Positions 1 to 64,000 of a DNA stretch of 64,000 nucleotides are shown in pieces. Source of the stretch: Streptomyces sp. P9-A2 (GTDB lineage: Bacteria; Actinomycetota; Actinomycetes; Streptomycetales; Streptomycetaceae). The stretch is taken from positions 6,324,001 to 6,388,000 of the forward strand of contig NZ_JAZIFX010000001.1 in NCBI RefSeq assembly GCF_036634175.1, written 5' to 3'. Numbering within the stretch: the stretch's first letter is position 1; every line of letters begins with the position of its first letter. Under the pieces are notes generated by a model, which saw only the letters and a list, made by a program, of their open reading frames with translations, was not told the DNA's origin and made no database searches. The position numbers and the translations under genes were made by a program.

Positions 1-228
1 CGGCTGAGCTGCCTTGAACGGACAACGGCTCCTGTCCAAGGCTCGGATGATCGGAGCGCCCTGGGTCCAGCAGTGGCACGGCGAGTGCGACGAGGTGGCG
101 ACGTACCGGCCGAGGAGCTGGAGGCCGAGTACGAGAACCAGCCCCGCAAGCACCAGGTCGGTGCCGAGGACTTGAAGGCATGGCGCCCGGTGCGGAAGAC
201 CCGTGGCCGCAAGACCGTGGCGAAGTAG
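1..228 (+). pseudogene. Frameshifted 3' end of an unrecognised gene
   Basis: Two reading frames join to make one protein-like stretch. Frame 2 (from about base 8) reads ...KARMIGAPWVQQWHGECDEV. Near bases 104-112 the sense continues in frame 1 as EELEAEYENQPRKHQVGAED and ends RGRKTVAK with TAG at 226-228. Each half looks coding, with charged and aromatic residues and no internal stop, but neither frame covers both. The simplest reading is a one-base indel in GTACCGGCCGAGG. The 5' end is outside the window or closed by the TGA at 5-7. I do not recognise the family. A sequencing error cannot be excluded. Confidence 0.45.
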
Positions 229-297
229 TCCGCGTTGGACGGAGAGTAGCCGCGACGCGTCCGGTGGGGCAGTAACAGACGTTGCCCCACCGGAAGT

Positions 298-489
298 TCA
301 GACGCGCGAGTCGGTCGCCAGTGTCGTGAACGCCGACCAGGCATCCCGAGAGACAGCCAGGGACTGCCTCTGGGTGGCCTTCGAGTCTCGTACAAGAACG
401 GCCTCCGTGCATACAGCGACCTCTACGCAGTTGCCACCGCCACCGCCGCTGTAACTGCTCTTGAACCAAGCAAGTTCGGTGGTGCTCAT
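298..489 (-). CDS. DUF397 domain protein
   Basis: This 63-residue protein has the DUF397 hallmarks: W/F-K-S-S-Y-S at residues 9-14, NCVEVA at 20-25 and VRDSK at 33-37. DUF397 proteins are small actinobacterial partners of XRE regulators; several pairs behave like antitoxin or developmental-switch modules, but the biochemical role is not settled. The start ATG overlaps the stop of the upstream XRE gene by 4 bases, so the two are translationally coupled in the usual order (regulator first, DUF397 second). Two more DUF397 sequences occur in the window: an intact one at 56489-56698 and a truncated one at 60069-60227. Confidence 0.9.
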   Translation of the reverse strand: MSTTELAWFKSSYSGGGGGNCVEVAVCTEAVLVRDSKATQRQSLAVSRDAWSAFTTLATDSRV

Positions 490-1367
490 AGCGCTCCTCG
501 CATCTGCTCCAGCAGGCTCGCAGTGGCTTGATGACTCAGAGCCTGCGAGCGCATCTTGCCATAGCGCTGAAGCATGGCGCTTGCAGCTTTTGTGTCGGTG
601 ACGAGCATGCTGCAGTCATGCGCCTCTACATAACCCACCCACCGGTTCTCCCCCGTCTCAGCGAGGTAGAGAGGGCCCTCGAAACCGGAGTGATCCTCCT
701 GAGTCCGAGGCATGACTTGAATCTCCACGTTTCGGAGGCAGCCCGCATCCAGGAGGTTGCTGAGGAGTACGTACGTGACCTCGGAACCCGCCAGACGGCG
801 GTCCAGTAGCGCTTGTTCGACAACGAAGCTGAACGTACTGTTTGGCCGCTCGGTCAGGAGGCGCTGGCGTTCGAGTCGAGCCGTGACCTGCTGCTCGAAC
901 TGCTCCTCCGACAGGGGAGGAAGGCGCCGTTCGAAGAGGGCGCGAATGTACGGCTCGGGTTGAAGCAGCCCCGGAACCACCGCGCACTCGTACGCATACA
1001 GCGAGACCGCCTCCTCCTCGATCCCCGCCCACTGCCGGAACCAGGACGCCAGTCCCGCCTTCCGGGTCAGACTCCTCGCCGCTGCGCCCAGTACCCGCCC
1101 CGCGACCGCCCCCAGCACCTCCTCTGACCTGTCCAACAGGTCCCGTGGCGGGAACCGCTTGCCCTGTTCGATCTTGGCGATGTAGGCGGCCGAGTACCGC
1201 ACCAGCGGCGCGAACTGCTCCTGCGTCAGGCGGGCTTCTTCCCGCAAGGCCTTGAGGACCGCGCCGAAGGTCTTCAGACTGTCCGAGAGCTCCGGCTCGC
1301 AGCCACCGCCTCCGCCCCCGCCCTGCCCTGCGCCTCCGCCCGCCCCGCCGCCGTTGTCCGTCGCCAT
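486..1367 (-). CDS. XRE-family regulator with DUF5753 sensor domain
   Basis: The protein has 293 residues. A glycine-rich N-terminus (residues 6-22) is followed by a helix-turn-helix at about 34-85 (LTQEQFAPLVRYSAAYIAKI, recognition region) and a DUF5753 domain at about 105-290 with the typical VPGLLQPEPYIRAL motif. I chose the ATG at 1367 because GGAGAAGG lies 9-10 bases upstream; a longer frame reaching 1466 has no ribosome site and its extra residues look non-coding. It overlaps the following DUF397 gene by 4 bases. It is divergent from the RsbW-like ATPase at 1578, a common Streptomyces trio. Family knowledge points to a DNA-binding regulator; its target is unknown. Confidence 0.9.
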   Translation of the reverse strand: MATDNGGGAGGGAGQGGGGGGGCEPELSDSLKTFGAVLKALREEARLTQEQFAPLVRYSAAYIAKIEQGKRFPPRDLLDRSEEVLGAVAGRVLGAAARSLTRKAGLASWFRQWAGIEEEAVSLYAYECAVVPGLLQPEPYIRALFERRLPPLSEEQFEQQVTARLERQRLLTERPNSTFSFVVEQALLDRRLAGSEVTYVLLSNLLDAGCLRNVEIQVMPRTQEDHSGFEGPLYLAETGENRWVGYVEAHDCSMLVTDTKAASAMLQRYGKMRSQALSHQATASLLEQMRGAL

Positions 1368-1577
1368 CGCAGCCGCCTTCTCCTGTGCCGCCGGGCCGTA
1401 TCCGCCTGCCTGGCCCGAGCTCGTGTCGTACCGTGTGCCGTGCGCGCTGCGCCACGCGTGACACACCCATCGTCACGCACGGCGACCGACCCGGTCCAGC
1501 GAGTGAACCAGTACAGCGTGATCTGTATCGGCGCCGGACCTGCCGACGGTCCGTCACCTCCCAGCAGGGTGGCCGCC

Positions 1578-2039
1578 ATGTCAGCTCCACGCACCCAAAG
1601 CCCCACCCCGTCCTGTACGTTCACGCAGCGCTTCTCCGCCACCCGGCGCGGTGCGCGTCTCGCCCGGCTGCTCGCCGCGCACCAGCTCACCGAGTGGGGC
1701 CACCCGCACGGCAGCGAGGCGCACGACACGGCCGTCCTCGTCGTCGCCGAACTCGCTTCCAACGCCGTCCTGCACGGCCGCGTCCCGGGACGGGACTTCG
1801 GTCTTTCCCTGTCCGTGGACGACAGCCGGGGCATCGTCCGGATCGAGGTGACCGACACCCATCCCGCCCACCCCGCCCAGCCGGCGCGGCCGGCTCCCGG
1901 TCCGGACGAGGATGGGGGCCGCGGCCTGCTCCTGGTCGACGCGCTCGCCGCCGACTGGGGCGTCAGCGACCGCCTCGGCCCCGGCAAAACGGTCTGGGCC
2001 GAGTGCGCCCTGCCTCGGGTTGTACAGCCCGGGTGTTGA
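1578..2039 (+). CDS. RsbW-like GHKL ATPase (anti-sigma-factor kinase type)
   Basis: The 153-residue protein is a single HATPase_c_2 domain. The N box ELASNAVLHG (E58, N62), the VTD aspartate (D93), the glycine loop DGGRGL (residues 112-117) and the C-terminal GKTVWAE strand are all present. Such proteins are stand-alone Streptomyces kinases that phosphorylate STAS anti-anti-sigma factors or bind sigma factors; no partner STAS gene is nearby. The ATG at 1578 is preceded by CAGGGTGG. Longer in-frame starts exist but lack ribosome sites. It diverges from the XRE gene across about 210 bases. A decayed relative lies at 13655-13784. Confidence 0.85.
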   Translation: MSAPRTQSPTPSCTFTQRFSATRRGARLARLLAAHQLTEWGHPHGSEAHDTAVLVVAELASNAVLHGRVPGRDFGLSLSVDDSRGIVRIEVTDTHPAHPAQPARPAPGPDEDGGRGLLLVDALAADWGVSDRLGPGKTVWAECALPRVVQPGC

Positions 2040-2049
2040 CGGCTCCCCG

Positions 2050-2226
2050 GGCGATGACCCGGGCCGTGCAGGTTCTCCTTCGCCACGCCCAACAGGGCGC
2101 TGTCGACATCGATGTGGTGGCGGACACCAGCAGTACGCGGTCGCCGCGGGTGATCAGGTCACTGACGGCACGCTTCAGCACCGTCGTCCTGCCGGTGCCC
2201 GGCGGGCCACGGCGTGGTGCTCCATA
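2050..2226 (-). pseudogene. Remnant of a superfamily-1 (Upf1/IGHMBP2-like) helicase
   Basis: Reading leftward, the stretch encodes GPPGTGRTTVLKRAVSDLIT followed by RGDRVLLVSAT, a helicase Walker A region and following strand. It then continues only in another frame as IDVDSALLGVAKENLHGPG, which matches the expected (N)xxVDNALxGVA motif of DNA2/Upf1-type helicases. A one-base shift in the ACCACATCG stretch (about 2112-2118) separates the two. The Walker lysine is arginine. No other helicase motif is present on either side, so only about 60 of some 600 or more residues remain. It sits immediately upstream of the Wadjet operon, pointing the other way. Confidence 0.7.
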
Positions 2227-2315
2227 GGGAGGGGAAAAGGCGGTGAGCGGGCCGGTATGCGAAAACCGGGCATCCCGCACAAGTGAGGAGAGGGATCCGG
2301 GACAATGGATCGACG

Positions 2316-4049
2316 ATGACCTCCGAGACCTCCCGGACGCCCGAAGCCTCCCAGCGCTCCGGCCCCGTCCCCGCCGACTACGCCCCCTTCGCCCACCTCA
2401 CCGTCCCCAACGCTCCCCTCTACCGCCAGGTGATGCGCGCGTTCCTCACCGCCAAGGAGCGGTTCGCGGTGCATCTGCGGCCGGAGGACGTGTACGCCGC
2501 CCTGGACGCGGGGAGGCGGCCCGCCGACGTCGAGGCGGTGACGCAGGCGTTGGACAAGCTCGTGGAGTGGGGCAATCTGCGGGCCGATCCGGACCACGCG
2601 CGGGTGACGGCGGTCGAGGACTTCTACCGCAGGCGCTTCATCTACCAGCTCACCCGGGCCGGTGAGGCGGCCGAGGCCGCGCTGGGGACGTACGACGAGG
2701 CGCTGGGGCGGCGCGGGGAGCTCCAGGCGGTCGCGCTGCACGACATCGTCACGCAGTTGCGGGCGCTGCTGGTGATCGCCGCGGAGGACGAGCCCGACCC
2801 GGCCAAGGCGTACGTCGCCCTGTCCGTGCTGACGGCGCGGTTCACCGACCTCGCGGACAACGCCCGTGCCTTCATGGGCTCGCTGCAGCGGACGATCGAC
2901 CTGCACGACATCGAGGTCGAGGCGTTCCTCGCCTACAAGGACCGGCTGATCCAGTACCTGGAGCGGTTCATCCAGGACCTCATCACCCTCGGCGGGCGGA
3001 TCGCCCTGCTGATCGGGGAGCTGGAGGAGCAGGGGAGGGTGAAGCCGCTCCTGTCGCTCGCCGCCGCCCGTGAGGCCGCCGACGCCGCTCCCGAGGACGC
3101 CGAGCACGCGGAGGCCGTGGCGTACGAGAAGTGGGCCGCCCGGTGGTCGGGGCTCGCGCAGTGGTTCGTGTCGGGGGAGGGGCGGGATTCGCAGGCCAGG
3201 CTGCTGCGCGGGCGGGCGCTCGGGTCGATTCCGCAGCTCCTGGCGGTGGTACGGCAGCTGAACGAGCGGCGGGCCGGGCGGTCGGACCGCTCGGCCGACT
3301 TCCGTACGCTGGCGCGCTGGTTCGCCCAGGCGCCGGACGACGCGGCGCGGCACCGGCTGTGGCGGGTGGCGTTCGGGCTGCACTCCTCCCGGCACCTCAC
3401 CGTCGACGCCGACACCCTCGCCGAGCGGGCGGCCTCGCCGGAGCCGGCCTCGACGCCGTGGGGCGAGGCACGACCGCTGCGGATCAGCCCCCAGCTGCGC
3501 CGTACCGGCAGCTACGAACGACGCGGCAAACCGCGCAAGGTGGCGGACCGGAGCGAGGCGAAGCGCAGGCTCGCCGAGCTCGCCGCCCGGCAGACGGAGG
3601 AGACCCGGCGGGCACGGGACAGGCTCGTGACGGGCGGGCTGGTGCGGCTGTCCCGGCTCGACGCACTCGACCCGCTCGCCTTCCAGTTGTTCCTGCGGCT
3701 GCTCGGCGACGCGCTCGCCACCTGGCGGCCGGGCACGACCACCACCGCGGCCACCAGCGGGGACGGCTCCATGGAGATCCGGCTGACCGCCCTCGACGAT
3801 GGGGCAACAGCTGAAGTCCGCACAACTGATGGGGTGTTCAGCGGACCCGACCACCTGATCGACATCATCGACCTCACGGCGGGGGAAGACGGGAGCGGCG
3901 GACCCGGTACGTCCGAAGGGCACTTCCCTGCCCCGGTAGATCCGAGTCCGCCGACAGCCATGTCCACACACATGCCCCAGCCCGCCCCCGGACAGGGCGT
4001 CCTCCTCCAGTCCTCCGGGGCCGCCCAAAACCGTATGGAGAACCGATGA
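2316..4049 (+). CDS. jetA: Wadjet type II subunit JetA (TIGR02677/DUF2397)
   Basis: This is the first gene of a four-gene Wadjet operon. The 577-residue protein has the TIGR02677 opening (YAPFAHLTVPNAPLYRQVMR from about residue 25), winged-helix-like helices, a long helical middle and an RRGKPRKVADRSEAKRRLAE segment. JetA is the kleisin (MukF-like) subunit linking the SMC dimer to JetB and JetD. I chose ATG 2316 because the family-conserved block follows closely. A GTG at 2283 is in frame but has no ribosome site, and the purine-rich GAGGAGAGGG (2286-2295) lies between them. The stop overlaps jetB by 4 bases. The C-terminal 60 residues are acidic or low-complexity and probably disordered. Confidence 0.88.
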   Translation: MTSETSRTPEASQRSGPVPADYAPFAHLTVPNAPLYRQVMRAFLTAKERFAVHLRPEDVYAALDAGRRPADVEAVTQALDKLVEWGNLRADPDHARVTAVEDFYRRRFIYQLTRAGEAAEAALGTYDEALGRRGELQAVALHDIVTQLRALLVIAAEDEPDPAKAYVALSVLTARFTDLADNARAFMGSLQRTIDLHDIEVEAFLAYKDRLIQYLERFIQDLITLGGRIALLIGELEEQGRVKPLLSLAAAREAADAAPEDAEHAEAVAYEKWAARWSGLAQWFVSGEGRDSQARLLRGRALGSIPQLLAVVRQLNERRAGRSDRSADFRTLARWFAQAPDDAARHRLWRVAFGLHSSRHLTVDADTLAERAASPEPASTPWGEARPLRISPQLRRTGSYERRGKPRKVADRSEAKRRLAELAARQTEETRRARDRLVTGGLVRLSRLDALDPLAFQLFLRLLGDALATWRPGTTTTAATSGDGSMEIRLTALDDGATAEVRTTDGVFSGPDHLIDIIDLTAGEDGSGGPGTSEGHFPAPVDPSPPTAMSTHMPQPAPGQGVLLQSSGAAQNRMENR

Positions 4050-5320
4050 GCGGCCCCCTCGCCGAGATCCTGGACGGCCAGCGCCGGGCCGACCTGCAGA
4101 AGGCCGCGCGCGCCCTGCTGAAGGAGCCGCTGCTCACGGCCGACGGACCGCACTCCGACGAGTTCCGGCTGGTGCGCCGGCACACCGCCGAACTGCGGGA
4201 GTGGTTCGAGCGCAACGTCGGCTGGACGCTGCGCACGGACGCCGACGCCGCGCGGCTGCGCAAGACACCGGGCACCCTCACCGATCCCACGCACCCGGCG
4301 CGCGAGGCCGCCCGCAGCGCCCTGCCCTTCACCCGGCGTCGCTACGTCCTGCTCTGCCTGACACTGGCCGTGCTGGAGCGGGGTGAGTCGCAGGTGGCCC
4401 TCGGACGCCTCGCCGAACAGGTCGTCCTGGCCGCCGCCGATCCCGAACTCGTCGCCGCCGGTATCACGTTCACCCTGGAACGGCGCGAGGAGCGCCTCGA
4501 TCTCGCGGCCGTCGTGCGCCTGCTGCTGCGGCTCGGGGTGCTGCGCCGGGTGGCCGGCGACGAGGACGCCTACGTCAGCGGATCGGGCGACGTGCTGTAC
4601 GACGTGCGGCGACGGGTGCTGGCCGGAATGCCGGCGTCCCTGCGGGGCCCCTCCATGGTCGAGGCCGAGGACTTCGAGGAGCGCCTGGTGGAGATGACCG
4701 CGCAGACCGCCCTCGACAGCGACGAGCTCAGGTTCCGCGCGATCCGCTGGAAGCTGACCCGTGTCCTTCTCGACGACCCGGTGCTCTACTACGACGACCT
4801 CGCCGACGACGAACTGGCCTACCTCACCCGGCAGCGCGGCTTCATCACCGCACGCATCAACGAACTGACGGGACTGGTCGCGGAGGTCCGCGCCGAAGGC
4901 ATCGCCATGGTCGACCCCTTGGACGACCTCACGGACGTACGCATGCCGGAACAGGGCACCCACGGCCACATCACCCTGCTGCTGGCCGGTTACCTGGCGC
5001 GGGCGGGCAGGCCTGTCGAACCGGCGGAGCTGGCGTTCCGCATACGGGAACTGGCCGCGGAACACGGCGGATTCTGGTCCAAGTCGGCGAGGGAGCCGGG
5101 AGCGGAGCCCCAACTCGTCGAGCAGGCGCTGACGAAGCTGGTCGCGCTGGGACTCGCCGAGCGAACGGAACGGGGCGTCGTGCCCCGCCCGGCACTCGCG
5201 CGGTACGCGGTCGGCGAGCCCGTGATCAAGGAACGGGGGCCTGCCCGTCACCACCCCGCCCCGCCCCCGCACCCGACCATGACAGACGTCGTGCAGGACG
5301 AAGTGAAGGACGAAAGGTGA
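4046..5320 (+). CDS. jetB: Wadjet type II subunit JetB (TIGR02678/DUF2398)
   Basis: The 424-residue protein matches the TIGR02678 family in length and in its conserved core, for example FTRRRYVLLCLTLAVLERGE (about residues 93-112) and LLDDPVLYYDDLADDELAYL (about 236-255). JetB is the MukE-like KITE subunit: tandem winged helices that bind the kleisin JetA and the SMC protein JetC near DNA. It overlaps jetA by ATGA and jetC by GTGA, so all subunits are made from one coupled transcript. About 35 C-terminal residues are proline-rich (PAPPPHPTM) and may be a flexible tail. No broken motif is seen. Confidence 0.88.
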   Translation: MSGPLAEILDGQRRADLQKAARALLKEPLLTADGPHSDEFRLVRRHTAELREWFERNVGWTLRTDADAARLRKTPGTLTDPTHPAREAARSALPFTRRRYVLLCLTLAVLERGESQVALGRLAEQVVLAAADPELVAAGITFTLERREERLDLAAVVRLLLRLGVLRRVAGDEDAYVSGSGDVLYDVRRRVLAGMPASLRGPSMVEAEDFEERLVEMTAQTALDSDELRFRAIRWKLTRVLLDDPVLYYDDLADDELAYLTRQRGFITARINELTGLVAEVRAEGIAMVDPLDDLTDVRMPEQGTHGHITLLLAGYLARAGRPVEPAELAFRIRELAAEHGGFWSKSAREPGAEPQLVEQALTKLVALGLAERTERGVVPRPALARYAVGEPVIKERGPARHHPAPPPHPTMTDVVQDEVKDER

Positions 5321-8300
5321 ACCGCCTCGTGACCGCGCTCCCCAGTCCCGCCCCCGGCCGGTGGCGGCCCCTGCGCATCGGGCTCGTCGACCTGTTCCAC
5401 TACGAGGTCGAGGAGTTCTGGTTCCGCGACGGACGGCTGCTGCTGCGCGGCAACAACGGCACCGGCAAGTCGAAGGTGCTCGCCCTCACCCTGCCGTTCC
5501 TCCTGGACGGTGACCTCTCCGCCCGCCGTGTCGAGCCCGACGGCGACCCGGGCAAGCGGATGGAGTGGAACCTGCTCCTGGGCGGCGCGCACCCGAACCC
5601 GGAACGCCTCGGCTACACCTGGATCGAGTTCGGACGGCTCGACGACACCACGGGCGAGGCGCATTTCCGCACGTTGCTGTGCGGGCTGAAGGCGGTCGCC
5701 GGCCGAGGTATCGCCCGCCACTGGTTCGCGGTGACGGACCAGCGCGTCGGCGCCGGCCTGGACCTGCTGGACGCGACCCGGACGGCGCTGTCCCGGGACC
5801 GGCTCGCGGAGGCCGTCGGCAGCCGAGGCATGGTGTACGACACGGCGAAGGCGTACCGCAGAGCCGTCGACGAAGCCCTCTTCGGGCTCGGAGAGCGGCG
5901 CTACGGCGCCCTCGTCGACCTCCTGATCCAGCTGCGCCAGCCCCAGCTGTCCAAGCGCCCGAGCGAGGCAGCCCTGTCCCGGGCGCTGACCGAGGCGCTG
6001 CCACCGATGGACCAGGCGGTCGTCGCCGACGCGGCGGAGGCGTTCCGGTCGCTGGACGAGGAGAAGGAGGAGCTGCGGGCGGCCCGCGAGGCCGAGCAGG
6101 CATCCTCGGCGTTCCTGGCCCACTACCGGCGCTACGCCCGTCTCGCCTCCCGGCGCCGTGCCCGCCTGCCCCGCCGTGAACACGCACGGTACGAGAACCT
6201 CCAGCGGGAACTCCTCAAGGCGCAGACGGACCGGGACCGGGCCGCGGCGGACCGCGAGGAGGCCCGTGCGAGGAGCGCCGCACTCGGCGAACGGGCCGCG
6301 CGGCTGGCCGCCCAGGACGCCGCGCTGCGGTCCGGGCCCGAGATGCGCGACGCCCGCGCGCTCGACCGGGCGGCGGCCGACGCCTCCCGCACGGCCGGAG
6401 AGCTGACGCGGGCCGAGGGGGACCGGCGGACGGCGGCCGAGGCGCACACCCGGGCCCTGGGCCGGCTCGCCACCGCGGGCAACCGGCTCACGGCCGCCCA
6501 GGAGACCCTCGACGACATCCAGGACCGGGTGGCGCAGAGCGCCGCCGCGGCCCGGCTCGATGTCCCCAGGACGCAGGGGGACCCCGAACCGGTCCTGCGC
6601 CGCGAGGCGGACGAGACGACGGCGGGCAGGCGGCGCGCCGTCGAGCACGTGGCGGAACTCGCCACCCGGGCCGAGCGGGCAGAGGAGCGGCGCGGGGCCG
6701 TCCGGCTGCGCGCCGACGAGGCCGACGAGGAGGTCGTGCACAGCGGGGAGCGGCTGGCCGAGGCGGAGGAGAACGTCGCCGGGGCGGGGCGGGCGCTCGT
6801 CGCGGCCGTGCGGGAGCACCTTTCCGGGTGCGTGGAGCTGCGGGTGCCCGGACCGGCGGGGGTCCTGGACGCCGTACAGGACTGGGTGAGCGGGCTGGAC
6901 GGCCCGCTGCCGGCCCGTACGGCGGCGGCCGGGGCGCATCGCACCGCCGCCTCCCGCCTGGCCGACCGGGCGGCCGGGCTGGCCCACCGCGAGGCGGCGA
7001 CGGCGGAGCGGCAGCGGCTGGCGTTGGAAGAACTGACCGCCCTTGAAATGGGCGGGGAACGCGGTCCGGCGGCTCCTCACACCCGCACGCCCGACGTACG
7101 GGACCGGGGCCTCGGCGCCCCTCTGTGGCGGCTCGTCGACTTCCGCCCGCACGTCACCGAGACCGAACGCGCGGGACTGGAAGCCGCGCTGGAAGCTTCG
7201 GGGCTCCTTGACGCCTGGGTACGGCCGGACGGCTCCGCCGTCGCGGCGGACGGCCACGACGTGCTGCTCGACCCGGTCGGACTGCTCGGCGGGGCAGGCC
7301 TCGACCGCGCGCTGTGCCCGGCGGTCGACCCGGCGGACGCGGGGGCCGCCGCCGTGGGGGAGGAGACGGTCGCGCGCCTGCTCGCCTCGATCGGGCTGAC
7401 CGCGGGGACCGGCGACGGTCCCGAGGGGACCTCCTGGGAGGCCGGCGGCCACGACACCTGGGTCTGCGCGGACGGGCGCTTCCGGGTCGGCGCGCTCACC
7501 GGAAGCTGGGCCAAGGGCAGCGCCCAGTACGTCGGAGAAGGAGCGCGGGAACGGGCACGCCGTACCCGGATCGGTGAACTGCGCACCGAAGTCGACGGGT
7601 TGGTGGCGGAACGGGAAAAACTGGCCGGGGAGGCCCGCGCCGTGGCCGAACGCCGCGCCGTGCTCGACGCCGAACTCGCCGCGTTGCCGGGCGACGACGA
7701 CCTGCGCCACGCGCACGCACGCGTCACCGCCGCGGCCGACGCGGCCCACCGGGCCCGCGCCCGGCAGGACGAACGGGCCGCGGAACTGGCCCTGGCGGCG
7801 GAACAGGCCGACCGCGCGGCGGCCGAACTCGCCGGGACCGCGGCAGACCTGCACCTTCCCGTCGACCGCACGGCACTGGGCGCCGTGCGCCAGGCGCTCG
7901 CCGACCACACCGCTCTCCTGGCGGCCCTGTGGCCCGCGCTGCGCGAACGCGCGGACGCCGAGCGTGCGGTGACCGGCGAGCAGGCGGAGACCCATCGGGC
8001 CGAAGCCCTCGTGTCCGAACTCGCGGAGCGTGCGACGCAGACGGCCCGGGTCGCCGCGGCGGCGGACGAACACCTCACGACCCTGCGCTCCACCGTCGGA
8101 GCGGCCGTCGCCGAACTCCAACGGCAACTGGAGGAGACGGCCGAGGCGGCCCGCGCCTGCGAGAGCGAACAGGGGAAGGCGCAGGAGGACTTCGCCGACG
8201 GAGACCGGCGGGCCAGCCGAGCCGAAGGGCGCATCGAGCGGCTCGCCGAGGACATCACCGAGGCGACCGCCGCGCGGGAGGAAGCCGTCGCGGCGCTCCA

Positions 8301-9651
8301 GCGGTTCGCCTCGACGGGGCTGCTCGCCGTCGCGCTGCCCGACCTCGCCGTACCGGACGACGACATGGGGACGTGGGCGGCGACCCCCGCCGTCACCCTC
8401 GCGCGAGCCGTCGAGTCCCGGCTCTCCTCGGTCGACGACTCGGACGCGGCCTGGGAGCGTGTGCAGAAACGGCTGAGCGAGGAGTTCGGCAGGCTCCAGG
8501 ACGCGCTGTCACGGCACGGCCACACCGCCACCGCCCGTCCGAGCGAGGACGGCATGCGGGTCGACATCGTCTACCAGGGCCGGGAACGGGCCGTGCCCGA
8601 ACTCGCCGAGGCGCTGGCCGCCGAGGTCGCGGAACTGACCCGCATCCTGTCCGCACACGAGCGCGAGATCCTGCAGACCCATCTGATCACCGAGGTCGCC
8701 GGGACGCTCCAGGAACTGATCGGGGCGGCCGAACGGCAGGTGAGCGTCATGAACAGGGAACTGGAGGAACGCCCGACCTCCACGGGAATGAAGCTGCGAC
8801 TGGTGTGGCGGGCGTCCCGCCGGGCCCCGCAGGGACTGGCCCAGGCCCGTGAACGGCTGCGCCAGTCCGCCGACGCCTGGTCGCTCGAGGACCGGGCCGC
8901 GGTCGGCTCCTTCCTCCAGGAGCAGATCGCCCGCCGGCAGGCCGACGACAGCGTGGGCAGCTGGCTGGAGGACCTCACCGCCGCCCTCGACTACCGGGCC
9001 TGGCACGAGTTCGGCGTCGAACGCCACCAGCACGGCAAGTGGGTGCCGGCCACCGGCCCCGCCTCGGGCGGGGAACGGGTACTGGCCGCGTCCGTGCCCC
9101 TCTTCGCCGCCGCGTCCTCCCACTACGCGAGCGCGGGCGGCGCCCATGCCCCGCGCCTGGTCACCCTCGACGAGGCGTTCGCCGGCGTCGACGACGACTC
9201 GCGCGCCAAGTGCCTCGGCCTGCTGCGCGCCTTCGACCTCGACGTCGTCATGACCAGCGAACGCGAATGGGCCTGCTACCCACAGGTGCCCGGCATCGCC
9301 ATCGCCCAGCTCTCGCGCGTCGACGACATCGACGCCGTACTGGTCACGCGGTGGGAGTGGGACGGCAGCGACCGGCGGCGCGGCACGGAGCCCGGCGCGC
9401 GGGCGGACGCGTCGACGGCGGCCTCCCCTGCCGACGCCCTCGACGAGGCGGCCGAGGGGCCGGTGGGTTCCCACGGAGGGCCGGGGCGGATCGCCGCCGC
9501 TGACGGCAACGGCAACAGCTCCGGCACTGGCACTGGCACTGGCACTGGCACCAGAACCGGAACAGGCAACGGCTCCGGATCCGGTTCCGGTAACAGCTCC
9601 GGCACTGGCACCGGCACCGTCTTTGGTGGACAGGAGTCCGTATGGAGGTGA
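5317..9651 (+). CDS. jetC: Wadjet type II SMC-like ATPase JetC (TIGR02680)
   Basis: The 1444-residue protein is a MukB/SMC-type ATPase. Walker A is RGNNGTGKSK near residues 46-55. Two long Ala/Glu/Arg-rich coiled-coil arms flank a central hinge (about 560-760). The ABC signature ASGGER begins at residue 1249 and Walker B LVTLDEAFAGVD lies near 1282. In characterised Wadjet complexes the JetC dimer extrudes loops and presents small circular DNA to JetD for cleavage. The start is GTG at 5317, overlapping jetB by GTGA. The C-terminal 90 residues are Gly/Thr/Ser repeats encoded by short tandem repeats and lie beyond the ATPase head. Confidence 0.92.
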   Translation: MNRLVTALPSPAPGRWRPLRIGLVDLFHYEVEEFWFRDGRLLLRGNNGTGKSKVLALTLPFLLDGDLSARRVEPDGDPGKRMEWNLLLGGAHPNPERLGYTWIEFGRLDDTTGEAHFRTLLCGLKAVAGRGIARHWFAVTDQRVGAGLDLLDATRTALSRDRLAEAVGSRGMVYDTAKAYRRAVDEALFGLGERRYGALVDLLIQLRQPQLSKRPSEAALSRALTEALPPMDQAVVADAAEAFRSLDEEKEELRAAREAEQASSAFLAHYRRYARLASRRRARLPRREHARYENLQRELLKAQTDRDRAAADREEARARSAALGERAARLAAQDAALRSGPEMRDARALDRAAADASRTAGELTRAEGDRRTAAEAHTRALGRLATAGNRLTAAQETLDDIQDRVAQSAAAARLDVPRTQGDPEPVLRREADETTAGRRRAVEHVAELATRAERAEERRGAVRLRADEADEEVVHSGERLAEAEENVAGAGRALVAAVREHLSGCVELRVPGPAGVLDAVQDWVSGLDGPLPARTAAAGAHRTAASRLADRAAGLAHREAATAERQRLALEELTALEMGGERGPAAPHTRTPDVRDRGLGAPLWRLVDFRPHVTETERAGLEAALEASGLLDAWVRPDGSAVAADGHDVLLDPVGLLGGAGLDRALCPAVDPADAGAAAVGEETVARLLASIGLTAGTGDGPEGTSWEAGGHDTWVCADGRFRVGALTGSWAKGSAQYVGEGARERARRTRIGELRTEVDGLVAEREKLAGEARAVAERRAVLDAELAALPGDDDLRHAHARVTAAADAAHRARARQDERAAELALAAEQADRAAAELAGTAADLHLPVDRTALGAVRQALADHTALLAALWPALRERADAERAVTGEQAETHRAEALVSELAERATQTARVAAAADEHLTTLRSTVGAAVAELQRQLEETAEAARACESEQGKAQEDFADGDRRASRAEGRIERLAEDITEATAAREEAVAALQRFASTGLLAVALPDLAVPDDDMGTWAATPAVTLARAVESRLSSVDDSDAAWERVQKRLSEEFGRLQDALSRHGHTATARPSEDGMRVDIVYQGRERAVPELAEALAAEVAELTRILSAHEREILQTHLITEVAGTLQELIGAAERQVSVMNRELEERPTSTGMKLRLVWRASRRAPQGLAQARERLRQSADAWSLEDRAAVGSFLQEQIARRQADDSVGSWLEDLTAALDYRAWHEFGVERHQHGKWVPATGPASGGERVLAASVPLFAAASSHYASAGGAHAPRLVTLDEAFAGVDDDSRAKCLGLLRAFDLDVVMTSEREWACYPQVPGIAIAQLSRVDDIDAVLVTRWEWDGSDRRRGTEPGARADASTAASPADALDEAAEGPVGSHGGPGRIAAADGNGNSSGTGTGTGTGTRTGTGNGSGSGSGNSSGTGTGTVFGGQESVWR
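9505..9620 (+). repeat. Short tandem repeats encoding the Gly/Thr/Ser tail of JetC
   Basis: The unit GGCACT is repeated about five times, then varied GGCACC, GGAACC and TCCGG units follow. Together they encode a GTGTGTGT...GSGSGSGN tail after the SMC head. The repeat is in-frame, so slippage changes tail length by whole dipeptides. Confidence 0.8.
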
Positions 9652-11015
9652 GTCCTGCGGCGACTCCGGCTGCCCACGGCTGCCCGAGTCCCGGGACCCA
9701 GGCGGTGCCCGGACGGGAGACACCGGCGGACGACACCGTCGTGGAGGCGACGCCGACCGCACCGCCACCGGCCGGAGACCGGACCGGCATCGACGCCGAG
9801 CGTCTCGGCCGTCTGCTCGGTGATCCCGGCCTGGCTTGGCTCGTGGACCGCGTCCGGCAGCGCATGGCACACGGGAGGCCGCTCACCGGCTCCGTCACCC
9901 TGTCCGGCCCCGACGCATCCCAACGCGGTGCCGCCGAGCGCCTGCTGGGCCGGGCACCGCGAGCCGGAGGCTCTCTGAGCGTCCGCCTCGACACCGTGGA
10001 CGCGGTCCTGCGCCGCTCCGGTGTCAGTCCCGACGGACTCGCGGCCGCCGTGGTGGCTCTCACCGGCCCCGTCCCACTCCGCGCGGAGAAGCGGGACAGG
10101 GAGGAACGCGCCTGGGAAGAGGCGTACGCGCCGCTCGGCACCCTCGACGCCGAGCTGATCCCCTGGGCGGAGCGGATCCGCGCGGACGGTCTCGTACGAC
10201 GCCTCGCCCGTGCCCCGGAAGCGGCCGGCCCTCTGGTGGAGGATGCCGTACGCACGCTGCGTGCGCTGCCCGTGTCCCCTCCGACCTCGCGAGCGACGTT
10301 CGCGGCACGGAACCTCTCGGACTCCCACGCCTTGGACGAGGGGACACCGCTCGCCACTCTCGTCCTGTCCGGGCTCCGTTCTCTCACCGGCTTTCCCGAC
10401 GGTGCCGGTGCCCAGTGGCGGAGGGAGGCATGGGCTTCGGCGGGTCTGCTCAAGGACGACCTGTCCTCGACCGTCCTCACCCTCAACCTGCGCGGTACCC
10501 CGCCCCTCGACTGGATGGCCGACGCGGGTGAGCCCACGGTCCTGACGCTCCGCTCCCTCACCCGTGACACATCGGTCGCCGCCGTCCCGGCGACGGGAAC
10601 AGTCCACATCTGTGAGAACCCGGCCGTACTGTCCGCGGCCGCCGACGCCTTCGGCCCGGCGTGCCCGCCCCTGGTGTGCCTCCAGGGGCAGCCGTCGGCC
10701 GCCGCCCTCACCTTGTTGCGGGGCCTGTCCGCGCGGGGAGCCGGCCTTCTCTACCACGGCGACTTCGACTGGGGCGGTGTGCGTATCGCCACGGCGCTGG
10801 GACGAGGCGTCCCTTGGCGGCCGTGGCGCTACACGGCCACCTATTACCGGGCAGCCGCGGCCAGGGTGGCCGGAGCCCCCGGCCTGACGGGCCCACCCGC
10901 CGTGACCCCGTGGGATCCGGACCTGGCCGTCGCTCTCGCCGAGTGCGGTGTCCGGATCGAGGAGGAAGCGGTGCTGGACGACTTGCTGGCGGACCTGGGA
11001 CCGGGGAGAGCGTGA
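9642..11015 (+). CDS. jetD: Wadjet type II nuclease JetD (TIGR02679, DUF3323/DUF2399)
   Basis: The 457-residue protein has an N-terminal DUF3323-like arm and a C-terminal DUF2399 toprim domain. The toprim metal residues can be read: a glutamate in HICENPAVL (E325) and a DxD in YHGDFDWGGV (D374, D376), as in topoisomerase VI A-like nucleases. JetD cuts the plasmid DNA that the JetABC motor has tightened. The ATG at 9642 overlaps the end of jetC by 10 bases, and its own GGAG lies inside jetC. The first 45 residues are Pro/Thr-rich and not conserved in the fold. This is the last operon gene; the next gene has its own promoter space. Confidence 0.9.
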   Translation: MEVSPAATPAAHGCPSPGTQAVPGRETPADDTVVEATPTAPPPAGDRTGIDAERLGRLLGDPGLAWLVDRVRQRMAHGRPLTGSVTLSGPDASQRGAAERLLGRAPRAGGSLSVRLDTVDAVLRRSGVSPDGLAAAVVALTGPVPLRAEKRDREERAWEEAYAPLGTLDAELIPWAERIRADGLVRRLARAPEAAGPLVEDAVRTLRALPVSPPTSRATFAARNLSDSHALDEGTPLATLVLSGLRSLTGFPDGAGAQWRREAWASAGLLKDDLSSTVLTLNLRGTPPLDWMADAGEPTVLTLRSLTRDTSVAAVPATGTVHICENPAVLSAAADAFGPACPPLVCLQGQPSAAALTLLRGLSARGAGLLYHGDFDWGGVRIATALGRGVPWRPWRYTATYYRAAAARVAGAPGLTGPPAVTPWDPDLAVALAECGVRIEEEAVLDDLLADLGPGRA

Positions 11016-11199
11016 GGCTGAAGCTCTCCCCGGACCCTGGGCAGCGGGTGTTTACGCTGCGGGAGTGAGGTCCTGCCTCGCGCATCCATCCGGTCGTACA
11101 ACCTTTACCGACTCGCGCAAGTCTCTTGTGCGGCCGCCTCATTCGGATGGTCGGCTTCCGTTCGGCTTCATCCTGATGAGAAGGACTCCACGAACTGTC

Positions 11200-13509
11200 A
11201 TGCGCACTCCACGTCACTTCTGGAAGACGGCCGCTGTTGTCGCGGCCGGACTGTCCGGGGCACTCGTCCTGCAGAGCATGACGGGCCAGCAGACCACCGG
11301 CGATCCCGCGGCGGGCGCGCCAGGGCCCGTGACCAGCAAGGCCGAGACGACCGCGCTGCGCGTGTCCGGGAACGGTGCCTCCGCCTCTCTGGGCAAGCGG
11401 GAGACCGGACCGTTCAGCATGCTCGGCGTGACCTGGTCCGACCCGTCCGCCCGCGTCGCCGGTACGGTCGAGGCCCGCACCCGGCAGGCCGGTACGCAGA
11501 CCTGGTCGTCGTGGCTGAGGCTGGACGGCGACAGTGGTCAGGGGGAGAGCGGCGCCCTGCGCGGCGGAACCGAACCGGCCTGGGTGGGCCCGTCCGACGG
11601 GGTCGAGGTACGAGTCGACGGGAAGGGCGCCACGCGGCTGCCGAAGGGGCTGCGGCTGGACATGGTCGACCCCGGCAGCGGCGAGGTCACGGCGCTGGAT
11701 CCGGCGGCGTACTCGGTCGACGAGGAGGAGACGCCCGACCCTCCGGTCTCCGAGCCGGCCCCGGACCCGGAGACGGACCCGGACGCAGAGCCGGGCACGG
11801 ATCCGAGCACCGCTCCGCAGCCGGGCGAGACTGTGTCCGAGCCTCCCACCACCGAGCCGACAGCGCCCGAACCGTCCTCCGCCGGCCCCTCGGAGCCGGA
11901 ACCCTCACCGTCCGAGCCGTCCGTCTCCTCCTCGCCCACCTCCTCGCCCAGCCCCTCGGTCAGCGTTCCGCCCGCGCCGCCGTCCACCGCGCCGAGCCCG
12001 CCGATCACCGACCGCGCCGGCTGGGGCGCGGACGAGTCGATCAGCCCGGAGGAGCCCGGCTACCTGCCGGGCGGCCGGGTCAAGGCGGTCGTGGTGCATC
12101 ACACCGCCGAGTCCAACGACTACACCTGCGCCCAGGGCCCGGCCGTGGTCCGCGGCATCTACGCATACCACGTCAAGCAACTCGGCTGGAAAGACCTGGG
12201 CTACAACTTCCTGGTCGACAAGTGCGGCACGGTCTACGAGGGCCGCAAGGGCGGGACGGACCGGCCGGTGATGGGCGCCCACGCCTACGGCTTCAACGCC
12301 GAGACCACCGGCATCTCCGTCCTGGGCACCCACACCGCCACCGCTCCCTCCACGGCGGCCCTGACCTCCGTCGCCCGCATCGCCGCCTGGAAGCTCGGCC
12401 AGTACGGTGTCGACCCCACCGCCACCGTCACCCTCACCGCGGGCGACGGCGGTCGCAACTACTTCGGGAAGACCTGGGCCAAGGGTGCCCAACTGTCCCT
12501 GCCCGCGATCCACGGCCACCGCGACGGCTACAACACCCAGTGCCCCGGCGACGCCTTCTACAACGAGCTCGCCACCGTCCGGGCCTGGGCCGGCGGCCCG
12601 GTCTCCGGCCTCGCCCTGAAGTCGGTCACCGGCACCGGGACGGCCGGCTCGACGACGTACACCAAGAGCTCGGTGACCGTGAACTGGTCGGCCACCACCC
12701 CGGCCCCTCTCATCGCGAAGTACGAACTGCTGGTGGACGGCAAGGTCGCCGCCACCGCCGCCGGCACCGCCACCTCCGCCAAAGCCGACCTGGCCGTCGG
12801 CACCCACAAGGTGGCCGTGCGCGCCGTCCACCGGTCCGGCAAGGCAACCACGACGGCCACCGCGACCGTCGTCGCCGAGACCACGGCCCCCGCCTTCACC
12901 ACCAAGCCGAACCTGGCTCTGCGCACCGGCACCGTCAACACCGCCGCCGTCCCGCTCACCCTGAAGTGGAAGGCCACCGACGGTGCCGCGCTGAAGGAGG
13001 TCCGGCTCACCGCGCCGACCGCGAAGACCTACGGGCCGACGATCACCAGCGCCCAGCACACCGCCAAGTCCGCCACGGCCACCAAGTGGTCCCTGAAGGC
13101 CTACGACCAGGCCGGCAGCACCGCCACCGCCTCGGTCACCGGCACCCCGGTCATTCTCCAGGAAACCTCCGCCACCAAGTCCGGCAAGTGGACCACCAAG
13201 TCCTCCGCCAGCTACCTCGGCGGGAAGTCGTACACCAGCTCCACCAAGAACGCCTCCCTGACCTGGACCTTCACCGGCAGTTCCGTCGCCTGGGTCGCCT
13301 CCCGCGCCGCCACCTCCGGCCAGGCGCACATCTACGTCGACGGCAAGAAGCTCACCACCGTGGACCTGAAGTCGGCCACCGCCAAATACCGCGACGCCCT
13401 CTGGACCAAGACCTGGAGCACGAGCGCCAAGCACACCGTCAAGATCGTCGTCGCCGGCACCAGCGGCCGCCCGGCCATCACCACCGACGGTCTCGTGTAC
13501 CTCAAGTAA
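11200..13509 (+). CDS. Secreted PGRP-type N-acetylmuramoyl-L-alanine amidase
   Basis: The predicted 769-residue exported protein begins with a basic N-terminus and one hydrophobic segment (residues 10-27). A variable domain (to about 175), a Pro/Ser/Thr/Glu linker (about 175-265) and a peptidoglycan-recognition/amidase_2 domain (about 268-465) follow. Likely zinc ligands are H300 in VVVHHTAESND, H440 in HGHRDG and C448 in QCPGD. Three beta-rich, lysine/threonine-rich repeats of about 90 residues fill the C-terminus and probably bind the wall. The enzyme should cut the amide between muramic acid and the stem peptide. ATG 11200 is preceded by AGAAGGA; ATG 11176 is an alternative. Confidence 0.88.
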   Translation: MRTPRHFWKTAAVVAAGLSGALVLQSMTGQQTTGDPAAGAPGPVTSKAETTALRVSGNGASASLGKRETGPFSMLGVTWSDPSARVAGTVEARTRQAGTQTWSSWLRLDGDSGQGESGALRGGTEPAWVGPSDGVEVRVDGKGATRLPKGLRLDMVDPGSGEVTALDPAAYSVDEEETPDPPVSEPAPDPETDPDAEPGTDPSTAPQPGETVSEPPTTEPTAPEPSSAGPSEPEPSPSEPSVSSSPTSSPSPSVSVPPAPPSTAPSPPITDRAGWGADESISPEEPGYLPGGRVKAVVVHHTAESNDYTCAQGPAVVRGIYAYHVKQLGWKDLGYNFLVDKCGTVYEGRKGGTDRPVMGAHAYGFNAETTGISVLGTHTATAPSTAALTSVARIAAWKLGQYGVDPTATVTLTAGDGGRNYFGKTWAKGAQLSLPAIHGHRDGYNTQCPGDAFYNELATVRAWAGGPVSGLALKSVTGTGTAGSTTYTKSSVTVNWSATTPAPLIAKYELLVDGKVAATAAGTATSAKADLAVGTHKVAVRAVHRSGKATTTATATVVAETTAPAFTTKPNLALRTGTVNTAAVPLTLKWKATDGAALKEVRLTAPTAKTYGPTITSAQHTAKSATATKWSLKAYDQAGSTATASVTGTPVILQETSATKSGKWTTKSSASYLGGKSYTSSTKNASLTWTFTGSSVAWVASRAATSGQAHIYVDGKKLTTVDLKSATAKYRDALWTKTWSTSAKHTVKIVVAGTSGRPAITTDGLVYLK

Positions 13510-13530
13510 CCTCCGCCGGCCCCGGCAGAA

Positions 13531-13584
13531 CACACCGGCCCGGGGCCCGTTCGTACACGCGCGAACGGGCCCCGGGCCGGTGTG
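13531..13584 (+). terminator. Strong intrinsic hairpin after the amidase gene
   Basis: Bases 13531-13553 and 13562-13584 form a perfect 23-base-pair G+C-rich stem (arm begins CACACCGGCCCGGGG) with an 8-base loop TACACGCG. It starts 21 bases after the amidase stop and has no long T tract, as is usual for Streptomyces terminators. Confidence 0.85.
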
Positions 13585-13654
13585 GGCTCGCGACTCGGGA
13601 ACGGCGATCCGGCGTTCGTACCAGGCCAGGAACCGGCCGGCGCGCAAGGTCCCT

Positions 13655-13784
13655 GGCGCGGACGAGGACGGAGGCCGGGGGCCGGTCCTCGTGGACGCAC
13701 TCGCCGTCGAGTGAGGTGGTACGCGACCGCCTCGGCCCGGGCAGGACGGTATGGGCCGGGTGTGCGACGGCGCCCCGGGGCTGA
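13655..13784 (+). pseudogene. Remnant of a second RsbW-like ATPase gene
   Basis: The stretch reads DEDGGRGPVLVDALAVE, then TGA at 13712-13714. After a frame change it continues VVRDRLGPGRTVWAGCATAP to a TGA at 13782. This lines up segment by segment with the C-terminal third of the intact ATPase at 1578-2039 (DEDGGRGLLLVDALAADW and DRLGPGKTVWAECALP). Only the glycine loop and last strand survive; the N box is gone. It carries an indel and has no start. Confidence 0.75.
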
Positions 13785-13858
13785 CAGCGCGAGGCCCGAG
13801 GCCCGAGGTCCGCGGTCCGTGGCCGCGGGTGACGGGACCACACCCGTCGGTGTCCGCG

Positions 13859-14782
13859 TCAGAGTCGTGCCGCGGCGTCGAACAGCAGGGCCCGGAACCA
13901 TTCGATGAAGTACTGGTCGGCCAGTCGGGGGTTCCAGACCATGTCGATCCCGAGGCCGGGCAGCGGGAACGGGAACTCCTCGATCCGCAGGTCGGTGAGG
14001 GTCCGCATGGTGGCGGCCACCTGGTAGCGGAAGAGCGCGACGCCGCCCGCGCGGGCCACCAGGAAGGGGACGAGCAGGAAGTCGGAGCTCAACTGGCCGA
14101 CACGGTAGGGGATGCCATTCTCCTCGAGCACGGAGTACGGGAAGACCCGCCGGTCGGTGTCGACGACGATGTGCGGCTGGGTGGTCAGGAGGTCGAGCGC
14201 GCTCGCTTCCGGTGGCGTGTCCGGTGAGGCCACCACCACACAGCGGTCGTTGTACAGCCGCTCGCGCGGGTACGGCGAGAAGTGCCCCTCGGAGATCAGC
14301 ACGACGTCGACGCCCAGGTCGGTGAAGGTGGCCTCGGTCGGGACCGTGATCGTCCGCAGGCGCAGCGTGGCGTGCGGGGCGCGTTCGGCGAGGAGCCGCG
14401 TCAGGTGGGGGCCGACGACGAACGCGGTGCTGTTCGTCAGGGCGACCGTGATGACGCGCCGGTCGGTGGCGGGGTCGAAGGAGGGGAAGTTCACGATGTG
14501 CGCCGCCTGTTGCAGCGCACTGCGCAGCGATGGGATCAGCTCCAGGGCGCGCGGGGTCAGCGTCACGCCCGTCCCCTGCCGGACGACGAGCTCGTCACCC
14601 AGCAGCCGCCGCATTCTCGTGAGGGCGTGGCTCATCGCCGGCTGCGACAGACCGACCCGCTGCGCGGCCTTGGTCACCGAACGCTCTTCGAGGAGCGCGA
14701 GAAGGGGCACCAACAGGTTGAGGTTGACCGATGCCAGCCGGTCCAGTCCCGAACCCGTGGTGCCCTTTTCTCCGTCGCCCAT
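13859..14782 (-). CDS. LysR-family transcriptional regulator
   Basis: The 307-residue protein has the usual LysR layout: an N-terminal winged helix-turn-helix (SVTKAAQRVGLSQPAMSHAL, residues 34-53) and a substrate-binding domain from about residue 95. It starts 10 bases after the ferredoxin reductase stop and is the last gene of the P450 operon, so it is likely made with the enzymes it controls. The obvious target is the 370-base divergent region between the P450 gene and the FAD monooxygenase. The inducer is probably an aromatic acid, by inference from the neighbouring oxygenases. Confidence 0.9.
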   Translation of the reverse strand: MGDGEKGTTGSGLDRLASVNLNLLVPLLALLEERSVTKAAQRVGLSQPAMSHALTRMRRLLGDELVVRQGTGVTLTPRALELIPSLRSALQQAAHIVNFPSFDPATDRRVITVALTNSTAFVVGPHLTRLLAERAPHATLRLRTITVPTEATFTDLGVDVVLISEGHFSPYPRERLYNDRCVVVASPDTPPEASALDLLTTQPHIVVDTDRRVFPYSVLEENGIPYRVGQLSSDFLLVPFLVARAGGVALFRYQVAATMRTLTDLRIEEFPFPLPGLGIDMVWNPRLADQYFIEWFRALLFDAAARL

Positions 14783-14792
14783 GGAATCGACC

Positions 14793-15935
14793 TTACGCGG
14801 CCGCCTGAGTCATACGGCGCAGCCGGGGGATGGGGATCCGGTAGTTGAGCGCCGCGGCCACACCACTGCCGTGGTCCTGTGACCAGCGCATCAGCGCCGG
14901 CCCGCCGCCGGGCTCCCCGTCGACGTACTCGGGTTCTCCGTCCAGCGGCAGATGGCCCACCGCCTTGAGGGTCAGTCCGAACTGCTCGGTCCAGAAGTAC
15001 GGCTGGAACTGGAGCGGTGGCGCCTCGTCGCCCAGGACCAGCGCCCTCGCGGCGACCTTCGCCTGTTCGATCGCGCTGCTCCAGAAGGGGACGCGGCGCA
15101 GACCGTTCGGAGTCCGGACGGCCGCGAGGTCGCCGACGGCCGCGACGTCGGGGCGGACGAGCCCGCGCGGGTCGACCGCGATGGCACCCTTCGCCGCGAG
15201 ACCCGTGTCCGCGAGCCACTCCGTGTTGGGTATGTCGCCGACGGCGGATACGAGCAGGTCCGCCTCGAGGACCGGGCCCTCCTGGAGGACGACCCGGGCG
15301 CTTTCCCCACGCCGTTCCAGCCGTGCCAGCTCGGTCTCGACGATGGTGAGCCCCAGCTCCAGTCCGGCCTTGACGAAGACACCGGCGAGGTGCGGACCGA
15401 GCTGGAGGATCAGTGGGGCCCCCTGGGAGACGAGGGTGACCCGGCAGCCCGCGGCCAGGCAGCCCGAGGCGATCTCCATTCCGAGCGGGCCTCCGCCGAC
15501 CACGACGACCGACGGCCGGTCCGCCAGCCGCTCGCGCAGAGCGAGGGCGTCGTCGAGCCCGCGCAGGGTGAGCTCCTCGGGAAGGTCGGACAGTCGTCGC
15601 GCCCGGGAGCCGGTGGCGAGGACGACGCGGTCGTACGGCAGATCCGTACCGTCGTCGAGCGTGACCAGCCGGCGGTCGAGGTCGAGTCCGGTGGCACGGA
15701 CGCCCAGGAGCTCGGTCGCCCCGTGGCCGGTCGGCGGGAGTTCGTGCGACGACAGGTCGTCGCCGTCGAGCAGGAGCGCCTTGGACAGGGCCGGACGGCT
15801 GTACGCCGGGTGCCGTTCGTCGCCGACGACGGTCAGTTCACCGTCGAAGCCGGCCTCGCGGAGCGTGTCGGCCGCGGTGAGCCCGGCGATCCCGTTGCCG
15901 ACGACGACGACGCGGTTCACGGTGCCGGTGCTCAT
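14793..15935 (-). CDS. FAD-dependent NAD(P)H ferredoxin reductase
   Basis: The 380-residue flavoprotein resembles putidaredoxin-type reductases. An N-terminal FAD motif GNGIAG (residues 13-18), an NAD(P)H motif VVVVGGGPLGMEIASG (about 146-161) and a VAAVGDLAA motif (about 270-278) that closes over FAD are visible. It passes electrons from NAD(P)H to the 3Fe-4S ferredoxin encoded just upstream, which then reduces the P450. The ATG at 15935 overlaps the ferredoxin stop by 4 bases. The length is typical for the family. With its neighbours this makes a complete class I P450 electron chain. Confidence 0.92.
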   Translation of the reverse strand: MSTGTVNRVVVVGNGIAGLTAADTLREAGFDGELTVVGDERHPAYSRPALSKALLLDGDDLSSHELPPTGHGATELLGVRATGLDLDRRLVTLDDGTDLPYDRVVLATGSRARRLSDLPEELTLRGLDDALALRERLADRPSVVVVGGGPLGMEIASGCLAAGCRVTLVSQGAPLILQLGPHLAGVFVKAGLELGLTIVETELARLERRGESARVVLQEGPVLEADLLVSAVGDIPNTEWLADTGLAAKGAIAVDPRGLVRPDVAAVGDLAAVRTPNGLRRVPFWSSAIEQAKVAARALVLGDEAPPLQFQPYFWTEQFGLTLKAVGHLPLDGEPEYVDGEPGGGPALMRWSQDHGSGVAAALNYRIPIPRLRRMTQAAA

Positions 15936-16120
15936 ACGACCCTCAGCGCCGCGACCGGGCACACACGGGCGGCGGCGTTCGCCAGGGCGATGTCGGCCCC
16001 GTCGACCTCCTCGTGGTCGAGGACGAGCTCGCCCTCGTCGTCGAGGTGCATGAGCTGCGGGGCGGCCTCCTCGCACAGGCCGTGGCCCTCACAGCGGGGA
16101 CGGTCCAGAACGATCTTCAT
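15932..16120 (-). CDS. 3Fe-4S ferredoxin, P450 redox partner
   Basis: The 62-residue protein has C10, C16 and C54-P as the cluster ligands, with H13 at the position often taken by a fourth cysteine. This CxxHxxC...CP pattern is typical of P450-partner ferredoxins that carry a 3Fe-4S cluster. The rest is acidic, as expected for docking on a P450. Start ATG 16120 overlaps the P450 stop by 4 bases, and the stop overlaps the reductase start by 4 bases. It shuttles electrons between the two in the cytoplasm. Confidence 0.93.
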   Translation of the reverse strand: MKIVLDRPRCEGHGLCEEAAPQLMHLDDEGELVLDHEEVDGADIALANAAARVCPVAALRVV

Positions 16121-17289
16121 GCGGGGATCACCTCCAGGACGGGGAGCTCTTCGATGCTCCGGGTGGTGTTGCTGGGAACGCGGACCTCGGGTCCGACGAC
16201 GAGGCGCTCGACGCGCCGGGAGAGCGCCTCGATCACGGCGTGGGCCTCCAGGCGGGCGAGTCCCTGGCCCGCGCAGCCGTGCGGGCCGTAGCCGAACGAG
16301 AGGTGGTCGACCGGATTGCGCTCGACGAGGAAGGAGTCCGGGTTCTCGTAGTGCCGGGGGTCGTGGTTCCCGGCGCCGAGCAGGATCGCGATCTGCGCGC
16401 CCGCCGGGATGACGGTCCCGTCGATGTCGACGTCCTTGGTGGCGCGTCGGCCCCAGGCGTGGATGGGCGTCCAGAAGCGCAGTACCTCGTTGAACGCCGC
16501 CGGCACCAGCGACGGGTTCTCGCGGACCAGGGCGAGCTGGTCGGGGTGCGAGCCGAAGAGGGCGACGATGTTGCCGATCGCCGCGATGGTGGTGTCGACG
16601 CCGGCGCCGAGGTACTGGTGGATGATGTGGCCGGCCGTGCCCGGCGGGATGGTGCCCCGTGCCTCGGCGTCGAAGATGCCGCGGCCCACGGACCCCTCGG
16701 CCAGGTCCTCGGCCTTGACCTGGGAGCACCATCCGTAGAGCTCACCGGCGATGGGGAAGTTCTCGGCCGTGCGCTGGTTCATCGGGCCGAGGACCTGCAT
16801 GGCCGCCTGCCCCCAGCGCAGCATGTTGTCGCGCACATGACCCTCGAAGCCGATCAGGTCCGCGACGACCTCCAGCGGGAACGCCCGGGCGAGGGCGTCG
16901 ATCGCCTCGAAGGAACCCTTCTCGACGAGCTCGGCGACGAGAGCGTCCGCCTTCGCCTCGATCTGCCCCTTCATGCCACGCAGCGCGCGCGGGGAGAGGT
17001 TCTCGGTGAGCGTGGCGCGCAGCTGGGTGTGCACCGGCGGGTCGGACGCGAGCGAGGTACCGGTGATCGCCTCGTTGGCCATCGGGTTGAAGGCGATCGA
17101 GGTCGAGGAGAACGACTCCCAGTCCGCCAGCGCGTCACGGATGACGTCGTACCGCGTCAGCGCGTAGACGTCGTTCTCACGGAGGTGGACGACGGGGCCC
17201 AGCTCTCGCAGTTCGGCGTAGACGGGGTAGGGGTCGACCAGGACGTCGTCGGCGAAGAGGTCGACGTCGGAGGCAGGGGGAGGAGTCAT
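16117..17289 (-). CDS. Cytochrome P450, possibly CYP199-like aromatic-acid oxidase
   Basis: The 390-residue protein has all P450 landmarks. The I-helix motif is GAGVDTT (about residue 230), the ExxR is EVLR (about 268) and the haem loop FGYGPHGCAGQG has the cysteine ligand at 339. An N-terminal membrane anchor is absent, so it is soluble. The start at 17289 (MTPPPASD) was chosen over a frame reaching 17349 whose extra residues look non-coding. The residue pattern around SDPPVHTQLRATLTENLSPR and the gene context suggest CYP199-type enzymes that O-demethylate methoxybenzoates. That substrate is inference; the class I electron chain is plain from the operon. Confidence 0.9.
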   Translation of the reverse strand: MTPPPASDVDLFADDVLVDPYPVYAELRELGPVVHLRENDVYALTRYDVIRDALADWESFSSTSIAFNPMANEAITGTSLASDPPVHTQLRATLTENLSPRALRGMKGQIEAKADALVAELVEKGSFEAIDALARAFPLEVVADLIGFEGHVRDNMLRWGQAAMQVLGPMNQRTAENFPIAGELYGWCSQVKAEDLAEGSVGRGIFDAEARGTIPPGTAGHIIHQYLGAGVDTTIAAIGNIVALFGSHPDQLALVRENPSLVPAAFNEVLRFWTPIHAWGRRATKDVDIDGTVIPAGAQIAILLGAGNHDPRHYENPDSFLVERNPVDHLSFGYGPHGCAGQGLARLEAHAVIEALSRRVERLVVGPEVRVPSNTTRSIEELPVLEVIPA

Positions 17290-17659
17290 GCCCCCAGTGA
17301 AGTGGCCGGTCTTACATCCAGCAAATGAATGATTCGCATGAAGTGACATGCAGGCGATTCATGCTTCAGCCGGGGCCCGTAACAGGTCATCCTGTCCGAC
17401 GGTAGCCGCCGAGCTGGGCCTGGCGTGCCCAAATCACTCTCCCCCGCATTGTTTTTTCAGGATGTTCATTTCATTGACGCCATGTAAACCAAATGGTTAA
17501 TGTCGCCACAACCGACGGGAGCGGTGCATCCCGCGCCGGGCGTGCGAGGCGGGCACGAGTGCCAAGAGCACCCGCGCATCCCGTGTACCCCGTGCGCCCC
17601 GTCCTCGAACCGGTGCCGGCGTCGACCCGCCGACCCTCCAGAAGTAAGAGAGAGCCACC
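17290..17659. promoter_or_regulatory. Divergent promoter region, P450 operon and FAD monooxygenase
   Basis: These 370 bases separate two divergent oxygenase units. They hold AT-rich patches (17316-17360 and 17440-17500) unusual for this genome. One short dyad, TAAACCA-AA-TGGTTAA at 17485-17500, has 6 of 7 arm positions matched and is a candidate LysR site. No gene is seen. Confidence 0.5.
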
Positions 17660-18775
17660 ATGCAGCACTCCGAGCTGAAGAACTTGAAGATCGCTGTTGT
17701 CGGTGCGGGGTACGGCGGTGCGGCGGCGGCCAAGGCGCTGAGCCTGCTGGGCGCCGAGGTCGACGTCTACGAGCAGGCGAGCCAGACCCGGGAGGTCGGC
17801 GCCGGTATCGGTCTGCGTCCCGCCACCATGAACCGGTTCCGCCAGTGGGGCATCTTCGAGGCGATCGCGGGGGTGACCTCGCCCAGCGAGTACTTCGAGA
17901 TCCTCACCGCCACCGGTGAGCCGATCATGAAGGAGGCGTGGCCGGCCGACGGCGAGCAGACCCACACCCACCTGATCCACCGCGGCGACTTCATCGAGGC
18001 GCTGCTGGGCGTGCTGCCCGAGGGCATGGTGCACCTGGGCCACAAGCTGGAGAGCATCCAGGACCACGGCGAGCGCTCCGTGCTCACCTTCGCCAACGGC
18101 ACGACCGCCGAGGCCGACCTGGTCGTCGGCGCCGACGGCATCAAGTCGGTGGTGCGCAGGGAACTGTTCAGCGACAAGGGCCCGGTCTTCTCCGGCGAGC
18201 ACGCCTACCGCGCGGTCATCTCCCTCGACGACGCCCACGGCATGGTCACCGACGACAACCTGCGGATGTACATCGGCAAGGGCACGAAGGTCTACCTGCT
18301 GCCGCTGCGCCACCGGGGTCAGGTCTCCTTCGACATCACCGCGCTGTGCCCGGACAGTGCCTGGAACCCCGAGGTCACCAAGGACGACATCCTGGCCACG
18401 GTGGAGGGCTTCGACGAGCGCCTGGTCGCCATCGCGCGCGGCCTGGACATGTCCACGGTCAACATCCGCGCGGTCTACGACATCGACCCGGTCGACACCT
18501 GGCACTCCGACTCCGTGGTGCTGCTGGGTGACGCCGCCCACTCGATGCTGCACCACCAGGGCCAGGGCGCCAACTCCGCGATCGAGGACGCCGGCGCGCT
18601 GGCCGACGCGCTGCGCGATGCGCCCTCGCTGAAGGAGGCGCTGGCCTCCTACCAGGCCACCCGCAAGCCGGAGACCGACAAGTTGCAGGCCATCTCCCGC
18701 CAGGGCTGGTCCGAGGAAGAGATCGACGACGTCTTCCCCGGCCAGAAGCCCGCCGCCACCGCCCCCAAGGAGTGA
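17660..18775 (+). CDS. FAD-dependent aromatic monooxygenase (PHBH-fold)
   Basis: The 371-residue enzyme has the three group A flavin monooxygenase motifs: GAGYGG near residues 15-20 (FAD ADP loop), GADGIKSVVR near 155 (DG motif) and LLGDAAHSMLHHQGQGAN near 288 (GD motif). Such enzymes use NAD(P)H and oxygen to hydroxylate phenolic or benzoic acids, for example salicylate or 3- and 4-hydroxybenzoate; the exact substrate cannot be read. It is divergent from the P450 operon and may act on its product (demethylation, then ring hydroxylation). AGAGAG lies 7 bases before the ATG. Confidence 0.88.
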   Translation: MQHSELKNLKIAVVGAGYGGAAAAKALSLLGAEVDVYEQASQTREVGAGIGLRPATMNRFRQWGIFEAIAGVTSPSEYFEILTATGEPIMKEAWPADGEQTHTHLIHRGDFIEALLGVLPEGMVHLGHKLESIQDHGERSVLTFANGTTAEADLVVGADGIKSVVRRELFSDKGPVFSGEHAYRAVISLDDAHGMVTDDNLRMYIGKGTKVYLLPLRHRGQVSFDITALCPDSAWNPEVTKDDILATVEGFDERLVAIARGLDMSTVNIRAVYDIDPVDTWHSDSVVLLGDAAHSMLHHQGQGANSAIEDAGALADALRDAPSLKEALASYQATRKPETDKLQAISRQGWSEEEIDDVFPGQKPAATAPKE

Positions 18776-18863
18776 CCCGTGGCGGCTTCGACACCGTCTT
18801 GAAGCCCTTGACGGGAAGCCTCTGAAGGGAAGCACCCGAAGGGAGCGGGGACTTCCGGTGAGC

Positions 18864-18900
18864 CCGGATCGGATCGGTTCGGTTCGGTTCGGTTCGGCTC
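18864..18900 (+). repeat. GGTTC pentamer tract
   Basis: Two GGATC units are followed by about five GGTTC units between the monooxygenase and the ABC ATPase gene. These genes converge, so the tract lies in a likely termination zone. No gene is seen here. Confidence 0.6.
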
Positions 18901-19044
18901 GTGGCGCGTGGTCACGGGCTGCGGGACGGAGGCCGTCGCGGCGGTCGGTACAGATGAGAGCCCCCCGTCCCGGGGCGTGAAGCCACCGGCCTTACGCCGG
19001 GTCGGGACGCTCACCGGACACGGCCGTCGCCGATTTTCGCCGTG

Positions 19045-20646
19045 TCAGTTCCTCCGCCGCACGAGGGAGACGGTGAACGGGTGGCTCGGGGAGGTCAGGA
19101 TCCGTTGGGCCGGTCCCTGTTCGACGACTTCGCCGGCGTCCAGGACGGCGATGCGGTGGGCCATGGCGGCCGTGTCCAGGTCGTGGGTGATCAGGACCAG
19201 GGACAGGTCGTCGCGGTCGCGGACCAGCGCGGTGAGGAGGCCGAGGATGTCTCGGCGGGTGATCGTGTCGAGGCCGGAGGTGATCTCGTCGCAGACGAGG
19301 ACGCGGGGTCGGGCGAGCAGGGCACGGGCGAGTGCGGCGCGCTGTAGTTCGCCGCCGGAGAGCCGGCCGGGGTGCCGTCGCACCAGGTCCTTTGTGAGTC
19401 CGAGGCGGGCCAGGGTGCTCAGGGCCTCCCGCGTCGCCGTGTCCGCGTCGGCACGGCGCAGGCGGACCGCGGTGCGGGCGACCTGGTGCAGGACGGGGCG
19501 GTGTTCGTCGAAAGCGGCGTGCGCGTCCTGGAAGACGTACTGCACGGCCGCGAGCTGTGCGCGGCTGCGGTCACGCACGCTGTCCGGCAACGGGGTGCCG
19601 TCCAGGAGGACGTCGCCGTCGTGGTCGCGGTGGAGGCCGGCGAGGCATCGGGCGAGGGTGGTCTTGCCGCTGCCGGAGCGGCCGACGACGGCGAGGCACT
19701 CGCCCGGATACAGGTCGAGCCCGGGGGCACGCAGCACCACGGTCGTGCCGTGTGCGCCGTCGCGGTGGCGGGCGGTGAGGCCGCGTACCCGTAGGACGGG
19801 CTGACCGGCACCGGCCGGACCGTCCGGTGCCGGGCGGCCCGGTGAGGGCAACTCCTTCTGCTCGCCGAACAGTTCGCGAGTCCAAGGATGCCGGGGCGTG
19901 AGCCGGAGGCGCTGGGCCGGGCCCGACTCGACGACCCGGCCCGCCCGCATGACCACCACGTCGTCGGCGAGTGACCGGACGACGTCCAGGTCGTGGCCGA
20001 TCAGCACGACGGCGATGCCGCGGCCGGCGACGGTCGCGAGGTGCTCGACGACGCGGCTCTTGGTCAGGGCGTCCTGACCGGTGGTGGGCTCGTCGGCGAC
20101 GATGACGCGCGCGCCGAGCAGCAGCGCCTGGGCGAGGACGACGCGTTGCTGCTGACCACCGGAGAGCTGGTGCGGGTGGCGTCGCAACAGGGCTTCGGCG
20201 TTCGGTAGTTGGGCCTCCGCGAGGGCGTGCAGGACGCGTGCGCGGGCCTCCGCCCGGCGCTGCCCGCGCGGAAGGTGGCTCACCTGGACGCGCGCGATGT
20301 CGGTCAACAGCGCGGAGACACGGCGGGCGGGGTTGAGGACGGCGGCCGGGTGCTGGGGGACGTGACCGACGAGGCCGTCGGCCCTCACGCGTACGTCGCC
20401 GGTGACATGGGCGCCGGCCGGGTACTCACCGAGCAGGGCGAGGCCGGTGGTGGTCTTGCCGCTGCCGGAAGCGCCGACCAGCGCCGTGACCTTGCCGGGC
20501 AGCACCCGCAGGCTCACTCCGTCGACGATCGCCCGGCCGTCGATCTCGACGCGCAGGTCGCGGATCTCGGCCACGGGATCCACGGTGGTGGCCTTGTGGT
20601 TCGCGGTGGTGGCCTTGTGGCTCACGGGCGTGGCCTTGTGGTTCAC
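19045..20646 (-). CDS. Fused double ABC ATPase of a peptide/nickel-type importer
   Basis: The 533-residue protein fuses the DppD- and DppF-like ATPases. Each half has Walker A (GASGSGKTTT at 58-67; GRSGSGKTTL near 325), a signature (LSGGQQQRV; LSGGELQRA) and Walker B (VIVADEPTT; VLVCDEITSG). It energises uptake through the two permeases encoded upstream. GTG 20646 overlaps the DppC-like stop by GTGA. The first 21 residues are three imperfect NHKATxV repeats from a DNA repeat that includes the start. It is the last gene of the ten-gene leftward operon. Uptake of a metal chelate rather than a peptide is inferred from context. Confidence 0.9.
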   Translation of the reverse strand: MNHKATPVSHKATTANHKATTVDPVAEIRDLRVEIDGRAIVDGVSLRVLPGKVTALVGASGSGKTTTGLALLGEYPAGAHVTGDVRVRADGLVGHVPQHPAAVLNPARRVSALLTDIARVQVSHLPRGQRRAEARARVLHALAEAQLPNAEALLRRHPHQLSGGQQQRVVLAQALLLGARVIVADEPTTGQDALTKSRVVEHLATVAGRGIAVVLIGHDLDVVRSLADDVVVMRAGRVVESGPAQRLRLTPRHPWTRELFGEQKELPSPGRPAPDGPAGAGQPVLRVRGLTARHRDGAHGTTVVLRAPGLDLYPGECLAVVGRSGSGKTTLARCLAGLHRDHDGDVLLDGTPLPDSVRDRSRAQLAAVQYVFQDAHAAFDEHRPVLHQVARTAVRLRRADADTATREALSTLARLGLTKDLVRRHPGRLSGGELQRAALARALLARPRVLVCDEITSGLDTITRRDILGLLTALVRDRDDLSLVLITHDLDTAAMAHRIAVLDAGEVVEQGPAQRILTSPSHPFTVSLVRRRN

Positions 20647-21518
20647 GGGCGTGCGCCCTTCTCTGTCCGGCTCCGGACGGTTGCGCCCGGAGCGTCGGTC
20701 CTGGTCGAGGGGACCGCGGCGCCCCGTCTCCCGCCCTTGTCCAGCGCGGCGTCGAAGAGGAGATTCGTCCCCGTCGTCAGGGCGACGATCAGCAGGGCGG
20801 GGACGAGCACGGCCCATGGCTGGACGAACAGGCCGGTGCGGTTGCGGTCGACCATGACCGCCCAGTCGGCGGCGTCGGGCGCCACGCCGACGCCGAGGAA
20901 CGCGGCCGTGGCGACCAGGTAGAGCACACCGGTCAGCCGGGTTCCGGCATCGGCGGCCAGGGTGCGCAGCATGGAACGGCCGACGTAACCGACGCCCATG
21001 CGCCACCAGGTCTCGCCCTGCATGCGCAGGGCCTCGACCGCGGGCCGGGCGGCGGCCTCCGCGGCGGCGGCCCGCACGAGACGGGCCGCGTCGGGCACGT
21101 TGGCCACGGCGACCAGCAGGGCGAGACCGGCGGGGCCGGGGGTGTACACGGTGGCGGTCAGCAGGATCAGCAGCAGCGACGGGACGGCGAGCAGCACGTC
21201 CAGGGGCCGCATCAGCAGCTCCTCCAGCAGGCGGTGGTGGGTGAGCGCGCCGGCCAGGCCGACGGGCAGGGCCACGAGGTAGGCCAGGGCGGTCGCGGCG
21301 AGAGCGGTCAGCACGACCGGCCGGCCGCCGTGCAGCACCTGCCGCCAGACGTCGCGCCCGACGAAGTCGGTACCGAGCCAGTGTCCGCCGCCCAGGGTGA
21401 AGGAAGCGGCCCGGGGACCCGGATCGCCCGCGAGAACGGGGCCGAGCAGGGCGAGGACCAGAGGGACGGCCAGGATCGTGAGGCCGAGTGCGAAGCGGCC
21501 CGGGCGCCATGTCCTCAC
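20643..21518 (-). CDS. ABC permease, DppC/NikC type
   Basis: The 291-residue inner-membrane protein has one N-terminal helix (about residues 8-28), a periplasm-facing loop with WLGTDFVGRDVWRQV (the DppC/OppC landmark, about 48-62) and five further hydrophobic segments. The EAA-type cytoplasmic loop is ALRMQGETWWRMGVGYVG. The GTG start at 21518 overlaps the DppB-like stop by GTGA, and the stop overlaps the ATPase start. It pairs with the DppB-like protein to form the channel. The last 35 residues are hydrophilic and variable. Confidence 0.9.
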   Translation of the reverse strand: MRTWRPGRFALGLTILAVPLVLALLGPVLAGDPGPRAASFTLGGGHWLGTDFVGRDVWRQVLHGGRPVVLTALAATALAYLVALPVGLAGALTHHRLLEELLMRPLDVLLAVPSLLLILLTATVYTPGPAGLALLVAVANVPDAARLVRAAAAEAAARPAVEALRMQGETWWRMGVGYVGRSMLRTLAADAGTRLTGVLYLVATAAFLGVGVAPDAADWAVMVDRNRTGLFVQPWAVLVPALLIVALTTGTNLLFDAALDKGGRRGAAVPSTRTDAPGATVRSRTEKGARP

Positions 21519-22468
21519 GCGGCCACCCCCGCTCGGGGTGCGAGCCGGTGGGCGACCAGGTCGGCGCCCAGGTTCAGTACGACGGTCAGGACGCCGAACA
21601 CCACCGTCAGGCCCTGGACCACGGGTACGTCGCGTTCGGCGACGGCGCCCAGCAGAACGGTGCCGAGTCCGGGAATCACGTACAGGGCCTCCACGACGAC
21701 GACACCGCACAGCAGCCAGTCGACTGTGCGGGCGATTTGCTGGGCGGCGGGGGCCAGCGCGTTGGGCAGCGCGTGCGTGTACCGGACGCGGGCGCCGGAC
21801 ACGCCGTAGCGGCGGGCCTGCGCCACGTACGGGGAGGCGAGCGCGTCGATCATGCCGGCGCGCACCATCCGCGCCAGCGAGCACACGGGCCGGGACAGCA
21901 GGACCAGGACGGGCAGGACGAGCGCGGCCGGATGGGCGAGCAGGTCGGTGCCGTAGCCGACGGCGGTCGGCGGCAGCCAGCCCAGTCGCAGGGAGAGGAC
22001 GGTCACCAGCAGGACCCCGAGGGCGAACTCCGGGACGGCGTACACGGCGAGCGTCGCGGAGCTGATCACCCGGTCGACGAACCGTCCTTCGTGGCGGGCG
22101 GCCAGCATCCCGAGCCCGAAACCGGCCGGTACCAGCAGGACCACGGTCAGCGCGGCCAGCAGCAGGGTGGGGCCGAAGCCGTCGGCGATGTACCGGCCGA
22201 CCGGGCGGCCGGAAACGAGGGAGGTGCCGAAGTCGCCGTGCGGCAGACCCGCCGCCCAGTCGGTCAGCCGCTCCCACGCGGGCCGGTCCAGCCGCATGGC
22301 CTCGCGGATGGCCTCGACGCGGGCCGGGTCGGGCTGGTCCCCGGCCAGGGCGACCGCGGCGTCGCCCGGCAGCGCCTCGGTGAGTGCGAAGACCAGCAGC
22401 ACCACGGCCGCGGTCTGCAGGAGACCGAGGAGCAGCCGCCGGGCGACGAAGGAGCGCAGTCCGCTCAC
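21515..22468 (-). CDS. ABC permease, DppB/NikB type
   Basis: The 317-residue membrane protein shows the DppB pattern: a first helix at residues 9-30 (LLLGLLQTAAVVLLVFALTE), a large external loop with GDFGTSLVSGRPV (about 77-89), then five helices. The EAA loop is YGVSGARVRYTHALPNALAP. GTG 22468 overlaps the binding-protein stop by GTGA. Family members import dipeptides, nickel or opine-type metal chelates; sequence alone does not separate these. The adjacent biosynthetic genes favour a metal chelate. Confidence 0.9.
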   Translation of the reverse strand: MSGLRSFVARRLLLGLLQTAAVVLLVFALTEALPGDAAVALAGDQPDPARVEAIREAMRLDRPAWERLTDWAAGLPHGDFGTSLVSGRPVGRYIADGFGPTLLLAALTVVLLVPAGFGLGMLAARHEGRFVDRVISSATLAVYAVPEFALGVLLVTVLSLRLGWLPPTAVGYGTDLLAHPAALVLPVLVLLSRPVCSLARMVRAGMIDALASPYVAQARRYGVSGARVRYTHALPNALAPAAQQIARTVDWLLCGVVVVEALYVIPGLGTVLLGAVAERDVPVVQGLTVVFGVLTVVLNLGADLVAHRLAPRAGVAA

Positions 22469-24072
22469 GTGAGCCACACCCTGTCGAAGCGGGCCCAGTC
22501 GAGGGTGTTGGCGGGCGCCTTCGTATCGACGCCCCGGACGGTACGCGCGGTGGCGATGATCCAGTCCGCGAAGCCCCAGACCAGGAAGCCGCCCTCGCCG
22601 TACAGACGGCGCTGCATGCGCTCGTGCACGGCGGCGCGTTCTGCCCTGTCGCGGGTGGACTGGGCCTGCCGGTAGAGCGCGTCGAAGTCCTTGTGCCGCC
22701 ACTTGGTGGCGTTGGTGGAGGAGTCGGTGAGCAGCCGCTGGGAGATGTGGGCCTCGATCGGCATGGCGCCGGAGCGGTAGCAGCACAGGGTGCCGCGGTC
22801 GAGGACGTCGCTCCAGTAGGAGTCCTTGCTGCCCATCCGCACCTCGACCGTGACGCCCGCCTTCCTCGCCTGGTCGCGGAAGATGCTCGCGGCCTCGGTG
22901 AACCCGGCGGCGACGGCCGAGGTGTCCAGGGCGACCTTCAGCTTCTCGGCGCCGGCCCGCTTGAGCAGGGCGCGGGCCCGCTCGAGGTCCTGTCCACGCT
23001 GCGGCAGGCCGTCGGCGTAGTACTCGTAGCCCTTGCCGAACAGGTCGTTGCCTACCTCGCCCGCGCCGGACAGGGCGCCGTCGACGAGCTCCTCGCGGTC
23101 GGCGATGAGGAAGAACGCCTGGCGCACCCGCTCGTCGTCGAAGGGCGGCCGGTCGGTCTTCATGCAGAACGCCTGCATGGTGCTGCCCCGCAGCCGCACG
23201 ATCTCGACTTGGCCCTTGCCCTCGTGGGCACGGGCGGTGGCGGGGTTGAGCTCGTGGGCGTACTCGATCTGCCCGCCGAGCAGCGCGTTGACGCGGGCCG
23301 ACTCCTCGTTGGCCACGACGAACTCGATCTCGTCGAGGTGCGGGGCCCCCTCCCAGTAGTCGTCGTAGCGACCGAAGACCGCCGAACGGCCCGGGGTGAA
23401 CGACACGAAGCGGAACGGACCGGAACCGATCGGTTTCCTGTCGAACCCGGTGGCGTTCCCGGGCACGATGTACGCGCCGAACGCGGCCAGGATGTTGGGG
23501 AACTCGGCCGTGGGCCGCTTGAGGACGAACTCGACGGCGCGTTCGCCGGTGGCGCGGCTGGCGTCGAGGTCGATGGGTTCCAGGGACGCCTTGGCGCGGA
23601 ACGCCCGCTTCGGGTCGGCGATGCGGCGGTAGCTGTACAGCACGTCCTCGGCGGTGACCGGCCTGCCGTCGTGGAAGGTCGCCCTGCGCAGGGTGACCTG
23701 CCAGCGGTCGAGCGTCCTGTTGGACTCCCACCTCTCGGCCAGGCGGGGCTGGGCCGACAGGTCGGCACCGTGGTCGGCGAGCTTGTCGAACAGGGCCTTG
23801 GCGCGGGCGACGTCGACGAACAGGTTGGCCAGGTGCGGGTCGAGGGTCTCTCCGGCGCCGCCGCCCGCGAACGCGGCGCGCAGCCGCCCGCCCCGCTTCG
23901 GTGAGCCACCGCCCTTGCCCGCATCGTCGCCGGAACCGGTGCCGGTGCCGCCGCATCCGGCCAGGGTGAGTGCGCCGAGCGAGGCGGCGCCGGTCGCGGC
24001 GAGGAAGCCGCGGCGGCGCAGTCCCGGGGAGCGATGCGGCGAGGGGAGGGGACGGGGGGATGTGTCACGCAT
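22465..24072 (-). CDS. Family-5 solute-binding lipoprotein (peptide/nickel/metallophore)
   Basis: The 535-residue protein has a Tat-like signal ([20 protein letters not shown], residues 18-37) ending in a lipobox LAGC with C40. The mature part follows the SBP_bac_5 fold, including [20 protein letters not shown] and [20 protein letters not shown]. It should capture the substrate outside the cell and deliver it to the two permeases. AGGAAA lies 6-11 bases before the ATG. It is preceded by a 420-base repeat-filled gap, so it may be expressed from the operon promoter and from a local one. In Gram-positive opine-metallophore systems the binding protein (CntA) belongs to this same family. Confidence 0.9.
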
Positions 24073-24492
<420 letters not shown>

Positions 24493-25317
24493 TCAGGCGG
24501 ATCCGGTCAGGTGGATCGGGTTCAGGCGGGCCACCACGTGCAGCCGGTCGGCGTCGGTGGTGCGGCCGGGGAGGCGGCCTTCGTGCCACGCCGGCGCCGT
24601 GCGAGGGCCCGGCCCGTCGTGGAGTTCCAGGACCTCGAAGCCGTGCGCGGCCAGGAAGTGGCGCAGTTCCTGGGGGAACAGCAGCCGCCACGCGGAACGC
24701 TGTTCGACGGGCTCCGATCCGTCGTCCGCGTTCCAGACGCGTGTACGGTGCAGCAGTTGGTCCGTACGGTTCACCATGAGGGTGGTCGTGGACCGGTGGA
24801 CGGTGCCCCGCCAGGTGAACTCGTCGACTCCGGGCGTGTCGAGCAGGTCGGTACGGCCGAGGAAGTACGCGCCGTTGCGCATCTCCGCGACCAGCAGCGC
24901 ACCCGGGGTCAGGGCGCGGCGGCAGGAGGACAGGAACCCGTCGAGCTGGTCGTTGGTGTGGCAGTACAGCAGGGTGCTGTCGAGGCACACCACGGCGTCG
25001 AACACTCCCTGCCCGAGGTCGAATCCGTGCAGGTCGGCACGGACGTACCCGGGGCCCGGATGGTGGGTGCGGGCGTGCGCGAGCATCGCCTCGGAGAGGT
25101 CCACGCCGGTGACCCGGCGGCCGGCGCCGTGCAGGTGGGCGGCGTCGCGGCCGGTGCCGCAGCCCACGTCCAGCACCCGCGGGCCCGCCCCGTGCCGCCG
25201 CAGGCAGTCCTCCGTCCAGCGCCCGGCCAGCCGGTCGGGGTCGGGGAAGCGGGCCTCGTACAGCTCGGGGTGGTCCGTGAGCAGGTTGGGCGCGCTCGCG
25301 CCCGTTTCGGGGGTCAT
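24493..25317 (-). CDS. Class I SAM-dependent methyltransferase
   Basis: The 274-residue protein has motif [14 protein letters not shown] (residues 48-60), the acidic VTGVDLSEA (about 68-76) that binds the SAM ribose, and a typical CLDSTLLY strand. It belongs to the broad Methyltransf_25/11 type; the C-terminal beta-rich part ([18 protein letters not shown]) resembles small-molecule N- or O-methyltransferases. ATG 25317 overlaps the MFS stop by 4 bases. In this operon it probably tailors the small molecule made by the ligase, PLP enzyme and epimerase. The acceptor is unknown. Confidence 0.88.
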
Positions 25318-26624
25318 GTCGGTGTCCCTTTTCGGACTTCCCGGACTTCCCGCGCTCCCCGGACCGTCGCGGGGGCGGCGGACTTCGGCGGCGCGGGCAG
25401 CGACCCGAGCCGGCGCAGCCGGGCCACACCGAGTGCGGAGACGAGCCCGAACAGCGCGCAGCACGCCCACGGGAGCCATTCGGCGCCGCCGTGCCGCCCG
25501 GTGTCCATGGCCCGGCCGACGACGGTGTTGCCCACCGCGGCGGCGACCCCCGAGACGACGTAGAAGATCCCGAAGTAGGTGCCGGTGAGCTCGGGGCGGC
25601 CGAAGCCGGGGATCAGCTCCATCACGAACGGCTGGGCGACCATCACCCCGACGTGCAGCAGCAGGGCCCCGGCCAGTACGGGCAGGGCACGCAGCGCCGC
25701 GTCGGCCGCGCCGCCAGGAGCACCGCCGCCCGTGCCCGTGACCAGGACGGGCGGCAGGAAGGCCAACGACATCAGGGCCAGTCCCACCGAGATCCAGCGG
25801 GCCCGGTCCCCGCGTCGCTTGAGGGCGCGGGTGATGCGCAGCTGGAACGCGAGACCGGCGAGAGTGCCGACGACGAAGACGAGCCCGGCGGCACCGTTCC
25901 AGCCGGTGGCCTGCCGCGCTCCGTCGGGCAGCAGCAGGTACAGCTGGTTCTCCAGGGTGAACATCCCGACCATGGCGAGCGCGAAGGCGAGGAAGGCGCG
26001 GTTGCCGAGCACCTCGCGCCAGTCCGCGAGGACGGAGCCCCGGCTCGGGGCGACCTCCCGGGCGGGCAGCACCAGGGCCTGCGCCACGGTGAGGACGGCG
26101 AAGATCCCGGCGGCGGTCAGGGCCGACGTACGGAAGTCCACGAGCAGCAGCGCGCTTCCCAGCAGCGGCCCCACCAGAGCTCCCGTGGTGGCGAACACGT
26201 TGAACAGGGCGAACGCCTCGGCCCTGCGCTCGTCGGCCTCCTGGGCGATGTAGGCGCGGACGGCGGGGTTGAACAGGGCCCCCGCGAACCCGCTGAGGAC
26301 GGACGCGGCGAGCAGGACGGCCAGGTCGTCGCCGAGCGCGAACAGCGCGAAGCCGAGGGTGCGCAGGGCACAGCCGGCGATGATGACGCCCCGTGCGCCG
26401 AGCCGGTCGGAGGCGGAGCCGCCGATGAGGAACAGACCCTGCTGGCTGAGGTTGCGCACGCCGAGGACGACGCCGACGACGACGGCCGACAGGCCGAGGT
26501 TCTCGGTGAGGTGGGTGGCGAGGTAGGGGACGAGGAGGTAGAAACCGGTGTTCACACCGAACTGGTTGACCAGCAGGAGCCGGACCGCGAGCGGGAACCG
26601 GCGTATCTCATGCCAGGTCTTCAC
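25314..26624 (-). CDS. Major facilitator superfamily exporter
   Basis: The 436-residue protein has about twelve hydrophobic segments and an MFS loop-2/3 motif (GGSASDRLGARGVIIAG, about residues 62-78). GTG 26624 was chosen because GGGAGG stands 6-8 bases upstream; it overlaps the epimerase 3' end by 17 bases. A longer frame to 26738 lies inside the epimerase. Placed between biosynthesis and ABC-uptake genes, it most likely exports the operon product, as CntE does for staphylopine. Drug efflux is the alternative reading. Confidence 0.87.
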   Translation of the reverse strand: MKTWHEIRRFPLAVRLLLVNQFGVNTGFYLLVPYLATHLTENLGLSAVVVGVVLGVRNLSQQGLFLIGGSASDRLGARGVIIAGCALRTLGFALFALGDDLAVLLAASVLSGFAGALFNPAVRAYIAQEADERRAEAFALFNVFATTGALVGPLLGSALLLVDFRTSALTAAGIFAVLTVAQALVLPAREVAPSRGSVLADWREVLGNRAFLAFALAMVGMFTLENQLYLLLPDGARQATGWNGAAGLVFVVGTLAGLAFQLRITRALKRRGDRARWISVGLALMSLAFLPPVLVTGTGGGAPGGAADAALRALPVLAGALLLHVGVMVAQPFVMELIPGFGRPELTGTYFGIFYVVSGVAAAVGNTVVGRAMDTGRHGGAEWLPWACCALFGLVSALGVARLRRLGSLPAPPKSAAPATVRGAREVREVRKGTPT

Positions 26625-26712
26625 GGCGCGCCTCCCGCCCTGTCCGCAGCCTGTTCCCACGGCGCGCCTCTGGCCCTGTCCGCAGCCTGTCTTCCCGGCG
26701 CGCTTCTCGCGG
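26608..26712 (-). repeat. Direct repeats in the 3' end of the epimerase gene
   Basis: CTGTCCGCAGCCTGT occurs twice about 40 bases apart, within imperfect units containing GGCGCGC. They encode the Arg-rich tail and overlap the ribosome site and start of the MFS gene, so unit changes could alter MFS translation. Confidence 0.6.
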
Positions 26713-27741
26713 TTCGACGCCCAGTCCGGGCAGGCCACTCGCCCGTACGAAGCCGTCCTCGCCGCCGATGCCGGTCCACGGGTCGTGGGCGAGCAGCAGG
26801 TGTCCGTCGAGGTCGGTCCAGCGGGCCCGGCCGGCGAGGTGCACGGCGGGCGCGAGTCCCAGGCTGCTGGCGGTCAGGCAGCCCAGCATCAGCTCCGTGC
26901 CGCTGCCGTCGAGCAACTCGGTGATGCGCAGGGCCGCGTGCACGCCGCCGCACTCGGCGAGCTTGACGTTCACGCCGTGGACGCGCCCGGCCAGACGGCG
27001 TACGGCCTCCAGGTCCATGGCGTCCTCGTCGGCGATGACCGGCAGCGGTGAGCGCTCGGCCAGGGAACCCAGTGCCTCGGGGTCGCCCGGAGCGAGGGGC
27101 TGTTCGACGGCCTCGACGCCGAGTTCGGCGAACCGGGGCAGCAGTGCCGTCGCCTGCCTCATGGTCCACGCGCCGTTGGGGTCGAGGAGCAGCCGGGCCC
27201 GGGGCGCCGCGTCGCGGACGACGCGGACGCGCTCCACGTCCTCCTCGGGGTCGGGCAGCCCCGCCTTGACCTTGATCACTTCGAAGCCGTTCGTCATGAG
27301 GGACCGGGCCTGCGCCGCCGCGTGGGCGGGGGAGGTGATGCCGATGGTGCGGGCGGTGGCCGCGACCGGGGGGTGCGCGGAGCCCAGGAGCCGGTGGACG
27401 GGACTGCCCGCGCGCCTGCCGACGAGGTCGAGCAGGGCCGCCTCGACGGCGGCGGTCACGGCCGGGGGAGCGCTCTCACCGGGCGGCCCGCCCGTCCGCA
27501 GCGACTCCAGGGCGCTCTCCGGGTCGGGGAAGCGGACCAGGTCCCTCCCCGCGGCGGCGAGGAGACGTCCGAGGGTCTCGGTGTCGAGGCGGTGGTGGAC
27601 GCTGGTGACGGCCTCGCCGTGGCCGGTCGTGCCCTCGTGCTCGATGCCCAGCCACACGGCGTCACGGGCGGACATCGTCGAGCGGGAGATGCGCAGCGGC
27701 TCGGTGAGTTCGAGGCGCACGGTGCGTCGGCCGGCCTTCAC
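26608..27741 (-). CDS. Enolase-superfamily dipeptide-epimerase-like enzyme
   Basis: The 377-residue protein shows the muconate-cycloisomerase/dipeptide-epimerase catalytic set. These are KVK in FEVIKVKAG (about residue 150), the metal ligands in LLLDPNGAW, VEQPL and IADEDAM, and the second lysine in VNVKLAECGG. The family abstracts an alpha proton, epimerising amino acids within dipeptides such as L-Ala-D/L-Glu. That fits an upstream ATP-grasp amino-acid ligase. GTG 27741 overlaps the PLP gene by GTGA. The last 35 residues are an odd Arg/Glu-rich tail (REARREDRLRTG repeated) from a DNA repeat and lie beyond the barrel. Confidence 0.87.
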   Translation of the reverse strand: MKAGRRTVRLELTEPLRISRSTMSARDAVWLGIEHEGTTGHGEAVTSVHHRLDTETLGRLLAAAGRDLVRFPDPESALESLRTGGPPGESAPPAVTAAVEAALLDLVGRRAGSPVHRLLGSAHPPVAATARTIGITSPAHAAAQARSLMTNGFEVIKVKAGLPDPEEDVERVRVVRDAAPRARLLLDPNGAWTMRQATALLPRFAELGVEAVEQPLAPGDPEALGSLAERSPLPVIADEDAMDLEAVRRLAGRVHGVNVKLAECGGVHAALRITELLDGSGTELMLGCLTASSLGLAPAVHLAGRARWTDLDGHLLLAHDPWTGIGGEDGFVRASGLPGLGVEPREARREDRLRTGPEARRGNRLRTGREARREDLA

Positions 27742-28826
27742 GGCGTTCCTTCCGGACGAGGAGCGAACTCCACCGGGCCGGTGACGCGCGTGCACCGCGT
27801 CCAGCCGGTGGCCTCGGCCGCCCGCGGGTGCCGGATCTCGACGGGCCGGGTGGCCGCGGCGGCCGGGTCGAGGCCGTGGGCGGCGGCGAAGTCGTCGTCG
27901 TAGACGGTGCCGAGGTAGCGGTGCGGTCCGTCGGGGAAGACGGTGGCGACGACCGCGCCGGGATGGACACGGGCCGCCCAGGCCGCCACGCGGGCGACCG
28001 CGCCGGTGCTCCAGCCGCCGCTGACGAAACTCTCGCGGGCCAGACGGCGACAGCTGTCCACGGCCTCGGCGGGGCCGACCCAGTGCACCTCGTCGAAGGC
28101 GCCGTGGGCGACGTTGCGCGGGTGGATGCTGCTGCCGAGGCCGCGCATCAGCCGGGGCCGTGCGGGCTGTCCGAAGATGGTGGAGCCGATGGAGTCGACG
28201 CCGATCAGCCGCAGCGCGGGCCAGTGGCGGCGCAGCGGGCCGATGATGCCGGCGCTGTGCCCGCCGGTGCCGACACTGCACACGAGGATGTCCAAGTGGT
28301 CTAGCTGGGAAGCGAGTTCGGTGGCCAGTGAGGCGTAGCCGGCCGTGTTGTCGGGGTTGTTGTACTGGTCCGGCCAGTAGCCGTCGGGCAGGACGGCGAG
28401 CAGTTCGCGCAGCCGGGCCAGCCGGGCGGCCTGCCAGCCGCCGTGCGGCGCGGGCCGGTCCACGATCTCCAGCCGTACCCCGTGGGCGCGCAGCAACTGC
28501 CTCATGGAAGGCTCCAGTTCGCTGTCGCCGACCAGCACGACGGGATGCCCCAGGGCCTGCCCCGCGAAGGCGAGCCCGATGCCGAGCGTGCCGGAGGTGG
28601 ACTCCACCACCGGTGCGCCGGGCAGCAGTTCGCCGCGTTCCCGGGCGCCCCTCAGCATGGAGACGGCGGCCCGTGCCTTCATGCCGCCCGCGGCGAGTCC
28701 TTCGAGCTTGGCCCAGAACCCGGGATGCGGTCGGGGCAGGCCGGCGGTGACGTGTACGACGGGCGTGCGTCCGAGCAGGGTGAACAGTTCCGGGCGGGCG
28801 GCGGGGCGTACGGCGGTCGCGGTCAC
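27738..28826 (-). CDS. SbnA-like PLP-dependent cysteine-synthase-fold enzyme
   Basis: The 362-residue enzyme has the fold-type II PLP pattern: a lysine in EGLAAGGMKARAAVSML (about residue 48) for the Schiff base, the phosphate/substrate loop VESTSGTLGIG (about 70-80) and GTGGHSAG (about 186). The ESxSGNxGIG loop is typical of SbnA, which joins O-phosphoserine and glutamate toward diaminopropionate for staphyloferrin B. Here it may make a diaminopropionate-type or similar C-N or C-S linked amino acid. No SbnB (ornithine-cyclodeaminase-like) partner is seen. GTG 28826 overlaps the DUF364 gene by GTGA. Confidence 0.85.
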   Translation of the reverse strand: MTATAVRPAARPELFTLLGRTPVVHVTAGLPRPHPGFWAKLEGLAAGGMKARAAVSMLRGARERGELLPGAPVVESTSGTLGIGLAFAGQALGHPVVLVGDSELEPSMRQLLRAHGVRLEIVDRPAPHGGWQAARLARLRELLAVLPDGYWPDQYNNPDNTAGYASLATELASQLDHLDILVCSVGTGGHSAGIIGPLRRHWPALRLIGVDSIGSTIFGQPARPRLMRGLGSSIHPRNVAHGAFDEVHWVGPAEAVDSCRRLARESFVSGGWSTGAVARVAAWAARVHPGAVVATVFPDGPHRYLGTVYDDDFAAAHGLDPAAAATRPVEIRHPRAAEATGWTRCTRVTGPVEFAPRPEGTP

Positions 28827-29671
28827 CGGGTGCCTCCCGGGCGGCCGGCGCGGTAGCGGTGGACGGTGCCGGGGCCGCCGTCCAGCCAGAAGAAGGGGTA
28901 CGGCTCCGCGCACACCGCGCTCACCCCGTGGCCCAGGAAGCGGGGCAGTACGGCACTGCCGGTCTGGGCGAACACCACCAGTTGCTTGCCTCGCCGCAGC
29001 GCGTGCTCCCGCAGCGGCTCGAAGGTGCCGTTGCCCAGTGTCATCCCGGACACCAGCAGCGCGTCGCAGCGGCCGGCCGCGCCGAGGGCGTCGGTGACGA
29101 CCGTCTCGCCCCACTCCGTGAGACCGCCCTTGAGGTCGCACGGGACATGGTCCAGGCCTCGTGAACGCAGCGCCTCCAGCAGTGAGTTGACGACGCCGAC
29201 CACGAGCACCGTCGCCCCGGGCGGCAGGTCGAGCAGCTCGACCACGGCCCGCGCCCTGGCCCGGGACTTCTCCAGTGACGTCCCGGCCGGCAGGGGCACG
29301 GCCCGGGCCCCGTTGGCCGGGGTGTGCGGGGCGGTGTGCATGAGGTAGGCGTCCAGCGCGGCGACGCGCACCGCGGGCAGTGGGTGCTCCAGCAGGCGGG
29401 CCACGTCCGCGCCGACGCAGTCCTCCACCGCGCCGTCGGGCAGGGTGCCGGGTTCCACCGCGCAACTGCCGACGGCCTCGGCCAGCCGCAGGCTGAGGAC
29501 CTCGTTGCGGTAGCCGCCGCCGCGCCCGTCGTGCCGTACGGCCTGCCGGGTGGTGAAGGCCATGGAGATCCGCCGCGCGGCCGGGTCCGGGCCGAGCTCA
29601 CCGGCACGGGCCCGCGCCAGGAGCGCGTCGTACGCCGCCACACGGGCGGGCGCCGGGGTGGCGGAGGTCAT
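28823..29671 (-). CDS. DUF364/DUF4213 Rossmann-like protein (putative metal-chelation family)
   Basis: The 282-residue protein has an N-terminal enolase-like cap (DUF4213, about residues 1-110) and a Rossmann-like DUF364 domain (about 120-275) with GATVLVVGVVNSLLEAL and DALLVSGMTLGNGTFEPLRE. Pfam names DUF364 a putative heavy-metal-chelation domain. I am not aware of an established reaction. It overlaps the ATP-grasp gene by 4 bases at 29668-29671. The C-terminal FFWLDGGPGTVHRYR resembles the end of other family members. It is the least understood enzyme of the operon and the best candidate for new chemistry. Confidence 0.8.
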   Translation of the reverse strand: MTSATPAPARVAAYDALLARARAGELGPDPAARRISMAFTTRQAVRHDGRGGGYRNEVLSLRLAEAVGSCAVEPGTLPDGAVEDCVGADVARLLEHPLPAVRVAALDAYLMHTAPHTPANGARAVPLPAGTSLEKSRARARAVVELLDLPPGATVLVVGVVNSLLEALRSRGLDHVPCDLKGGLTEWGETVVTDALGAAGRCDALLVSGMTLGNGTFEPLREHALRRGKQLVVFAQTGSAVLPRFLGHGVSAVCAEPYPFFWLDGGPGTVHRYRAGRPGGTR

Positions 29672-30924
29672 CGGATCACCAGCCCGGAGTGCAGTTCGCC
29701 GAGCAGGGTCTCGACCCGTGCGCGGGCGCCGGGCCCTTCGGCGTCGCCCACCATGACGTGGCCGAGGTACTCGTTGTTGCTGCCCGCCGCCCGCACCTGT
29801 GTGCCCGGTTCGGCGAGCTGTACCTCCAGCACGTCCGGCACGGTTCGCAGCCGATTGTCGTCCAGGGCTTCGAGCGTGCCCGTGGTCCGCGGCACGAGGA
29901 AGCCGACGGCGGCGCTGGCGAGTCCGGTGGCCGTGTGCCGCAGATCGGGTGCGCGGCCCAGGGAGACGTCCACGAAGGCGGCGGCGAGGTCGATGCCGGT
30001 GACGTGGCGTACGAGTTCGGTGATGCGGTTTCCGGCGGGCCGCGGGTTGACCTCGACCACGCGCGGTCCGGCGGAGGTCAGCTTGATCTCGGTGTGCGCC
30101 ACCGTGGCGTCGGTCAGGCCGAGCGCCTTGAGCGCGCCGAGCGCGGTGTGTCCGGCGGCCTCCGCGTCCGCGGCCGACAGGGCCGCGGGGAACATGTGGC
30201 CGGTCTCGATGAACGCGGGTGCTCCGCCGACGCTCTTGTCGGTCATGCCGACGACGTGGACCGCGCCCGCGTGCGAAACCGTCTCGACGCTCACCTCCGG
30301 GCCGTCCAGGAGCTCTTCGAGCAGGACGACGGGTGCCCGCCGCTGCCCGCGCGCGTTGACCGGGAAACCGGCCAGTTCCCGTACGGCGGAGGCAAGTTGC
30401 TCCTCATCGTCCACCCGCCGCACGTACATGCCCGCACACAGGTCGACGGGTTTGACCACCAGCGGATAGCCGATCTCCCGAGCCGCCCGCGCGAGGTCGG
30501 CCCACGCCTCGTGCACCGCGAACCGTGGCTGGGGCAAACCGGCTTCGGCCAGGACGCGACGGGTGGCGTCCTTGCGGCAGGCGGTGCGGACCGACTCGGC
30601 ACCCGGGCCGGGCAGTCCGAGCCGCTCGGCAGCCCGCGCCACCGCCGGCAGGTAGTAGTCGCAGGAGCTGATCACCCCGTCGAACCCGAACACCGTGTGC
30701 AGCCACTCCACTTGGGGCAGCAGGGCTTCGGCGTCATTGGTGTCCGCCGTGATCACGTTGCGCGCACCGAGCAGGGGGTGTGCCGGGGCCCCGGGTGTCG
30801 AGCGCAGGTAGTGGTGCAGGTCGCGGGTGAGGAACGTGAACTCGTGTCCGCCCTCCCGTATCGCCCGTGGCAGCAGCCTGCTCATTGATCCGACCCAGCT
30901 CTCGATCACCAGCAGATGAGCCAC
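29668..30924 (-). CDS. ATP-grasp carboxylate-amine ligase
   Basis: The 418-residue protein is an ATP-grasp ligase. It has an N-terminal pre-ATP domain, a YPLVVKPVDLCAGMYVRRVD nucleotide-binding strand-loop (about residues 150-169), VVLLEELLDGPEVSVETV (about 198-215) and the metal-binding VVEVNPRPAGNRITELV (about 298-314). This arrangement is typical of L-amino-acid ligases that join two amino acids or amino and hydroxy acids through an acyl phosphate. GTG 30924 is preceded by AAGGGGAG. It is the first gene of the ten-gene operon, and the Zur/Fur-like site lies about 105 bases upstream. Substrates are unknown. Confidence 0.88.
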   Translation of the reverse strand: MAHLLVIESWVGSMSRLLPRAIREGGHEFTFLTRDLHHYLRSTPGAPAHPLLGARNVITADTNDAEALLPQVEWLHTVFGFDGVISSCDYYLPAVARAAERLGLPGPGAESVRTACRKDATRRVLAEAGLPQPRFAVHEAWADLARAAREIGYPLVVKPVDLCAGMYVRRVDDEEQLASAVRELAGFPVNARGQRRAPVVLLEELLDGPEVSVETVSHAGAVHVVGMTDKSVGGAPAFIETGHMFPAALSAADAEAAGHTALGALKALGLTDATVAHTEIKLTSAGPRVVEVNPRPAGNRITELVRHVTGIDLAAAFVDVSLGRAPDLRHTATGLASAAVGFLVPRTTGTLEALDDNRLRTVPDVLEVQLAEPGTQVRAAGSNNEYLGHVMVGDAEGPGARARVETLLGELHSGLVIR

Positions 30925-31025
30925 AACTCCCCTTTTCCTGTTGTCCCTTGCGGCGCGCTCCGCCGGCGCCGGGGCAGCCCGACGGCACCCGTGAGGAGGT
31001 GTCGGACCGCACGATGCACACCATA

Positions 31026-31048
31026 TCGCTAATGATTTTCATTGTCAG
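31026..31048. promoter_or_regulatory. Zur/Fur-type operator candidate
   Basis: The core AATGATTTTCATT (31031-31043) reads AATGA-AAA-TCATT leftward, a perfect 5-base dyad in an AT-rich island. It resembles actinobacterial zinc-uptake-regulator boxes (TGAAAATGATTTTCA-like) and Fur-family boxes in general. It stands about 105 bases before the ATP-grasp start and can repress the leftward operon. The metal sensed cannot be told from this motif alone. Confidence 0.6.
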
Positions 31049-31093
31049 TTACCTTGGGGGCTCATCGCGCCGACCCCGCCAGGGGTCGCCGCG

Positions 31094-31148
31094 CGGCCGA
31101 GGTGCGGCCGAGGTGTGGCCGAGGTGTGGCCGAGGTGCGGCCGAGGCG
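31094..31148 (+). repeat. Five 11-base tandem units (CGGCCGAGGTG)
   Basis: Five consecutive units with one or two C/T changes lie in the divergent intergenic region just rightward of the operator candidate. The meaning is unknown; length variation would shift spacing between regulatory elements. Confidence 0.8.
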
Positions 31149-31531
31149 GGTGAGCGGTGCCACCGAGGTGCTCGCCGGATCGCCGCGACAGACCAGGCCT
31201 CTCCTGGGCGCGACACCCGCCGGAGGTGATCGCCACCCGGCGGAAGCTCTCGGCGACGCCGTGCCGATGGCTCATGAGCGGCTGAACCCGCAGAGGCGGC
31301 CGCGTGCGGCCCGAGAGGGCCGGAAGAGGCCCCCCCGTGCCCGTAGCTGCGCCCCGTATGCCACCTGTGCCCCCGATTCATTAGATCAGGGCCTTTGGGG
31401 TCGATTTCCGCAGACCGGAGTCCTTTCCTCCTCGAGGATCGGCCTGCGGCGGACGCGGGAGAGGCGTCGCACCGCGTGGTTCCGACGAGCCGCGCGGCCC
31501 AGGAGAAGCGACGAACAGGAGAGGGGACGAC

Positions 31532-32197
31532 ATGCACCTGACTCCCCACGAGCAGGAGCGCCTGCTGGTCCACGTGGCGGCGGATGTCGCCCGGCGACGC
31601 CGTGAGCGAGGACTGCTGCTGAACTATCCCGAGGTCATGGCGCTGCTGACGGCGCACGTCTACGAAGAGGCGCGGGCCGGGGCGACGGTCGACTCCGTGA
31701 TGGAGTCCGGGCGGCATGTGCTGCGGCGCGGCGACGTCATGGACGGCGTACCGGAGATGATCACCCACGTCCAGGTCGAGGCGACGTTCCCGGACGGAAC
31801 GAAGCTGGTGACCCTTCACGATCCGTTCGACGCGGCGGCCACCGAGATCGACGTCCACCCGGGCAGAACGGAACTGCTGCCGGACGAGGACGAGTACAGG
31901 GTGGCCTTCAACGAGGGCTCCACGCCCGTGCCGCTGCACGTGTCCAACCCTTCGGACCGTCCGATCCAGGTCGGCTCCCACTTCCACTTCGCCGAGGTGA
32001 ACGAAGGGCTCGACTTTCCCCGCGAGGCCGCCCACGGCATGCGGTTGCACATCGCGTCCGGCACGTCCGAGCGGTTCGAACCCGGTGACGAGCGGACCGT
32101 GTCGCTGGTGCCCATCGCCGGCGACCGGATCGTCGGCGGACTCCGGGCCGGCAAGAGTGAAGAGGAGAAGCACCTCGATGCCCGACGAGACCGATAA
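31532..32197 (+). CDS. ureAB: Urease gamma-beta fusion subunit
   Basis: The 221-residue protein joins UreA (residues 1-100, [20 protein letters not shown] opening and [17 protein letters not shown]) to UreB (about 110-215, ending with the [14 protein letters not shown] and [18 protein letters not shown] strands). With UreC it forms the nickel enzyme that splits urea to ammonia and carbamate. AGGAGAGG precedes the ATG at 31532. The 3' end overlaps ureC by 20 bases. Fused gamma-beta subunits are known in several actinomycetes. Confidence 0.95.
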
Positions 32198-34010
32198 CCC
32201 CTCGGCCCCACTGCTGCGGTCCCGCTACGCCGACCTCTACGGCCCCACGGCCGGCGACCGGATCCGGCTCGCCGACACCAACCTCGTCCTCAGGATCGAG
32301 GAGGACTGGTGCGGTGGCCCGGGACGCAGCGGCGACGAGATGGTCTTCGGCGGCGGCAAAGTGATCCGCGAGTCCATGGGCCAGTCGCACATCCCCCGCG
32401 ACGATCCGCGCAAGCCGGTGGACACGGTGATCACCGGCGCTCTGATCCTGGACCACTGGGGTGTGGTGAAGGCCGACATCGGACTGCGCGACGGCCGGAT
32501 CCAGGCGATCGGCAAGGCGTACAACCCCGAGACCATGTCGCCGCGCCCCAACGACGACCCGCGCGCGTCCGACTTCGTCGTGGGGCCCGAGACGGAGGTG
32601 ATCTCCGGAAAGGGGCGCATCCTGACCGCCGGTGGCGTCGACACACACGTGCACTTCCTGTGCCCCGGCCAGATCCACGAGGCGCTCGCCTCGGGCGTGA
32701 CGACACTGATCGGAGGCGGCACCGGCCCCGCCGAGGGCAGTACGGCCACGACCGTCACACCCGGCAAGTGGCACATCCAGCGGATGTTCGAGGCACTCGA
32801 CGCCTACCCGGTGAACATCGGCCTGCTCGCCAAAGGCAGCACGGTCTCCGCGAAGGCGCTGCTCGACCAGGTCGCCGCCGGTGCCCTCGGCTTCAAGATC
32901 CACGAGGACTGGGGCGCGACCCCCGCGGTGATCGACGCGGCTCTGACGGTGTGCGAGGAGACCGGGGTCCAGGTCGCCCTGCACGCCGACTCCCTGAACG
33001 AGTCCGGCTTCGTGCAGCACACCTTCGCCGCCACCAAGAAGGACCGCCGCACCAAGGACGCCAAGTACCGCAGCCTGCACATCTTCCACATCGAAGGCGC
33101 CGGCGGCGGCCACGCGCCCGACATGATCAGCCTCGTGAGCAAGCCGAACGTGCTGCCCGCCTCGACGAACCCCACCCGGCCCCTGACGATCAACACCGTC
33201 AAGGAACACGTCGACATGATGATCGTGTGCCACCACCTCAACCCCGAGGTCGAGGCCGACATGAAGTTCGCCGACTCGCGGATCCGGCCCTCCACGATGG
33301 CCGCCGAGGACCTGCTGCACGACATGGGCGCCATCTCGATGATGTCCTCCGACGCCCAGGCCATGGGCCGCATCGGAGAAATGATCATGCGAACCTGGCA
33401 GACCGCGCACGTCATGAAGTCCCGCTACGGCCACCTGCGGGAGGACGACGCCGGCGCGGACAACTTCAGGGCCCGGCGCTACGTCGCCAAATACACCGTC
33501 AACCCGGCCATCACCCACGGCATCGACCACGAGGTCGGCTCCGTCGAGCCGGGCAAACTCGCCGACCTGGTCCTCTGGGAACCCAAGTTCTTCGGCGTGA
33601 AACCCCACATGGTCATCAAGGGCGGCCAGATCGCCTATGCCCAGATCGGCGACGCCAACGCCTCCATCCCCACCCCGCAGCCCTATCTGCCGCGCCCGGT
33701 CTGGGGCTCCCGGGGCCGGTCCCCGGCGGCGAACTCCTTCAACTTCGTCGCGGAGGCGGCCCTCGACGGCGAACTCTCCCGGACCGGACTGCTCAAACCC
33801 CTGCGCGCGATCTGCTCCACCCGGGAGGTCACCAAGGCCGACATGGTGCACAACAACGGCCTGCCGGACATCGTCGTCGACCCCGACACCTTCGAGGTCA
33901 CCATCGGCGGCGCCACCACCTCCGACGTCCGCACCATGGTGGACGGACACGAGGTCGGGCGGAACTACGCGACGGAACTGCCCATGGCCCAGCGCTACTT
34001 CCTGTTCTGA
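32178..34010 (+). CDS. ureC: Urease alpha (catalytic) subunit
   Basis: The 610-residue subunit keeps the nickel site: HVHF in [12 protein letters not shown], the carbamylated lysine in GFKIHEDWG (K240), the metal or active-site histidines in [10 protein letters not shown] and [13 protein letters not shown], the flap cysteine in IVCHHL (C351) and the aspartate in SSDAQAMGR (D392). It is about 40 residues longer than the Klebsiella enzyme, mainly through an N-terminal extension and inserts near 95-125. ATG 32178 has AGAGGAGAAG upstream. The sequence is somewhat divergent (ISMMSSDAQ where many have SLTSSDSQ), suggesting the second urease type found in some Streptomyces. Confidence 0.95.
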
Positions 34011-34016
34011 CTGTTC

Positions 34017-34092
34017 CGGCACCCCCGGTCCGGGTCGGCACCCCCGGTCCGGGTCGGCACCCCCGGTCCGGGTCGGCACCCCCGGTCCGGGC
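34017..34092 (+). repeat. Four 19-base tandem repeats between ureC and ureF
   Basis: CGGCACCCCCGGTCCGGGT is present four times head to tail, the last with GGGC at the end. Each unit can fold a small CCCGG/CCGGG hairpin, so the array could act as a processing or attenuation element between the structural and accessory urease genes. Confidence 0.85.
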
Positions 34093-34148
34093 CGGCCGCA
34101 TCGACGTGGGCCGGCCCCGCGCCTCACGAAAGGAGGGCCTGTCACCCC

Positions 34149-34823
34149 ATGAGCCGTACTGCCCTGCTCATCCTGGCCGACGGCCGTTTCCCCGCCGGCG
34201 GGCACGCCCATTCCGGCGGGATGGAGGCCGCCGTCGCCTCCGGAGGCGTGCACGACACCGCGAGCCTGGAGACGTTCTGCCGCGGGAGGCTGCACACCGC
34301 CGGACTGACCGCGGCCGGCCTCGCCGCCGCGGCCGCCACCGGATACGACGCCCTGGCCCTGGACGACGCCGCCGACACCCGCACTCCCGCACCGGCGCTG
34401 CGCCGCGTCGCGCGCCGCCTGGGCCGGCAGATGATGCGCGCCGCCCGCTCCACCTGGCCCTGCGCCGGTCTCGACCACCTCGCCCGCCACCGGCCGCAGG
34501 GGGCCCACCAGCCGGTCGTCCTCGGCGTCACGGCCCGCGCCGCCGGACTCACCGCGCTCGACGCCGCCCACGCCGCCGTGTACGAGAGTGTCGGCGGTCC
34601 GGCGACCGCGGCGGTGCGCCTGCTGAGCCTCGACCCCTTCGAGGCCACCGCGGTGCTGGCACGGCTCGCCGGCGACCTCGACGCCGTCGCCGGCGCCGCA
34701 GCCGACGCGGCGGGGCGCGTCGCCGCCGAGGGCGTCACCGTCCTGCCCGCCACGTCCGCCCCCCTGCTGGACATCACCGGCGAGCAGCACGCCGCCTGGA
34801 CCGTTCGCCTCTTCGCTTCCTGA
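34149..34823 (+). CDS. ureF: Urease accessory protein UreF
   Basis: The 224-residue helical protein opens with LLILADGRFPAGGHAHSGGM (residues 6-25), the UreF hallmark that corresponds to QLxDSxFPxGxFxxSxGLE, with a variant G/H-rich form. UreF joins UreD and apo-urease and gates GTP hydrolysis by UreG during nickel insertion. AAGGAGG stands about 8 bases before the ATG. A repeat-filled gap of 138 bases separates it from ureC. The C-terminus is short and conventional. Confidence 0.9.
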   Translation: MSRTALLILADGRFPAGGHAHSGGMEAAVASGGVHDTASLETFCRGRLHTAGLTAAGLAAAAATGYDALALDDAADTRTPAPALRRVARRLGRQMMRAARSTWPCAGLDHLARHRPQGAHQPVVLGVTARAAGLTALDAAHAAVYESVGGPATAAVRLLSLDPFEATAVLARLAGDLDAVAGAAADAAGRVAAEGVTVLPATSAPLLDITGEQHAAWTVRLFAS

Positions 34824-34850
34824 CCACACCCGGACCGACCTGGAGCCCCC

Positions 34851-35546
34851 GTGCATCTGGACCACCCCGTGACCATGCCGCAGCGCCACACCTACAGCGC
34901 CGATCCCCGGCGCCCGGACGGCAGCCGCCGCGCCCTGCGGATCGGCTTCGGCGGACCGGTCGGCTCGGGCAAGACCGCGACCGTCGCCGCACTGTGCCGC
35001 ACACTGCGGGACCGGCTGTCGATCGCCGTGGTCACCAACGACATCTACACCCAGGAGGACGCGGCGTTCCTGCGCCGCGAGGCGGTGCTGCCACCGGAGC
35101 GGATCACCGCCGTGGAGACGGGAGCCTGCCCGCACACCGCGATCCGCGACGACATCTCCGCCAACCTCGAAGCGGTCGAGCAGCTCGAACAGACCCTGGA
35201 ACCGCTCGACCTGATCCTCATCGAGTCCGGAGGGGACAACCTCACCGCGACCTTCTCCCGCGGACTCGTCGACCACCAGGTCTTCGTCATCGACGTGGCC
35301 GGCGGCGACGACATCCCGCGCAAGGGAGGCCCGGGCATCACCACCGCCGATCTCCTCGTGGTCAACAAGACCGACCTGGCCCCGTACGTCGGAGCCGACC
35401 TGGAGGCCATGGCGGCCGATGCCCGCAAGCAGCGCAAGGGCCTCCCGTTCGCCTTCACCAGCCTGACGACGGCCGACGGGGTCCGCCCGGTCGCCGACTG
35501 GGTCACCGAGTGCCTCGCGGCCTGGCATGCCGGAGCCACCCGGTGA
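34851..35546 (+). CDS. ureG: Urease accessory GTPase UreG
   Basis: The 231-residue SIMIBI GTPase has the P-loop GGPVGSGKT (residues 34-42), the [12 protein letters not shown] segment, the nickel-binding CPH in [13 protein letters not shown], the IESGGDNL switch and the guanine-specific NKTDLAP. It delivers nickel to UreC with UreF and UreD. The start is GTG 34851, 27 bases after ureF; an ATG eight codons later is an alternative. Its stop overlaps the ureD start by GTGA. No ureE metallochaperone gene is in the operon. Confidence 0.94.
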
Positions 35547-36445
35547 GGGCCGCCGCAGGGCTGCCGGCCGCTTCCCACGTCGTTCCTCACGCCGTCGCCC
35601 CTGCCCCTGCCCCTGCCCCTGCCCCTGCCCCTGCCCCCGCCCACCCCGCAGGCCTCCGCGCCACCGCCCGCCTGCGGGCCACCCACAACGGCCGCGCCAC
35701 GACGGTCCCTCTCCTGCACAGCGACGGGCCCTTCCACCTGCGCCGCCTCCGGCCCCGTGGAGAGTGGGCACGAGTCTGCGTGCTGGGCGCGATGAGCGCA
35801 CCCCTCGGCGGGGACAGACTCGCGCTCGACGTCACCGCCGAGGCGCGCACCCGGCTGGAGGTGACCGCGGCCGCCGCCACCATCGCCCTGCGCGGCCCCA
35901 CCGCCGACCCCGCCACCTACGACGTACGGCTCACCGTCGGCGAGGACGCCTCCCTGCGCTGGCTGCCCCAGCCGTTGATCAGCACCCGGGGCAGTACCGT
36001 GCACCAGACGTACCGGGTGGAACTCACCGCCGGCTCCCGGCTGCTCCTGCGTGAGGAACAGCTCCTGGGACGCACCGCCGAGCCACCGGGTCACCTGTCC
36101 ACGCGGCTGACCGTGCGGCGCGACGGCCGGCCGATCCTCGACCAGCACACCGTCTACGGTGCCCCGGCGCCGGCCTGGGACGGACCCGCCGTACTGGGCG
36201 ACCACCGCGCGACCGGCCAGTTCCTCCTCGTCGATCCCGGGCTGGACGCGCCCCCGGCGGCCGTCCTCCTCGGTGACCCGGTACGGGGACACTGCGTTCT
36301 GGCACCGCTCGCCGACGGCCCGGCACTGCTCGCCACCGCTGTCGCACCGACCTCCGCTCGGCTGCGCCGCCTGCTCGACGCGGCCCTCGCCCGGGTGTCC
36401 GGCGCGGAGATACGGCCCGGGGTGCGACCCGGCACACCACGGTAA
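35543..36445 (+). CDS. ureD: Urease accessory protein UreD (UreH)
   Basis: The 300-residue beta-rich protein carries UreD features: [18 protein letters not shown] (about residues 90-107), [20 protein letters not shown] (about 126-145) and [11 protein letters not shown]. UreD docks on apo-urease and carries nickel from UreG. GTG 35543 overlaps the ureG stop. The first 35 residues contain a Pro-Ala repeat ([12 protein letters not shown]) encoded by CCTGCC hexamers, which looks like a disordered lead or may not be translated if an internal start is used. It ends the urease operon. Confidence 0.88.
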
Positions 36446-37353
36446 AGAACACGGTGGCCCAGGGCGTGGGCCGATCACCGGCCGGCTTCCGCCCGCCGGA
36501 ACCGTTCGAAGACGCGCGCCTCGGTTTCGCCGGTGGTCACGTCCACCCGGACGTCGGTGCGGGCGGGGCGTGCCGAACGACGTCGCCCGTCAGGCTGCGC
36601 GGTACCCGCCGCAGGCGGGCCGGACCACTCCTGACGGGCGTGGCGGGTAACGGGGCGGAGCGTCGGTGCGGTCGGGGTGGACGACCTGGGCCGCCACCAC
36701 CGGAGGCGTCGGGAGAACCGTGCCCCGGCCCGCCGGACGCTGCCCACGTCGTGGTTCCTCATCAGCCGGCAGGAGATGCCCGCATCGGCCCAGCAGGAGG
36801 TGCCCGCTCGGGTGAGGACGTCGAGGATGCCTTACGGGGCCTGCCTCAGGGACCGCTTCACCCCCGCTCTCTGACAGGCACGCCCGGCCGGGGGACGAGC
36901 AGGTGAGCCCGCCCGAGGACACGGGGAAGGGGCGGCACGGGTTCCGGAGCCTCCCCTGCCGCTCCGACCGCGCGCGGAGACACCTCTCCGGAGCCTCTGC
37001 CCGCCCCGACCGCGCGCGGAGCCCCCTTTCCGGAGCCTCTGCCCGCCTCCCCGCGCAGCCCACTCGGAACGTTCTCGCCCTCACCGCCGGAAAGCCCGCA
37101 CACCGTGGACCACTCGACAGCTCCCGTACTCGACGCTCCGACGGCGTACGACGCCGCCCGGGCGGTCCGCCGGGCCTCGACGGACGAGGGCCACCAGTGC
37201 CTCAGCATGCGACAGCAGTCACAGGGCAGAAGAGCGGAGACCGCTGCTCGAGTGGCGGTGGGCCATAGGCACGCCGAACCTGAATGAGGTGGGCACGCGC
37301 CTGGTGAGACGGACGAAGGCCGGTACCTTTTCGTACCCTCATGGAGGCTTCGG
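36446..37353. other. 908-base stretch without a supported gene
   Basis: Open frames here are short, Arg/Pro-rich and family-less. Two things stand out. A direct repeat of about 43 bases (TCCGGAGCCTCTGCCCGCC followed by CGACCGCGCGCGGAG) occurs between about 36945 and 37050 in two full copies and a partial third. On the - strand, ILDVLTRAGTSCWADAGISC (about 36765-36830) looks protein-like but is closed on both sides, so it may be a scrap of a lost gene. The promoter of the methyltransferase gene should lie at the right end. Confidence 0.55.
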
Positions 37354-38040
37354 ATGGCGACTGCTGCCGCACGCACGGCCGACCTCGGGAACCTGTGGAC
37401 CCTGCCCGGGGTCTACGCCCCCCAGGCCGACACCCACCTGCTCGCACAGGCGCTCCACACCGAAGGCGTCACGGCGGACACGGACGTCCTCGACGTCTGC
37501 ACCGGAAGCGGCGCGCTCGCCGTGCTGGCCGCCCGGACGGGGGCACGGGTGACGGCGACCGACATCTCATGGCGGGCGGTGATGACCGCTCGGATGAACG
37601 CCCTTCGTGCCGGACACCGCGTCCGGGTCCGGCGCGGCGACCTCACCGGGCCGGTGGCGCGGCAGCGCTTCGACGTGGTGGTGAGCAACCCGCCGTACGT
37701 GCCCGCACCCCACGCGCACCGTCCCCGCCGCCACAGACCCGCGGTCGCCTGGGACGCCGGTCGCGGCGGACGGCAGGCCGTCGACCGGATCTGCGCGCAC
37801 GCCCGGGACGTGCTGCGACCGCACGGCGTCCTGCTCATGGTGCACTCCGGGCTCTGCGGCGTGGAGGAGACGCTGAGGCAGCTGACCAACAGCGGGCTGC
37901 GCTGCTCGGTGGTGGACCGCTCCTACGTGCCCTTCGGCCCCGTGCTCACCGAGCGGCTCCCGTGGCTGCGGGCCCAGGGCCTGATCGGCGCCGGCGAGGA
38001 CAAAGAGGAACTGGTGGTCATCCGTGCCGAACGAAGCTGA
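37354..38040 (+). CDS. HemK/PrmC-like methyltransferase
   Basis: The 228-residue protein has the SAM motif VLDVCTGSGALAVLAA (residues 45-60), an acidic VTATDIS (66-72) and NPPY at 112-115, the signature of enzymes that methylate planar amides or bases (glutamine of release factors, or DNA/RNA amino groups). It lacks the PrmC N-terminal helical domain, so it resembles the shorter HemK2/TRM112-partner type. GGAGG lies 7 bases before ATG 37354. It overlaps the CDGSH gene by 17 bases, implying joint function with the next two proteins. The target is unknown. Confidence 0.87.
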   Translation: MATAAARTADLGNLWTLPGVYAPQADTHLLAQALHTEGVTADTDVLDVCTGSGALAVLAARTGARVTATDISWRAVMTARMNALRAGHRVRVRRGDLTGPVARQRFDVVVSNPPYVPAPHAHRPRRHRPAVAWDAGRGGRQAVDRICAHARDVLRPHGVLLMVHSGLCGVEETLRQLTNSGLRCSVVDRSYVPFGPVLTERLPWLRAQGLIGAGEDKEELVVIRAERS

Positions 38041-38302
38041 CCGGCCCAGGCGGGTGACCGTCGACGGCAACGGGCCGATGCTGATCGAAGGACCGGTGGA
38101 GATCGTCCGGGAGGACGGCACGATCGCCACCTCCGACCGGTTCGTCGTCGCCGTCTGCACCTGCCGCCGCAGCCGCATCCTCCCGTGGTGCGACACCAGC
38201 CACCGCCGCCGCAGGAAACCCCCCGGCGCCGCACCCCGCGAGGAGGGCGACCGGCCGCACGGCCACGACCCGAAGGACATCCATGACGGTGACCACCACT
38301 GA
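38024..38302 (+). CDS. CDGSH iron-sulfur domain protein
   Basis: The 92-residue protein has the 2Fe-2S ligand set CxC-x8-CDTSH: C45, C47, C56 and H60 (CTCRRSRILPWCDTSH). This three-Cys one-His cluster is redox-active and pH-labile in mitoNEET-type proteins; bacterial roles are poorly defined. The start is GTG 38024 inside the methyltransferase 3' end, and the 3' end overlaps the next gene by 20 bases. The C-terminal 30 residues are Arg/His/Asp-rich and may be a flexible tail. Confidence 0.9.
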   Translation: MPNEADRPRRVTVDGNGPMLIEGPVEIVREDGTIATSDRFVVAVCTCRRSRILPWCDTSHRRRRKPPGAAPREEGDRPHGHDPKDIHDGDHH

Positions 38303-39308
38303 CCACAGCCCTGCAGCTGACCACAGCCCTGCCGCCGCCTCCGTGCCCGCGCCCAGGGGACCGCTCTCGGCCGGACTGTTCGCCGCCCTCGCCTCCTCGG
38401 GCCAAGCCCCTCCCGACGCGGGCGGGGCCGCGGTCGCCGACCCGTACGGGGAGGACCTGCACCTGGCCCTCTATGTGCTCTACGAGCTGCACTACCGCGG
38501 TTTCACCGACGTCGCGGAGGACCGTGAGTGGGACCCCGCGCTCATGCCCCTGCTCCGGGCCCTCGAAGAGCGTTTCCTCGACGCCCTGCGCGCCGACGTG
38601 CCCGCCGGCCGCACCACGGACGAGGCGTTCGGCGAGCTGCTGGTGGAATCCACCGACCACGGCGACAGCGTCGCCCACCACCTCGAACACCACGGGGAGC
38701 TGTGGCAGATCCGGGAGTACGCCGCGCTGCGCTCGCTCTATCACCTCAAGGAGGCGGACCCCCACGCGTGGGTCATCCCCCGGCTGCGCGGGCGGGCCAA
38801 GGCCGGCATGGTCGCCATCGAGTACGACGAGTTCGGTGCGGGCCGGGCCGAGAACATCCACGCCCAGCTCTTCGCCGAGCTGATGGCGGACCTGGGGCTG
38901 GACACGCGCTACGGCCACTACGTGGAGGCGGCGCCCGCCTGCGCCCTCGCCGTCGTGAACGTGATGACGCTGTTCGGCCTGCACCGCGCGCTGCGGGGAG
39001 CACTGGTCGGCCACTTCGCCTGTGTCGAGGTCACCTCGTCGCCGGGCTCCCGCCGGCTCGCCGCGGCGATGCGGCGCACCGGCGCCGGCCCCGCGGCCGA
39101 GCGTTTCTACGCGGAGCACGTCGAAGCGGACGCCGTGCACGAACAGGTCGTACGCCGGGAAGTGATCGGGGGCCTGCTCACCGACGAGCCGCACCTGGAG
39201 CCGGACGTGGCCTTCGGAGCGGATGCCACCGTCCACCTGGAGGGCCGGCTGGCGTCGCATCTCCTGACGGCATGGCGCGACGGGCGGTCGGCGCTGCGTC
39301 AGGGATGA
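38283..39308 (+). CDS. Haem-oxygenase-like di-iron (HDO-type) protein
   Basis: The 341-residue helical protein fits the iron-containing redox enzyme family (haem-oxygenase-like fold). Candidate metal residues are in HLALYVLYELHYRGF (about residues 59-73), AHHLEHHGELW (about 129-139) and the E-x-x-E-x-G-x-G-R-x-E-x-x-H pattern in EYDEFGAGRAENIHAQLF (about 180-197). HDO enzymes use two irons and oxygen for N-oxygenation or C-C cleavage, but the reaction here is unknown. Overlap with the CDGSH gene suggests that protein supplies electrons. The N-terminus repeats DHSPAA twice from a 15-18 base duplication. Confidence 0.82.
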   Translation: MTVTTTDHSPAADHSPAAASVPAPRGPLSAGLFAALASSGQAPPDAGGAAVADPYGEDLHLALYVLYELHYRGFTDVAEDREWDPALMPLLRALEERFLDALRADVPAGRTTDEAFGELLVESTDHGDSVAHHLEHHGELWQIREYAALRSLYHLKEADPHAWVIPRLRGRAKAGMVAIEYDEFGAGRAENIHAQLFAELMADLGLDTRYGHYVEAAPACALAVVNVMTLFGLHRALRGALVGHFACVEVTSSPGSRRLAAAMRRTGAGPAAERFYAEHVEADAVHEQVVRREVIGGLLTDEPHLEPDVAFGADATVHLEGRLASHLLTAWRDGRSALRQG

Positions 39309-39405
39309 CAGCCGGCGCCGCGCCGGGGAGGCCAGTCGGCACCGCGTCGGGGACAGCGGCCGGGGCGCCTCACCGCGCCCCGGCCGCCCGGTCGTCGGCG
39401 GGCGC

Positions 39406-39951
39406 TCAAACGGTCCGCGGGGGCAACGGGCGCAGTGCCGGGCCGTGAAGCACCTCGCCGTCGACGCCGAAGCGTGAACCGTGGCAAGGGCACTCCCACG
39501 CGGTTTCCGCCTCGTTGAAGGCGACCGGGCACCCGGGATGGGTGCACCGGGCCGACACGGCGTGCACGGTTCCGCCCTCGTCGCGGTAGACGGCGCAGCG
39601 CCGCCCCTCGACGCGCACGACCGCGCCCGATCCGGGGGCGATCTCGGCGACGGAGTCCACGTGGCTGCTCTTGAGCCGGTCGCCCACGAAGTGCCGGGCG
39701 ACCTCGGCCTGCTGCTTCAACAGCGTCGCGCCCTCCCGGACGGTGCTCTTCAGCCGGCGCGGATCGTAGAGCCCCGCCCACTCGGATTCCGCGCCGGTGA
39801 TCAGCGAGGTCAGCAGCTGTCCGGCCATGGCGCCGCCGCTCATGCCCCAGCCGCCGAACCCGGTCGCCACGTACACATGGTGCGCGCCGGGGTGGAAGGG
39901 GCCCACCAGCGTGACGAGCTTGCGGGCGATCCGATCGCAGGGATCTGCCAT
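39406..39951 (-). pseudogene. C-terminal part of a split FAD/Rieske oxidoreductase
   Basis: The 181-residue frame is the end of a FAD-dependent oxidoreductase with a C-terminal Rieske domain. It contains the last FAD-domain motif VYVATGFGGWGMSGG (residues 26-40) and a complete Rieske site: C136-T-H138 and C154-P-C-H157. Homologues run about 500 residues, so some 320 are missing at the start. Homology begins at VGPFHPGAHH (about 39908); the first 15 residues look foreign. The matching N-terminal part, same strand, is at 43001-43258. If translated it could still be a small Rieske protein. Confidence 0.8.
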
Positions 39952-40022
39952 CGCTCAGTTTCCGCAGCCGTCGACAAGGGTCAGGATCGCCATCTGACAT
40001 GACCAGCCTGATTCCTTTCGAC

Positions 40023-40057
40023 TTGACGTATGCCGATATCGGCATACGATCGCCCCA
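40023..40057 (+). promoter_or_regulatory. ArsR operator and leaderless promoter
   Basis: A perfect 22-base palindrome (arms CGTATGCCGAT / ATCGGCATACG, 40027-40048) sits between and over a -35 TTGACG (40023-40028) and a -10 TACGAT (40045-40050), spacing 16. The ATG of the ArsR gene is 7 bases past the -10, where transcription should begin, and it has no ribosome site. This is the layout of an autorepressed, leaderless ArsR promoter. Confidence 0.8.
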
Positions 40058-40398
40058 TGGCACGAGCAGCGACGACGTCGGACGTCTTCAACGCGATCGC
40101 CGAGCCGCAGCGCCGGGAGATCCTGGTACTGCTGCGGGCGGGTGAGCGGTCGGTGACCGAGTTGGCCCAGGAGTTGGGGATGACCCAGCCGGGGGCGTCC
40201 AAACACCTGCGGGTGCTCCGGGAGGTCGGGCTGGTGCGCGACCGCAAGGCAGGCAAGCAGCGCCTGTACGGCCTTGACGCCAGCGGGCTGCGGCCCGTCC
40301 ACGAGTGGACCGGCGGTTTCGAGCAGTTCTGGAACGAGAGCTTCAACCGACTGGACGCCTACGTGCAGGACCTGAAGCAGACAAGGAAAGCGGAGTAG
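40057..40398 (+). CDS. ArsR-family repressor
   Basis: The 113-residue protein is a winged helix-turn-helix with EPQRREILVLLRAGERSVTE and the recognition helix QPGASKHLRVLREVGLV (about residues 46-62). The cysteine metal motif (ELCVC) of metal-sensing members is absent, so it is of the non-metal type that usually controls SRPBCC and related genes. ATG 40057 rather than 40030 is chosen because the earlier ATG lies inside the operator. It is followed after 3 bases by the SRPBCC gene. Autoregulation through the palindrome at 40027-40048 is likely. Confidence 0.9.
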   Translation: MARAATTSDVFNAIAEPQRREILVLLRAGERSVTELAQELGMTQPGASKHLRVLREVGLVRDRKAGKQRLYGLDASGLRPVHEWTGGFEQFWNESFNRLDAYVQDLKQTRKAE

Positions 40399-40401
40399 CT
40401 G

Positions 40402-40908
40402 ATGAGCACGACAGAACAAGGAACGCCGGCGCAGTCGGCGACAGCCGACCGCGAGATCGTCACCTCCCGGATCATCGACGCCCCACGGGAGCTGGTGTTC
40501 GAGGCGTTCACCGACGTCCGACACCTGTCGCGATGGTGGGGACCGGAAGGGTTCACCACCACCACGCGGGCGTTCGAGTTCCGCGTCGGCGGAGAGTGGG
40601 ACTTCGTGATGCACGGACCGGACGGGACGGACTACCAAGAGTGGATCACCTGGACCGAACTCGCCCCACCGGAACGGATCGCGATGCTCCACGGTGAGAC
40701 CCGCGACGACCCGAACGCCTTCGAGTCGGTCCTGACGTTCGAGCCCGACGGCACGGCGACCCGGATCGAGATGCACACGGTGTTCCCCACCAAGGAGCAG
40801 CGCGACGAGGCGGTCGAGAAGTACCACGCGATCGAGGGCGGCCGGCAGACCCTGAGCAACCTGGCTGCATACGTCACCGAGATCGTTCGGAAGGGAGTTG
40901 AGGACTGA
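40402..40908 (+). CDS. SRPBCC/AHSA1-domain protein
   Basis: The 168-residue protein has the AHSA1 opening IDAPRELVFEAFTDVRHLSR (about residues 25-44) with WWGPEGFTTTT and FRVGGEWDFVMHGPDG, the standard START-like hydrophobic cavity fold. These proteins often travel with ArsR repressors; their ligands are mostly unknown. It overlaps the next gene by one base (TGATG). The module could sense or bind a small lipophilic compound. Confidence 0.9.
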   Translation: MSTTEQGTPAQSATADREIVTSRIIDAPRELVFEAFTDVRHLSRWWGPEGFTTTTRAFEFRVGGEWDFVMHGPDGTDYQEWITWTELAPPERIAMLHGETRDDPNAFESVLTFEPDGTATRIEMHTVFPTKEQRDEAVEKYHAIEGGRQTLSNLAAYVTEIVRKGVED

Positions 40909-41528
40909 TGGCCGGGAAGGTGTTCTTCAGCGTGTCGATGTCGCTGGACGGTTTCATCGCGCCCGAGTCCCTTGGGGACTTGATGGGGCAGCAGTGGATG
41001 GAACTGCAGCGGTGGATGTTCCCGCTGCGGTTCTTCCGGGAGAACCTGAAGCTCGGCGAGGGCGGCGAGGAAGGGCGCGACAACGACATCGCGCGGGAGA
41101 CGTTCGAGCGCACCGGCGCGAGCGTCATGGGCAAGCGCATGTTCGACGCCGGCGAGCAGATGTGGCCGGAGGAGGCGCCGTTCCACACGCCGGTCTTCGT
41201 CGTGACGCACACCAAGCGTGACCCCTGGGAGCGGCCGGGCGGGACCACCTTCCACTTCGTCAACGACGGCATCGAGTCCGCCCTCGACCAGGCCCGCGAG
41301 GCCGCCGGCGACCGGGACGTCCGCATCGCGGGCGGCGGCGCGACGATCCTGGAGTACGTGAACGCCGGCCTGATCGACGAGTTCTCGATCGCGCTCTCAC
41401 CCGTGCTGTTCGGCTCCGGAATCCGCCTGTTCGAGGGCGTGGACGCCGGCCGCGTGGCCCTGGAGCAGGTCCGCGCGGAGCCCTCCCCGAGGGTGACGCA
41501 TTTGACCTACGCCGTCCGGGAGCGGTAA
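40908..41528 (+). CDS. RibD C-terminal/dihydrofolate-reductase-like protein
   Basis: The 206-residue protein has the family start GKVFFSVSMSLDGFIAPE (residues 3-20), a middle VMGKRMFDAGEQMWPEE and the NAD(P)H-binding VRIAGGGATILEYVNAGLID near residue 140. It is related to the reductase half of RibD and to YyaP-type proteins; the substrate is unknown. It is third in the ArsR-SRPBCC-reductase operon, a trio often moved between actinomycetes. Here the trio lies inside the broken FAD/Rieske gene. Confidence 0.88.
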   Translation: MAGKVFFSVSMSLDGFIAPESLGDLMGQQWMELQRWMFPLRFFRENLKLGEGGEEGRDNDIARETFERTGASVMGKRMFDAGEQMWPEEAPFHTPVFVVTHTKRDPWERPGGTTFHFVNDGIESALDQAREAAGDRDVRIAGGGATILEYVNAGLIDEFSIALSPVLFGSGIRLFEGVDAGRVALEQVRAEPSPRVTHLTYAVRER

Positions 41529-42132
41529 CTGTCCCGAACTCAGCGCTCTCCCGCCGAGGTCAGCTGCCCGTGGACGGCCCGGCCCGCCCTGGCGGCGACG
41601 ACGGATGGCGATACGTGCTCACCTATGGGGGCGGGGAGCTGGCCATGTACGCCGACACGGTGTCCGCTGCTGTCCGCAGTGATCCCCGGCTACGACGAAC
41701 TTCCCAGCGACGAGAACGGCGACGAAGCAGCGTTCGTGGCTCGCTACGAGGCGGCGATCGAGAGGAAGAGCTGCGCTACACGGCCCGCCGCTGTCTGACC
41801 GCCGTCGGGCTGAAGGCCGCCGGCGTCGAGACAGCGAATGCCACCTTCGCGGCCCGCTGCGAAGCGATCTGGGGCCAGGGCACCACCACCGTGGCCTCGG
41901 ACTCCACGCACTTCAAAGCCTGGGACCGCAACATCTTCACCGAGTGGCACTCCCGTTACGAGCTCCAAGGAGATCTGGTGCCGGAAACACAACCTCCAGG
42001 CCCCGGCGAGAAGGCCGGGCGTGCCGCGTGTCAGACGTGGCCACCGCACCACCCGGAGGCTTCAACTCATTCCGGGAGTCCTGCGGTGGCCACCAACGAC
42101 GCTGAAGGGAAGCTCAGAGGCTGCCCAGTTGG
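41529..42132 (+). mobile_element. Gene scraps including a Tn3-family transposase fragment
   Basis: Bases 41771-41962 read LRYTARRCLTAVGLKAAG, then NATFAARCEAIWGQGTTT and VASDSTHFKAWDRNIFTEWH. This is a clear internal piece of the DDE domain of Tn3-type transposases found in Streptomyces. Neither the start nor the end of that gene is present. Just upstream, in another frame (about 41666-41798), VIPGYDELPSDENGDEAAFV belongs to a different unidentified gene. No terminal inverted repeats were found by eye. Nothing else is coding before the DUF4232 gene. Confidence 0.75.
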
Positions 42133-42675
42133 TTACAGCCCGACCGGGTTGAGGTAGGTGGCCGGGCGGGTGGCGCCGTCCTGCTTGAGGATCTGGCCGC
42201 CGAACGGCCACTTCAGGGTGAAGTGCTCCGTCTCGTTCGGCGGGGTGACCAGGAACTTTGCCGGAACGAACTTCTCCTTCTGCGGGGTGGACTTGGCCAC
42301 CGGAAGCAGGTTGATGCTGAAGTCCACCGTGTCCCCCTGCTTCAGGATCATCTTTGCGGGCTTCTTGGAGGAGCGCGCCAGCGACCAGGTGCCGTCGGTC
42401 TTCTGAGCACCGGTCATGTCGACACCGGCGAAGCCGGACAGGGTGCAGGTGCGCTTGCTCTGGTTGGTGAACCAGATGTACGCCTGGGTCTGCTTCTTGG
42501 TCTGCTCCATCTCCGGCTTCGCGTCATCCCCCATGGCGAAGCCGGCCTTCAGGTCGGCGGTGTGACAGCGGGTCGGCTCGGCCTTGGCGGGGGCGGCCGA
42601 GGCCGGGATGGTGGTAGCGGCAGTGCCGGCGACGACGACGGCTGCAAGGGCTACGGCGGTCAGCTTGCTCTTCAT
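42133..42675 (-). CDS. Exported DUF4232-like protein
   Basis: The 180-residue protein has a classical signal peptide (MKSKLTAVALAAVVVAGTAA, cleavage near the ASA at about 28). The mature beta-rich domain has two cysteines (in TRCHTADL and RTCTLSGFAGV) that can pair, as in DUF4232 proteins. Their function is unknown; they are commonly secreted or lipid-linked in Streptomyces. The ATG at 42675 has GAGGGGA about 12 bases upstream. It lies inside the interval that separates the two FAD/Rieske halves. Confidence 0.82.
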   Translation of the reverse strand: MKSKLTAVALAAVVVAGTAATTIPASAAPAKAEPTRCHTADLKAGFAMGDDAKPEMEQTKKQTQAYIWFTNQSKRTCTLSGFAGVDMTGAQKTDGTWSLARSSKKPAKMILKQGDTVDFSINLLPVAKSTPQKEKFVPAKFLVTPPNETEHFTLKWPFGGQILKQDGATRPATYLNPVGL

Positions 42676-43000
42676 GAAGTTTCGGGTTCCCCTCGAATGC
42701 GAATCGGCGCGCGAGGTCAGTGCGCGCCCTACGCGCCTGAAGATGTGCAATGCCTGGGGGAGGTTCGGTGTGCCGGAGAGCTTTTTTCCGACAGCCAGGC
42801 TCCCAACTGTGGCCGCGTACGAGAACTCATGCGGTGCGGTCCGTTGCAGCGTCGTGGGGGAGGACACCGCAACGGCCCGCGACCTCGCTCAGCGTCCGGT
42901 CCAGCACAGCGGGACCGATGGCGGCGTGCGACGCCCGTATCCGACCTGAATATCACGCTGAGCTACATGGCACTTGGTTCGCCGCTCGTTAACGACACTC
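42676..43000. other. 325-base stretch without a gene
   Basis: It holds the upstream region of the DUF4232 gene and the junction with the broken FAD gene at about 43000. The only AT-richer patch is 42945-43005. No coding frame or clear repeat is seen. Confidence 0.6.
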
Positions 43001-43258
43001 CTACACGAGGGAGTGAGCGGCGGTGAGCTTCGCCGTCGTGTAGCCGGTCACCCCGGTGGCCACGCGGTCCGCCTCCAGCACGACCACACTGCGCCCGGCC
43101 CGGGTCAGTTCCCAGGCGGTGCTCAGGCCGGCCATGCCCGCCCCGATCACGGCGACGTCCGCCGTCGTGTCGGTGTCCGACGGGGGCCACCGGGTGCCCG
43201 GTGCGGTAGCCATCCAGTACGACTCGGCGATGCAGGGCAGTTCAGGTCGCGTTGTCAT
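43001..43258 (-). pseudogene. N-terminal part of the split FAD/Rieske oxidoreductase
   Basis: The 85-residue frame begins like FAD-dependent oxidoreductases of the DadA/Rieske-fusion type: ESYWMATAPGTRWPPSDTD, then the dinucleotide motif VIGAGMAGLSTAWEL (residues 37-51) and the E-A-D-RVATGVTGYTTAKLTAAH segment that precedes the substrate domain. It stops at TAG 43003-43001 exactly where homologues continue. The C-terminal part (Rieske) lies 3 kb leftward on the same strand. The middle of the gene (about 240 residues) is not found between them, so replacement rather than simple insertion occurred. Confidence 0.8.
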
Positions 43259-43400
43259 GGACCACGTGTTCCCCCCCGCGGCCGGAAGGAGACGCGGCGG
43301 GCCTTTTCTTCCCCTGAGCGGCCCTGCGCCACCATATGCGCCGTCAAGTCACCGAACACGCTGTTCCGGACCCGCGCGAGGTACGGACGAACGAGACCGG

Positions 43401-44069
43401 TCAGGTCTCGAATCCGTCCACGGCTTCCCCCGCGGGCCCGCTCGCACCGGGAACGCCGGCCGCGGGACCGACGGACCTGCCGGCCCAGGTATGGACCCGC
43501 CAGCCTTCGTCGGGCGCGCCGGAGAGGATGACGACACCGGTGTTCTGGAGCGCGTGCCGGGAAGCGAAGTCGACGTCGATGTTCCCGGCCCGCGCCGCCG
43601 CCCACATACGGATGGCGGCACCGTGACTGACCATGGCCACGGTCCGCGCCCCCGTGGTCGCGGCCTCCTCGACCACCGCGTCGAAGCGCCGCAGCGCCTC
43701 CACGCCGTTCTCCCCGCCCGGCATGCGGAGCGCGGTGTCTCCCGCCGACCAGGCGAAGGCGGTGGTCAGGTACGTCTCGACGGCCTGCTCGTCGCCCCGC
43801 ATCTCCAGATCGCCGGCCGACAGCTCCCGGATACCGTCCCGCACCCGGACCTCCAGCCCCGTCCGGGCCGCCAGCGGCTCGGCGGTCAGCTGGGTACGGA
43901 GCAGCGTGGACGCGTAGAGCGCGCCGATCTCCTCCTCCACGAGCGCCGTGGGGAGGGCGGCCGCCTGTTCCCGGCCCAGGGGAGTCAGCGCCGGCCCCGG
44001 TGCGGCCGTGTCCAGCAGGTGCTTGAGGTTGGACGGGGTCTGACCGTGGCGAATGAGCAGCAAGCGCAT
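43401..44069 (-). CDS. Histidine phosphatase family protein
   Basis: The 222-residue protein has the phosphoglycerate-mutase-like start MRLLLIRHGQTPSNL with the RHG phosphohistidine (H8), the second arginine in ALYASTLLRTQLTAEPL, and VSHGAAIR near residue 162 for the second catalytic histidine. The substrate is unknown; Streptomyces has many such phosphatases. The start ATG 44069 was preferred over a frame reaching 44195 for its family-typical N-terminus. It stands alone between the broken FAD gene and an SDR remnant. Confidence 0.9.
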   Translation of the reverse strand: MRLLLIRHGQTPSNLKHLLDTAAPGPALTPLGREQAAALPTALVEEEIGALYASTLLRTQLTAEPLAARTGLEVRVRDGIRELSAGDLEMRGDEQAVETYLTTAFAWSAGDTALRMPGGENGVEALRRFDAVVEEAATTGARTVAMVSHGAAIRMWAAARAGNIDVDFASRHALQNTGVVILSGAPDEGWRVHTWAGRSVGPAAGVPGASGPAGEAVDGFET

Positions 44070-44170
44070 GGGAAGGGTTCTGTCTCCAGGGAAGCCGGTG
44101 GCGGGTCTCCACTGTCCCACCTCGAGACCACGCCCGGTGCGGCGGGACCTCTGGCACCGCAGGGGTCCCG

Positions 44171-44278
44171 CCGCGTGGCGACAAGCCGTTTCCACGCGTC
44201 GGCGCGAGGCGGCATCGCCTCCGCGAGCGACATCTGCCGGAGCGAGGCGCAGTCCGTACCGAAGTCCCCGGCGAACCG
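44171..44278 (-). pseudogene. Fragment of an atypical SDR gene
   Basis: Thirty-six codons read RFAGDFGTDCASLRQ followed by MSLAEAMPPRADAWKRLV. They line up with WPRFAEHFGMDYAPPQQMSL and AQAMPTRADVWQRLV of the intact SDR at 57778-58893. The rest of that gene is missing on both sides. The nucleotide match extends into CGGCGAACCGCGGCC, which is now one arm of the terminator at 44266-44310. Confidence 0.75.
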
Positions 44279-44310
44279 CGGCCGGCGGTGTCGGCCGCGG
44301 TTCGCCGGGG
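44266..44310 (-). terminator. Hairpin terminator for the zinc dehydrogenase gene
   Basis: Bases 44266-44284 pair perfectly with 44292-44310 (19 base pairs; arm CCCCGGCGAACCGCGGCCG) around a 7-base loop. It lies 45 bases past the stop of the leftward dehydrogenase gene. Confidence 0.8.
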
Positions 44311-44354
44311 AGGAGACGTGTCGGCTCGCGCCGGAAGAGTCCGCCGGACAGGCC

Positions 44355-45488
<1,134 letters not shown>

Positions 45489-45652
45489 GGATGCGACCTC
45501 CTGCTCGATGGCACACGTATCCGGTCGCCACGCCCCGGCCCGCTCTCCGCGTGACTCATCTCTCATGATTCTCCGGTCTGCGGGATCGGGCAAACCGGTA
45601 ATCTCGGGACGTATAAGTTTTCGGCGCCGCACCAGGAAGGGAGTGACGGACC

Positions 45653-45844
45653 ATGGCAGCGCAGAGGCTGGGAACCCTGCTCGTCCCCGTGCCGGGATTG
45701 TCAGGCATCACGTACCCGCCAGGAACAACCGTCACGGTCCGTGGCGGCGGCGCGACGGTCGACGCCTTCGTCAACGGCGACTGGCTTCCTCTGTCGTGGT
45801 GGGAGTTCTCCGACGGACTCCGCGAGGACATCGCCGACCGCTGA
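45653..45844 (+). CDS. Small conserved-looking protein of unknown function
   Basis: The 63-residue protein reads LVPVPGLSGITYPPGTTVTV and ends with DWLPLSWWEFSDGLREDIAD. AGGAAGGGAG stands 8-9 bases before the ATG and codon use is strongly G/C at third positions, so it is probably real. Two tryptophans and an acidic end suggest a small folded domain. I do not recognise a family. It is divergent from the dehydrogenase and convergent with glpK. Confidence 0.6.
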   Translation: MAAQRLGTLLVPVPGLSGITYPPGTTVTVRGGGATVDAFVNGDWLPLSWWEFSDGLREDIADR

Positions 45845-45850
45845 CAGCCG

Positions 45851-45888
45851 TGTCGCGACAGCCGTGTCGCGACAGCCGTGTCGCGACA
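45851..45888. repeat. Three phased TGTCGCGACA palindromes
   Basis: The perfect 10-base palindrome TGTCGCGACA occurs at 45851-45860, 45865-45874 and 45879-45888, each separated by GCCG, so centres are 14 bases apart. The array lies between the converging small gene and glpK. It could fold as alternative short hairpins in RNA (a two-way terminator) or bind a dimeric protein. Confidence 0.85.
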
Positions 45889-45913
45889 TCCGGGCCTGTC
45901 GGGCCGCCGCCCG

Positions 45914-47431
<1,518 letters not shown>

Positions 47432-47491
47432 CGTGGCCACCTCTTCTCGTGGTCGTGCGGTACGACGGACGGCGCCCGCCCGCTGCTGTTA

Positions 47492-48379
47492 CTAGGTCTC
47501 CTCGGTGGCCGGGCCTTCCTCGGACGCCCCCATCCGGGCCTTGATCACCGGACTGATGAGCAGGTCGTACACCGCGGTCCCCAGGAGTCCGCCGATGAGG
47601 GGGCCGACAATGGGGATCCACCAGTAGCCGCTGAACCATTCGAATGACCCGGGTAGGGCAATGGAGCCCCAGCCTTCGAAGAAGGTGAAAAGTCGTGGGC
47701 CGAAGTCGCGTGCGGGATTGATCGCGTATCCGGCGTTGGTGCCGAAGGTCAGACCGATCGCGACGACCACCAGACCGATGAGGAACGGGTGGAGATTCGA
47801 CATCGGAGCGGTATTGCGGGTGTCGATGAGTGCGCAGATCAGTAGCAGTAGAATCCCGGTGCCCACGATTTGGTCGAGCAAGGGGCCCCACCAGGAATCT
47901 CCGAAGTATTCGGCGGGGAATGTGGCGAAGATCGAGTAGGTCGCCAGTGATTCGTCCCGCGGAATCCCCGCTTTGACATTGGCCGCGTCGATCGCCCACC
48001 GGTAGCACGCGTAGATGAGCGCGGCGGCGACGAAGGCGCCCGCGACCTGCGCCAGCCAGTAGGGCAGGACCTTCCGCCAGGGGAAGTCCCTCCATGCGGC
48101 GAAGCTCAGCGTCACCGCGGGATTGAGGTGGGCGCCGCTGATACCGCCGGCCACATACACGCCGAATACCACGGCGAGACCCCAGCCCCACGAAATGATG
48201 AGCCAGTTGGCGGGACCGAAGTCCACTGTTTGCCGCCCTGATCCGGGCAGGCCGACGACGGCGACGGCCACCGAACCGATGCCCAGTAGAAGCAGGACGA
48301 ACGTCCCCAGGAACTCTGCGAGCATCTCACCGGCGAGGCCTTTTCGGTAACCACGTCGATGGACTATGCGTTCAGCCAT
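47492..48379 (-). CDS. glpF: Aquaglyceroporin (glycerol facilitator)
   Basis: The 295-residue MIP channel has six hydrophobic spans and both pore motifs: GAHLNPAVTL (NPA, about residue 84) and YAINPARDFGPR (NPARD, about 225). The aspartate after the second NPAR marks glycerol-conducting members. ATG 48379 has GGAG 6 bases upstream; an earlier in-frame start at 48586 would add a non-coding-looking leader. It forms an operon with glpK. No GylR-type regulator gene is adjacent. Confidence 0.93.
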   Translation of the reverse strand: MAERIVHRRGYRKGLAGEMLAEFLGTFVLLLLGIGSVAVAVVGLPGSGRQTVDFGPANWLIISWGWGLAVVFGVYVAGGISGAHLNPAVTLSFAAWRDFPWRKVLPYWLAQVAGAFVAAALIYACYRWAIDAANVKAGIPRDESLATYSIFATFPAEYFGDSWWGPLLDQIVGTGILLLLICALIDTRNTAPMSNLHPFLIGLVVVAIGLTFGTNAGYAINPARDFGPRLFTFFEGWGSIALPGSFEWFSGYWWIPIVGPLIGGLLGTAVYDLLISPVIKARMGASEEGPATEET

Positions 48380-48590
48380 CGGTTCTCCTCGGCTGGAATG
48401 GCGCAGGCTTGCCCTCCCCATTACCGGGAATCTATGTCGACCGGAGGGATCCCGCCTGCGCGGCGCCGAATTTCCCTCGCATGGAGTAACGGCGCCTTTC
48501 CGTTCTCGGACCGAGGCGATCCGGCCGGGGCGGCGAGCGGAGCCGGGGGAGACACCCGGTCGGGTGGCGCCGCCCCCATGGGGCACGGAC

Positions 48591-48907
48591 TCAGCCGATG
48601 ATCGTTGACCCGATCCGCTCGGACGGGCCGGTGGCCTTGTGCCGGATCAGGGCGAGGTCGATGGTCTCACCCGCCGGACGGTCGTGGTCGAGCGGGACTT
48701 CCAACGTCGCGCAGTCGAAGCCCTGCTGGGCCGGATCCTCGCACGGCTGCCAGTCCAGGGCCGCCGCCCCGCCCGGCCCTCCCCGCCCGGCCCTCCCCGC
48801 ACGGTCTGCGGTACGGCGGCGGCAGCGGGGGAGATCAGTACGCACGGCAGCATCACCGCGACGCACCACGCCGGCCTGCCTCGACATCTCGATATCGGCC
48901 CTGACAT
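48591..48907 (-). pseudogene. Frameshifted, truncated secreted alpha/beta-hydrolase gene
   Basis: One frame gives a signal peptide (WCVAVMLPCVLISPAAAAVP, residues 15-34). The mature N-terminus continues only in another frame as DWQPCEDPAQQGFDCATLEV and PLDHDRPAGETIDLALIRHK, the standard opening of S33/SlpD-type tripeptidyl aminopeptidases. The switch falls on an exact 14-base tandem duplication (48771-48784 and 48785-48798, GCCCGGCCCTCCCC), enough to shift the frame. The catalytic part is absent: the frame stops at 48591 after STIIG. Confidence 0.75.
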
Positions 48908-49364
48908 CAGGTGTCCCTTCGCGTCGACGTACCGGCCGCTCGTTGCCGGGGGCCGGGCTGTTTCCCCTCACCCAACGGCCGGGCGGTTCGCACCGCACGC
49001 GCTGAGCATCCGAACGCGGTACGGGAGGAGGCACGGGAGGAGAGACCCCCACCGCCCGGAGCCCGGCGAACGACGAGGTGCGGGTCGAGGCGGGACGGAG
49101 AGCGCGGGGGACCCCGCCCCTGGCGCCCAGGGCGGACCTCACCGATGAACCGGTAAAGCCATGCATGTCTCCGCGCCGCCCATGGTCGCCAGTTCACTGG
49201 TGCGGCGGTGTTCCGCGGAATGTCCTCCGCCTGCGCCTTTCCTGGAACGGTTCCCGCGCCCCGGGTGTGGCGTCGGGGCGTACTAGACCGGTTCAGCCGC
49301 CTGCCGTTAGTTTGAGCGGAGCCGTACACGAGAGGGCCGGACCGTCCTGCCGAAGGAGCCGTAC
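48908..49364. other. 457 bases upstream of the beta-mannosidase, no gene
   Basis: No supported coding frame. The right end holds the mannosidase promoter region with the dyad at 49283-49296. The left end is the upstream side of the broken hydrolase gene. Confidence 0.6.
49283..49296. promoter_or_regulatory. Candidate LacI-family operator
   Basis: CTAGACCGGTTCAG is a dyad with 10 of 14 positions symmetric around a central CCGG, the usual core of LacI-family sites with a central CG. It lies about 70 bases before the beta-mannosidase start. The LacI regulator encoded downstream is the likely ligand. Confidence 0.5.
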
Positions 49365-51947
49365 ATGAAGGAAGCCGTCCAGCTCACCGAAGGATGGAGC
49401 CTCGACCACGACGGGAGCCCTCTGCCCGCTCGGGTCCCCGGCTGTGTGCACGTCGACCTGCTCGCGGCCGGTCTGATCCCGGACCCCTGCGTCGGCCTGA
49501 ACGAGACCGAGGTGGCCTGGGTGGGCCGCCGGGCCTGGACCTACACCCGGGAGCTGGCCCCCGGCGAGACGGCCGCGGAACGCCACGAGCGGACCGACCT
49601 GGTCTTCGACGGCCTCGACACCGCGGCCGTGATCACCCTCGACGGGTACGAGCTCGGCCGGACCCGGAACATGCACCGGCGCCACCGCTTCGACGTCACG
49701 GGCCGGCACGGCCCGCTGCACGTCGCGTTCACCTCCGCCTACGAGGAGGCCGCCGCGGTACGGGCGCTGACCGGGGAACGGCCCAACGCCTACCCCGAGC
49801 CGTTCCAGTACATCCGCAGGATGGCGTGCGGCTTCGGCTGGGACTGGGGGCCGACGCTGGTCACCGCCGGGATCTGGCGCCCGGTCCGGCTGGAGCGCTG
49901 GTCGACGGCGCGTCTGGCGACGGTCCGCCCCCTGGTGACGGTCCGCGACGGCCTGGGCGGGGTGGAGGTGCGCGTCGACGTCGAGCGCACCGAGCGGGGA
50001 GCGGACCACCGCCTGGAGGTACGGGTGGCAGTGGGTGGCGTACAGGCCAGTGCCGCGGTGGACGGGACCGGCGCGGTGCTGACCCTCCAGGTACCCGACC
50101 CGAGGCTGTGGTGGCCGCGCGGATACGGCGAACAGCCTTTGTACGACCTGGAGGTGACCCTCGTCGACCGGGGCCGGGGTGCGGCAGCACCAGCCGAAAC
50201 CCCCGCGGAGGACCGGCCGCTCGACTCCTGGACGCGCCGGATCGGGTTCCGCGACGTGACCCTCGACCGCTCACCGGACGCACACGGCACCGCGTTCACC
50301 TTCGTCGTCAACGGCGTACCGGTCTTCGCCCGCGGCGTGAACTGGATCCCCGACGACGTCTTCCCCTCCCGCGTCACCCCCGAGCGCTACCGCACGCGGC
50401 TGCGCCAGGCCGCCGACGCCGGTGTGGACCTGGTACGGATCTGGGGCGGAGGCATCTACGAGGACGACGCCTTCTACGACCTCTGTGACGAACTGGGCCT
50501 CATGGTCTGGCAGGACTTCCTCTTCGCCTGCGCCGCCTACCCGGAGGAGCAGCCCCTGCGCGGCGAGGTGGAGGCCGAGGCGCGGGACAACGTGGTCCGG
50601 CTCATGCCGCACCCCAGCCTCGTCCTGTGGAACGGCAACAACGAGAACCTGTGGGGGTTCCGCGACTGGGACTGGGAGCCCGGACTGCGGGGCGACTCGT
50701 GGGGCGGCGGCTACTACCTCGACCTGCTGCCCCGGGTCGTCGCCGAACTCGACCCCACCCGCCCCTACACCGCCGGCAGCCCCTGGTCCGGTTCCTGGGA
50801 CCACCACCCCAACGACCCCGCGCACGGCACCCACCACTCCTGGGAGGTGTGGAACCGCCGCGACTACGCCGAGTACCGCGACTCCGTTCCGCGCTTCGTG
50901 GCGGAGTTCGGCTGGCAGGCACCGCCGGCGCTGGCGACCCTGAGGCGCGCGCTTCCCGGGGAACGGCTCGCCCCCGACTCGCCCGGCATGCTCCACCACC
51001 AGAAGGCCGAGGACGGCAACGGCAAGCTGAACCGGGGCGTGGCACGCCACTTCATCCTGCCCGAGGACGACTTCGACCGCTGGCACTACCTCACCCAGGT
51101 CGTGCAGGCCCGCGCGGTCGCCGCCGGGATCGAGCACTGGCGGTCGCACTGGCCGGTGTGCGCCGGCACCGTGGTCTGGCAGCTCAACGACTGCTGGCCG
51201 GTGAGTTCGTGGTCCGCGGTGGACGGCGACGGCCGCCTCAAGCCGCTCTACCACGAGCTGCGCCGCGTCTACGCCGACCGCCTGCTGACACTCCAGCCGG
51301 GTGGCGTGGACGACGACACCGACGGCCCGGTGCTCGCCGTGGTCAACCAGTCCGCCGCGCCGTGGCGCACCGCCGTGCGCCTGCGCCGCATGCGCGCGGA
51401 CGGCACGGTACTGGTGGAACAGGTCCTCGACGACCTGACCGTCCCCGCCCGTCAGGTGAACCGCCTGCCCGTACCCGGCGACCTGATACCGGACGCGCCG
51501 TCCGCGAGGGAGTTCCTCGTCGCGGACACGAATGCGGACGGGGGCACGGACGGGGGCACGGACATGCACGCGGACGGGGGCACGGACGGCCTGCGCGCCC
51601 TGTACTTCCCCGTCGCCGACAAGGACTTCGCCTACCCCGCCCCGCGCTACGACGTCGTCGTACGGACCCCGGTCGTCGGACCGGCGGGCCCGGCCGGTGC
51701 GGGAGACGGTGCCGCCACCGGCGATGGTGGCGGCACCGGTGGCGGTAGTGTCGAGGTCGTGGTCACTGCGCACACCCTGGTACGGGACCTTCTCCTGCGG
51801 GCCGACCGGCTGGGCCCCGACGCCGTCTGCGACTCCGGACTGCGCACCCTGCTGCCCGGCGAGACGATCCGGCTACGGGTGAGGAACGCCGTGGACACCG
51901 GAGCCAACGCCGTGCGCGGCGCCTTCTCCAGCGTGGAACCGGCGTGA
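49365..51947 (+). CDS. Beta-mannosidase, glycoside hydrolase family 2
   Basis: The 860-residue enzyme has the GH2 layout: an N-terminal jelly-roll (about 1-180), an immunoglobulin-like domain (about 185-290), a TIM barrel (about 295-600) and a C-terminal beta domain. The acid/base is E427 in LWNGNNENLWGF, and the nucleophile is E514 in FVAEFGWQ. WNGNNE is typical of mannosidases rather than galactosidases. No signal peptide is seen, so it acts inside on imported mannobiose-type sugars. CGAAGGAG lies about 8 bases before ATG 49365. It overlaps the LacI gene by GTGA. A DGGTDGGT repeat near 725-740 is a linker. Confidence 0.92.
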   Translation: MKEAVQLTEGWSLDHDGSPLPARVPGCVHVDLLAAGLIPDPCVGLNETEVAWVGRRAWTYTRELAPGETAAERHERTDLVFDGLDTAAVITLDGYELGRTRNMHRRHRFDVTGRHGPLHVAFTSAYEEAAAVRALTGERPNAYPEPFQYIRRMACGFGWDWGPTLVTAGIWRPVRLERWSTARLATVRPLVTVRDGLGGVEVRVDVERTERGADHRLEVRVAVGGVQASAAVDGTGAVLTLQVPDPRLWWPRGYGEQPLYDLEVTLVDRGRGAAAPAETPAEDRPLDSWTRRIGFRDVTLDRSPDAHGTAFTFVVNGVPVFARGVNWIPDDVFPSRVTPERYRTRLRQAADAGVDLVRIWGGGIYEDDAFYDLCDELGLMVWQDFLFACAAYPEEQPLRGEVEAEARDNVVRLMPHPSLVLWNGNNENLWGFRDWDWEPGLRGDSWGGGYYLDLLPRVVAELDPTRPYTAGSPWSGSWDHHPNDPAHGTHHSWEVWNRRDYAEYRDSVPRFVAEFGWQAPPALATLRRALPGERLAPDSPGMLHHQKAEDGNGKLNRGVARHFILPEDDFDRWHYLTQVVQARAVAAGIEHWRSHWPVCAGTVVWQLNDCWPVSSWSAVDGDGRLKPLYHELRRVYADRLLTLQPGGVDDDTDGPVLAVVNQSAAPWRTAVRLRRMRADGTVLVEQVLDDLTVPARQVNRLPVPGDLIPDAPSAREFLVADTNADGGTDGGTDMHADGGTDGLRALYFPVADKDFAYPAPRYDVVVRTPVVGPAGPAGAGDGAATGDGGGTGGGSVEVVVTAHTLVRDLLLRADRLGPDAVCDSGLRTLLPGETIRLRVRNAVDTGANAVRGAFSSVEPA

Positions 51948-53059
51948 GCACACCCAGTACGCCCGGCACACCCAGTACTCCGGGCACACCCAGTACTCCG
52001 GGCACACCCAGTACTCCGGGCGCCTCCCCCGAACGCGTCACCATCAAGGACGTCGCCGCGGCCGCCGGAGTCTCCAAAGGCGCGGTGTCGCTGGCGTTCA
52101 ACCACAAATCGGGGGTGTCCGAGGCCACCAGGGACCGCATCTTCGCGGCGGCCCGCGAACTGGGCTGGGCGCCGAACTCGTCCGCGCGCAGTCTGTCGCG
52201 GCAGTCGGTCGACACCATCGGCCTGGCCATCTGCCGGCCAGCCCGGCTGCTGGGCCTGGAACCCTTCTACATGGAGTTCATCTCCGGCATCGAGAGCGTG
52301 CTCGCCGAACGCAACTGCTCCCTGCTGCTGCGCCTGGTGGGCTCACTGGAGGAGGAGATCACCCTCCAGGAGCGCTGGTGGAAGGAACGCCAGATCGCGG
52401 GGTCCGTCCTGGTCGACTTCCACCAGCGGGACCCGCGGATCGCTCCGCTGCGGGAGCTCGGACTGCCCGCGGTGGCCGTCGGGCACCCGGACCTCACCGG
52501 TGGCTTCCCGTCGGTGTGGACCGACGACGCCCCTGCCGTGGCCGAGGCGGTGCGCTATCTCGCGGCCCTCGGCCACCGGCGCATCGCCCGGGTGGGCGGG
52601 CCCGCCGGACTCGGCCACAGTGCCATCCGGGCGGAGGCGTTCGGGCGGACCCTGGGGGAACTCGGCCTGGACGGCGGCCGGCACGTCGAGACGGGCTTCT
52701 CGGGGGAGGAAGGCGCACGGGCGACCCGCTCGCTGCTGCTGGCGCCGGACCGTCCCACGGCGATCGTCTACGACAACGACATCATGGCCGTGGCCGGGCT
52801 GGGCGTGGCGGCCGAGATGGGCGTCTCCGTGCCCGACGACCTGTCCCTGCTGGCCTGGGACGACTCCCAGCTGTGCCGTCTGACGCATCCGACCCTGTCG
52901 GCGATGAGCCACGACGTGTACGGATTCGGGGCGGAGGTCACCGAAGTCCTGTTCGACGTGATCGCCGGCGAGGAGGTCCGGCCCCGCCCCGTGGCGACCC
53001 CCTCACTCGTGCCCCGCCGCTCGACGGGACCGCCCCGGGCGCAGGGCGCACGCTTCTAG
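51944..53059 (+). CDS. LacI-family transcriptional regulator
   Basis: The 371-residue protein has a LacI helix-turn-helix (VTIKDVAAAAGVSKGAVSLA, residues 32-51) and a periplasmic-binding-protein-like effector domain (about 90-345) with a C-terminal LVPRRSTGPP. It should repress the beta-mannosidase operon and sense a mannose-containing sugar. GTG 51944 overlaps the mannosidase stop. The first 27 residues are STPGTP repeats from a near-perfect 18-base tandem repeat; an internal start at the VTIKDV region would remove them but has no ribosome site. Confidence 0.9.
   Translation: MSTPSTPGTPSTPGTPSTPGTPSTPGASPERVTIKDVAAAAGVSKGAVSLAFNHKSGVSEATRDRIFAAARELGWAPNSSARSLSRQSVDTIGLAICRPARLLGLEPFYMEFISGIESVLAERNCSLLLRLVGSLEEEITLQERWWKERQIAGSVLVDFHQRDPRIAPLRELGLPAVAVGHPDLTGGFPSVWTDDAPAVAEAVRYLAALGHRRIARVGGPAGLGHSAIRAEAFGRTLGELGLDGGRHVETGFSGEEGARATRSLLLAPDRPTAIVYDNDIMAVAGLGVAAEMGVSVPDDLSLLAWDDSQLCRLTHPTLSAMSHDVYGFGAEVTEVLFDVIAGEEVRPRPVATPSLVPRRSTGPPRAQGARF
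51948..52022 (+). repeat. 18-base tandem repeat at the start of the LacI gene
   Basis: Four units of about CACACCCAGTACTCCGGG (the first with CGCC) encode STPGTP repeats ahead of the DNA-binding domain. The unit is a multiple of three, so copy changes keep the frame. Confidence 0.85.
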
Positions 53060-53122
53060 GGCCTTGCCCGGCGGATCATGTCCGATCCGATGCGCATCTC
53101 GTCGGGGGAGTCGCCGTCGTCG

Positions 53123-54802
53123 TCATTTCCGATAGCCGAGGATAGTCATCATTCCGGATTCGGAGTGGTACTGGTTGTGGCAGTGGAGCATCCACAGGCC
53201 CGGGTTGTCGGCGTTGAAGTCGAAGACGAGTTTGCGGTGCGGCAGTACCAGGGCGGTGTCCTTGCGGGCTCCGCCCGCATGGCCGCTGGTGAGGGCGAAG
53301 GTGTGGCCGTGCAGATGGATGGGGTGCCACATGTCGGTGGCGTTGAAGAACGTCAGGCGGACCCGTTCTCCCTCTCGGATCGGGTGGCGTTCCTCGACGG
53401 AGTAGGGCCGGCGGTCGAAGCTCCAGTCGAACTTCCTCATGCTGCCGGTCAGTCTGAAGCACAGCTCGCGGTCCGGGGGGCGCTCGCAGAGGGCCACGGA
53501 TTCGTCCGGCACGAACCGTCTGGCCGGCACGAACCGGCCGTCGAGCTCATCCGGATGCGCGGAGCATCCGGGGAAGCTTCCGCTGCCGGTGCGCAGGACG
53601 GCCAGGGCCCTCGCGTTCTTGCCTTCGGCGAGCGCGACCAGCGGGAACACTCCGTCCTTGGCGGTGACGAGCACGTCGTAGCGTTCGGCCATGCCCAGCA
53701 GCAGCGTGTCCGCCCGCATGTGCTCGACCGGGTAGCCGTCCGTGTGCGTCACGGTCATCTCGTGGCCGCCGAGTGCCACCCGGAAAGCCGTGTCGCTCCC
53801 GGCGTTGATGATCCGCAATCGGATCCGGTCCCCGGGGCGGGCCCGGAAAACCGAAGCGGCTTTCGGGAGGCGGCCGTTGATCAGATAGTACGGGTGGTCG
53901 ACATGACCGCCCCCGCTGCGCAGCAGGTGGCTGTGCCCCTTCCGCAGGACGCGGGAGGGGCCGGCGTGCTCACCGGGGGAGTGGGCCGAGCCATGCGTGC
54001 CGGCGGACCCGTCAGGTGCGATGTCCTCACCCATGTCCATCGGGATGTCCCTGCCGTCGTGCAACTGCGTGAGCACACCGTCCGGAGTGGAGCCGTCCAC
54101 GCCGTCCAGCCAGTCGTCCAGGACGACGACCCATTCCTTGTCGTAGGACAAGGGCTCCTTGGGGTCCTCGACGATCAGCGGGGCGTACAGGCCGCGGTCG
54201 AGCTGCATTCCCGAGTGTGAATGCAGCCAGTACGTACCCGGATGCTGCACGGCGAAGCGGTAGGTGAAGTCCGCGCCGGGCTTGATGGAGGGCTGGGTCA
54301 GGCCCGGCACGCCGTCCATGTCGCAGCGCAGACGGATACCGTGCGAGTGCAGCGTCGTCGTCACGGGCAGGTGGTTGACGAGCTTGAGGGCGAGAGTGTC
54401 ACCCGCGGTGACCCGGACCTCCTTGCCGGGCAGCGCGTCACCGTACGCCCATGACCTGACGGTCCGCCCGCCCAGGTCGAGGGGCGTCTCGGTGGCAGTC
54501 AGCGTGAACGAGCGCAGAGGGCCGGAGCCTCGTTCCTTCTCGGCGGCGACGACCTCGGGATCGGACGGGTTCACATACCCCTTGGGCCCCCTGGGCACGA
54601 AGCCACCGCTGCGGTGGTCGGGGCCCCTGGTCGCCGGGTGGGTTCCGGTTCCGGAGGGCGAACCGGACGCAGAGGGCGAACCGGGCCCGGAGTTCGGGCC
54701 GGCTCCGGAGTGCGAGCCCGGTCCGGAACAGGCGGCCAGGGCCCCCGCGCCGATGGCCGTGATCGATGCACCGATCAAGGTGCGCCGTGTAGGTGAGTGC
54801 AT
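53123..54802 (-). CDS. Tat-exported lipoprotein multicopper oxidase
   Basis: The 559-residue enzyme has a Tat signal and lipobox (RRTLIGASITAIGAGALAAC, cysteine at 25), a Ser/Gly/Pro spacer and three cupredoxin domains. All four copper motifs are intact: LHSHG, YWLHSHSGM, HPIHLHGHTF and LHCHNQYHSESGM. The HCH-x3-H-x4-M end gives a type 1 site with an axial methionine. It probably oxidises Cu(I), Fe(II) or phenols outside the membrane. ATG 54802 was taken; ATG 54817 is possible. Neither has a ribosome site, so a leaderless message is plausible. Confidence 0.9.
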   Translation of the reverse strand: MHSPTRRTLIGASITAIGAGALAACSGPGSHSGAGPNSGPGSPSASGSPSGTGTHPATRGPDHRSGGFVPRGPKGYVNPSDPEVVAAEKERGSGPLRSFTLTATETPLDLGGRTVRSWAYGDALPGKEVRVTAGDTLALKLVNHLPVTTTLHSHGIRLRCDMDGVPGLTQPSIKPGADFTYRFAVQHPGTYWLHSHSGMQLDRGLYAPLIVEDPKEPLSYDKEWVVVLDDWLDGVDGSTPDGVLTQLHDGRDIPMDMGEDIAPDGSAGTHGSAHSPGEHAGPSRVLRKGHSHLLRSGGGHVDHPYYLINGRLPKAASVFRARPGDRIRLRIINAGSDTAFRVALGGHEMTVTHTDGYPVEHMRADTLLLGMAERYDVLVTAKDGVFPLVALAEGKNARALAVLRTGSGSFPGCSAHPDELDGRFVPARRFVPDESVALCERPPDRELCFRLTGSMRKFDWSFDRRPYSVEERHPIREGERVRLTFFNATDMWHPIHLHGHTFALTSGHAGGARKDTALVLPHRKLVFDFNADNPGLWMLHCHNQYHSESGMMTILGYRK

Positions 54803-54850
54803 GTCTAGATAACACATGCCATATAGTCATATATACGGTAAATAGATCGG
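54803..54850 (-). promoter_or_regulatory. AT-rich promoter of the multicopper oxidase gene
   Basis: Leftward, the sequence CTATTTACCGTATATATGAC followed by TATATGGCATG is far richer in A+T than anything nearby. TATATG/TATATA hexamers offer -10 elements close to the two possible ATGs, and repeated ATAT blocks could bind a dimeric repressor. The precise start is not resolvable by eye. Confidence 0.45.
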
Positions 54851-54916
54851 CGCGTCCTATGATTCACCCGTACTGCCCAACGTGGCTCCCGTCGGGACCC
54901 CGGCGGCTGAGCACTG

Positions 54917-55159
54917 TCACCCCGGCTGTCTGCTGCGGGCGTTCGCCTCGGCGACGAGGGCGCTCAGCAGCTCGGAGGGGGTGAGGGGGCGCAGGTGAAG
55001 CGGGTCGGCGTCCCATTCGCGGCCACCGGTGAGCGGGCGGAGCTGGACGTACGGGCCCACATGCCCCATGACCCGTCCGACGCGGTCGCGCACGGTGTCG
55101 CGGACGGCCGCGCCGAGGCCGGGTAACCGAACGGCATCGAGGCTGACGTCGTCCGTCAC
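54917..55159 (-). CDS. Small protein of unknown function (XRE/DUF397-associated)
   Basis: The 80-residue protein reads VRLPGLGAAVRDTVRDRVGR and ends with LHLRPLTPSELLSALVAEAN. GTG 55159 overlaps the stop of the preceding small gene by GTGA. Pairs of small genes like these commonly lie divergent from XRE/DUF5753 genes in Streptomyces. No domain is recognised. The central VGPYVQLRPL may be a beta hairpin. Conserved overlap and G/C third positions support it as real. Confidence 0.7.
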   Translation of the reverse strand: MTDDVSLDAVRLPGLGAAVRDTVRDRVGRVMGHVGPYVQLRPLTGGREWDADPLHLRPLTPSELLSALVAEANARSRQPG

Positions 55160-55416
55160 TCGACGACCCTCTCCGCGCCGCCCACCGTCCTTCCCTCCGC
55201 GGCCCCCCTCGTGATCACGTCCGCGAGCGCGAGGGCGACCGGGGCCGAGCACACGCCGAGGTGGACCAGGGCGTATGGGGCCTCGCCGGTTCTACGGGCG
55301 TCCGCCCACGGCGTACGGATGTCCATCGCGGGAAGCTGGACACCGGCCAGGGTGAGGGTGGTGGCGAGGGCGTCGCGGGCCTCGAGGGCTTCGCGGATCT
55401 TGGGGATGTGCGGCAT
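55156..55416 (-). CDS. Small protein of unknown function (XRE/DUF397-associated)
   Basis: The 86-residue protein begins MPHIPKIREALEARDALATT and contains APYALVHLGVCSAPVALALA. GAGGA is placed 5-6 bases before ATG 55416. It is divergent from the XRE gene at 55665 and overlaps the next small gene by 4 bases. It looks like a single alpha/beta domain; no known motif is seen. Joint occurrence with XRE/DUF397 suggests a regulatory or toxin-type module, but that is inference from position only. Confidence 0.72.
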   Translation of the reverse strand: MPHIPKIREALEARDALATTLTLAGVQLPAMDIRTPWADARRTGEAPYALVHLGVCSAPVALALADVITRGAAEGRTVGGAERVVE

Positions 55417-55664
55417 GGGGTCCTCGTCAGGGTGCGGTGGGCCGTGTGCGGACGTGCGGTGATCGACGTGGTTTCGCTGATCTCCTGACCCGACTGCGCT
55501 GGGTGTATTACGCTGCGTAGTCCGGTCGTTACAAGGATGCCCGGGGTGCGGGCGCCCACGCCGTGGACGGGGTAGTGGGCCCCCGGCGCGCGGAGGTGCT
55601 TCCGTAGAGTCCACACGGCCCACACCGTCGCATCGTTCAGCAGTACATCCCGGAAAGGAGCGGT

Positions 55665-56405
55665 ATGTCGCAGCGACGCGCCATCACCGGCCGCAGCCAG
55701 GAGCCCCGCCAGCGGTTCGCCGAGGAACTGCGGACGCTACGGGCGACAAGCGGGATGAGCCTGCGGGCACTCGGCGAACGGCTGGGCTGGGACTGGTCGT
55801 TGTTCGGCAAGATGGAGAAGGGCGAGACACTCGGCAGCCCGGAGGTCGTCCAGGACCTCGACACCCACTACGGCACCCCGGGCCCGCTGCTGGCACTGTG
55901 GGAACTGGCCGCCGGGGACCATACGCAGTTCCGCGAGCGGTACCGCCGGTACATGGCCCTGGAGGCGGAGGCGGTGAGCCTGTGGCACTTCGCGGTGAGC
56001 GTGCTGCCGGGACTGTTGCAGACGCCGGGGTACGCGCGGGAGGTGCTGACTGCGGGCGGGCTCAAAGGCAAGGAACTCGACCAGCAGGTCGACGCCCGGA
56101 TGAGCCGGCGTGAGCTGCTGGACGGCGAGAAGGCCCCTCCGTTCCGAACCATCCTGTCGGAGGCGGTGCTGCGGACGCCGTTGCGCGATGTGGGGGAGTG
56201 GCGCGGGCAGTTGGAGTACCTGGCAGATGTGGCGGAGCGGCCGAACGTGACGGTCCATGTGCTTCTGCAGAGTGCAGGCGTTCACGGTCTTCTGAGTGCC
56301 GACGTGTGGTATCTCCTTCTTCCCGAGGGCCGGACCGTCGCGTATACCGAGAACGGATATCAGGGCGAACTCATCGAGGAACCAAGCCCAGTTGTGCGTC
56401 TGTAG
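55665..56405 (+). CDS. XRE/DUF5753 regulator shortened by a premature TAG
   Basis: The 246-residue product has a helix-turn-helix (MSLRALGERLGWDWSLFGKM, residues 31-50) and a DUF5753 domain (VSVLPGLLQTPGYAREVL). TAG 56403-56405 ends it early. The same frame continues for 32 codons as KTYDAVRDLALTPAESRKFI and LRRLEEVTCDR, the normal C-terminal helices of this family, to a TAG at 56499. That end overlaps the DUF397 start by 13 bases, the usual arrangement. A single C-to-T change in a CAG codon would explain the stop. Loss of the last helix pair may impair it. Confidence 0.88.
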   Translation: MSQRRAITGRSQEPRQRFAEELRTLRATSGMSLRALGERLGWDWSLFGKMEKGETLGSPEVVQDLDTHYGTPGPLLALWELAAGDHTQFRERYRRYMALEAEAVSLWHFAVSVLPGLLQTPGYAREVLTAGGLKGKELDQQVDARMSRRELLDGEKAPPFRTILSEAVLRTPLRDVGEWRGQLEYLADVAERPNVTVHVLLQSAGVHGLLSADVWYLLLPEGRTVAYTENGYQGELIEEPSPVVRL

Positions 56406-56488
56406 AAGACGTACGATGCGGTGCGCGACCTGGCGCTTACCCCAGCGGAGTCGCGGAAGTTCATCCTGCGAAGGTTGGAGGAAGTCAC

Positions 56489-56698
56489 GTGCGACCGATA
56501 GACCTGACTGCCGTGTCCTGGCGCAAGAGCAGTTACAGCAACCAGGACGGCGGAGCGTGCGTCGAGGTCTCCGACGACTTCGCGTCCGTCGTCCCCGTGC
56601 GGGACAGCAAGGTGCCGCACGGTCCGGTGCTCGTGTTCCCGGCGGTTGGCTGGGCGTCCTTTGTCTCCGCTGTCAGGGGCAGGCAGTCGAGAGCCTGA
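56489..56698 (+). CDS. DUF397 domain protein
   Basis: The 69-residue protein has WRKSSYSNQDGGACVEV (residues 11-27), VRDSK (37-41) and the terminal WASFVSAVR, all DUF397 hallmarks. GTG 56489 has GGAGG 7-8 bases upstream. It pairs with the XRE regulator just upstream, whose full-length frame would overlap it by 13 bases; with the premature stop the coupling is lost and 83 bases now separate them. It is close in sequence to the remnant at 60069-60227. Confidence 0.9.
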   Translation: MRPIDLTAVSWRKSSYSNQDGGACVEVSDDFASVVPVRDSKVPHGPVLVFPAVGWASFVSAVRGRQSRA

Positions 56699-56860
56699 GG
56701 GGCGGGGCCGTTCGGCCCGGCAGAGGGCGGGGTGTCCGCGCGGTGCGTGTCACGCACACCGGATTCGGCAGCACGGGCCGGGCCGGGGCGGCCGTCGCCG
56801 ATACGTGTGTGCGTGACGGGCCCCATCGCATACTGAGGTGACGCGAAGGACGGCGGGGTG

Positions 56861-57715
56861 TCAGCGTGTCGCGAGGTTTGCAAGCAGTTCGGCGGCGGGC
56901 TTCGGGTGGACGAGCCAGCGCAGGTGGCTCCCTTCGAGCGTCCGGACCTCGAACGGGTTGTCGGGTGTGAGCGCGTCGGCTTCGCGGATCATACGGTCCT
57001 GCATGGCGAGCGGAATGCTGGCATCATCGGCCAGACGCACATAGGTCCTGGGAATCCGGCCCCAGGTCGCGGCCTGTGCCCGGTCGGTGGACGTACCGAC
57101 GTCGAGATTCTCATCGGGCTGGAAGGTGTTCAGGAACGTCCGGAACTCGTCATCGGTGAGGTCGGCGGCGAAAGCCTGCCTGAACGCGGTGAGTGCCGTC
57201 GGGTCGGCGGTCCGGAAGTTGGTCCGGAGCAGACCGAGCTCGACCGGGTTCCCGGCGATCGCCGGAGCGAAGGCGCCCGGATCGACGTCCGCCATCTCCG
57301 GCTCGGCGTAGTAGGCACCGACGTCCAGGTCGACCGGGCACCAGGCGGAGACGTAAGCGATCCTGTCGATCAGCTCGGGCCGTGCGTTGCCGGCCGCGGT
57401 GACCGTGGCGCCGCCCCTGCTGTGGCCGACGAGGACGGTCGGCCCGTTGCGCTTCGCCCGTTCGAGGACGTCGATCACGCGGGCGGCGTTGTCGGCGAGT
57501 GTGACCCCCTTGATGTTCCCCGGTTCCGCGGCGAGCGCGTGGAGGTCCTGAGGAGCCTGGTAGGCCGCGGGGAACGTCGCCTCGAACCCGTGCCCCGGAA
57601 GGTCGACCGCGACCGAGCGGTGGCCGAGCAGGGCAAGCTCGGCCTGCAGCGGCGCGAACGAGAACGAGTTCGCGAAGGCCCCATGGACAAAAATGAACGT
57701 CGGTAGATTCCGCAT
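56861..57715 (-). CDS. Alpha/beta-hydrolase
   Basis: The 284-residue protein has the oxyanion-hole HGAF (residues 11-14), the nucleophile elbow GHSRGG (S99), an aspartate region near DRAQAATWGRIPRTYVRLAD and a late histidine in GSHLRWLVHP. It resembles the small esterases annotated as salicylate-esterase-like (methylesterase) proteins; the substrate is unknown. No signal peptide, so cytoplasmic. It is followed upstream by an SDR gene in the same direction with a 62-base gap, so the two may be co-transcribed. Confidence 0.9.
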   Translation of the reverse strand: MRNLPTFIFVHGAFANSFSFAPLQAELALLGHRSVAVDLPGHGFEATFPAAYQAPQDLHALAAEPGNIKGVTLADNAARVIDVLERAKRNGPTVLVGHSRGGATVTAAGNARPELIDRIAYVSAWCPVDLDVGAYYAEPEMADVDPGAFAPAIAGNPVELGLLRTNFRTADPTALTAFRQAFAADLTDDEFRTFLNTFQPDENLDVGTSTDRAQAATWGRIPRTYVRLADDASIPLAMQDRMIREADALTPDNPFEVRTLEGSHLRWLVHPKPAAELLANLATR

Positions 57716-57777
57716 GCCTCAGCCTCCAACGGAACGATCTCCGGGGCAAGCCCAAGTCGGTTGTTCCGCAGTGGTAT

Positions 57778-58893
57778 TCAGCGGTCGCGGAACGGGGGGA
57801 GCACCTTCTGTTCCACCAGGCGGTCGAACAGGTGCAGGAGCCGCGTCTCGGTGTCGAGCGCGTCCGCGAAACCCGCCTGACGGATCTTCACGGTCGACGT
57901 GATGTTGTCCGCCTCGTGGTGGAACAGGAAGTCCCCGACCGGCCAGGCGACGAGCTTCCCGTACGGCGTCGGGACCAGGCCATGACGGTCGACGAGCCGT
58001 TGCCACACGTCCGCGCGGGTCGGCATCGCCTGCGCGAGCGACATCTGCTGCGGCGGGGCGTAGTCCATGCCGAAGTGCTCGGCGAACCGCGGCCAGAGGC
58101 CGGACCAGCGGAACTGGTCGCCGTTGGTCACGTTGAAGACCTGATCGGCGGCGCTCCCGGCGGAGCCCGCCCACACGGTCGCCCGGGCGAGCAGCTCCGC
58201 GTCGGTGGTCTGGTACAGCACGTCGTAAGCGGCGCGGGTGCCGGGGAACCGCATCGGCAGACCGAGTTCCTTGCAGATCGCGGCGTAGATCCCGATGACG
58301 AGCAGGAGGTTCATCGGATTTCCGGTCGCATAGCCGGTCACCCCCTCGGGGCGCAGCGCGGTGAACGCGAAACCCCGGTCGGCGGCGGCCTGCCGCAGGA
58401 GGTCCTCCTGCGTGGAGTAGAAGTGCGGGGCGACGAGCCGCGGATCACTCTCCTTCGCCGGCGTCGTGAAGTACCCGAGGTGATGGCCGTACGCCTTGCC
58501 GCCCTGGTAGAGCGTGACGTGGCGGAGCGGCGCACCGGCGGCCCGCAGTGCGTCGAGGGTGTTGCGCAGGAGCGCGTCGTTGACCTCGATCAGCTCGGCG
58601 TCGGTCGGCTTCTCGATGTAGGCGGCGAAGACGAGGTGCGTGACGTCGCGGAGGCCGGCGAGGCCGGTCGTCGCGCTCTCGGCGTCGAGCAGGTCGACGC
58701 TGTGGTGCTGCCAGGGCGCGTCGTCGAGGGCGCGGCGGCTCACGCCGTGGACGGTCCACCCCAGCCGGCTGTACTCGCGGGCGGAGTGGCTGCCGATGAG
58801 GCCGCCGTCCCCGGCGACCAGGACGGTGCCGCCGTTCACGGGCAGGTCGGTCAGTCCGAGTCCTGGCGTGGTGGGGGTGGGGGTCGTGGTCAT
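57778..58893 (-). CDS. Atypical SDR (PRISE/iridoid-synthase-like reductase)
   Basis: The 371-residue protein has an NAD(P)-binding start VLVAGDGGLIGSHSAREYSR (about residues 24-43; the motif is GxxGxxG with the first part GDGGLIG) and the LYQGGKAYGHHLGYFTTPAK region typical of progesterone-5-beta-reductase/iridoid-synthase-like SDRs, which reduce enones. The tyrosine of the unusual YxxxK is likely in the YFYSTQEDLL/HFYSTQE segment. The substrate is unknown. A truncated copy of codons about 278-313 lies at 44171-44278, and a MarR remnant stands just upstream in divergent orientation. Confidence 0.87.
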   Translation of the reverse strand: MTTTPTPTTPGLGLTDLPVNGGTVLVAGDGGLIGSHSAREYSRLGWTVHGVSRRALDDAPWQHHSVDLLDAESATTGLAGLRDVTHLVFAAYIEKPTDAELIEVNDALLRNTLDALRAAGAPLRHVTLYQGGKAYGHHLGYFTTPAKESDPRLVAPHFYSTQEDLLRQAAADRGFAFTALRPEGVTGYATGNPMNLLLVIGIYAAICKELGLPMRFPGTRAAYDVLYQTTDAELLARATVWAGSAGSAADQVFNVTNGDQFRWSGLWPRFAEHFGMDYAPPQQMSLAQAMPTRADVWQRLVDRHGLVPTPYGKLVAWPVGDFLFHHEADNITSTVKIRQAGFADALDTETRLLHLFDRLVEQKVLPPFRDR

Positions 58894-58989
58894 GGACGGG
58901 ATCTCCGTTCGTGGGACGCGGCGGGTGCGGCCGGGCCTGTTGCGGTGCGGCCGGGTTCATCGCGGTGCGGCCGGCGGCGACGCTCAGGT

Positions 58990-59169
58990 GAAAGGCTACG
59001 ACGCGGCGACGAGGGGTGGCGCAAGGTCGTCGCCGCCGCGCCCGAGCACGTCGACGCCGTGCTCCACTACGTGTTCGACAGCCTCACGCCCGAGCAGAAG
59101 CGAGCCCTCGGCGAGGCGGCGGCCCGCGTCGTCGAGGCCCTCGGCCCACCGGGCATCGCACGGGCCTGA
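58990..59169 (+). pseudogene. C-terminal fragment of a MarR-type regulator
   Basis: The frame reads DEGWRKVVAAAPEHVDAVLH and YVFDSLTPEQKRALGEAAAR, then ends at TGA 59167. This is the usual last helix pair of MarR repressors (APxHV..VR..VFDxLTxEQ). Only about 97 bases lie between it and the divergent SDR start, too few for the missing DNA-binding part, and no start codon with a ribosome site precedes it. It probably once regulated the SDR gene. Confidence 0.65.
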
Positions 59170-59276
59170 AACCCCGGCGCTCCGCCGGAGGTGCAGGCGT
59201 GCGCGTCGGGCGCCGACGTCGTGAGCGCCGGTCGGACGCCGGGCGGAAGGCCGGGGCCTGCCGCCGGACCCTCGAC

Positions 59277-60011
59277 TCACGGCGGGCTGTCGCTCAGCGT
59301 GCGCAGCAGCTCGGGGAGTGCGGTGCCGATCGGTTCCCGGATGACCTCGTCGGCCCGGTCGTCGTACGGAGTGGGCTCGGCGTTCATGATGATCAGCCGG
59401 GCGCCGTGGTCCGTGGCGACGCCGGCCAGACCGGCGGCGGGCTGGACCTGGAGGCTGGTGCCGACGGCGACGAAGACCTGGCAGGCCTTGGTGATGGCGA
59501 GCGCATCGTGCAGGACCACGGGGTCGAGGCGCTCACCGAACATGACCGTCGCCGATTTCAGGATGCCGCCGCACTCCAGGCACGACGGGTCGTCCTCGCC
59601 GGCCTCGACCCGGGCCAGGGCGTCCCCCATCGGCCCGCGGGCATGGCACTTCGTGCACACGGTGCTGCGAGCACTGCCGTGGAGTTCGAGGACCTTCCGG
59701 GCCGGCAGGCCGGCGAGCTGGTGCAGACCGTCCACATTCTGCGTGATCACTCTGACCGGCACACCCGACCGCTCCAGCTCGGCGATGGCCCGGTGCGCCG
59801 CGTTGGGCTCCGCCTGGAGGGTGCGGTTCTTGCGCCGCATCTGCCAGGACCGCCGCCGGATCTCCGGATCACCCATGTAGTACTCGTACGTGACGAGCTT
59901 TTCCGCCTCCGGATCCTTCCGCCACAGCCCGCCCGGGCCACGGTAGTCAGGGATGCCGGAATCGGTGGAGACGCCTGCGCCGCTCAGGAGGGCGACAAGG
60001 GGCTTGGTCAT
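59277..60011 (-). CDS. Sir2-family NAD-dependent protein deacylase
   Basis: The 244-residue sirtuin has GAGVSTDSGIPDYRG (residues 11-25), the TQNVDGLH core (about 90-97), the catalytic histidine in LELHGSA (about 115), and two zinc CxxC pairs (CTKC and CLEC). GTSLQVQPAAG and the terminal nucleotide loop are intact. It removes acyl groups from lysine using NAD; Streptomyces usually has more than one. ATG 60011 gives the normal N-terminus. No operon partner is evident. Confidence 0.93.
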   Translation of the reverse strand: MTKPLVALLSGAGVSTDSGIPDYRGPGGLWRKDPEAEKLVTYEYYMGDPEIRRRSWQMRRKNRTLQAEPNAAHRAIAELERSGVPVRVITQNVDGLHQLAGLPARKVLELHGSARSTVCTKCHARGPMGDALARVEAGEDDPSCLECGGILKSATVMFGERLDPVVLHDALAITKACQVFVAVGTSLQVQPAAGLAGVATDHGARLIIMNAEPTPYDDRADEVIREPIGTALPELLRTLSDSPP

Positions 60012-60068
60012 GGGCCGAGCGTAGAGCTCCTGGCTGGTTCGGAGCGAGCGCGTTTCACGAGGCCCTTG

Positions 60069-60227
60069 GGGGAGGGCGGAGGAGAGTGCGTCGAGGTCTC
60101 CGACGACTTCGCCGCCGCTGTCCCGGGGCGGGACGGCCGGCTCCCGCGCGGTCCGGTGCGTGTGGTCCCGGCTGTCGGCCGGGTGTCCTTCGTGTCCGCT
60201 CTCGGAAGTGGGCAGTTGGGCGGCTGA
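60069..60227 (+). pseudogene. Truncated DUF397 gene
   Basis: The frame GGGECVEVSDDFAAAVPGRD continues with PAVGRVSFVSALGSGQLGG and ends at TGA 60225. It corresponds to residues about 22-69 of the DUF397 protein at 56489-56698 (GGACVEVSDDFASVVPVRDS, PAVGWASFVSAVRG). The N-terminal WRKSSYS part and any start are gone; the 5' side runs into the sirtuin upstream region. VRDSK has decayed to GRDGR. Confidence 0.75.
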
Positions 60228-60238
60228 CCGGGCAGGGC

Positions 60239-60274
60239 GACGGCCCCGCGCTCTTCTCGGATCGCGGGGCCGTC
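60239..60274 (-). terminator. Hairpin terminator of the siderophore-binding-protein gene
   Basis: GACGGCCCCGCG (60239-60250) pairs perfectly with CGCGGGGCCGTC (60263-60274) around a 12-base loop, 22 bases past the stop of the leftward gene. Confidence 0.8.
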
Positions 60275-60296
60275 GGCCTGACCGTGCCGGCTCAGG

Positions 60297-61256
60297 TCAC
60301 TTGGTGAGGGCCTTCTCGATGTCGGTGATGACCTTCTCCATGGCGATCGGGCCGTTGCTGCTGCTCCAGACCTGGCCGTCGACCCCGTGGTCCCGGCCTG
60401 CCTCGACGGCCTTCATCCGGGTGAAGGCCTTCTCGGAGCGGGCGGCCTCCAGTGCCTTGTCCCCCTCGGCGTTCAGCGTGGCGATGAAGACGTGGTCGGC
60501 GTCGGCCTTGGTGAGGTTCTCCAGGGACAGCGGGTCCGAGTGCGGCTGCTTGCCGAGGTCCTTGGCGATCGGCAGCGGCGACAGGCCGGCCTCCTCCAGC
60601 ATCGCGGTGGGCATGTTGGCGGAGTTCATCACGATCGGGCCGCCCGGCATCCACCGCATGACGATGCCCGTGCCCTCGGCGCCGTCGCCCGCGTTCCCCG
60701 CGCGCTCGACCAGGGCGTCGATCTTCTGGTCGAGTTCGTCGGTCTTGCCCAGCGCCTCGCCGTAGGTGTCGAGGCCGGAGCGCCAGTCACCGGCGGCCGG
60801 GACGATGGTCGGCGCGATGGCGGAGAGCGTCTCGTACTGCGACTTCTCCAGGTTGGCGCCGGTGAGGATGAGGTCCGGCTCGGCCTTGAGGATCGCCTCG
60901 GTGTTGGGTTCCCGCACCGTGGCGACCAGTGGGATGTCGGCGGCCCGGTCGCTCAGATAGGCGGGAGCGCCCTCGGCGCCCCGGGCGGCGCTGGTGCCCA
61001 CCGGAGTGATGCCGAGCGACAGGGCGGTGTCCAAGGAGGCGTCACTGAGGGTGACGATTCTCTTCGGTGTGCCGTCGATCTCCACCTCGCCGAAAGCCGT
61101 CTGTACGACCCGCTCGGTCCCGCCGGCCGCCGTCTTCCCTTCACTGTCACCGGAGTTGGCGGAATCCGACCCTCCGCAGGCGGCGAGGGTCATGACCAGC
61201 GGGGCAGCGGCCAGAGCGAGAGCGGCAGAGCGCAGCGAAGATCGGCTTCTGGGCAT
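60297..61256 (-). CDS. Ferric-siderophore-binding lipoprotein (FepB/FecB type)
   Basis: The 319-residue protein has a lipoprotein signal (LRSAALALAAAPLVMTLAAC, lipobox cysteine 28) and a helical-backbone binding fold starting GTPKRIVTLSDASLDTALSL, with EAILKAEPDLILTGANLEKSQ as in cluster-A iron-siderophore receptors. It hands ferric siderophore to the FecCD permeases transcribed in the opposite direction. The shared 84-base gap holds an iron box at 61297. AGGAGA lies about 9 bases before ATG 61256. Confidence 0.92.
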   Translation of the reverse strand: MPRSRSSLRSAALALAAAPLVMTLAACGGSDSANSGDSEGKTAAGGTERVVQTAFGEVEIDGTPKRIVTLSDASLDTALSLGITPVGTSAARGAEGAPAYLSDRAADIPLVATVREPNTEAILKAEPDLILTGANLEKSQYETLSAIAPTIVPAAGDWRSGLDTYGEALGKTDELDQKIDALVERAGNAGDGAEGTGIVMRWMPGGPIVMNSANMPTAMLEEAGLSPLPIAKDLGKQPHSDPLSLENLTKADADHVFIATLNAEGDKALEAARSEKAFTRMKAVEAGRDHGVDGQVWSSSNGPIAMEKVITDIEKALTK

Positions 61257-61296
61257 GGGTGTCTCCAGGAGAGGTGGATGCGTGGCGAAAGCAAAG

Positions 61297-61315
61297 TTAG
61301 GTTAACCTCACCTTT
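61297..61315. promoter_or_regulatory. Iron box (DmdR/IdeR-type operator)
   Basis: TTAGGTTAACCTCACCTTT agrees at 14 of 19 positions with the actinobacterial iron box TTAGGTTAGGCTAACCTAA and contains a perfect AGGTTAACCT dyad (61299-61308). It lies between the divergent binding-protein and permease genes and should let one iron repressor shut both. Confidence 0.8.
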
Positions 61316-61340
61316 GTTGAATGTGGAAGGAGGGGTGAGG

Positions 61341-62339
61341 GTGACACTGCGTTCACTTGTCGTGCGCGGCCTGCTCCCCGGCGCCGGTGTCCTGCTGGCC
61401 GCGGTGATCGCGAGCCTGCTCCTGGGCGCGGGCGACGTCGGACCGGGGCGTGCCCTGTCCGCCCTGCTGGGCGGCGCCGACGGCGATGCCCGGTTCACCG
61501 TGCTCGAACTGCGGCTGCCCCGCACCCTGGTCGCCGTCGCCGTCGGTCTGGCCCTGGGGATCGCGGGAGCCCTGCTCCAGGCCGCCGCCCGCAACCCACT
61601 GGCCGAACCGGGCCTGCTCGGGGTGAGCGCGGGGGCCTCCTTCGCGGTCGTCGTCGCCCTGGTGCTCGGCGCCTCGGCCGCCACCCTCGGCCCCTACGTG
61701 GCCGTCCTCGGGGCCGGCGCCGGATGTCTGCTGGCACTGGGCGCGGCCCGCCTGCGCGGCGCAGGGGACGACCCCGTCCGCCTCGTGCTCGCCGGAGCCG
61801 CCTTCAGTGGACTGATGGCCGCCGGCTCCTCGGTGATGCTGCTCGTCGACGCCCGCGCCGCCGACGAGATCCGCTTCTGGACCATCGGATCGGTCGCCGG
61901 ACGGGAACTGGCGGACCTGTGGGCCGTCGTCCCCGTCGTCGGTCTCGGGCTTCTCCTCGCCGTCCTCGTCGCCCCCGCCCTGACCGCCCTGAGTCTCGGC
62001 GACGACGTGGCCACCGGTCTCGGCCACAGACCCGGCCGGGTCAGGGCCGTCGCGGTCGCCGCCGTGGCCCTGCTGGTCGGCGGTGCCACCGCCCTGGCCG
62101 GCCCCGTCGCCTTCGTCGGACTCGTCGTCCCGTTCGCCGCACGCGCCCTGGTCGGCCCTGACCTGCGCCGGTTGCTGGCCGTCTCCGTCCTCCTCGGCCC
62201 CGCCACCGTGCTCACCGCCGATGTCGTCTCCCGGCTCGTGGCCCGCCCCTACGAGATGCCCCTCGGCGTCATGACCGCGCTGCTCGGCGCGCCCGTCCTG
62301 GTCGCCGTCGTCCGATCCCACAGGTTGCCCTCGCTGTGA
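61341..62339 (+). CDS. FecCD-family siderophore ABC permease (first subunit)
   Basis: The 332-residue inner-membrane protein has about nine to ten hydrophobic spans. Its FecCD landmarks are LRLPRTLVAVAVGLALGIAG (about residues 54-73), ALLQAAARNPLAEPGLLGVS and the coupling-helix region GPVAFVGLVVPFAARALVGP. It forms the iron-siderophore channel with the next gene product. GTG 61341 is chosen because GGAGG stands 7 bases before it; GTG 61335 is too close. Its stop overlaps the next start by GTGA. Confidence 0.92.
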   Translation: MTLRSLVVRGLLPGAGVLLAAVIASLLLGAGDVGPGRALSALLGGADGDARFTVLELRLPRTLVAVAVGLALGIAGALLQAAARNPLAEPGLLGVSAGASFAVVVALVLGASAATLGPYVAVLGAGAGCLLALGAARLRGAGDDPVRLVLAGAAFSGLMAAGSSVMLLVDARAADEIRFWTIGSVAGRELADLWAVVPVVGLGLLLAVLVAPALTALSLGDDVATGLGHRPGRVRAVAVAAVALLVGGATALAGPVAFVGLVVPFAARALVGPDLRRLLAVSVLLGPATVLTADVVSRLVARPYEMPLGVMTALLGAPVLVAVVRSHRLPSL

Positions 62340-63445
62340 CAACGCACCTCGCCCCGCCCGGACCGGCGACCGAGACCAAGCCCCCGGCACCCGTCCGCCG
62401 CCCACCGCTCACCGTCCCCGGGACCTGGCGCCTGGCCGCCGGCCCCTACGCCGTCCTGATACCGCGCAAGCCGCTGCTGGGCACCGCCGCCGCCCTGGTC
62501 GTGCTGATCGCCGCGAGCGCGGTGCACCTCGCCGTCGGCGAGATCCTCGTCCACCCGCTGGACGCGCTGCGCGCCCTGTTCGGCGACGGCACCCCCCGCG
62601 ACCTGCTGGTCGTCGAACGCCTGCGGCTGCCCCGCCTCCAGGCCGGCCTCGCCGTCGGCGCCGCCCTCGGCGCGGCCGGCTGCCTGATGCAGACCCTCGC
62701 CCAGAACCGGCTGGCCACCCCCGACACCGTCGGCCTCAACGACGGCGCCGCCGCCTTCGCCGTCGCCTCCGTCACCGGACTCACCACCAGCCTCCTGCCC
62801 AGCGGCGCCGCCCTGACCGGCGCCGCCACCGCCGCCGCCCTCACCCTCGCCCTCAGCGGCGGAGCCGGACGCGGAGGCTACCGCTTCCTCGTCGTGGGCC
62901 TCGGCGTCGGCGCCGTCTTCGGCGCCGTCACCAGCCTCGTCCTCGCCCGCTCGGCCGCCGACGCGGCCAACGCCGCCTACGGCTGGACCGTCGGCACCCT
63001 CAACAGCCGCGACCAGGACGCCGTGGCCCTGCTCGCCCTCGCCCTGCTCGTCGTCCTGCCGCTCGCCATGGTCCTCGGCCGCAGACTGCTCCTGCTGCGC
63101 CTGTCCGACTCCGTCGCCTCCGGTCTCGGCGTCCGGATCAAGGGCCTGCGCCTGGCCGTCATCGCCCTCGCCGTCGTCCTCGGCGGCCTCGCCGTCGCCG
63201 TCGCCGGACCGCTCGGCATGATCGCCCTCGCCGCTCCCGAGGCCGCCCGCCGCATCGCCGGGCCCCGTTCCGTCCCCGTCCTGCTCTCCGCCCTCGCCGG
63301 GGCGCTCTTCACCCTCCTCGCCGACCTGCTGGGCCGCACCGTGCTGGCCCCGCTGGAGATCCCCGTCGGCCTCGTCACCGCCGTCGTCGGCGGCCCGTAC
63401 CTGCTCTGGCTGCTGCTCACCACCCGTACCAGGAGGTCCCTGTGA
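62336..63445 (+). CDS. FecCD-family siderophore ABC permease (second subunit)
   Basis: The 369-residue protein has an N-terminal proline-rich lead (about 1-40), then the FecCD pattern RLRLPRLQAGLAVGAALGAA, GCLMQTLAQNRLATPDTVGL and AGPLGMIALAAPEAARRIAG. It pairs with the preceding permease; FepD/FepG-type channels are heterodimers. GTG 62336 overlaps the upstream stop by 4 bases, and the 3' end overlaps the ATPase start. The SALAGALFTLLADLLGRTVL end is typical. Confidence 0.92.
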   Translation: MTTHLAPPGPATETKPPAPVRRPPLTVPGTWRLAAGPYAVLIPRKPLLGTAAALVVLIAASAVHLAVGEILVHPLDALRALFGDGTPRDLLVVERLRLPRLQAGLAVGAALGAAGCLMQTLAQNRLATPDTVGLNDGAAAFAVASVTGLTTSLLPSGAALTGAATAAALTLALSGGAGRGGYRFLVVGLGVGAVFGAVTSLVLARSAADAANAAYGWTVGTLNSRDQDAVALLALALLVVLPLAMVLGRRLLLLRLSDSVASGLGVRIKGLRLAVIALAVVLGGLAVAVAGPLGMIALAAPEAARRIAGPRSVPVLLSALAGALFTLLADLLGRTVLAPLEIPVGLVTAVVGGPYLLWLLLTTRTRRSL

Positions 63446-64000
63446 GCTGGGACCGGGAGCTGTCCGCGAATCCGTACCAGGAGGCCCCTGTGAACCCGGC
63501 CGAGACCGACAGCCGTCTGCGCACGCGGGACCTGCGCCTGGCCCACGGCTCCAGGGTCGTCGTCGACGGCCTCGACCTCGCGCTGCCCGAACGCCGGGTC
63601 ACCGTCATCGTCGGCCCCAACGGCTGCGGCAAGTCGACCCTCCTCGGCGGGCTCGCCCGGACCCTGCCCGCGCGCGGCGGCGCCGTCCTCCTCGACGGCC
63701 GCGAACTCACCAGGATCCCCACCCGGGAGATCGCCCGCAGCATCGGCATGCTCCCTCAGTCCGCGATCGCCCCCGACGGCCTCACCGTCCGCGACCTCGT
63801 CCGCTACGGCCGCCAGCCCCACCAGGGCCTGCTGCGCCAGTGGTCCGCCGACGACGCCCGCGCCGTCGAGGAGGCGCTCACCGCCGCCGACCTGCACGAC
63901 CTCGCCGACCGCCCGCTCGAGACCCTCTCCGGCGGGCAGCGCCAGCGCGCCTGGATCGCCATGGCCGTCGCCCAGGAGACCCCGATCCTCCTCCTCGACG
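63442..64000 (+). CDS. FepC-type siderophore ABC ATPase (3' end outside window)
   Basis: The visible 186 codons give Walker A GPNGCGKST (about residue 60), a Q-loop MLPQSAIAPD, the signature LSGGQRQRAWIAMAVAQ and the start of Walker B (ILLLD), all of the FecE/FepC type. It drives the two FecCD permeases. Two GTG starts are equally placed: 63442 (overlapping the permease by GTGA) and 63490. Both follow AGGAGG by 5 bases because a 21-base segment is duplicated 48 bases apart. The rest of the gene lies beyond the window. Confidence 0.92.
   Translation, partial: MSWDRELSANPYQEAPVNPAETDSRLRTRDLRLAHGSRVVVDGLDLALPERRVTVIVGPNGCGKSTLLGGLARTLPARGGAVLLDGRELTRIPTREIARSIGMLPQSAIAPDGLTVRDLVRYGRQPHQGLLRQWSADDARAVEEALTAADLHDLADRPLETLSGGQRQRAWIAMAVAQETPILLLD

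Follow-up and report, generated by a model that had tools for sequence, protein, structure and literature searches.

What does a ten-gene operon next to the urease genes of Streptomyces sp. P9-A2 make, and which metal, if any, does it serve? The operon lies in a 64,000-nucleotide stretch of the chromosome, which as a whole is called the window here. The first-pass annotation had proposed that its genes serve the synthesis, export and reuptake of a small amino-acid metallophore. All ten genes were found on the minus strand at 19045-30924; every one is an open frame that has a start codon and ends in its only stop. A Pfam search matched every named family across them, so the gene content given earlier (Table 1) can be retained. 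None of the NCBIfam matches shown for the ten genes reaches its model cut-off. Seven of the nine gene junctions are 4-base overlaps, as expected from the compact one-strand operon first described, and the epimerase and MFS genes overlap by 17 bases. The gap between the methyltransferase and binding-protein genes is occupied by a repeat-rich spacer in P9-A2; as we infer it in 72 relatives of the 80-locus set described below, this gap has a median of -7.5 and a maximum of 133 nt.

Table 1. Positions of the operon genes and upstream elements within the window.
Feature	Position	Strand	Details
Promoter-like pair with embedded operator	31020..31048	-	CTGACA 31048-31043, 17-nt spacer, TATGGT 31025-31020
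Zur-like box	31024-31047	-	TGACAATGAAAATCATTAGCGATA (AATGA-AAA-TCATT element); inside promoter-like pair, before first gene
ATP-grasp L-amino-acid ligase	29668..30924	-	GTG start; Pfam ATP-grasp_4 + LAL_C2
DUF364 protein, Rossmann-like	28823..29671	-	PF04016, E 5.5e-6
SbnA-like PLP synthase	27738..28826	-	Pfam PALP; NCBIfam PLP_SbnA_fam, 4.4e-73
Enolase-superfamily enzyme, dipeptide-epimerase-like	26608..27741	-	Pfam MR_MLE_N/C; 3jva, 2.4e-37
MFS transporter, presumed exporter	25314..26624	-	MFS_1, PF07690, 4.8e-35
SAM-dependent methyltransferase	24493..25317	-	Methyltransf_25, PF13649, 4.2e-19
Spacer, methyltransferase to binding-protein gene	24073..24492	.	420 bases, mostly GC-rich tandem repeats
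Family-5 solute-binding protein	22465..24072	-	SBP_bac_5, PF00496, 6.8e-76
ABC permease, NikB/DppB type	21515..22468	-	BPD_transp_1, PF00528 + PF19300
ABC permease, NikC/DppC type	20643..21518	-	BPD_transp_1, PF00528
Fused double ABC ATPase	19045..20646	-	GTG start; two ABC_tran stretches in one chain

The operon is present in many Streptomyces and in some relatives. Relatives were retrieved by the DUF364 gene (80 loci), and all ten genes stood in the same order in 73 of them; six of the other seven are interrupted by a contig end. Because these 73 relatives keep both gene content and order, both are conserved above chance. A second set comprised 40 loci, 25 of them with this operon or part of it; the ten genes are in order in 22 of the 25, and one more is cut by the edge of the retrieved region. 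Furthermore, two Rhodococcus plasmids carry all ten genes at 43-57% identity, which extends the conserved neighbourhood sought since the first annotation. Among the 20 records listed of 643 plasmid records, a limited sample, all five plasmids with a binding protein at least 50% identical carry the ten genes, and among these five the importer genes were not encountered without the biosynthetic genes. The first enzymes occur without the importer in two of the 25 loci (L034 and L062) and in one of the 80 (L184); synthesis and importer are therefore separable. On an Embleya plasmid the methyltransferase and binding protein were not seen, and the ligase consists, by alignment, of its first 37 residues. 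A close DUF364 gene, taken as a marker of the operon, was present in 69 of 295 sampled Streptomyces species, in some of which the whole operon was checked.

The Zur/Fur-like element noticed earlier before the first gene resembles published Zur motifs. The box agrees with the 15-bp S. coelicolor Zur motif at 10 of 11 fixed positions and with the 21-bp actinobacterial znuA motif at 12 of 15 (both motifs from a passage of PMC5472717). It was found in all 79 relatives of the 80-locus set with upstream sequence and in 24 of 24 relatives of the second set. A scoring matrix trained solely on the boxes of this operon's promoters gave 45.6 bits on the operon's own promoter in the window. Elsewhere in the same genome it scored 22.7 bits at the divergent promoter of a zinc-type ABC transporter and picked out two sites, of 7.9 and 5.8 bits, ahead of a second znuA-like gene; each of these zinc-promoter matches is the top of its own stretch, the 99.9th percentiles being -9.8 and -8.8. 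On the Rhodococcus plasmids, matches of 25.9 and 15.2 bits stand directly before the ligase gene. With the 21-bp zinc motif the zinc-type ABC promoter ranked first in the P9-A2 genome and the window promoter was among the matches. On its own the 15-bp Zur motif is a weak guide, with 127 genomic places at one mismatch or fewer against 16 for the control, and another Zur motif (TGAAAATGATTTTCA, up to two mismatches) gave four weak sites (control, one) that did not include the window box. Since the box matrix also selects the zinc-type ABC and second znuA-like promoters, Zur is likely to be the repressor of the operon, and the promoter carries the box that membership in the Zur regulon would require.

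Could the same machinery serve iron, as in the EDHA siderophore locus of S. scabiei, or nickel, for urease? We consider this unlikely, although the importer gives it some ground. In a tree of 19 distinct rows the family-5 binding protein and its EDHA-locus counterpart form a sister pair (support 100/99), and the two align at 268 bits; 14 other S. scabiei family-5 proteins, comparators defined by family and not by ligand, reach at most 95.5. In this limited sample the clustering with dipeptide receptors that would have spoken against a metallophore importer was not observed. The best NCBIfam models for the binding protein, both permeases and the ATPase are nickel importers, and NikA is among the solved relatives of the binding protein, but the scores remain below cut-off (nickel_nikA, 83 against 393 bits; Opp5A_nikA, 149 against 600; nikD, 290 against 319). 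Urease adjoins the operon divergently in the window, from which nickel had been suggested as a possible cargo. However, among the 80 loci urease stands beside the operon in S. prasinopilosus (L114) alone, 68 of the 80 having more than 3 kb upstream, and the second set has this neighbour in 0 of its 40 loci, 25 of which hold the operon or part of it. Since the neighbour is not conserved, nickel loses that support, and we set the nickel-urease link aside. Against iron, no iron-box-like site was found upstream of the operon in the window, the best candidate agreeing at 9 of 19 positions with the iron-box sequence, and against both metals the boxes agree with zinc-type transporter promoters. The N-terminus of the binding protein, read by eye, has a signal with twin Arg and a lipobox-like Cys; its predicted fold has a mean pLDDT of 41.5. 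In L226, a relative of the binding protein (about 48%) has an NRPS gene and an iron-type importer as its neighbours.

The biosynthetic genes raise another possibility, that a dipeptide antibiotic or metalloenzyme inhibitor (bacilysin- or aspergillomarasmine-like) is made under zinc starvation and that the ABC genes import nutrients or recycle the compound. The nearest solved relatives of the ligase are the L-amino acid ligase BL00235 and BacD, and the best NCBIfam model for the MFS protein, below cut-off, is a multidrug efflux model. The epimerase is of the dipeptide type, with a dipeptide epimerase (3jva) among its solved matches. Its KxK, D/E/D metal ligands, second-half Lys and DxD motif, which we take to be the dipeptide-epimerase residues, are all present (K157, K159, D187, E213, D238, K260, D310 and D312, kept in 75-77 of 77). 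We nevertheless regard an antibiotic or inhibitor as very unlikely, for the importer is co-conserved in one operon and is sister to a siderophore-locus importer, and a zinc operator fits a scavenger better. Plain dipeptide scavenging, with the ligase and epimerase recycling cell-wall peptides, could draw on the family-5 binding protein and on the L-Ala-D/L-Glu epimerases among the solved relatives of the epimerase, but it is highly improbable given the SbnA-like enzyme, the MFS protein and the ligase, which are at odds with recycling, the zinc operator, and a binding protein that groups with the EDHA one apart from the 14 other S. scabiei family-5 proteins.

Motifs are also conserved in other enzymes of the operon. 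In the ligase EVNPRPAGN is present in 80 of 80 loci. The SbnA-like enzyme scores 246 bits with PLP_SbnA_fam, below the cut-off of 350, and matches SbnA in the PDB at 6e-43; K50 is kept in 80 of 80 loci and STSGTLG in 79-80 of 80. In the methyltransferase LDxGCGTGRD is kept in 73-74 of 74, and V51 varies. The AF2 model of the DUF364 protein has a pLDDT of 90, and its best structural match is the DUF364 structure 3npg (E 7.7e-7). Pfam annotates DUF364 as putative heavy-metal chelation and nothing further. A second, distant family that pairs DUF364 with an SbnA-like enzyme has boxes of 17-41 bits in 12 of 12 loci, together with a GHMP kinase or dioxygenase and an FecBCD or family-5 importer. No NRPS or IucA/C (NIS) synthetase was found among the ten genes by Pfam.

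We consider it quite probable that the genes form a Zur-repressed zincophore operon, a reading in which product, metal and expression are predicted from the genes. It is probably a new biosynthetic variant of a zincophore system, and its product would be small and amino-acid-like. Under zinc shortage Zur would come off its box within the promoter, and the whole ten-gene operon would be transcribed. The SbnA-like enzyme would probably join activated serine to an amine partner, giving a diaminopropionate-type or N-substituted amino acid; the ligase may then couple this product to a second amino acid, and the epimerase may invert one stereocentre of the resulting dipeptide. The methyltransferase, and perhaps the DUF364 protein, would finish or handle the chelator. 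The MFS protein would carry it out of the cell, and the binding protein, the two permeases and the double ATPase would bring its zinc complex back. Genome comparison gives good support to the part of the original proposal that concerns synthesis, export and reimport of a small amino-acid metallophore, now with a zinc regulator in control (a zinc-type operator, co-conserved biosynthesis, exporter and importer, and an EDHA-sister binding protein); the nickel cargo suggested by urease was not supported. More tentatively, and with a chance somewhat short of even, the product could represent a new zincophore class, an epimerised and methylated pseudo-dipeptide that needs no NRPS, NIS or nicotianamine chemistry and is built instead by an SbnA-type enzyme together with an L-amino-acid ligase and a dipeptide epimerase. 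Because DUF364 is common to this operon and the second Zur-linked family, it could then be a new enzyme of metal handling or biosynthesis.

A description of this operon was not found in the open PubMed Central literature, a scope that leaves subscription journals and preprints mostly outside. The frequency of the close DUF364 gene in the sampled Streptomyces species suggests that soil actinomycetes may commonly acquire zinc through this operon, and DUF364 gains a biological setting that is open to test.

Among known systems, those of staphylopine and pseudopaline (Cnt) pair an exporter with a small amino-acid chelator, and that of staphylopine adds a family-5 ABC importer. The CntD, CntF, CntC and CntA NCBIfam models gave matches below cut-off. 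We rejected a staphylopine-type opine metallophore because the required genes are missing: the nicotianamine-synthase-like, CntK-like and opine dehydrogenase families are not among the ten genes, nor is SbnB, in keeping with the earlier expectation that the chemistry differs from that of staphylopine. BacD of bacilysin synthesis and other L-amino acid ligases share the ATP-grasp ligase family, but their context and regulation differ. Coelibactin is described in passages of PMC5472717 and PMC6103462 as a Zur-controlled streptomycete zincophore; it is predicted to be NRPS-made, and no NRPS gene is among the ten here. For [S,S]-EDDS of Amycolatopsis japonicum, passages of PMC6103462, PMC9252823 and PMC4993170 describe a small chelator that is under Zur control and whose synthesis involves neither NRPS nor NIS enzymes, a likeness matched by description and not by genes.

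By genes, the operon is close to the EDHA aminopolycarboxylate siderophore locus (S. scabiei scab_5231-5311; Streptomyces sp. MA5143a). Both have an SbnA-like enzyme (35% identical between the two), a family-5 binding protein, two permeases and a fused double ATPase; the permeases and ATPase are homologous and the binding proteins fall in the same clade. What the EDHA locus alone contains is an SbnB-like dehydrogenase, a LysA-like decarboxylase, an arginine-hydroxylase-like enzyme and a MATE transporter; the SbnB-like dehydrogenase and the PLP decarboxylase, present in L200, are absent from the ten genes. The ligase, epimerase, DUF364 protein, methyltransferase, MFS protein and Zur box, in contrast, are the operon's own. 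S. scabiei has both in one genome: iron-box-like sites but no Zur box were found at its EDHA locus, whereas its copy of the operon has a Zur box of 48.8 bits and no iron box. This comparison suggests that a single importer lineage may handle iron chelators as well as zinc chelators, the regulator and the biosynthetic genes having been exchanged around it.

The ten genes described here are best explained as a zincophore operon, and we consider it probable that they make, export and reimport a secreted zinc chelator. The first-pass annotation had proposed a metallophore cycle of this kind; conservation, the operator and a binding protein sister to that of EDHA, an aminopolycarboxylate siderophore of S. 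scabiei, favor it. The operator points to zinc as the probable cargo, and the enzyme set suggests the kind of product.

Features of the operon and associated loci
Feature	Sequence	Position
Ten-gene operon (minus strand, read from 30924)	window	19045-30924
ATP-grasp ligase gene (first)	window	29668-30924
Methyltransferase/binding-protein gap	window	24073-24492
Fused ATPase gene (last)	window	19045-20646
Promoter-like pair	window	31020-31048
Zur-like box	window	31024-31047
Ferredoxin reductase-like and cytochrome P450-like genes	window	14793-17349
GNAT acetyltransferase gene (example)	L172, a relative	7937-8527
SbnA-like/MFS two-gene unit	L201, S. scabiei, ~10.0 Mb	10089-12541

The source genome is an 8.39-Mb Streptomyces, nearest by its DUF364 gene to S. 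prasinus (94%). The ligase gene is followed by genes for the DUF364 protein, SbnA-like synthase, epimerase, presumed MFS exporter and methyltransferase, and then for the importer (family-5 binding protein, two permeases and fused ATPase). Seven of the nine junctions are 4-base overlaps; epimerase and MFS overlap by 17 bases, and methyltransferase and binding protein are 420 bases apart. This gap, which splits the operon, consists largely of tandem repeats rich in GC, with periods of 6, 14, 18, 25, 45 and 81; across 72 loci of the 80-locus set described below it was inferred to be at most 133 nt. The P450-like and reductase-like genes beyond the operon end were judged by eye; P450 and FAD oxidoreductase genes are likewise annotated near the operon on an S. 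angustmyceticus plasmid.

A DUF364 gene at least 67% identical was found in 69/295 Streptomyces genomes (own genome counted) and any match in 123/295; of the remaining 54, 53 fall at 37-43% and the last at 29%. A wider phylum sample gave matches in 8/396 genomes, six of them Streptomyces, own included. Two sets of relatives, overlapping in some genomes, were fetched via DUF364: 25 close-class loci and 80 of 553 confirmed relatives. All ten genes occurred in the same order in 22/25 and 73/80 loci, respectively, which together with the overlapping junctions bears out the proposed one-strand operon. Among close-class loci, L034 lacks the methyltransferase and ABC genes, L062 lacks the genes from MFS onward, and L054 is cut by the edge of the fetched stretch; in the larger set a contig end cuts six and L184 lacks the genes from MFS onward. 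A GNAT acetyltransferase gene, possibly for optional tailoring or release, lies near the operon in 19/80 relatives (opposite strand in 18/19; at most 320 bp from the ligase start in 12) and has no match in the window.

Because both sets are anchored on DUF364, an importer without synthesis genes would be invisible in them. The binding protein was therefore used as a second anchor in a plasmid collection. Among the 20 of 643 records listed, all five with a binding protein at least 50% identical carry all ten genes; two are Rhodococcus plasmids (43-57% identity per gene, order unchanged). Retention of ABC genes without biosynthetic genes was not seen at this identity (0/5). The next record listed, Streptomyces plasmid L226 (binding protein 48%), has no DUF364 match. 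Here importer genes 43-49% identical to those of the operon adjoin NRPS, iron-type importer and ferredoxin-like genes, and the locus is perhaps coelibactin-like. Embleya plasmid L225 has DUF364, but alignment shows no methyltransferase or binding protein, and the ligase aligns over no more than its first 37 residues.

The box lies inside CTGACA-17-TATGGT (hexamers picked by eye), a pair ending 95 bases upstream of the ligase GTG start. It was present in 24/24 close-class relatives examined and in 79/79 loci of the 80-locus set with upstream sequence, matching 18-27 of 28 consensus positions. The 21-bp actinobacterial znuA motif (at most 3 mismatches) found 11 strand-wise places in the genome versus 1 in a reversed control; the window promoter was among the 11, and the top place fell in a divergent promoter that serves an ABC-3-type permease gene, ~2.4 kb from a ZnuA-family gene. 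A weight matrix built from operon boxes alone gave that promoter the best site of its 9-kb stretch (22.7 bits; 99.9th percentile -9.8), and two sites upstream of another ZnuA-family gene, at 7.9 and 5.8 bits, led their own stretch (99.9th percentile -8.8). As background, second-best sites per locus in the 80-locus set had a median of 4.4 and a maximum of 27.1, with 6/80 at 12 or more; some high ones may be genuine boxes. A 15-bp Zur motif was unspecific alone (127 places at no more than 1 mismatch; control 16), and a genome search with another Zur motif did not pick up the window box.

Twelve loci of a distant DUF364 family were also taken in. All have an SbnA-like gene and a box of 17-41 bits (L038 and L039 via extensions L221 and L222), directly before the first gene in the five examined (L032, L033, L036, L221, L222); the remoter loci L044-L046 had no strong box (8-12 bits). 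Importers are FecB-type in L032 and L036 (Pfam) and family-5 at ~50% in L038 and L039, and some loci add a GHMP kinase (L032, L036) or PhyH-type dioxygenase (L038) by Pfam. L032, from Streptomyces, combines its cluster with an apparent zinc ABC permease (by eye) and with a further set of ligase, epimerase and MFS genes of ~30% identity.

The best match of the DUF364 model (pLDDT 90) is DUF364 structure 3npg, with enolase-type and PLP-aminotransferase folds among the weaker ones. The SbnA-like lysine is kept in 80/80, and the KxK, D/E/D, Lys and DxD residues that the epimerase shares with dipeptide epimerases in 75-77 of 77. Since a ligase and a dipeptide epimerase are both encoded, the enzyme set suggests a dipeptide with one inverted center, built on an SbnA-type amino acid. 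SbnB, decarboxylase, nicotianamine synthase and opine dehydrogenase are all missing from the ten genes, as had been noted for the last two.

S. scabiei 87-22 has the operon at 9.09 Mb and, at 0.59 Mb, a second locus. Spanning 11 kb, this second locus comprises nine genes: arginine-hydroxylase-like, SbnB-like, LysA-like, SbnA-like, MATE and ABC genes. By gene number, length and content we identified it as EDHA, which PMC8914351 places at scab_5231-5311 and for which PMC10702961 mentions four aes genes. The S. scabiei cluster table in PMC8914351 holds no SCAB_81xxx entry. A tree was built from 19 family-5 proteins: those of the window, L048 and L050, and 16 from S. scabiei, one fragmented gene excluded. 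There the EDHA binding protein was sister to the window protein and its orthologs (support 100/99). The window protein scored 268 bits against it versus at most 95.5 against 14 other S. scabiei family-5 proteins. The S. scabiei operon copy has a Zur box at 48.8 bits; it lacks an iron box, the closest match in the 21 kb being 12 of 19 and lying elsewhere. Between the divergent genes of the EDHA locus lie iron-box-like sites that match 14 and 13 of 19 positions, and in this locus the operon-box matrix finds no Zur box (best 4.5 bits). A separate S. scabiei unit pairs an SbnA-like enzyme (58%) with an MFS protein and has no strong Zur box (best 8.2 bits). The operon resembles EDDS in overall logic and EDHA in both logic and importer, but of the EDHA biosynthetic enzymes looked for, two are absent, so we set it apart as a variant rather than a member of the EDHA system.
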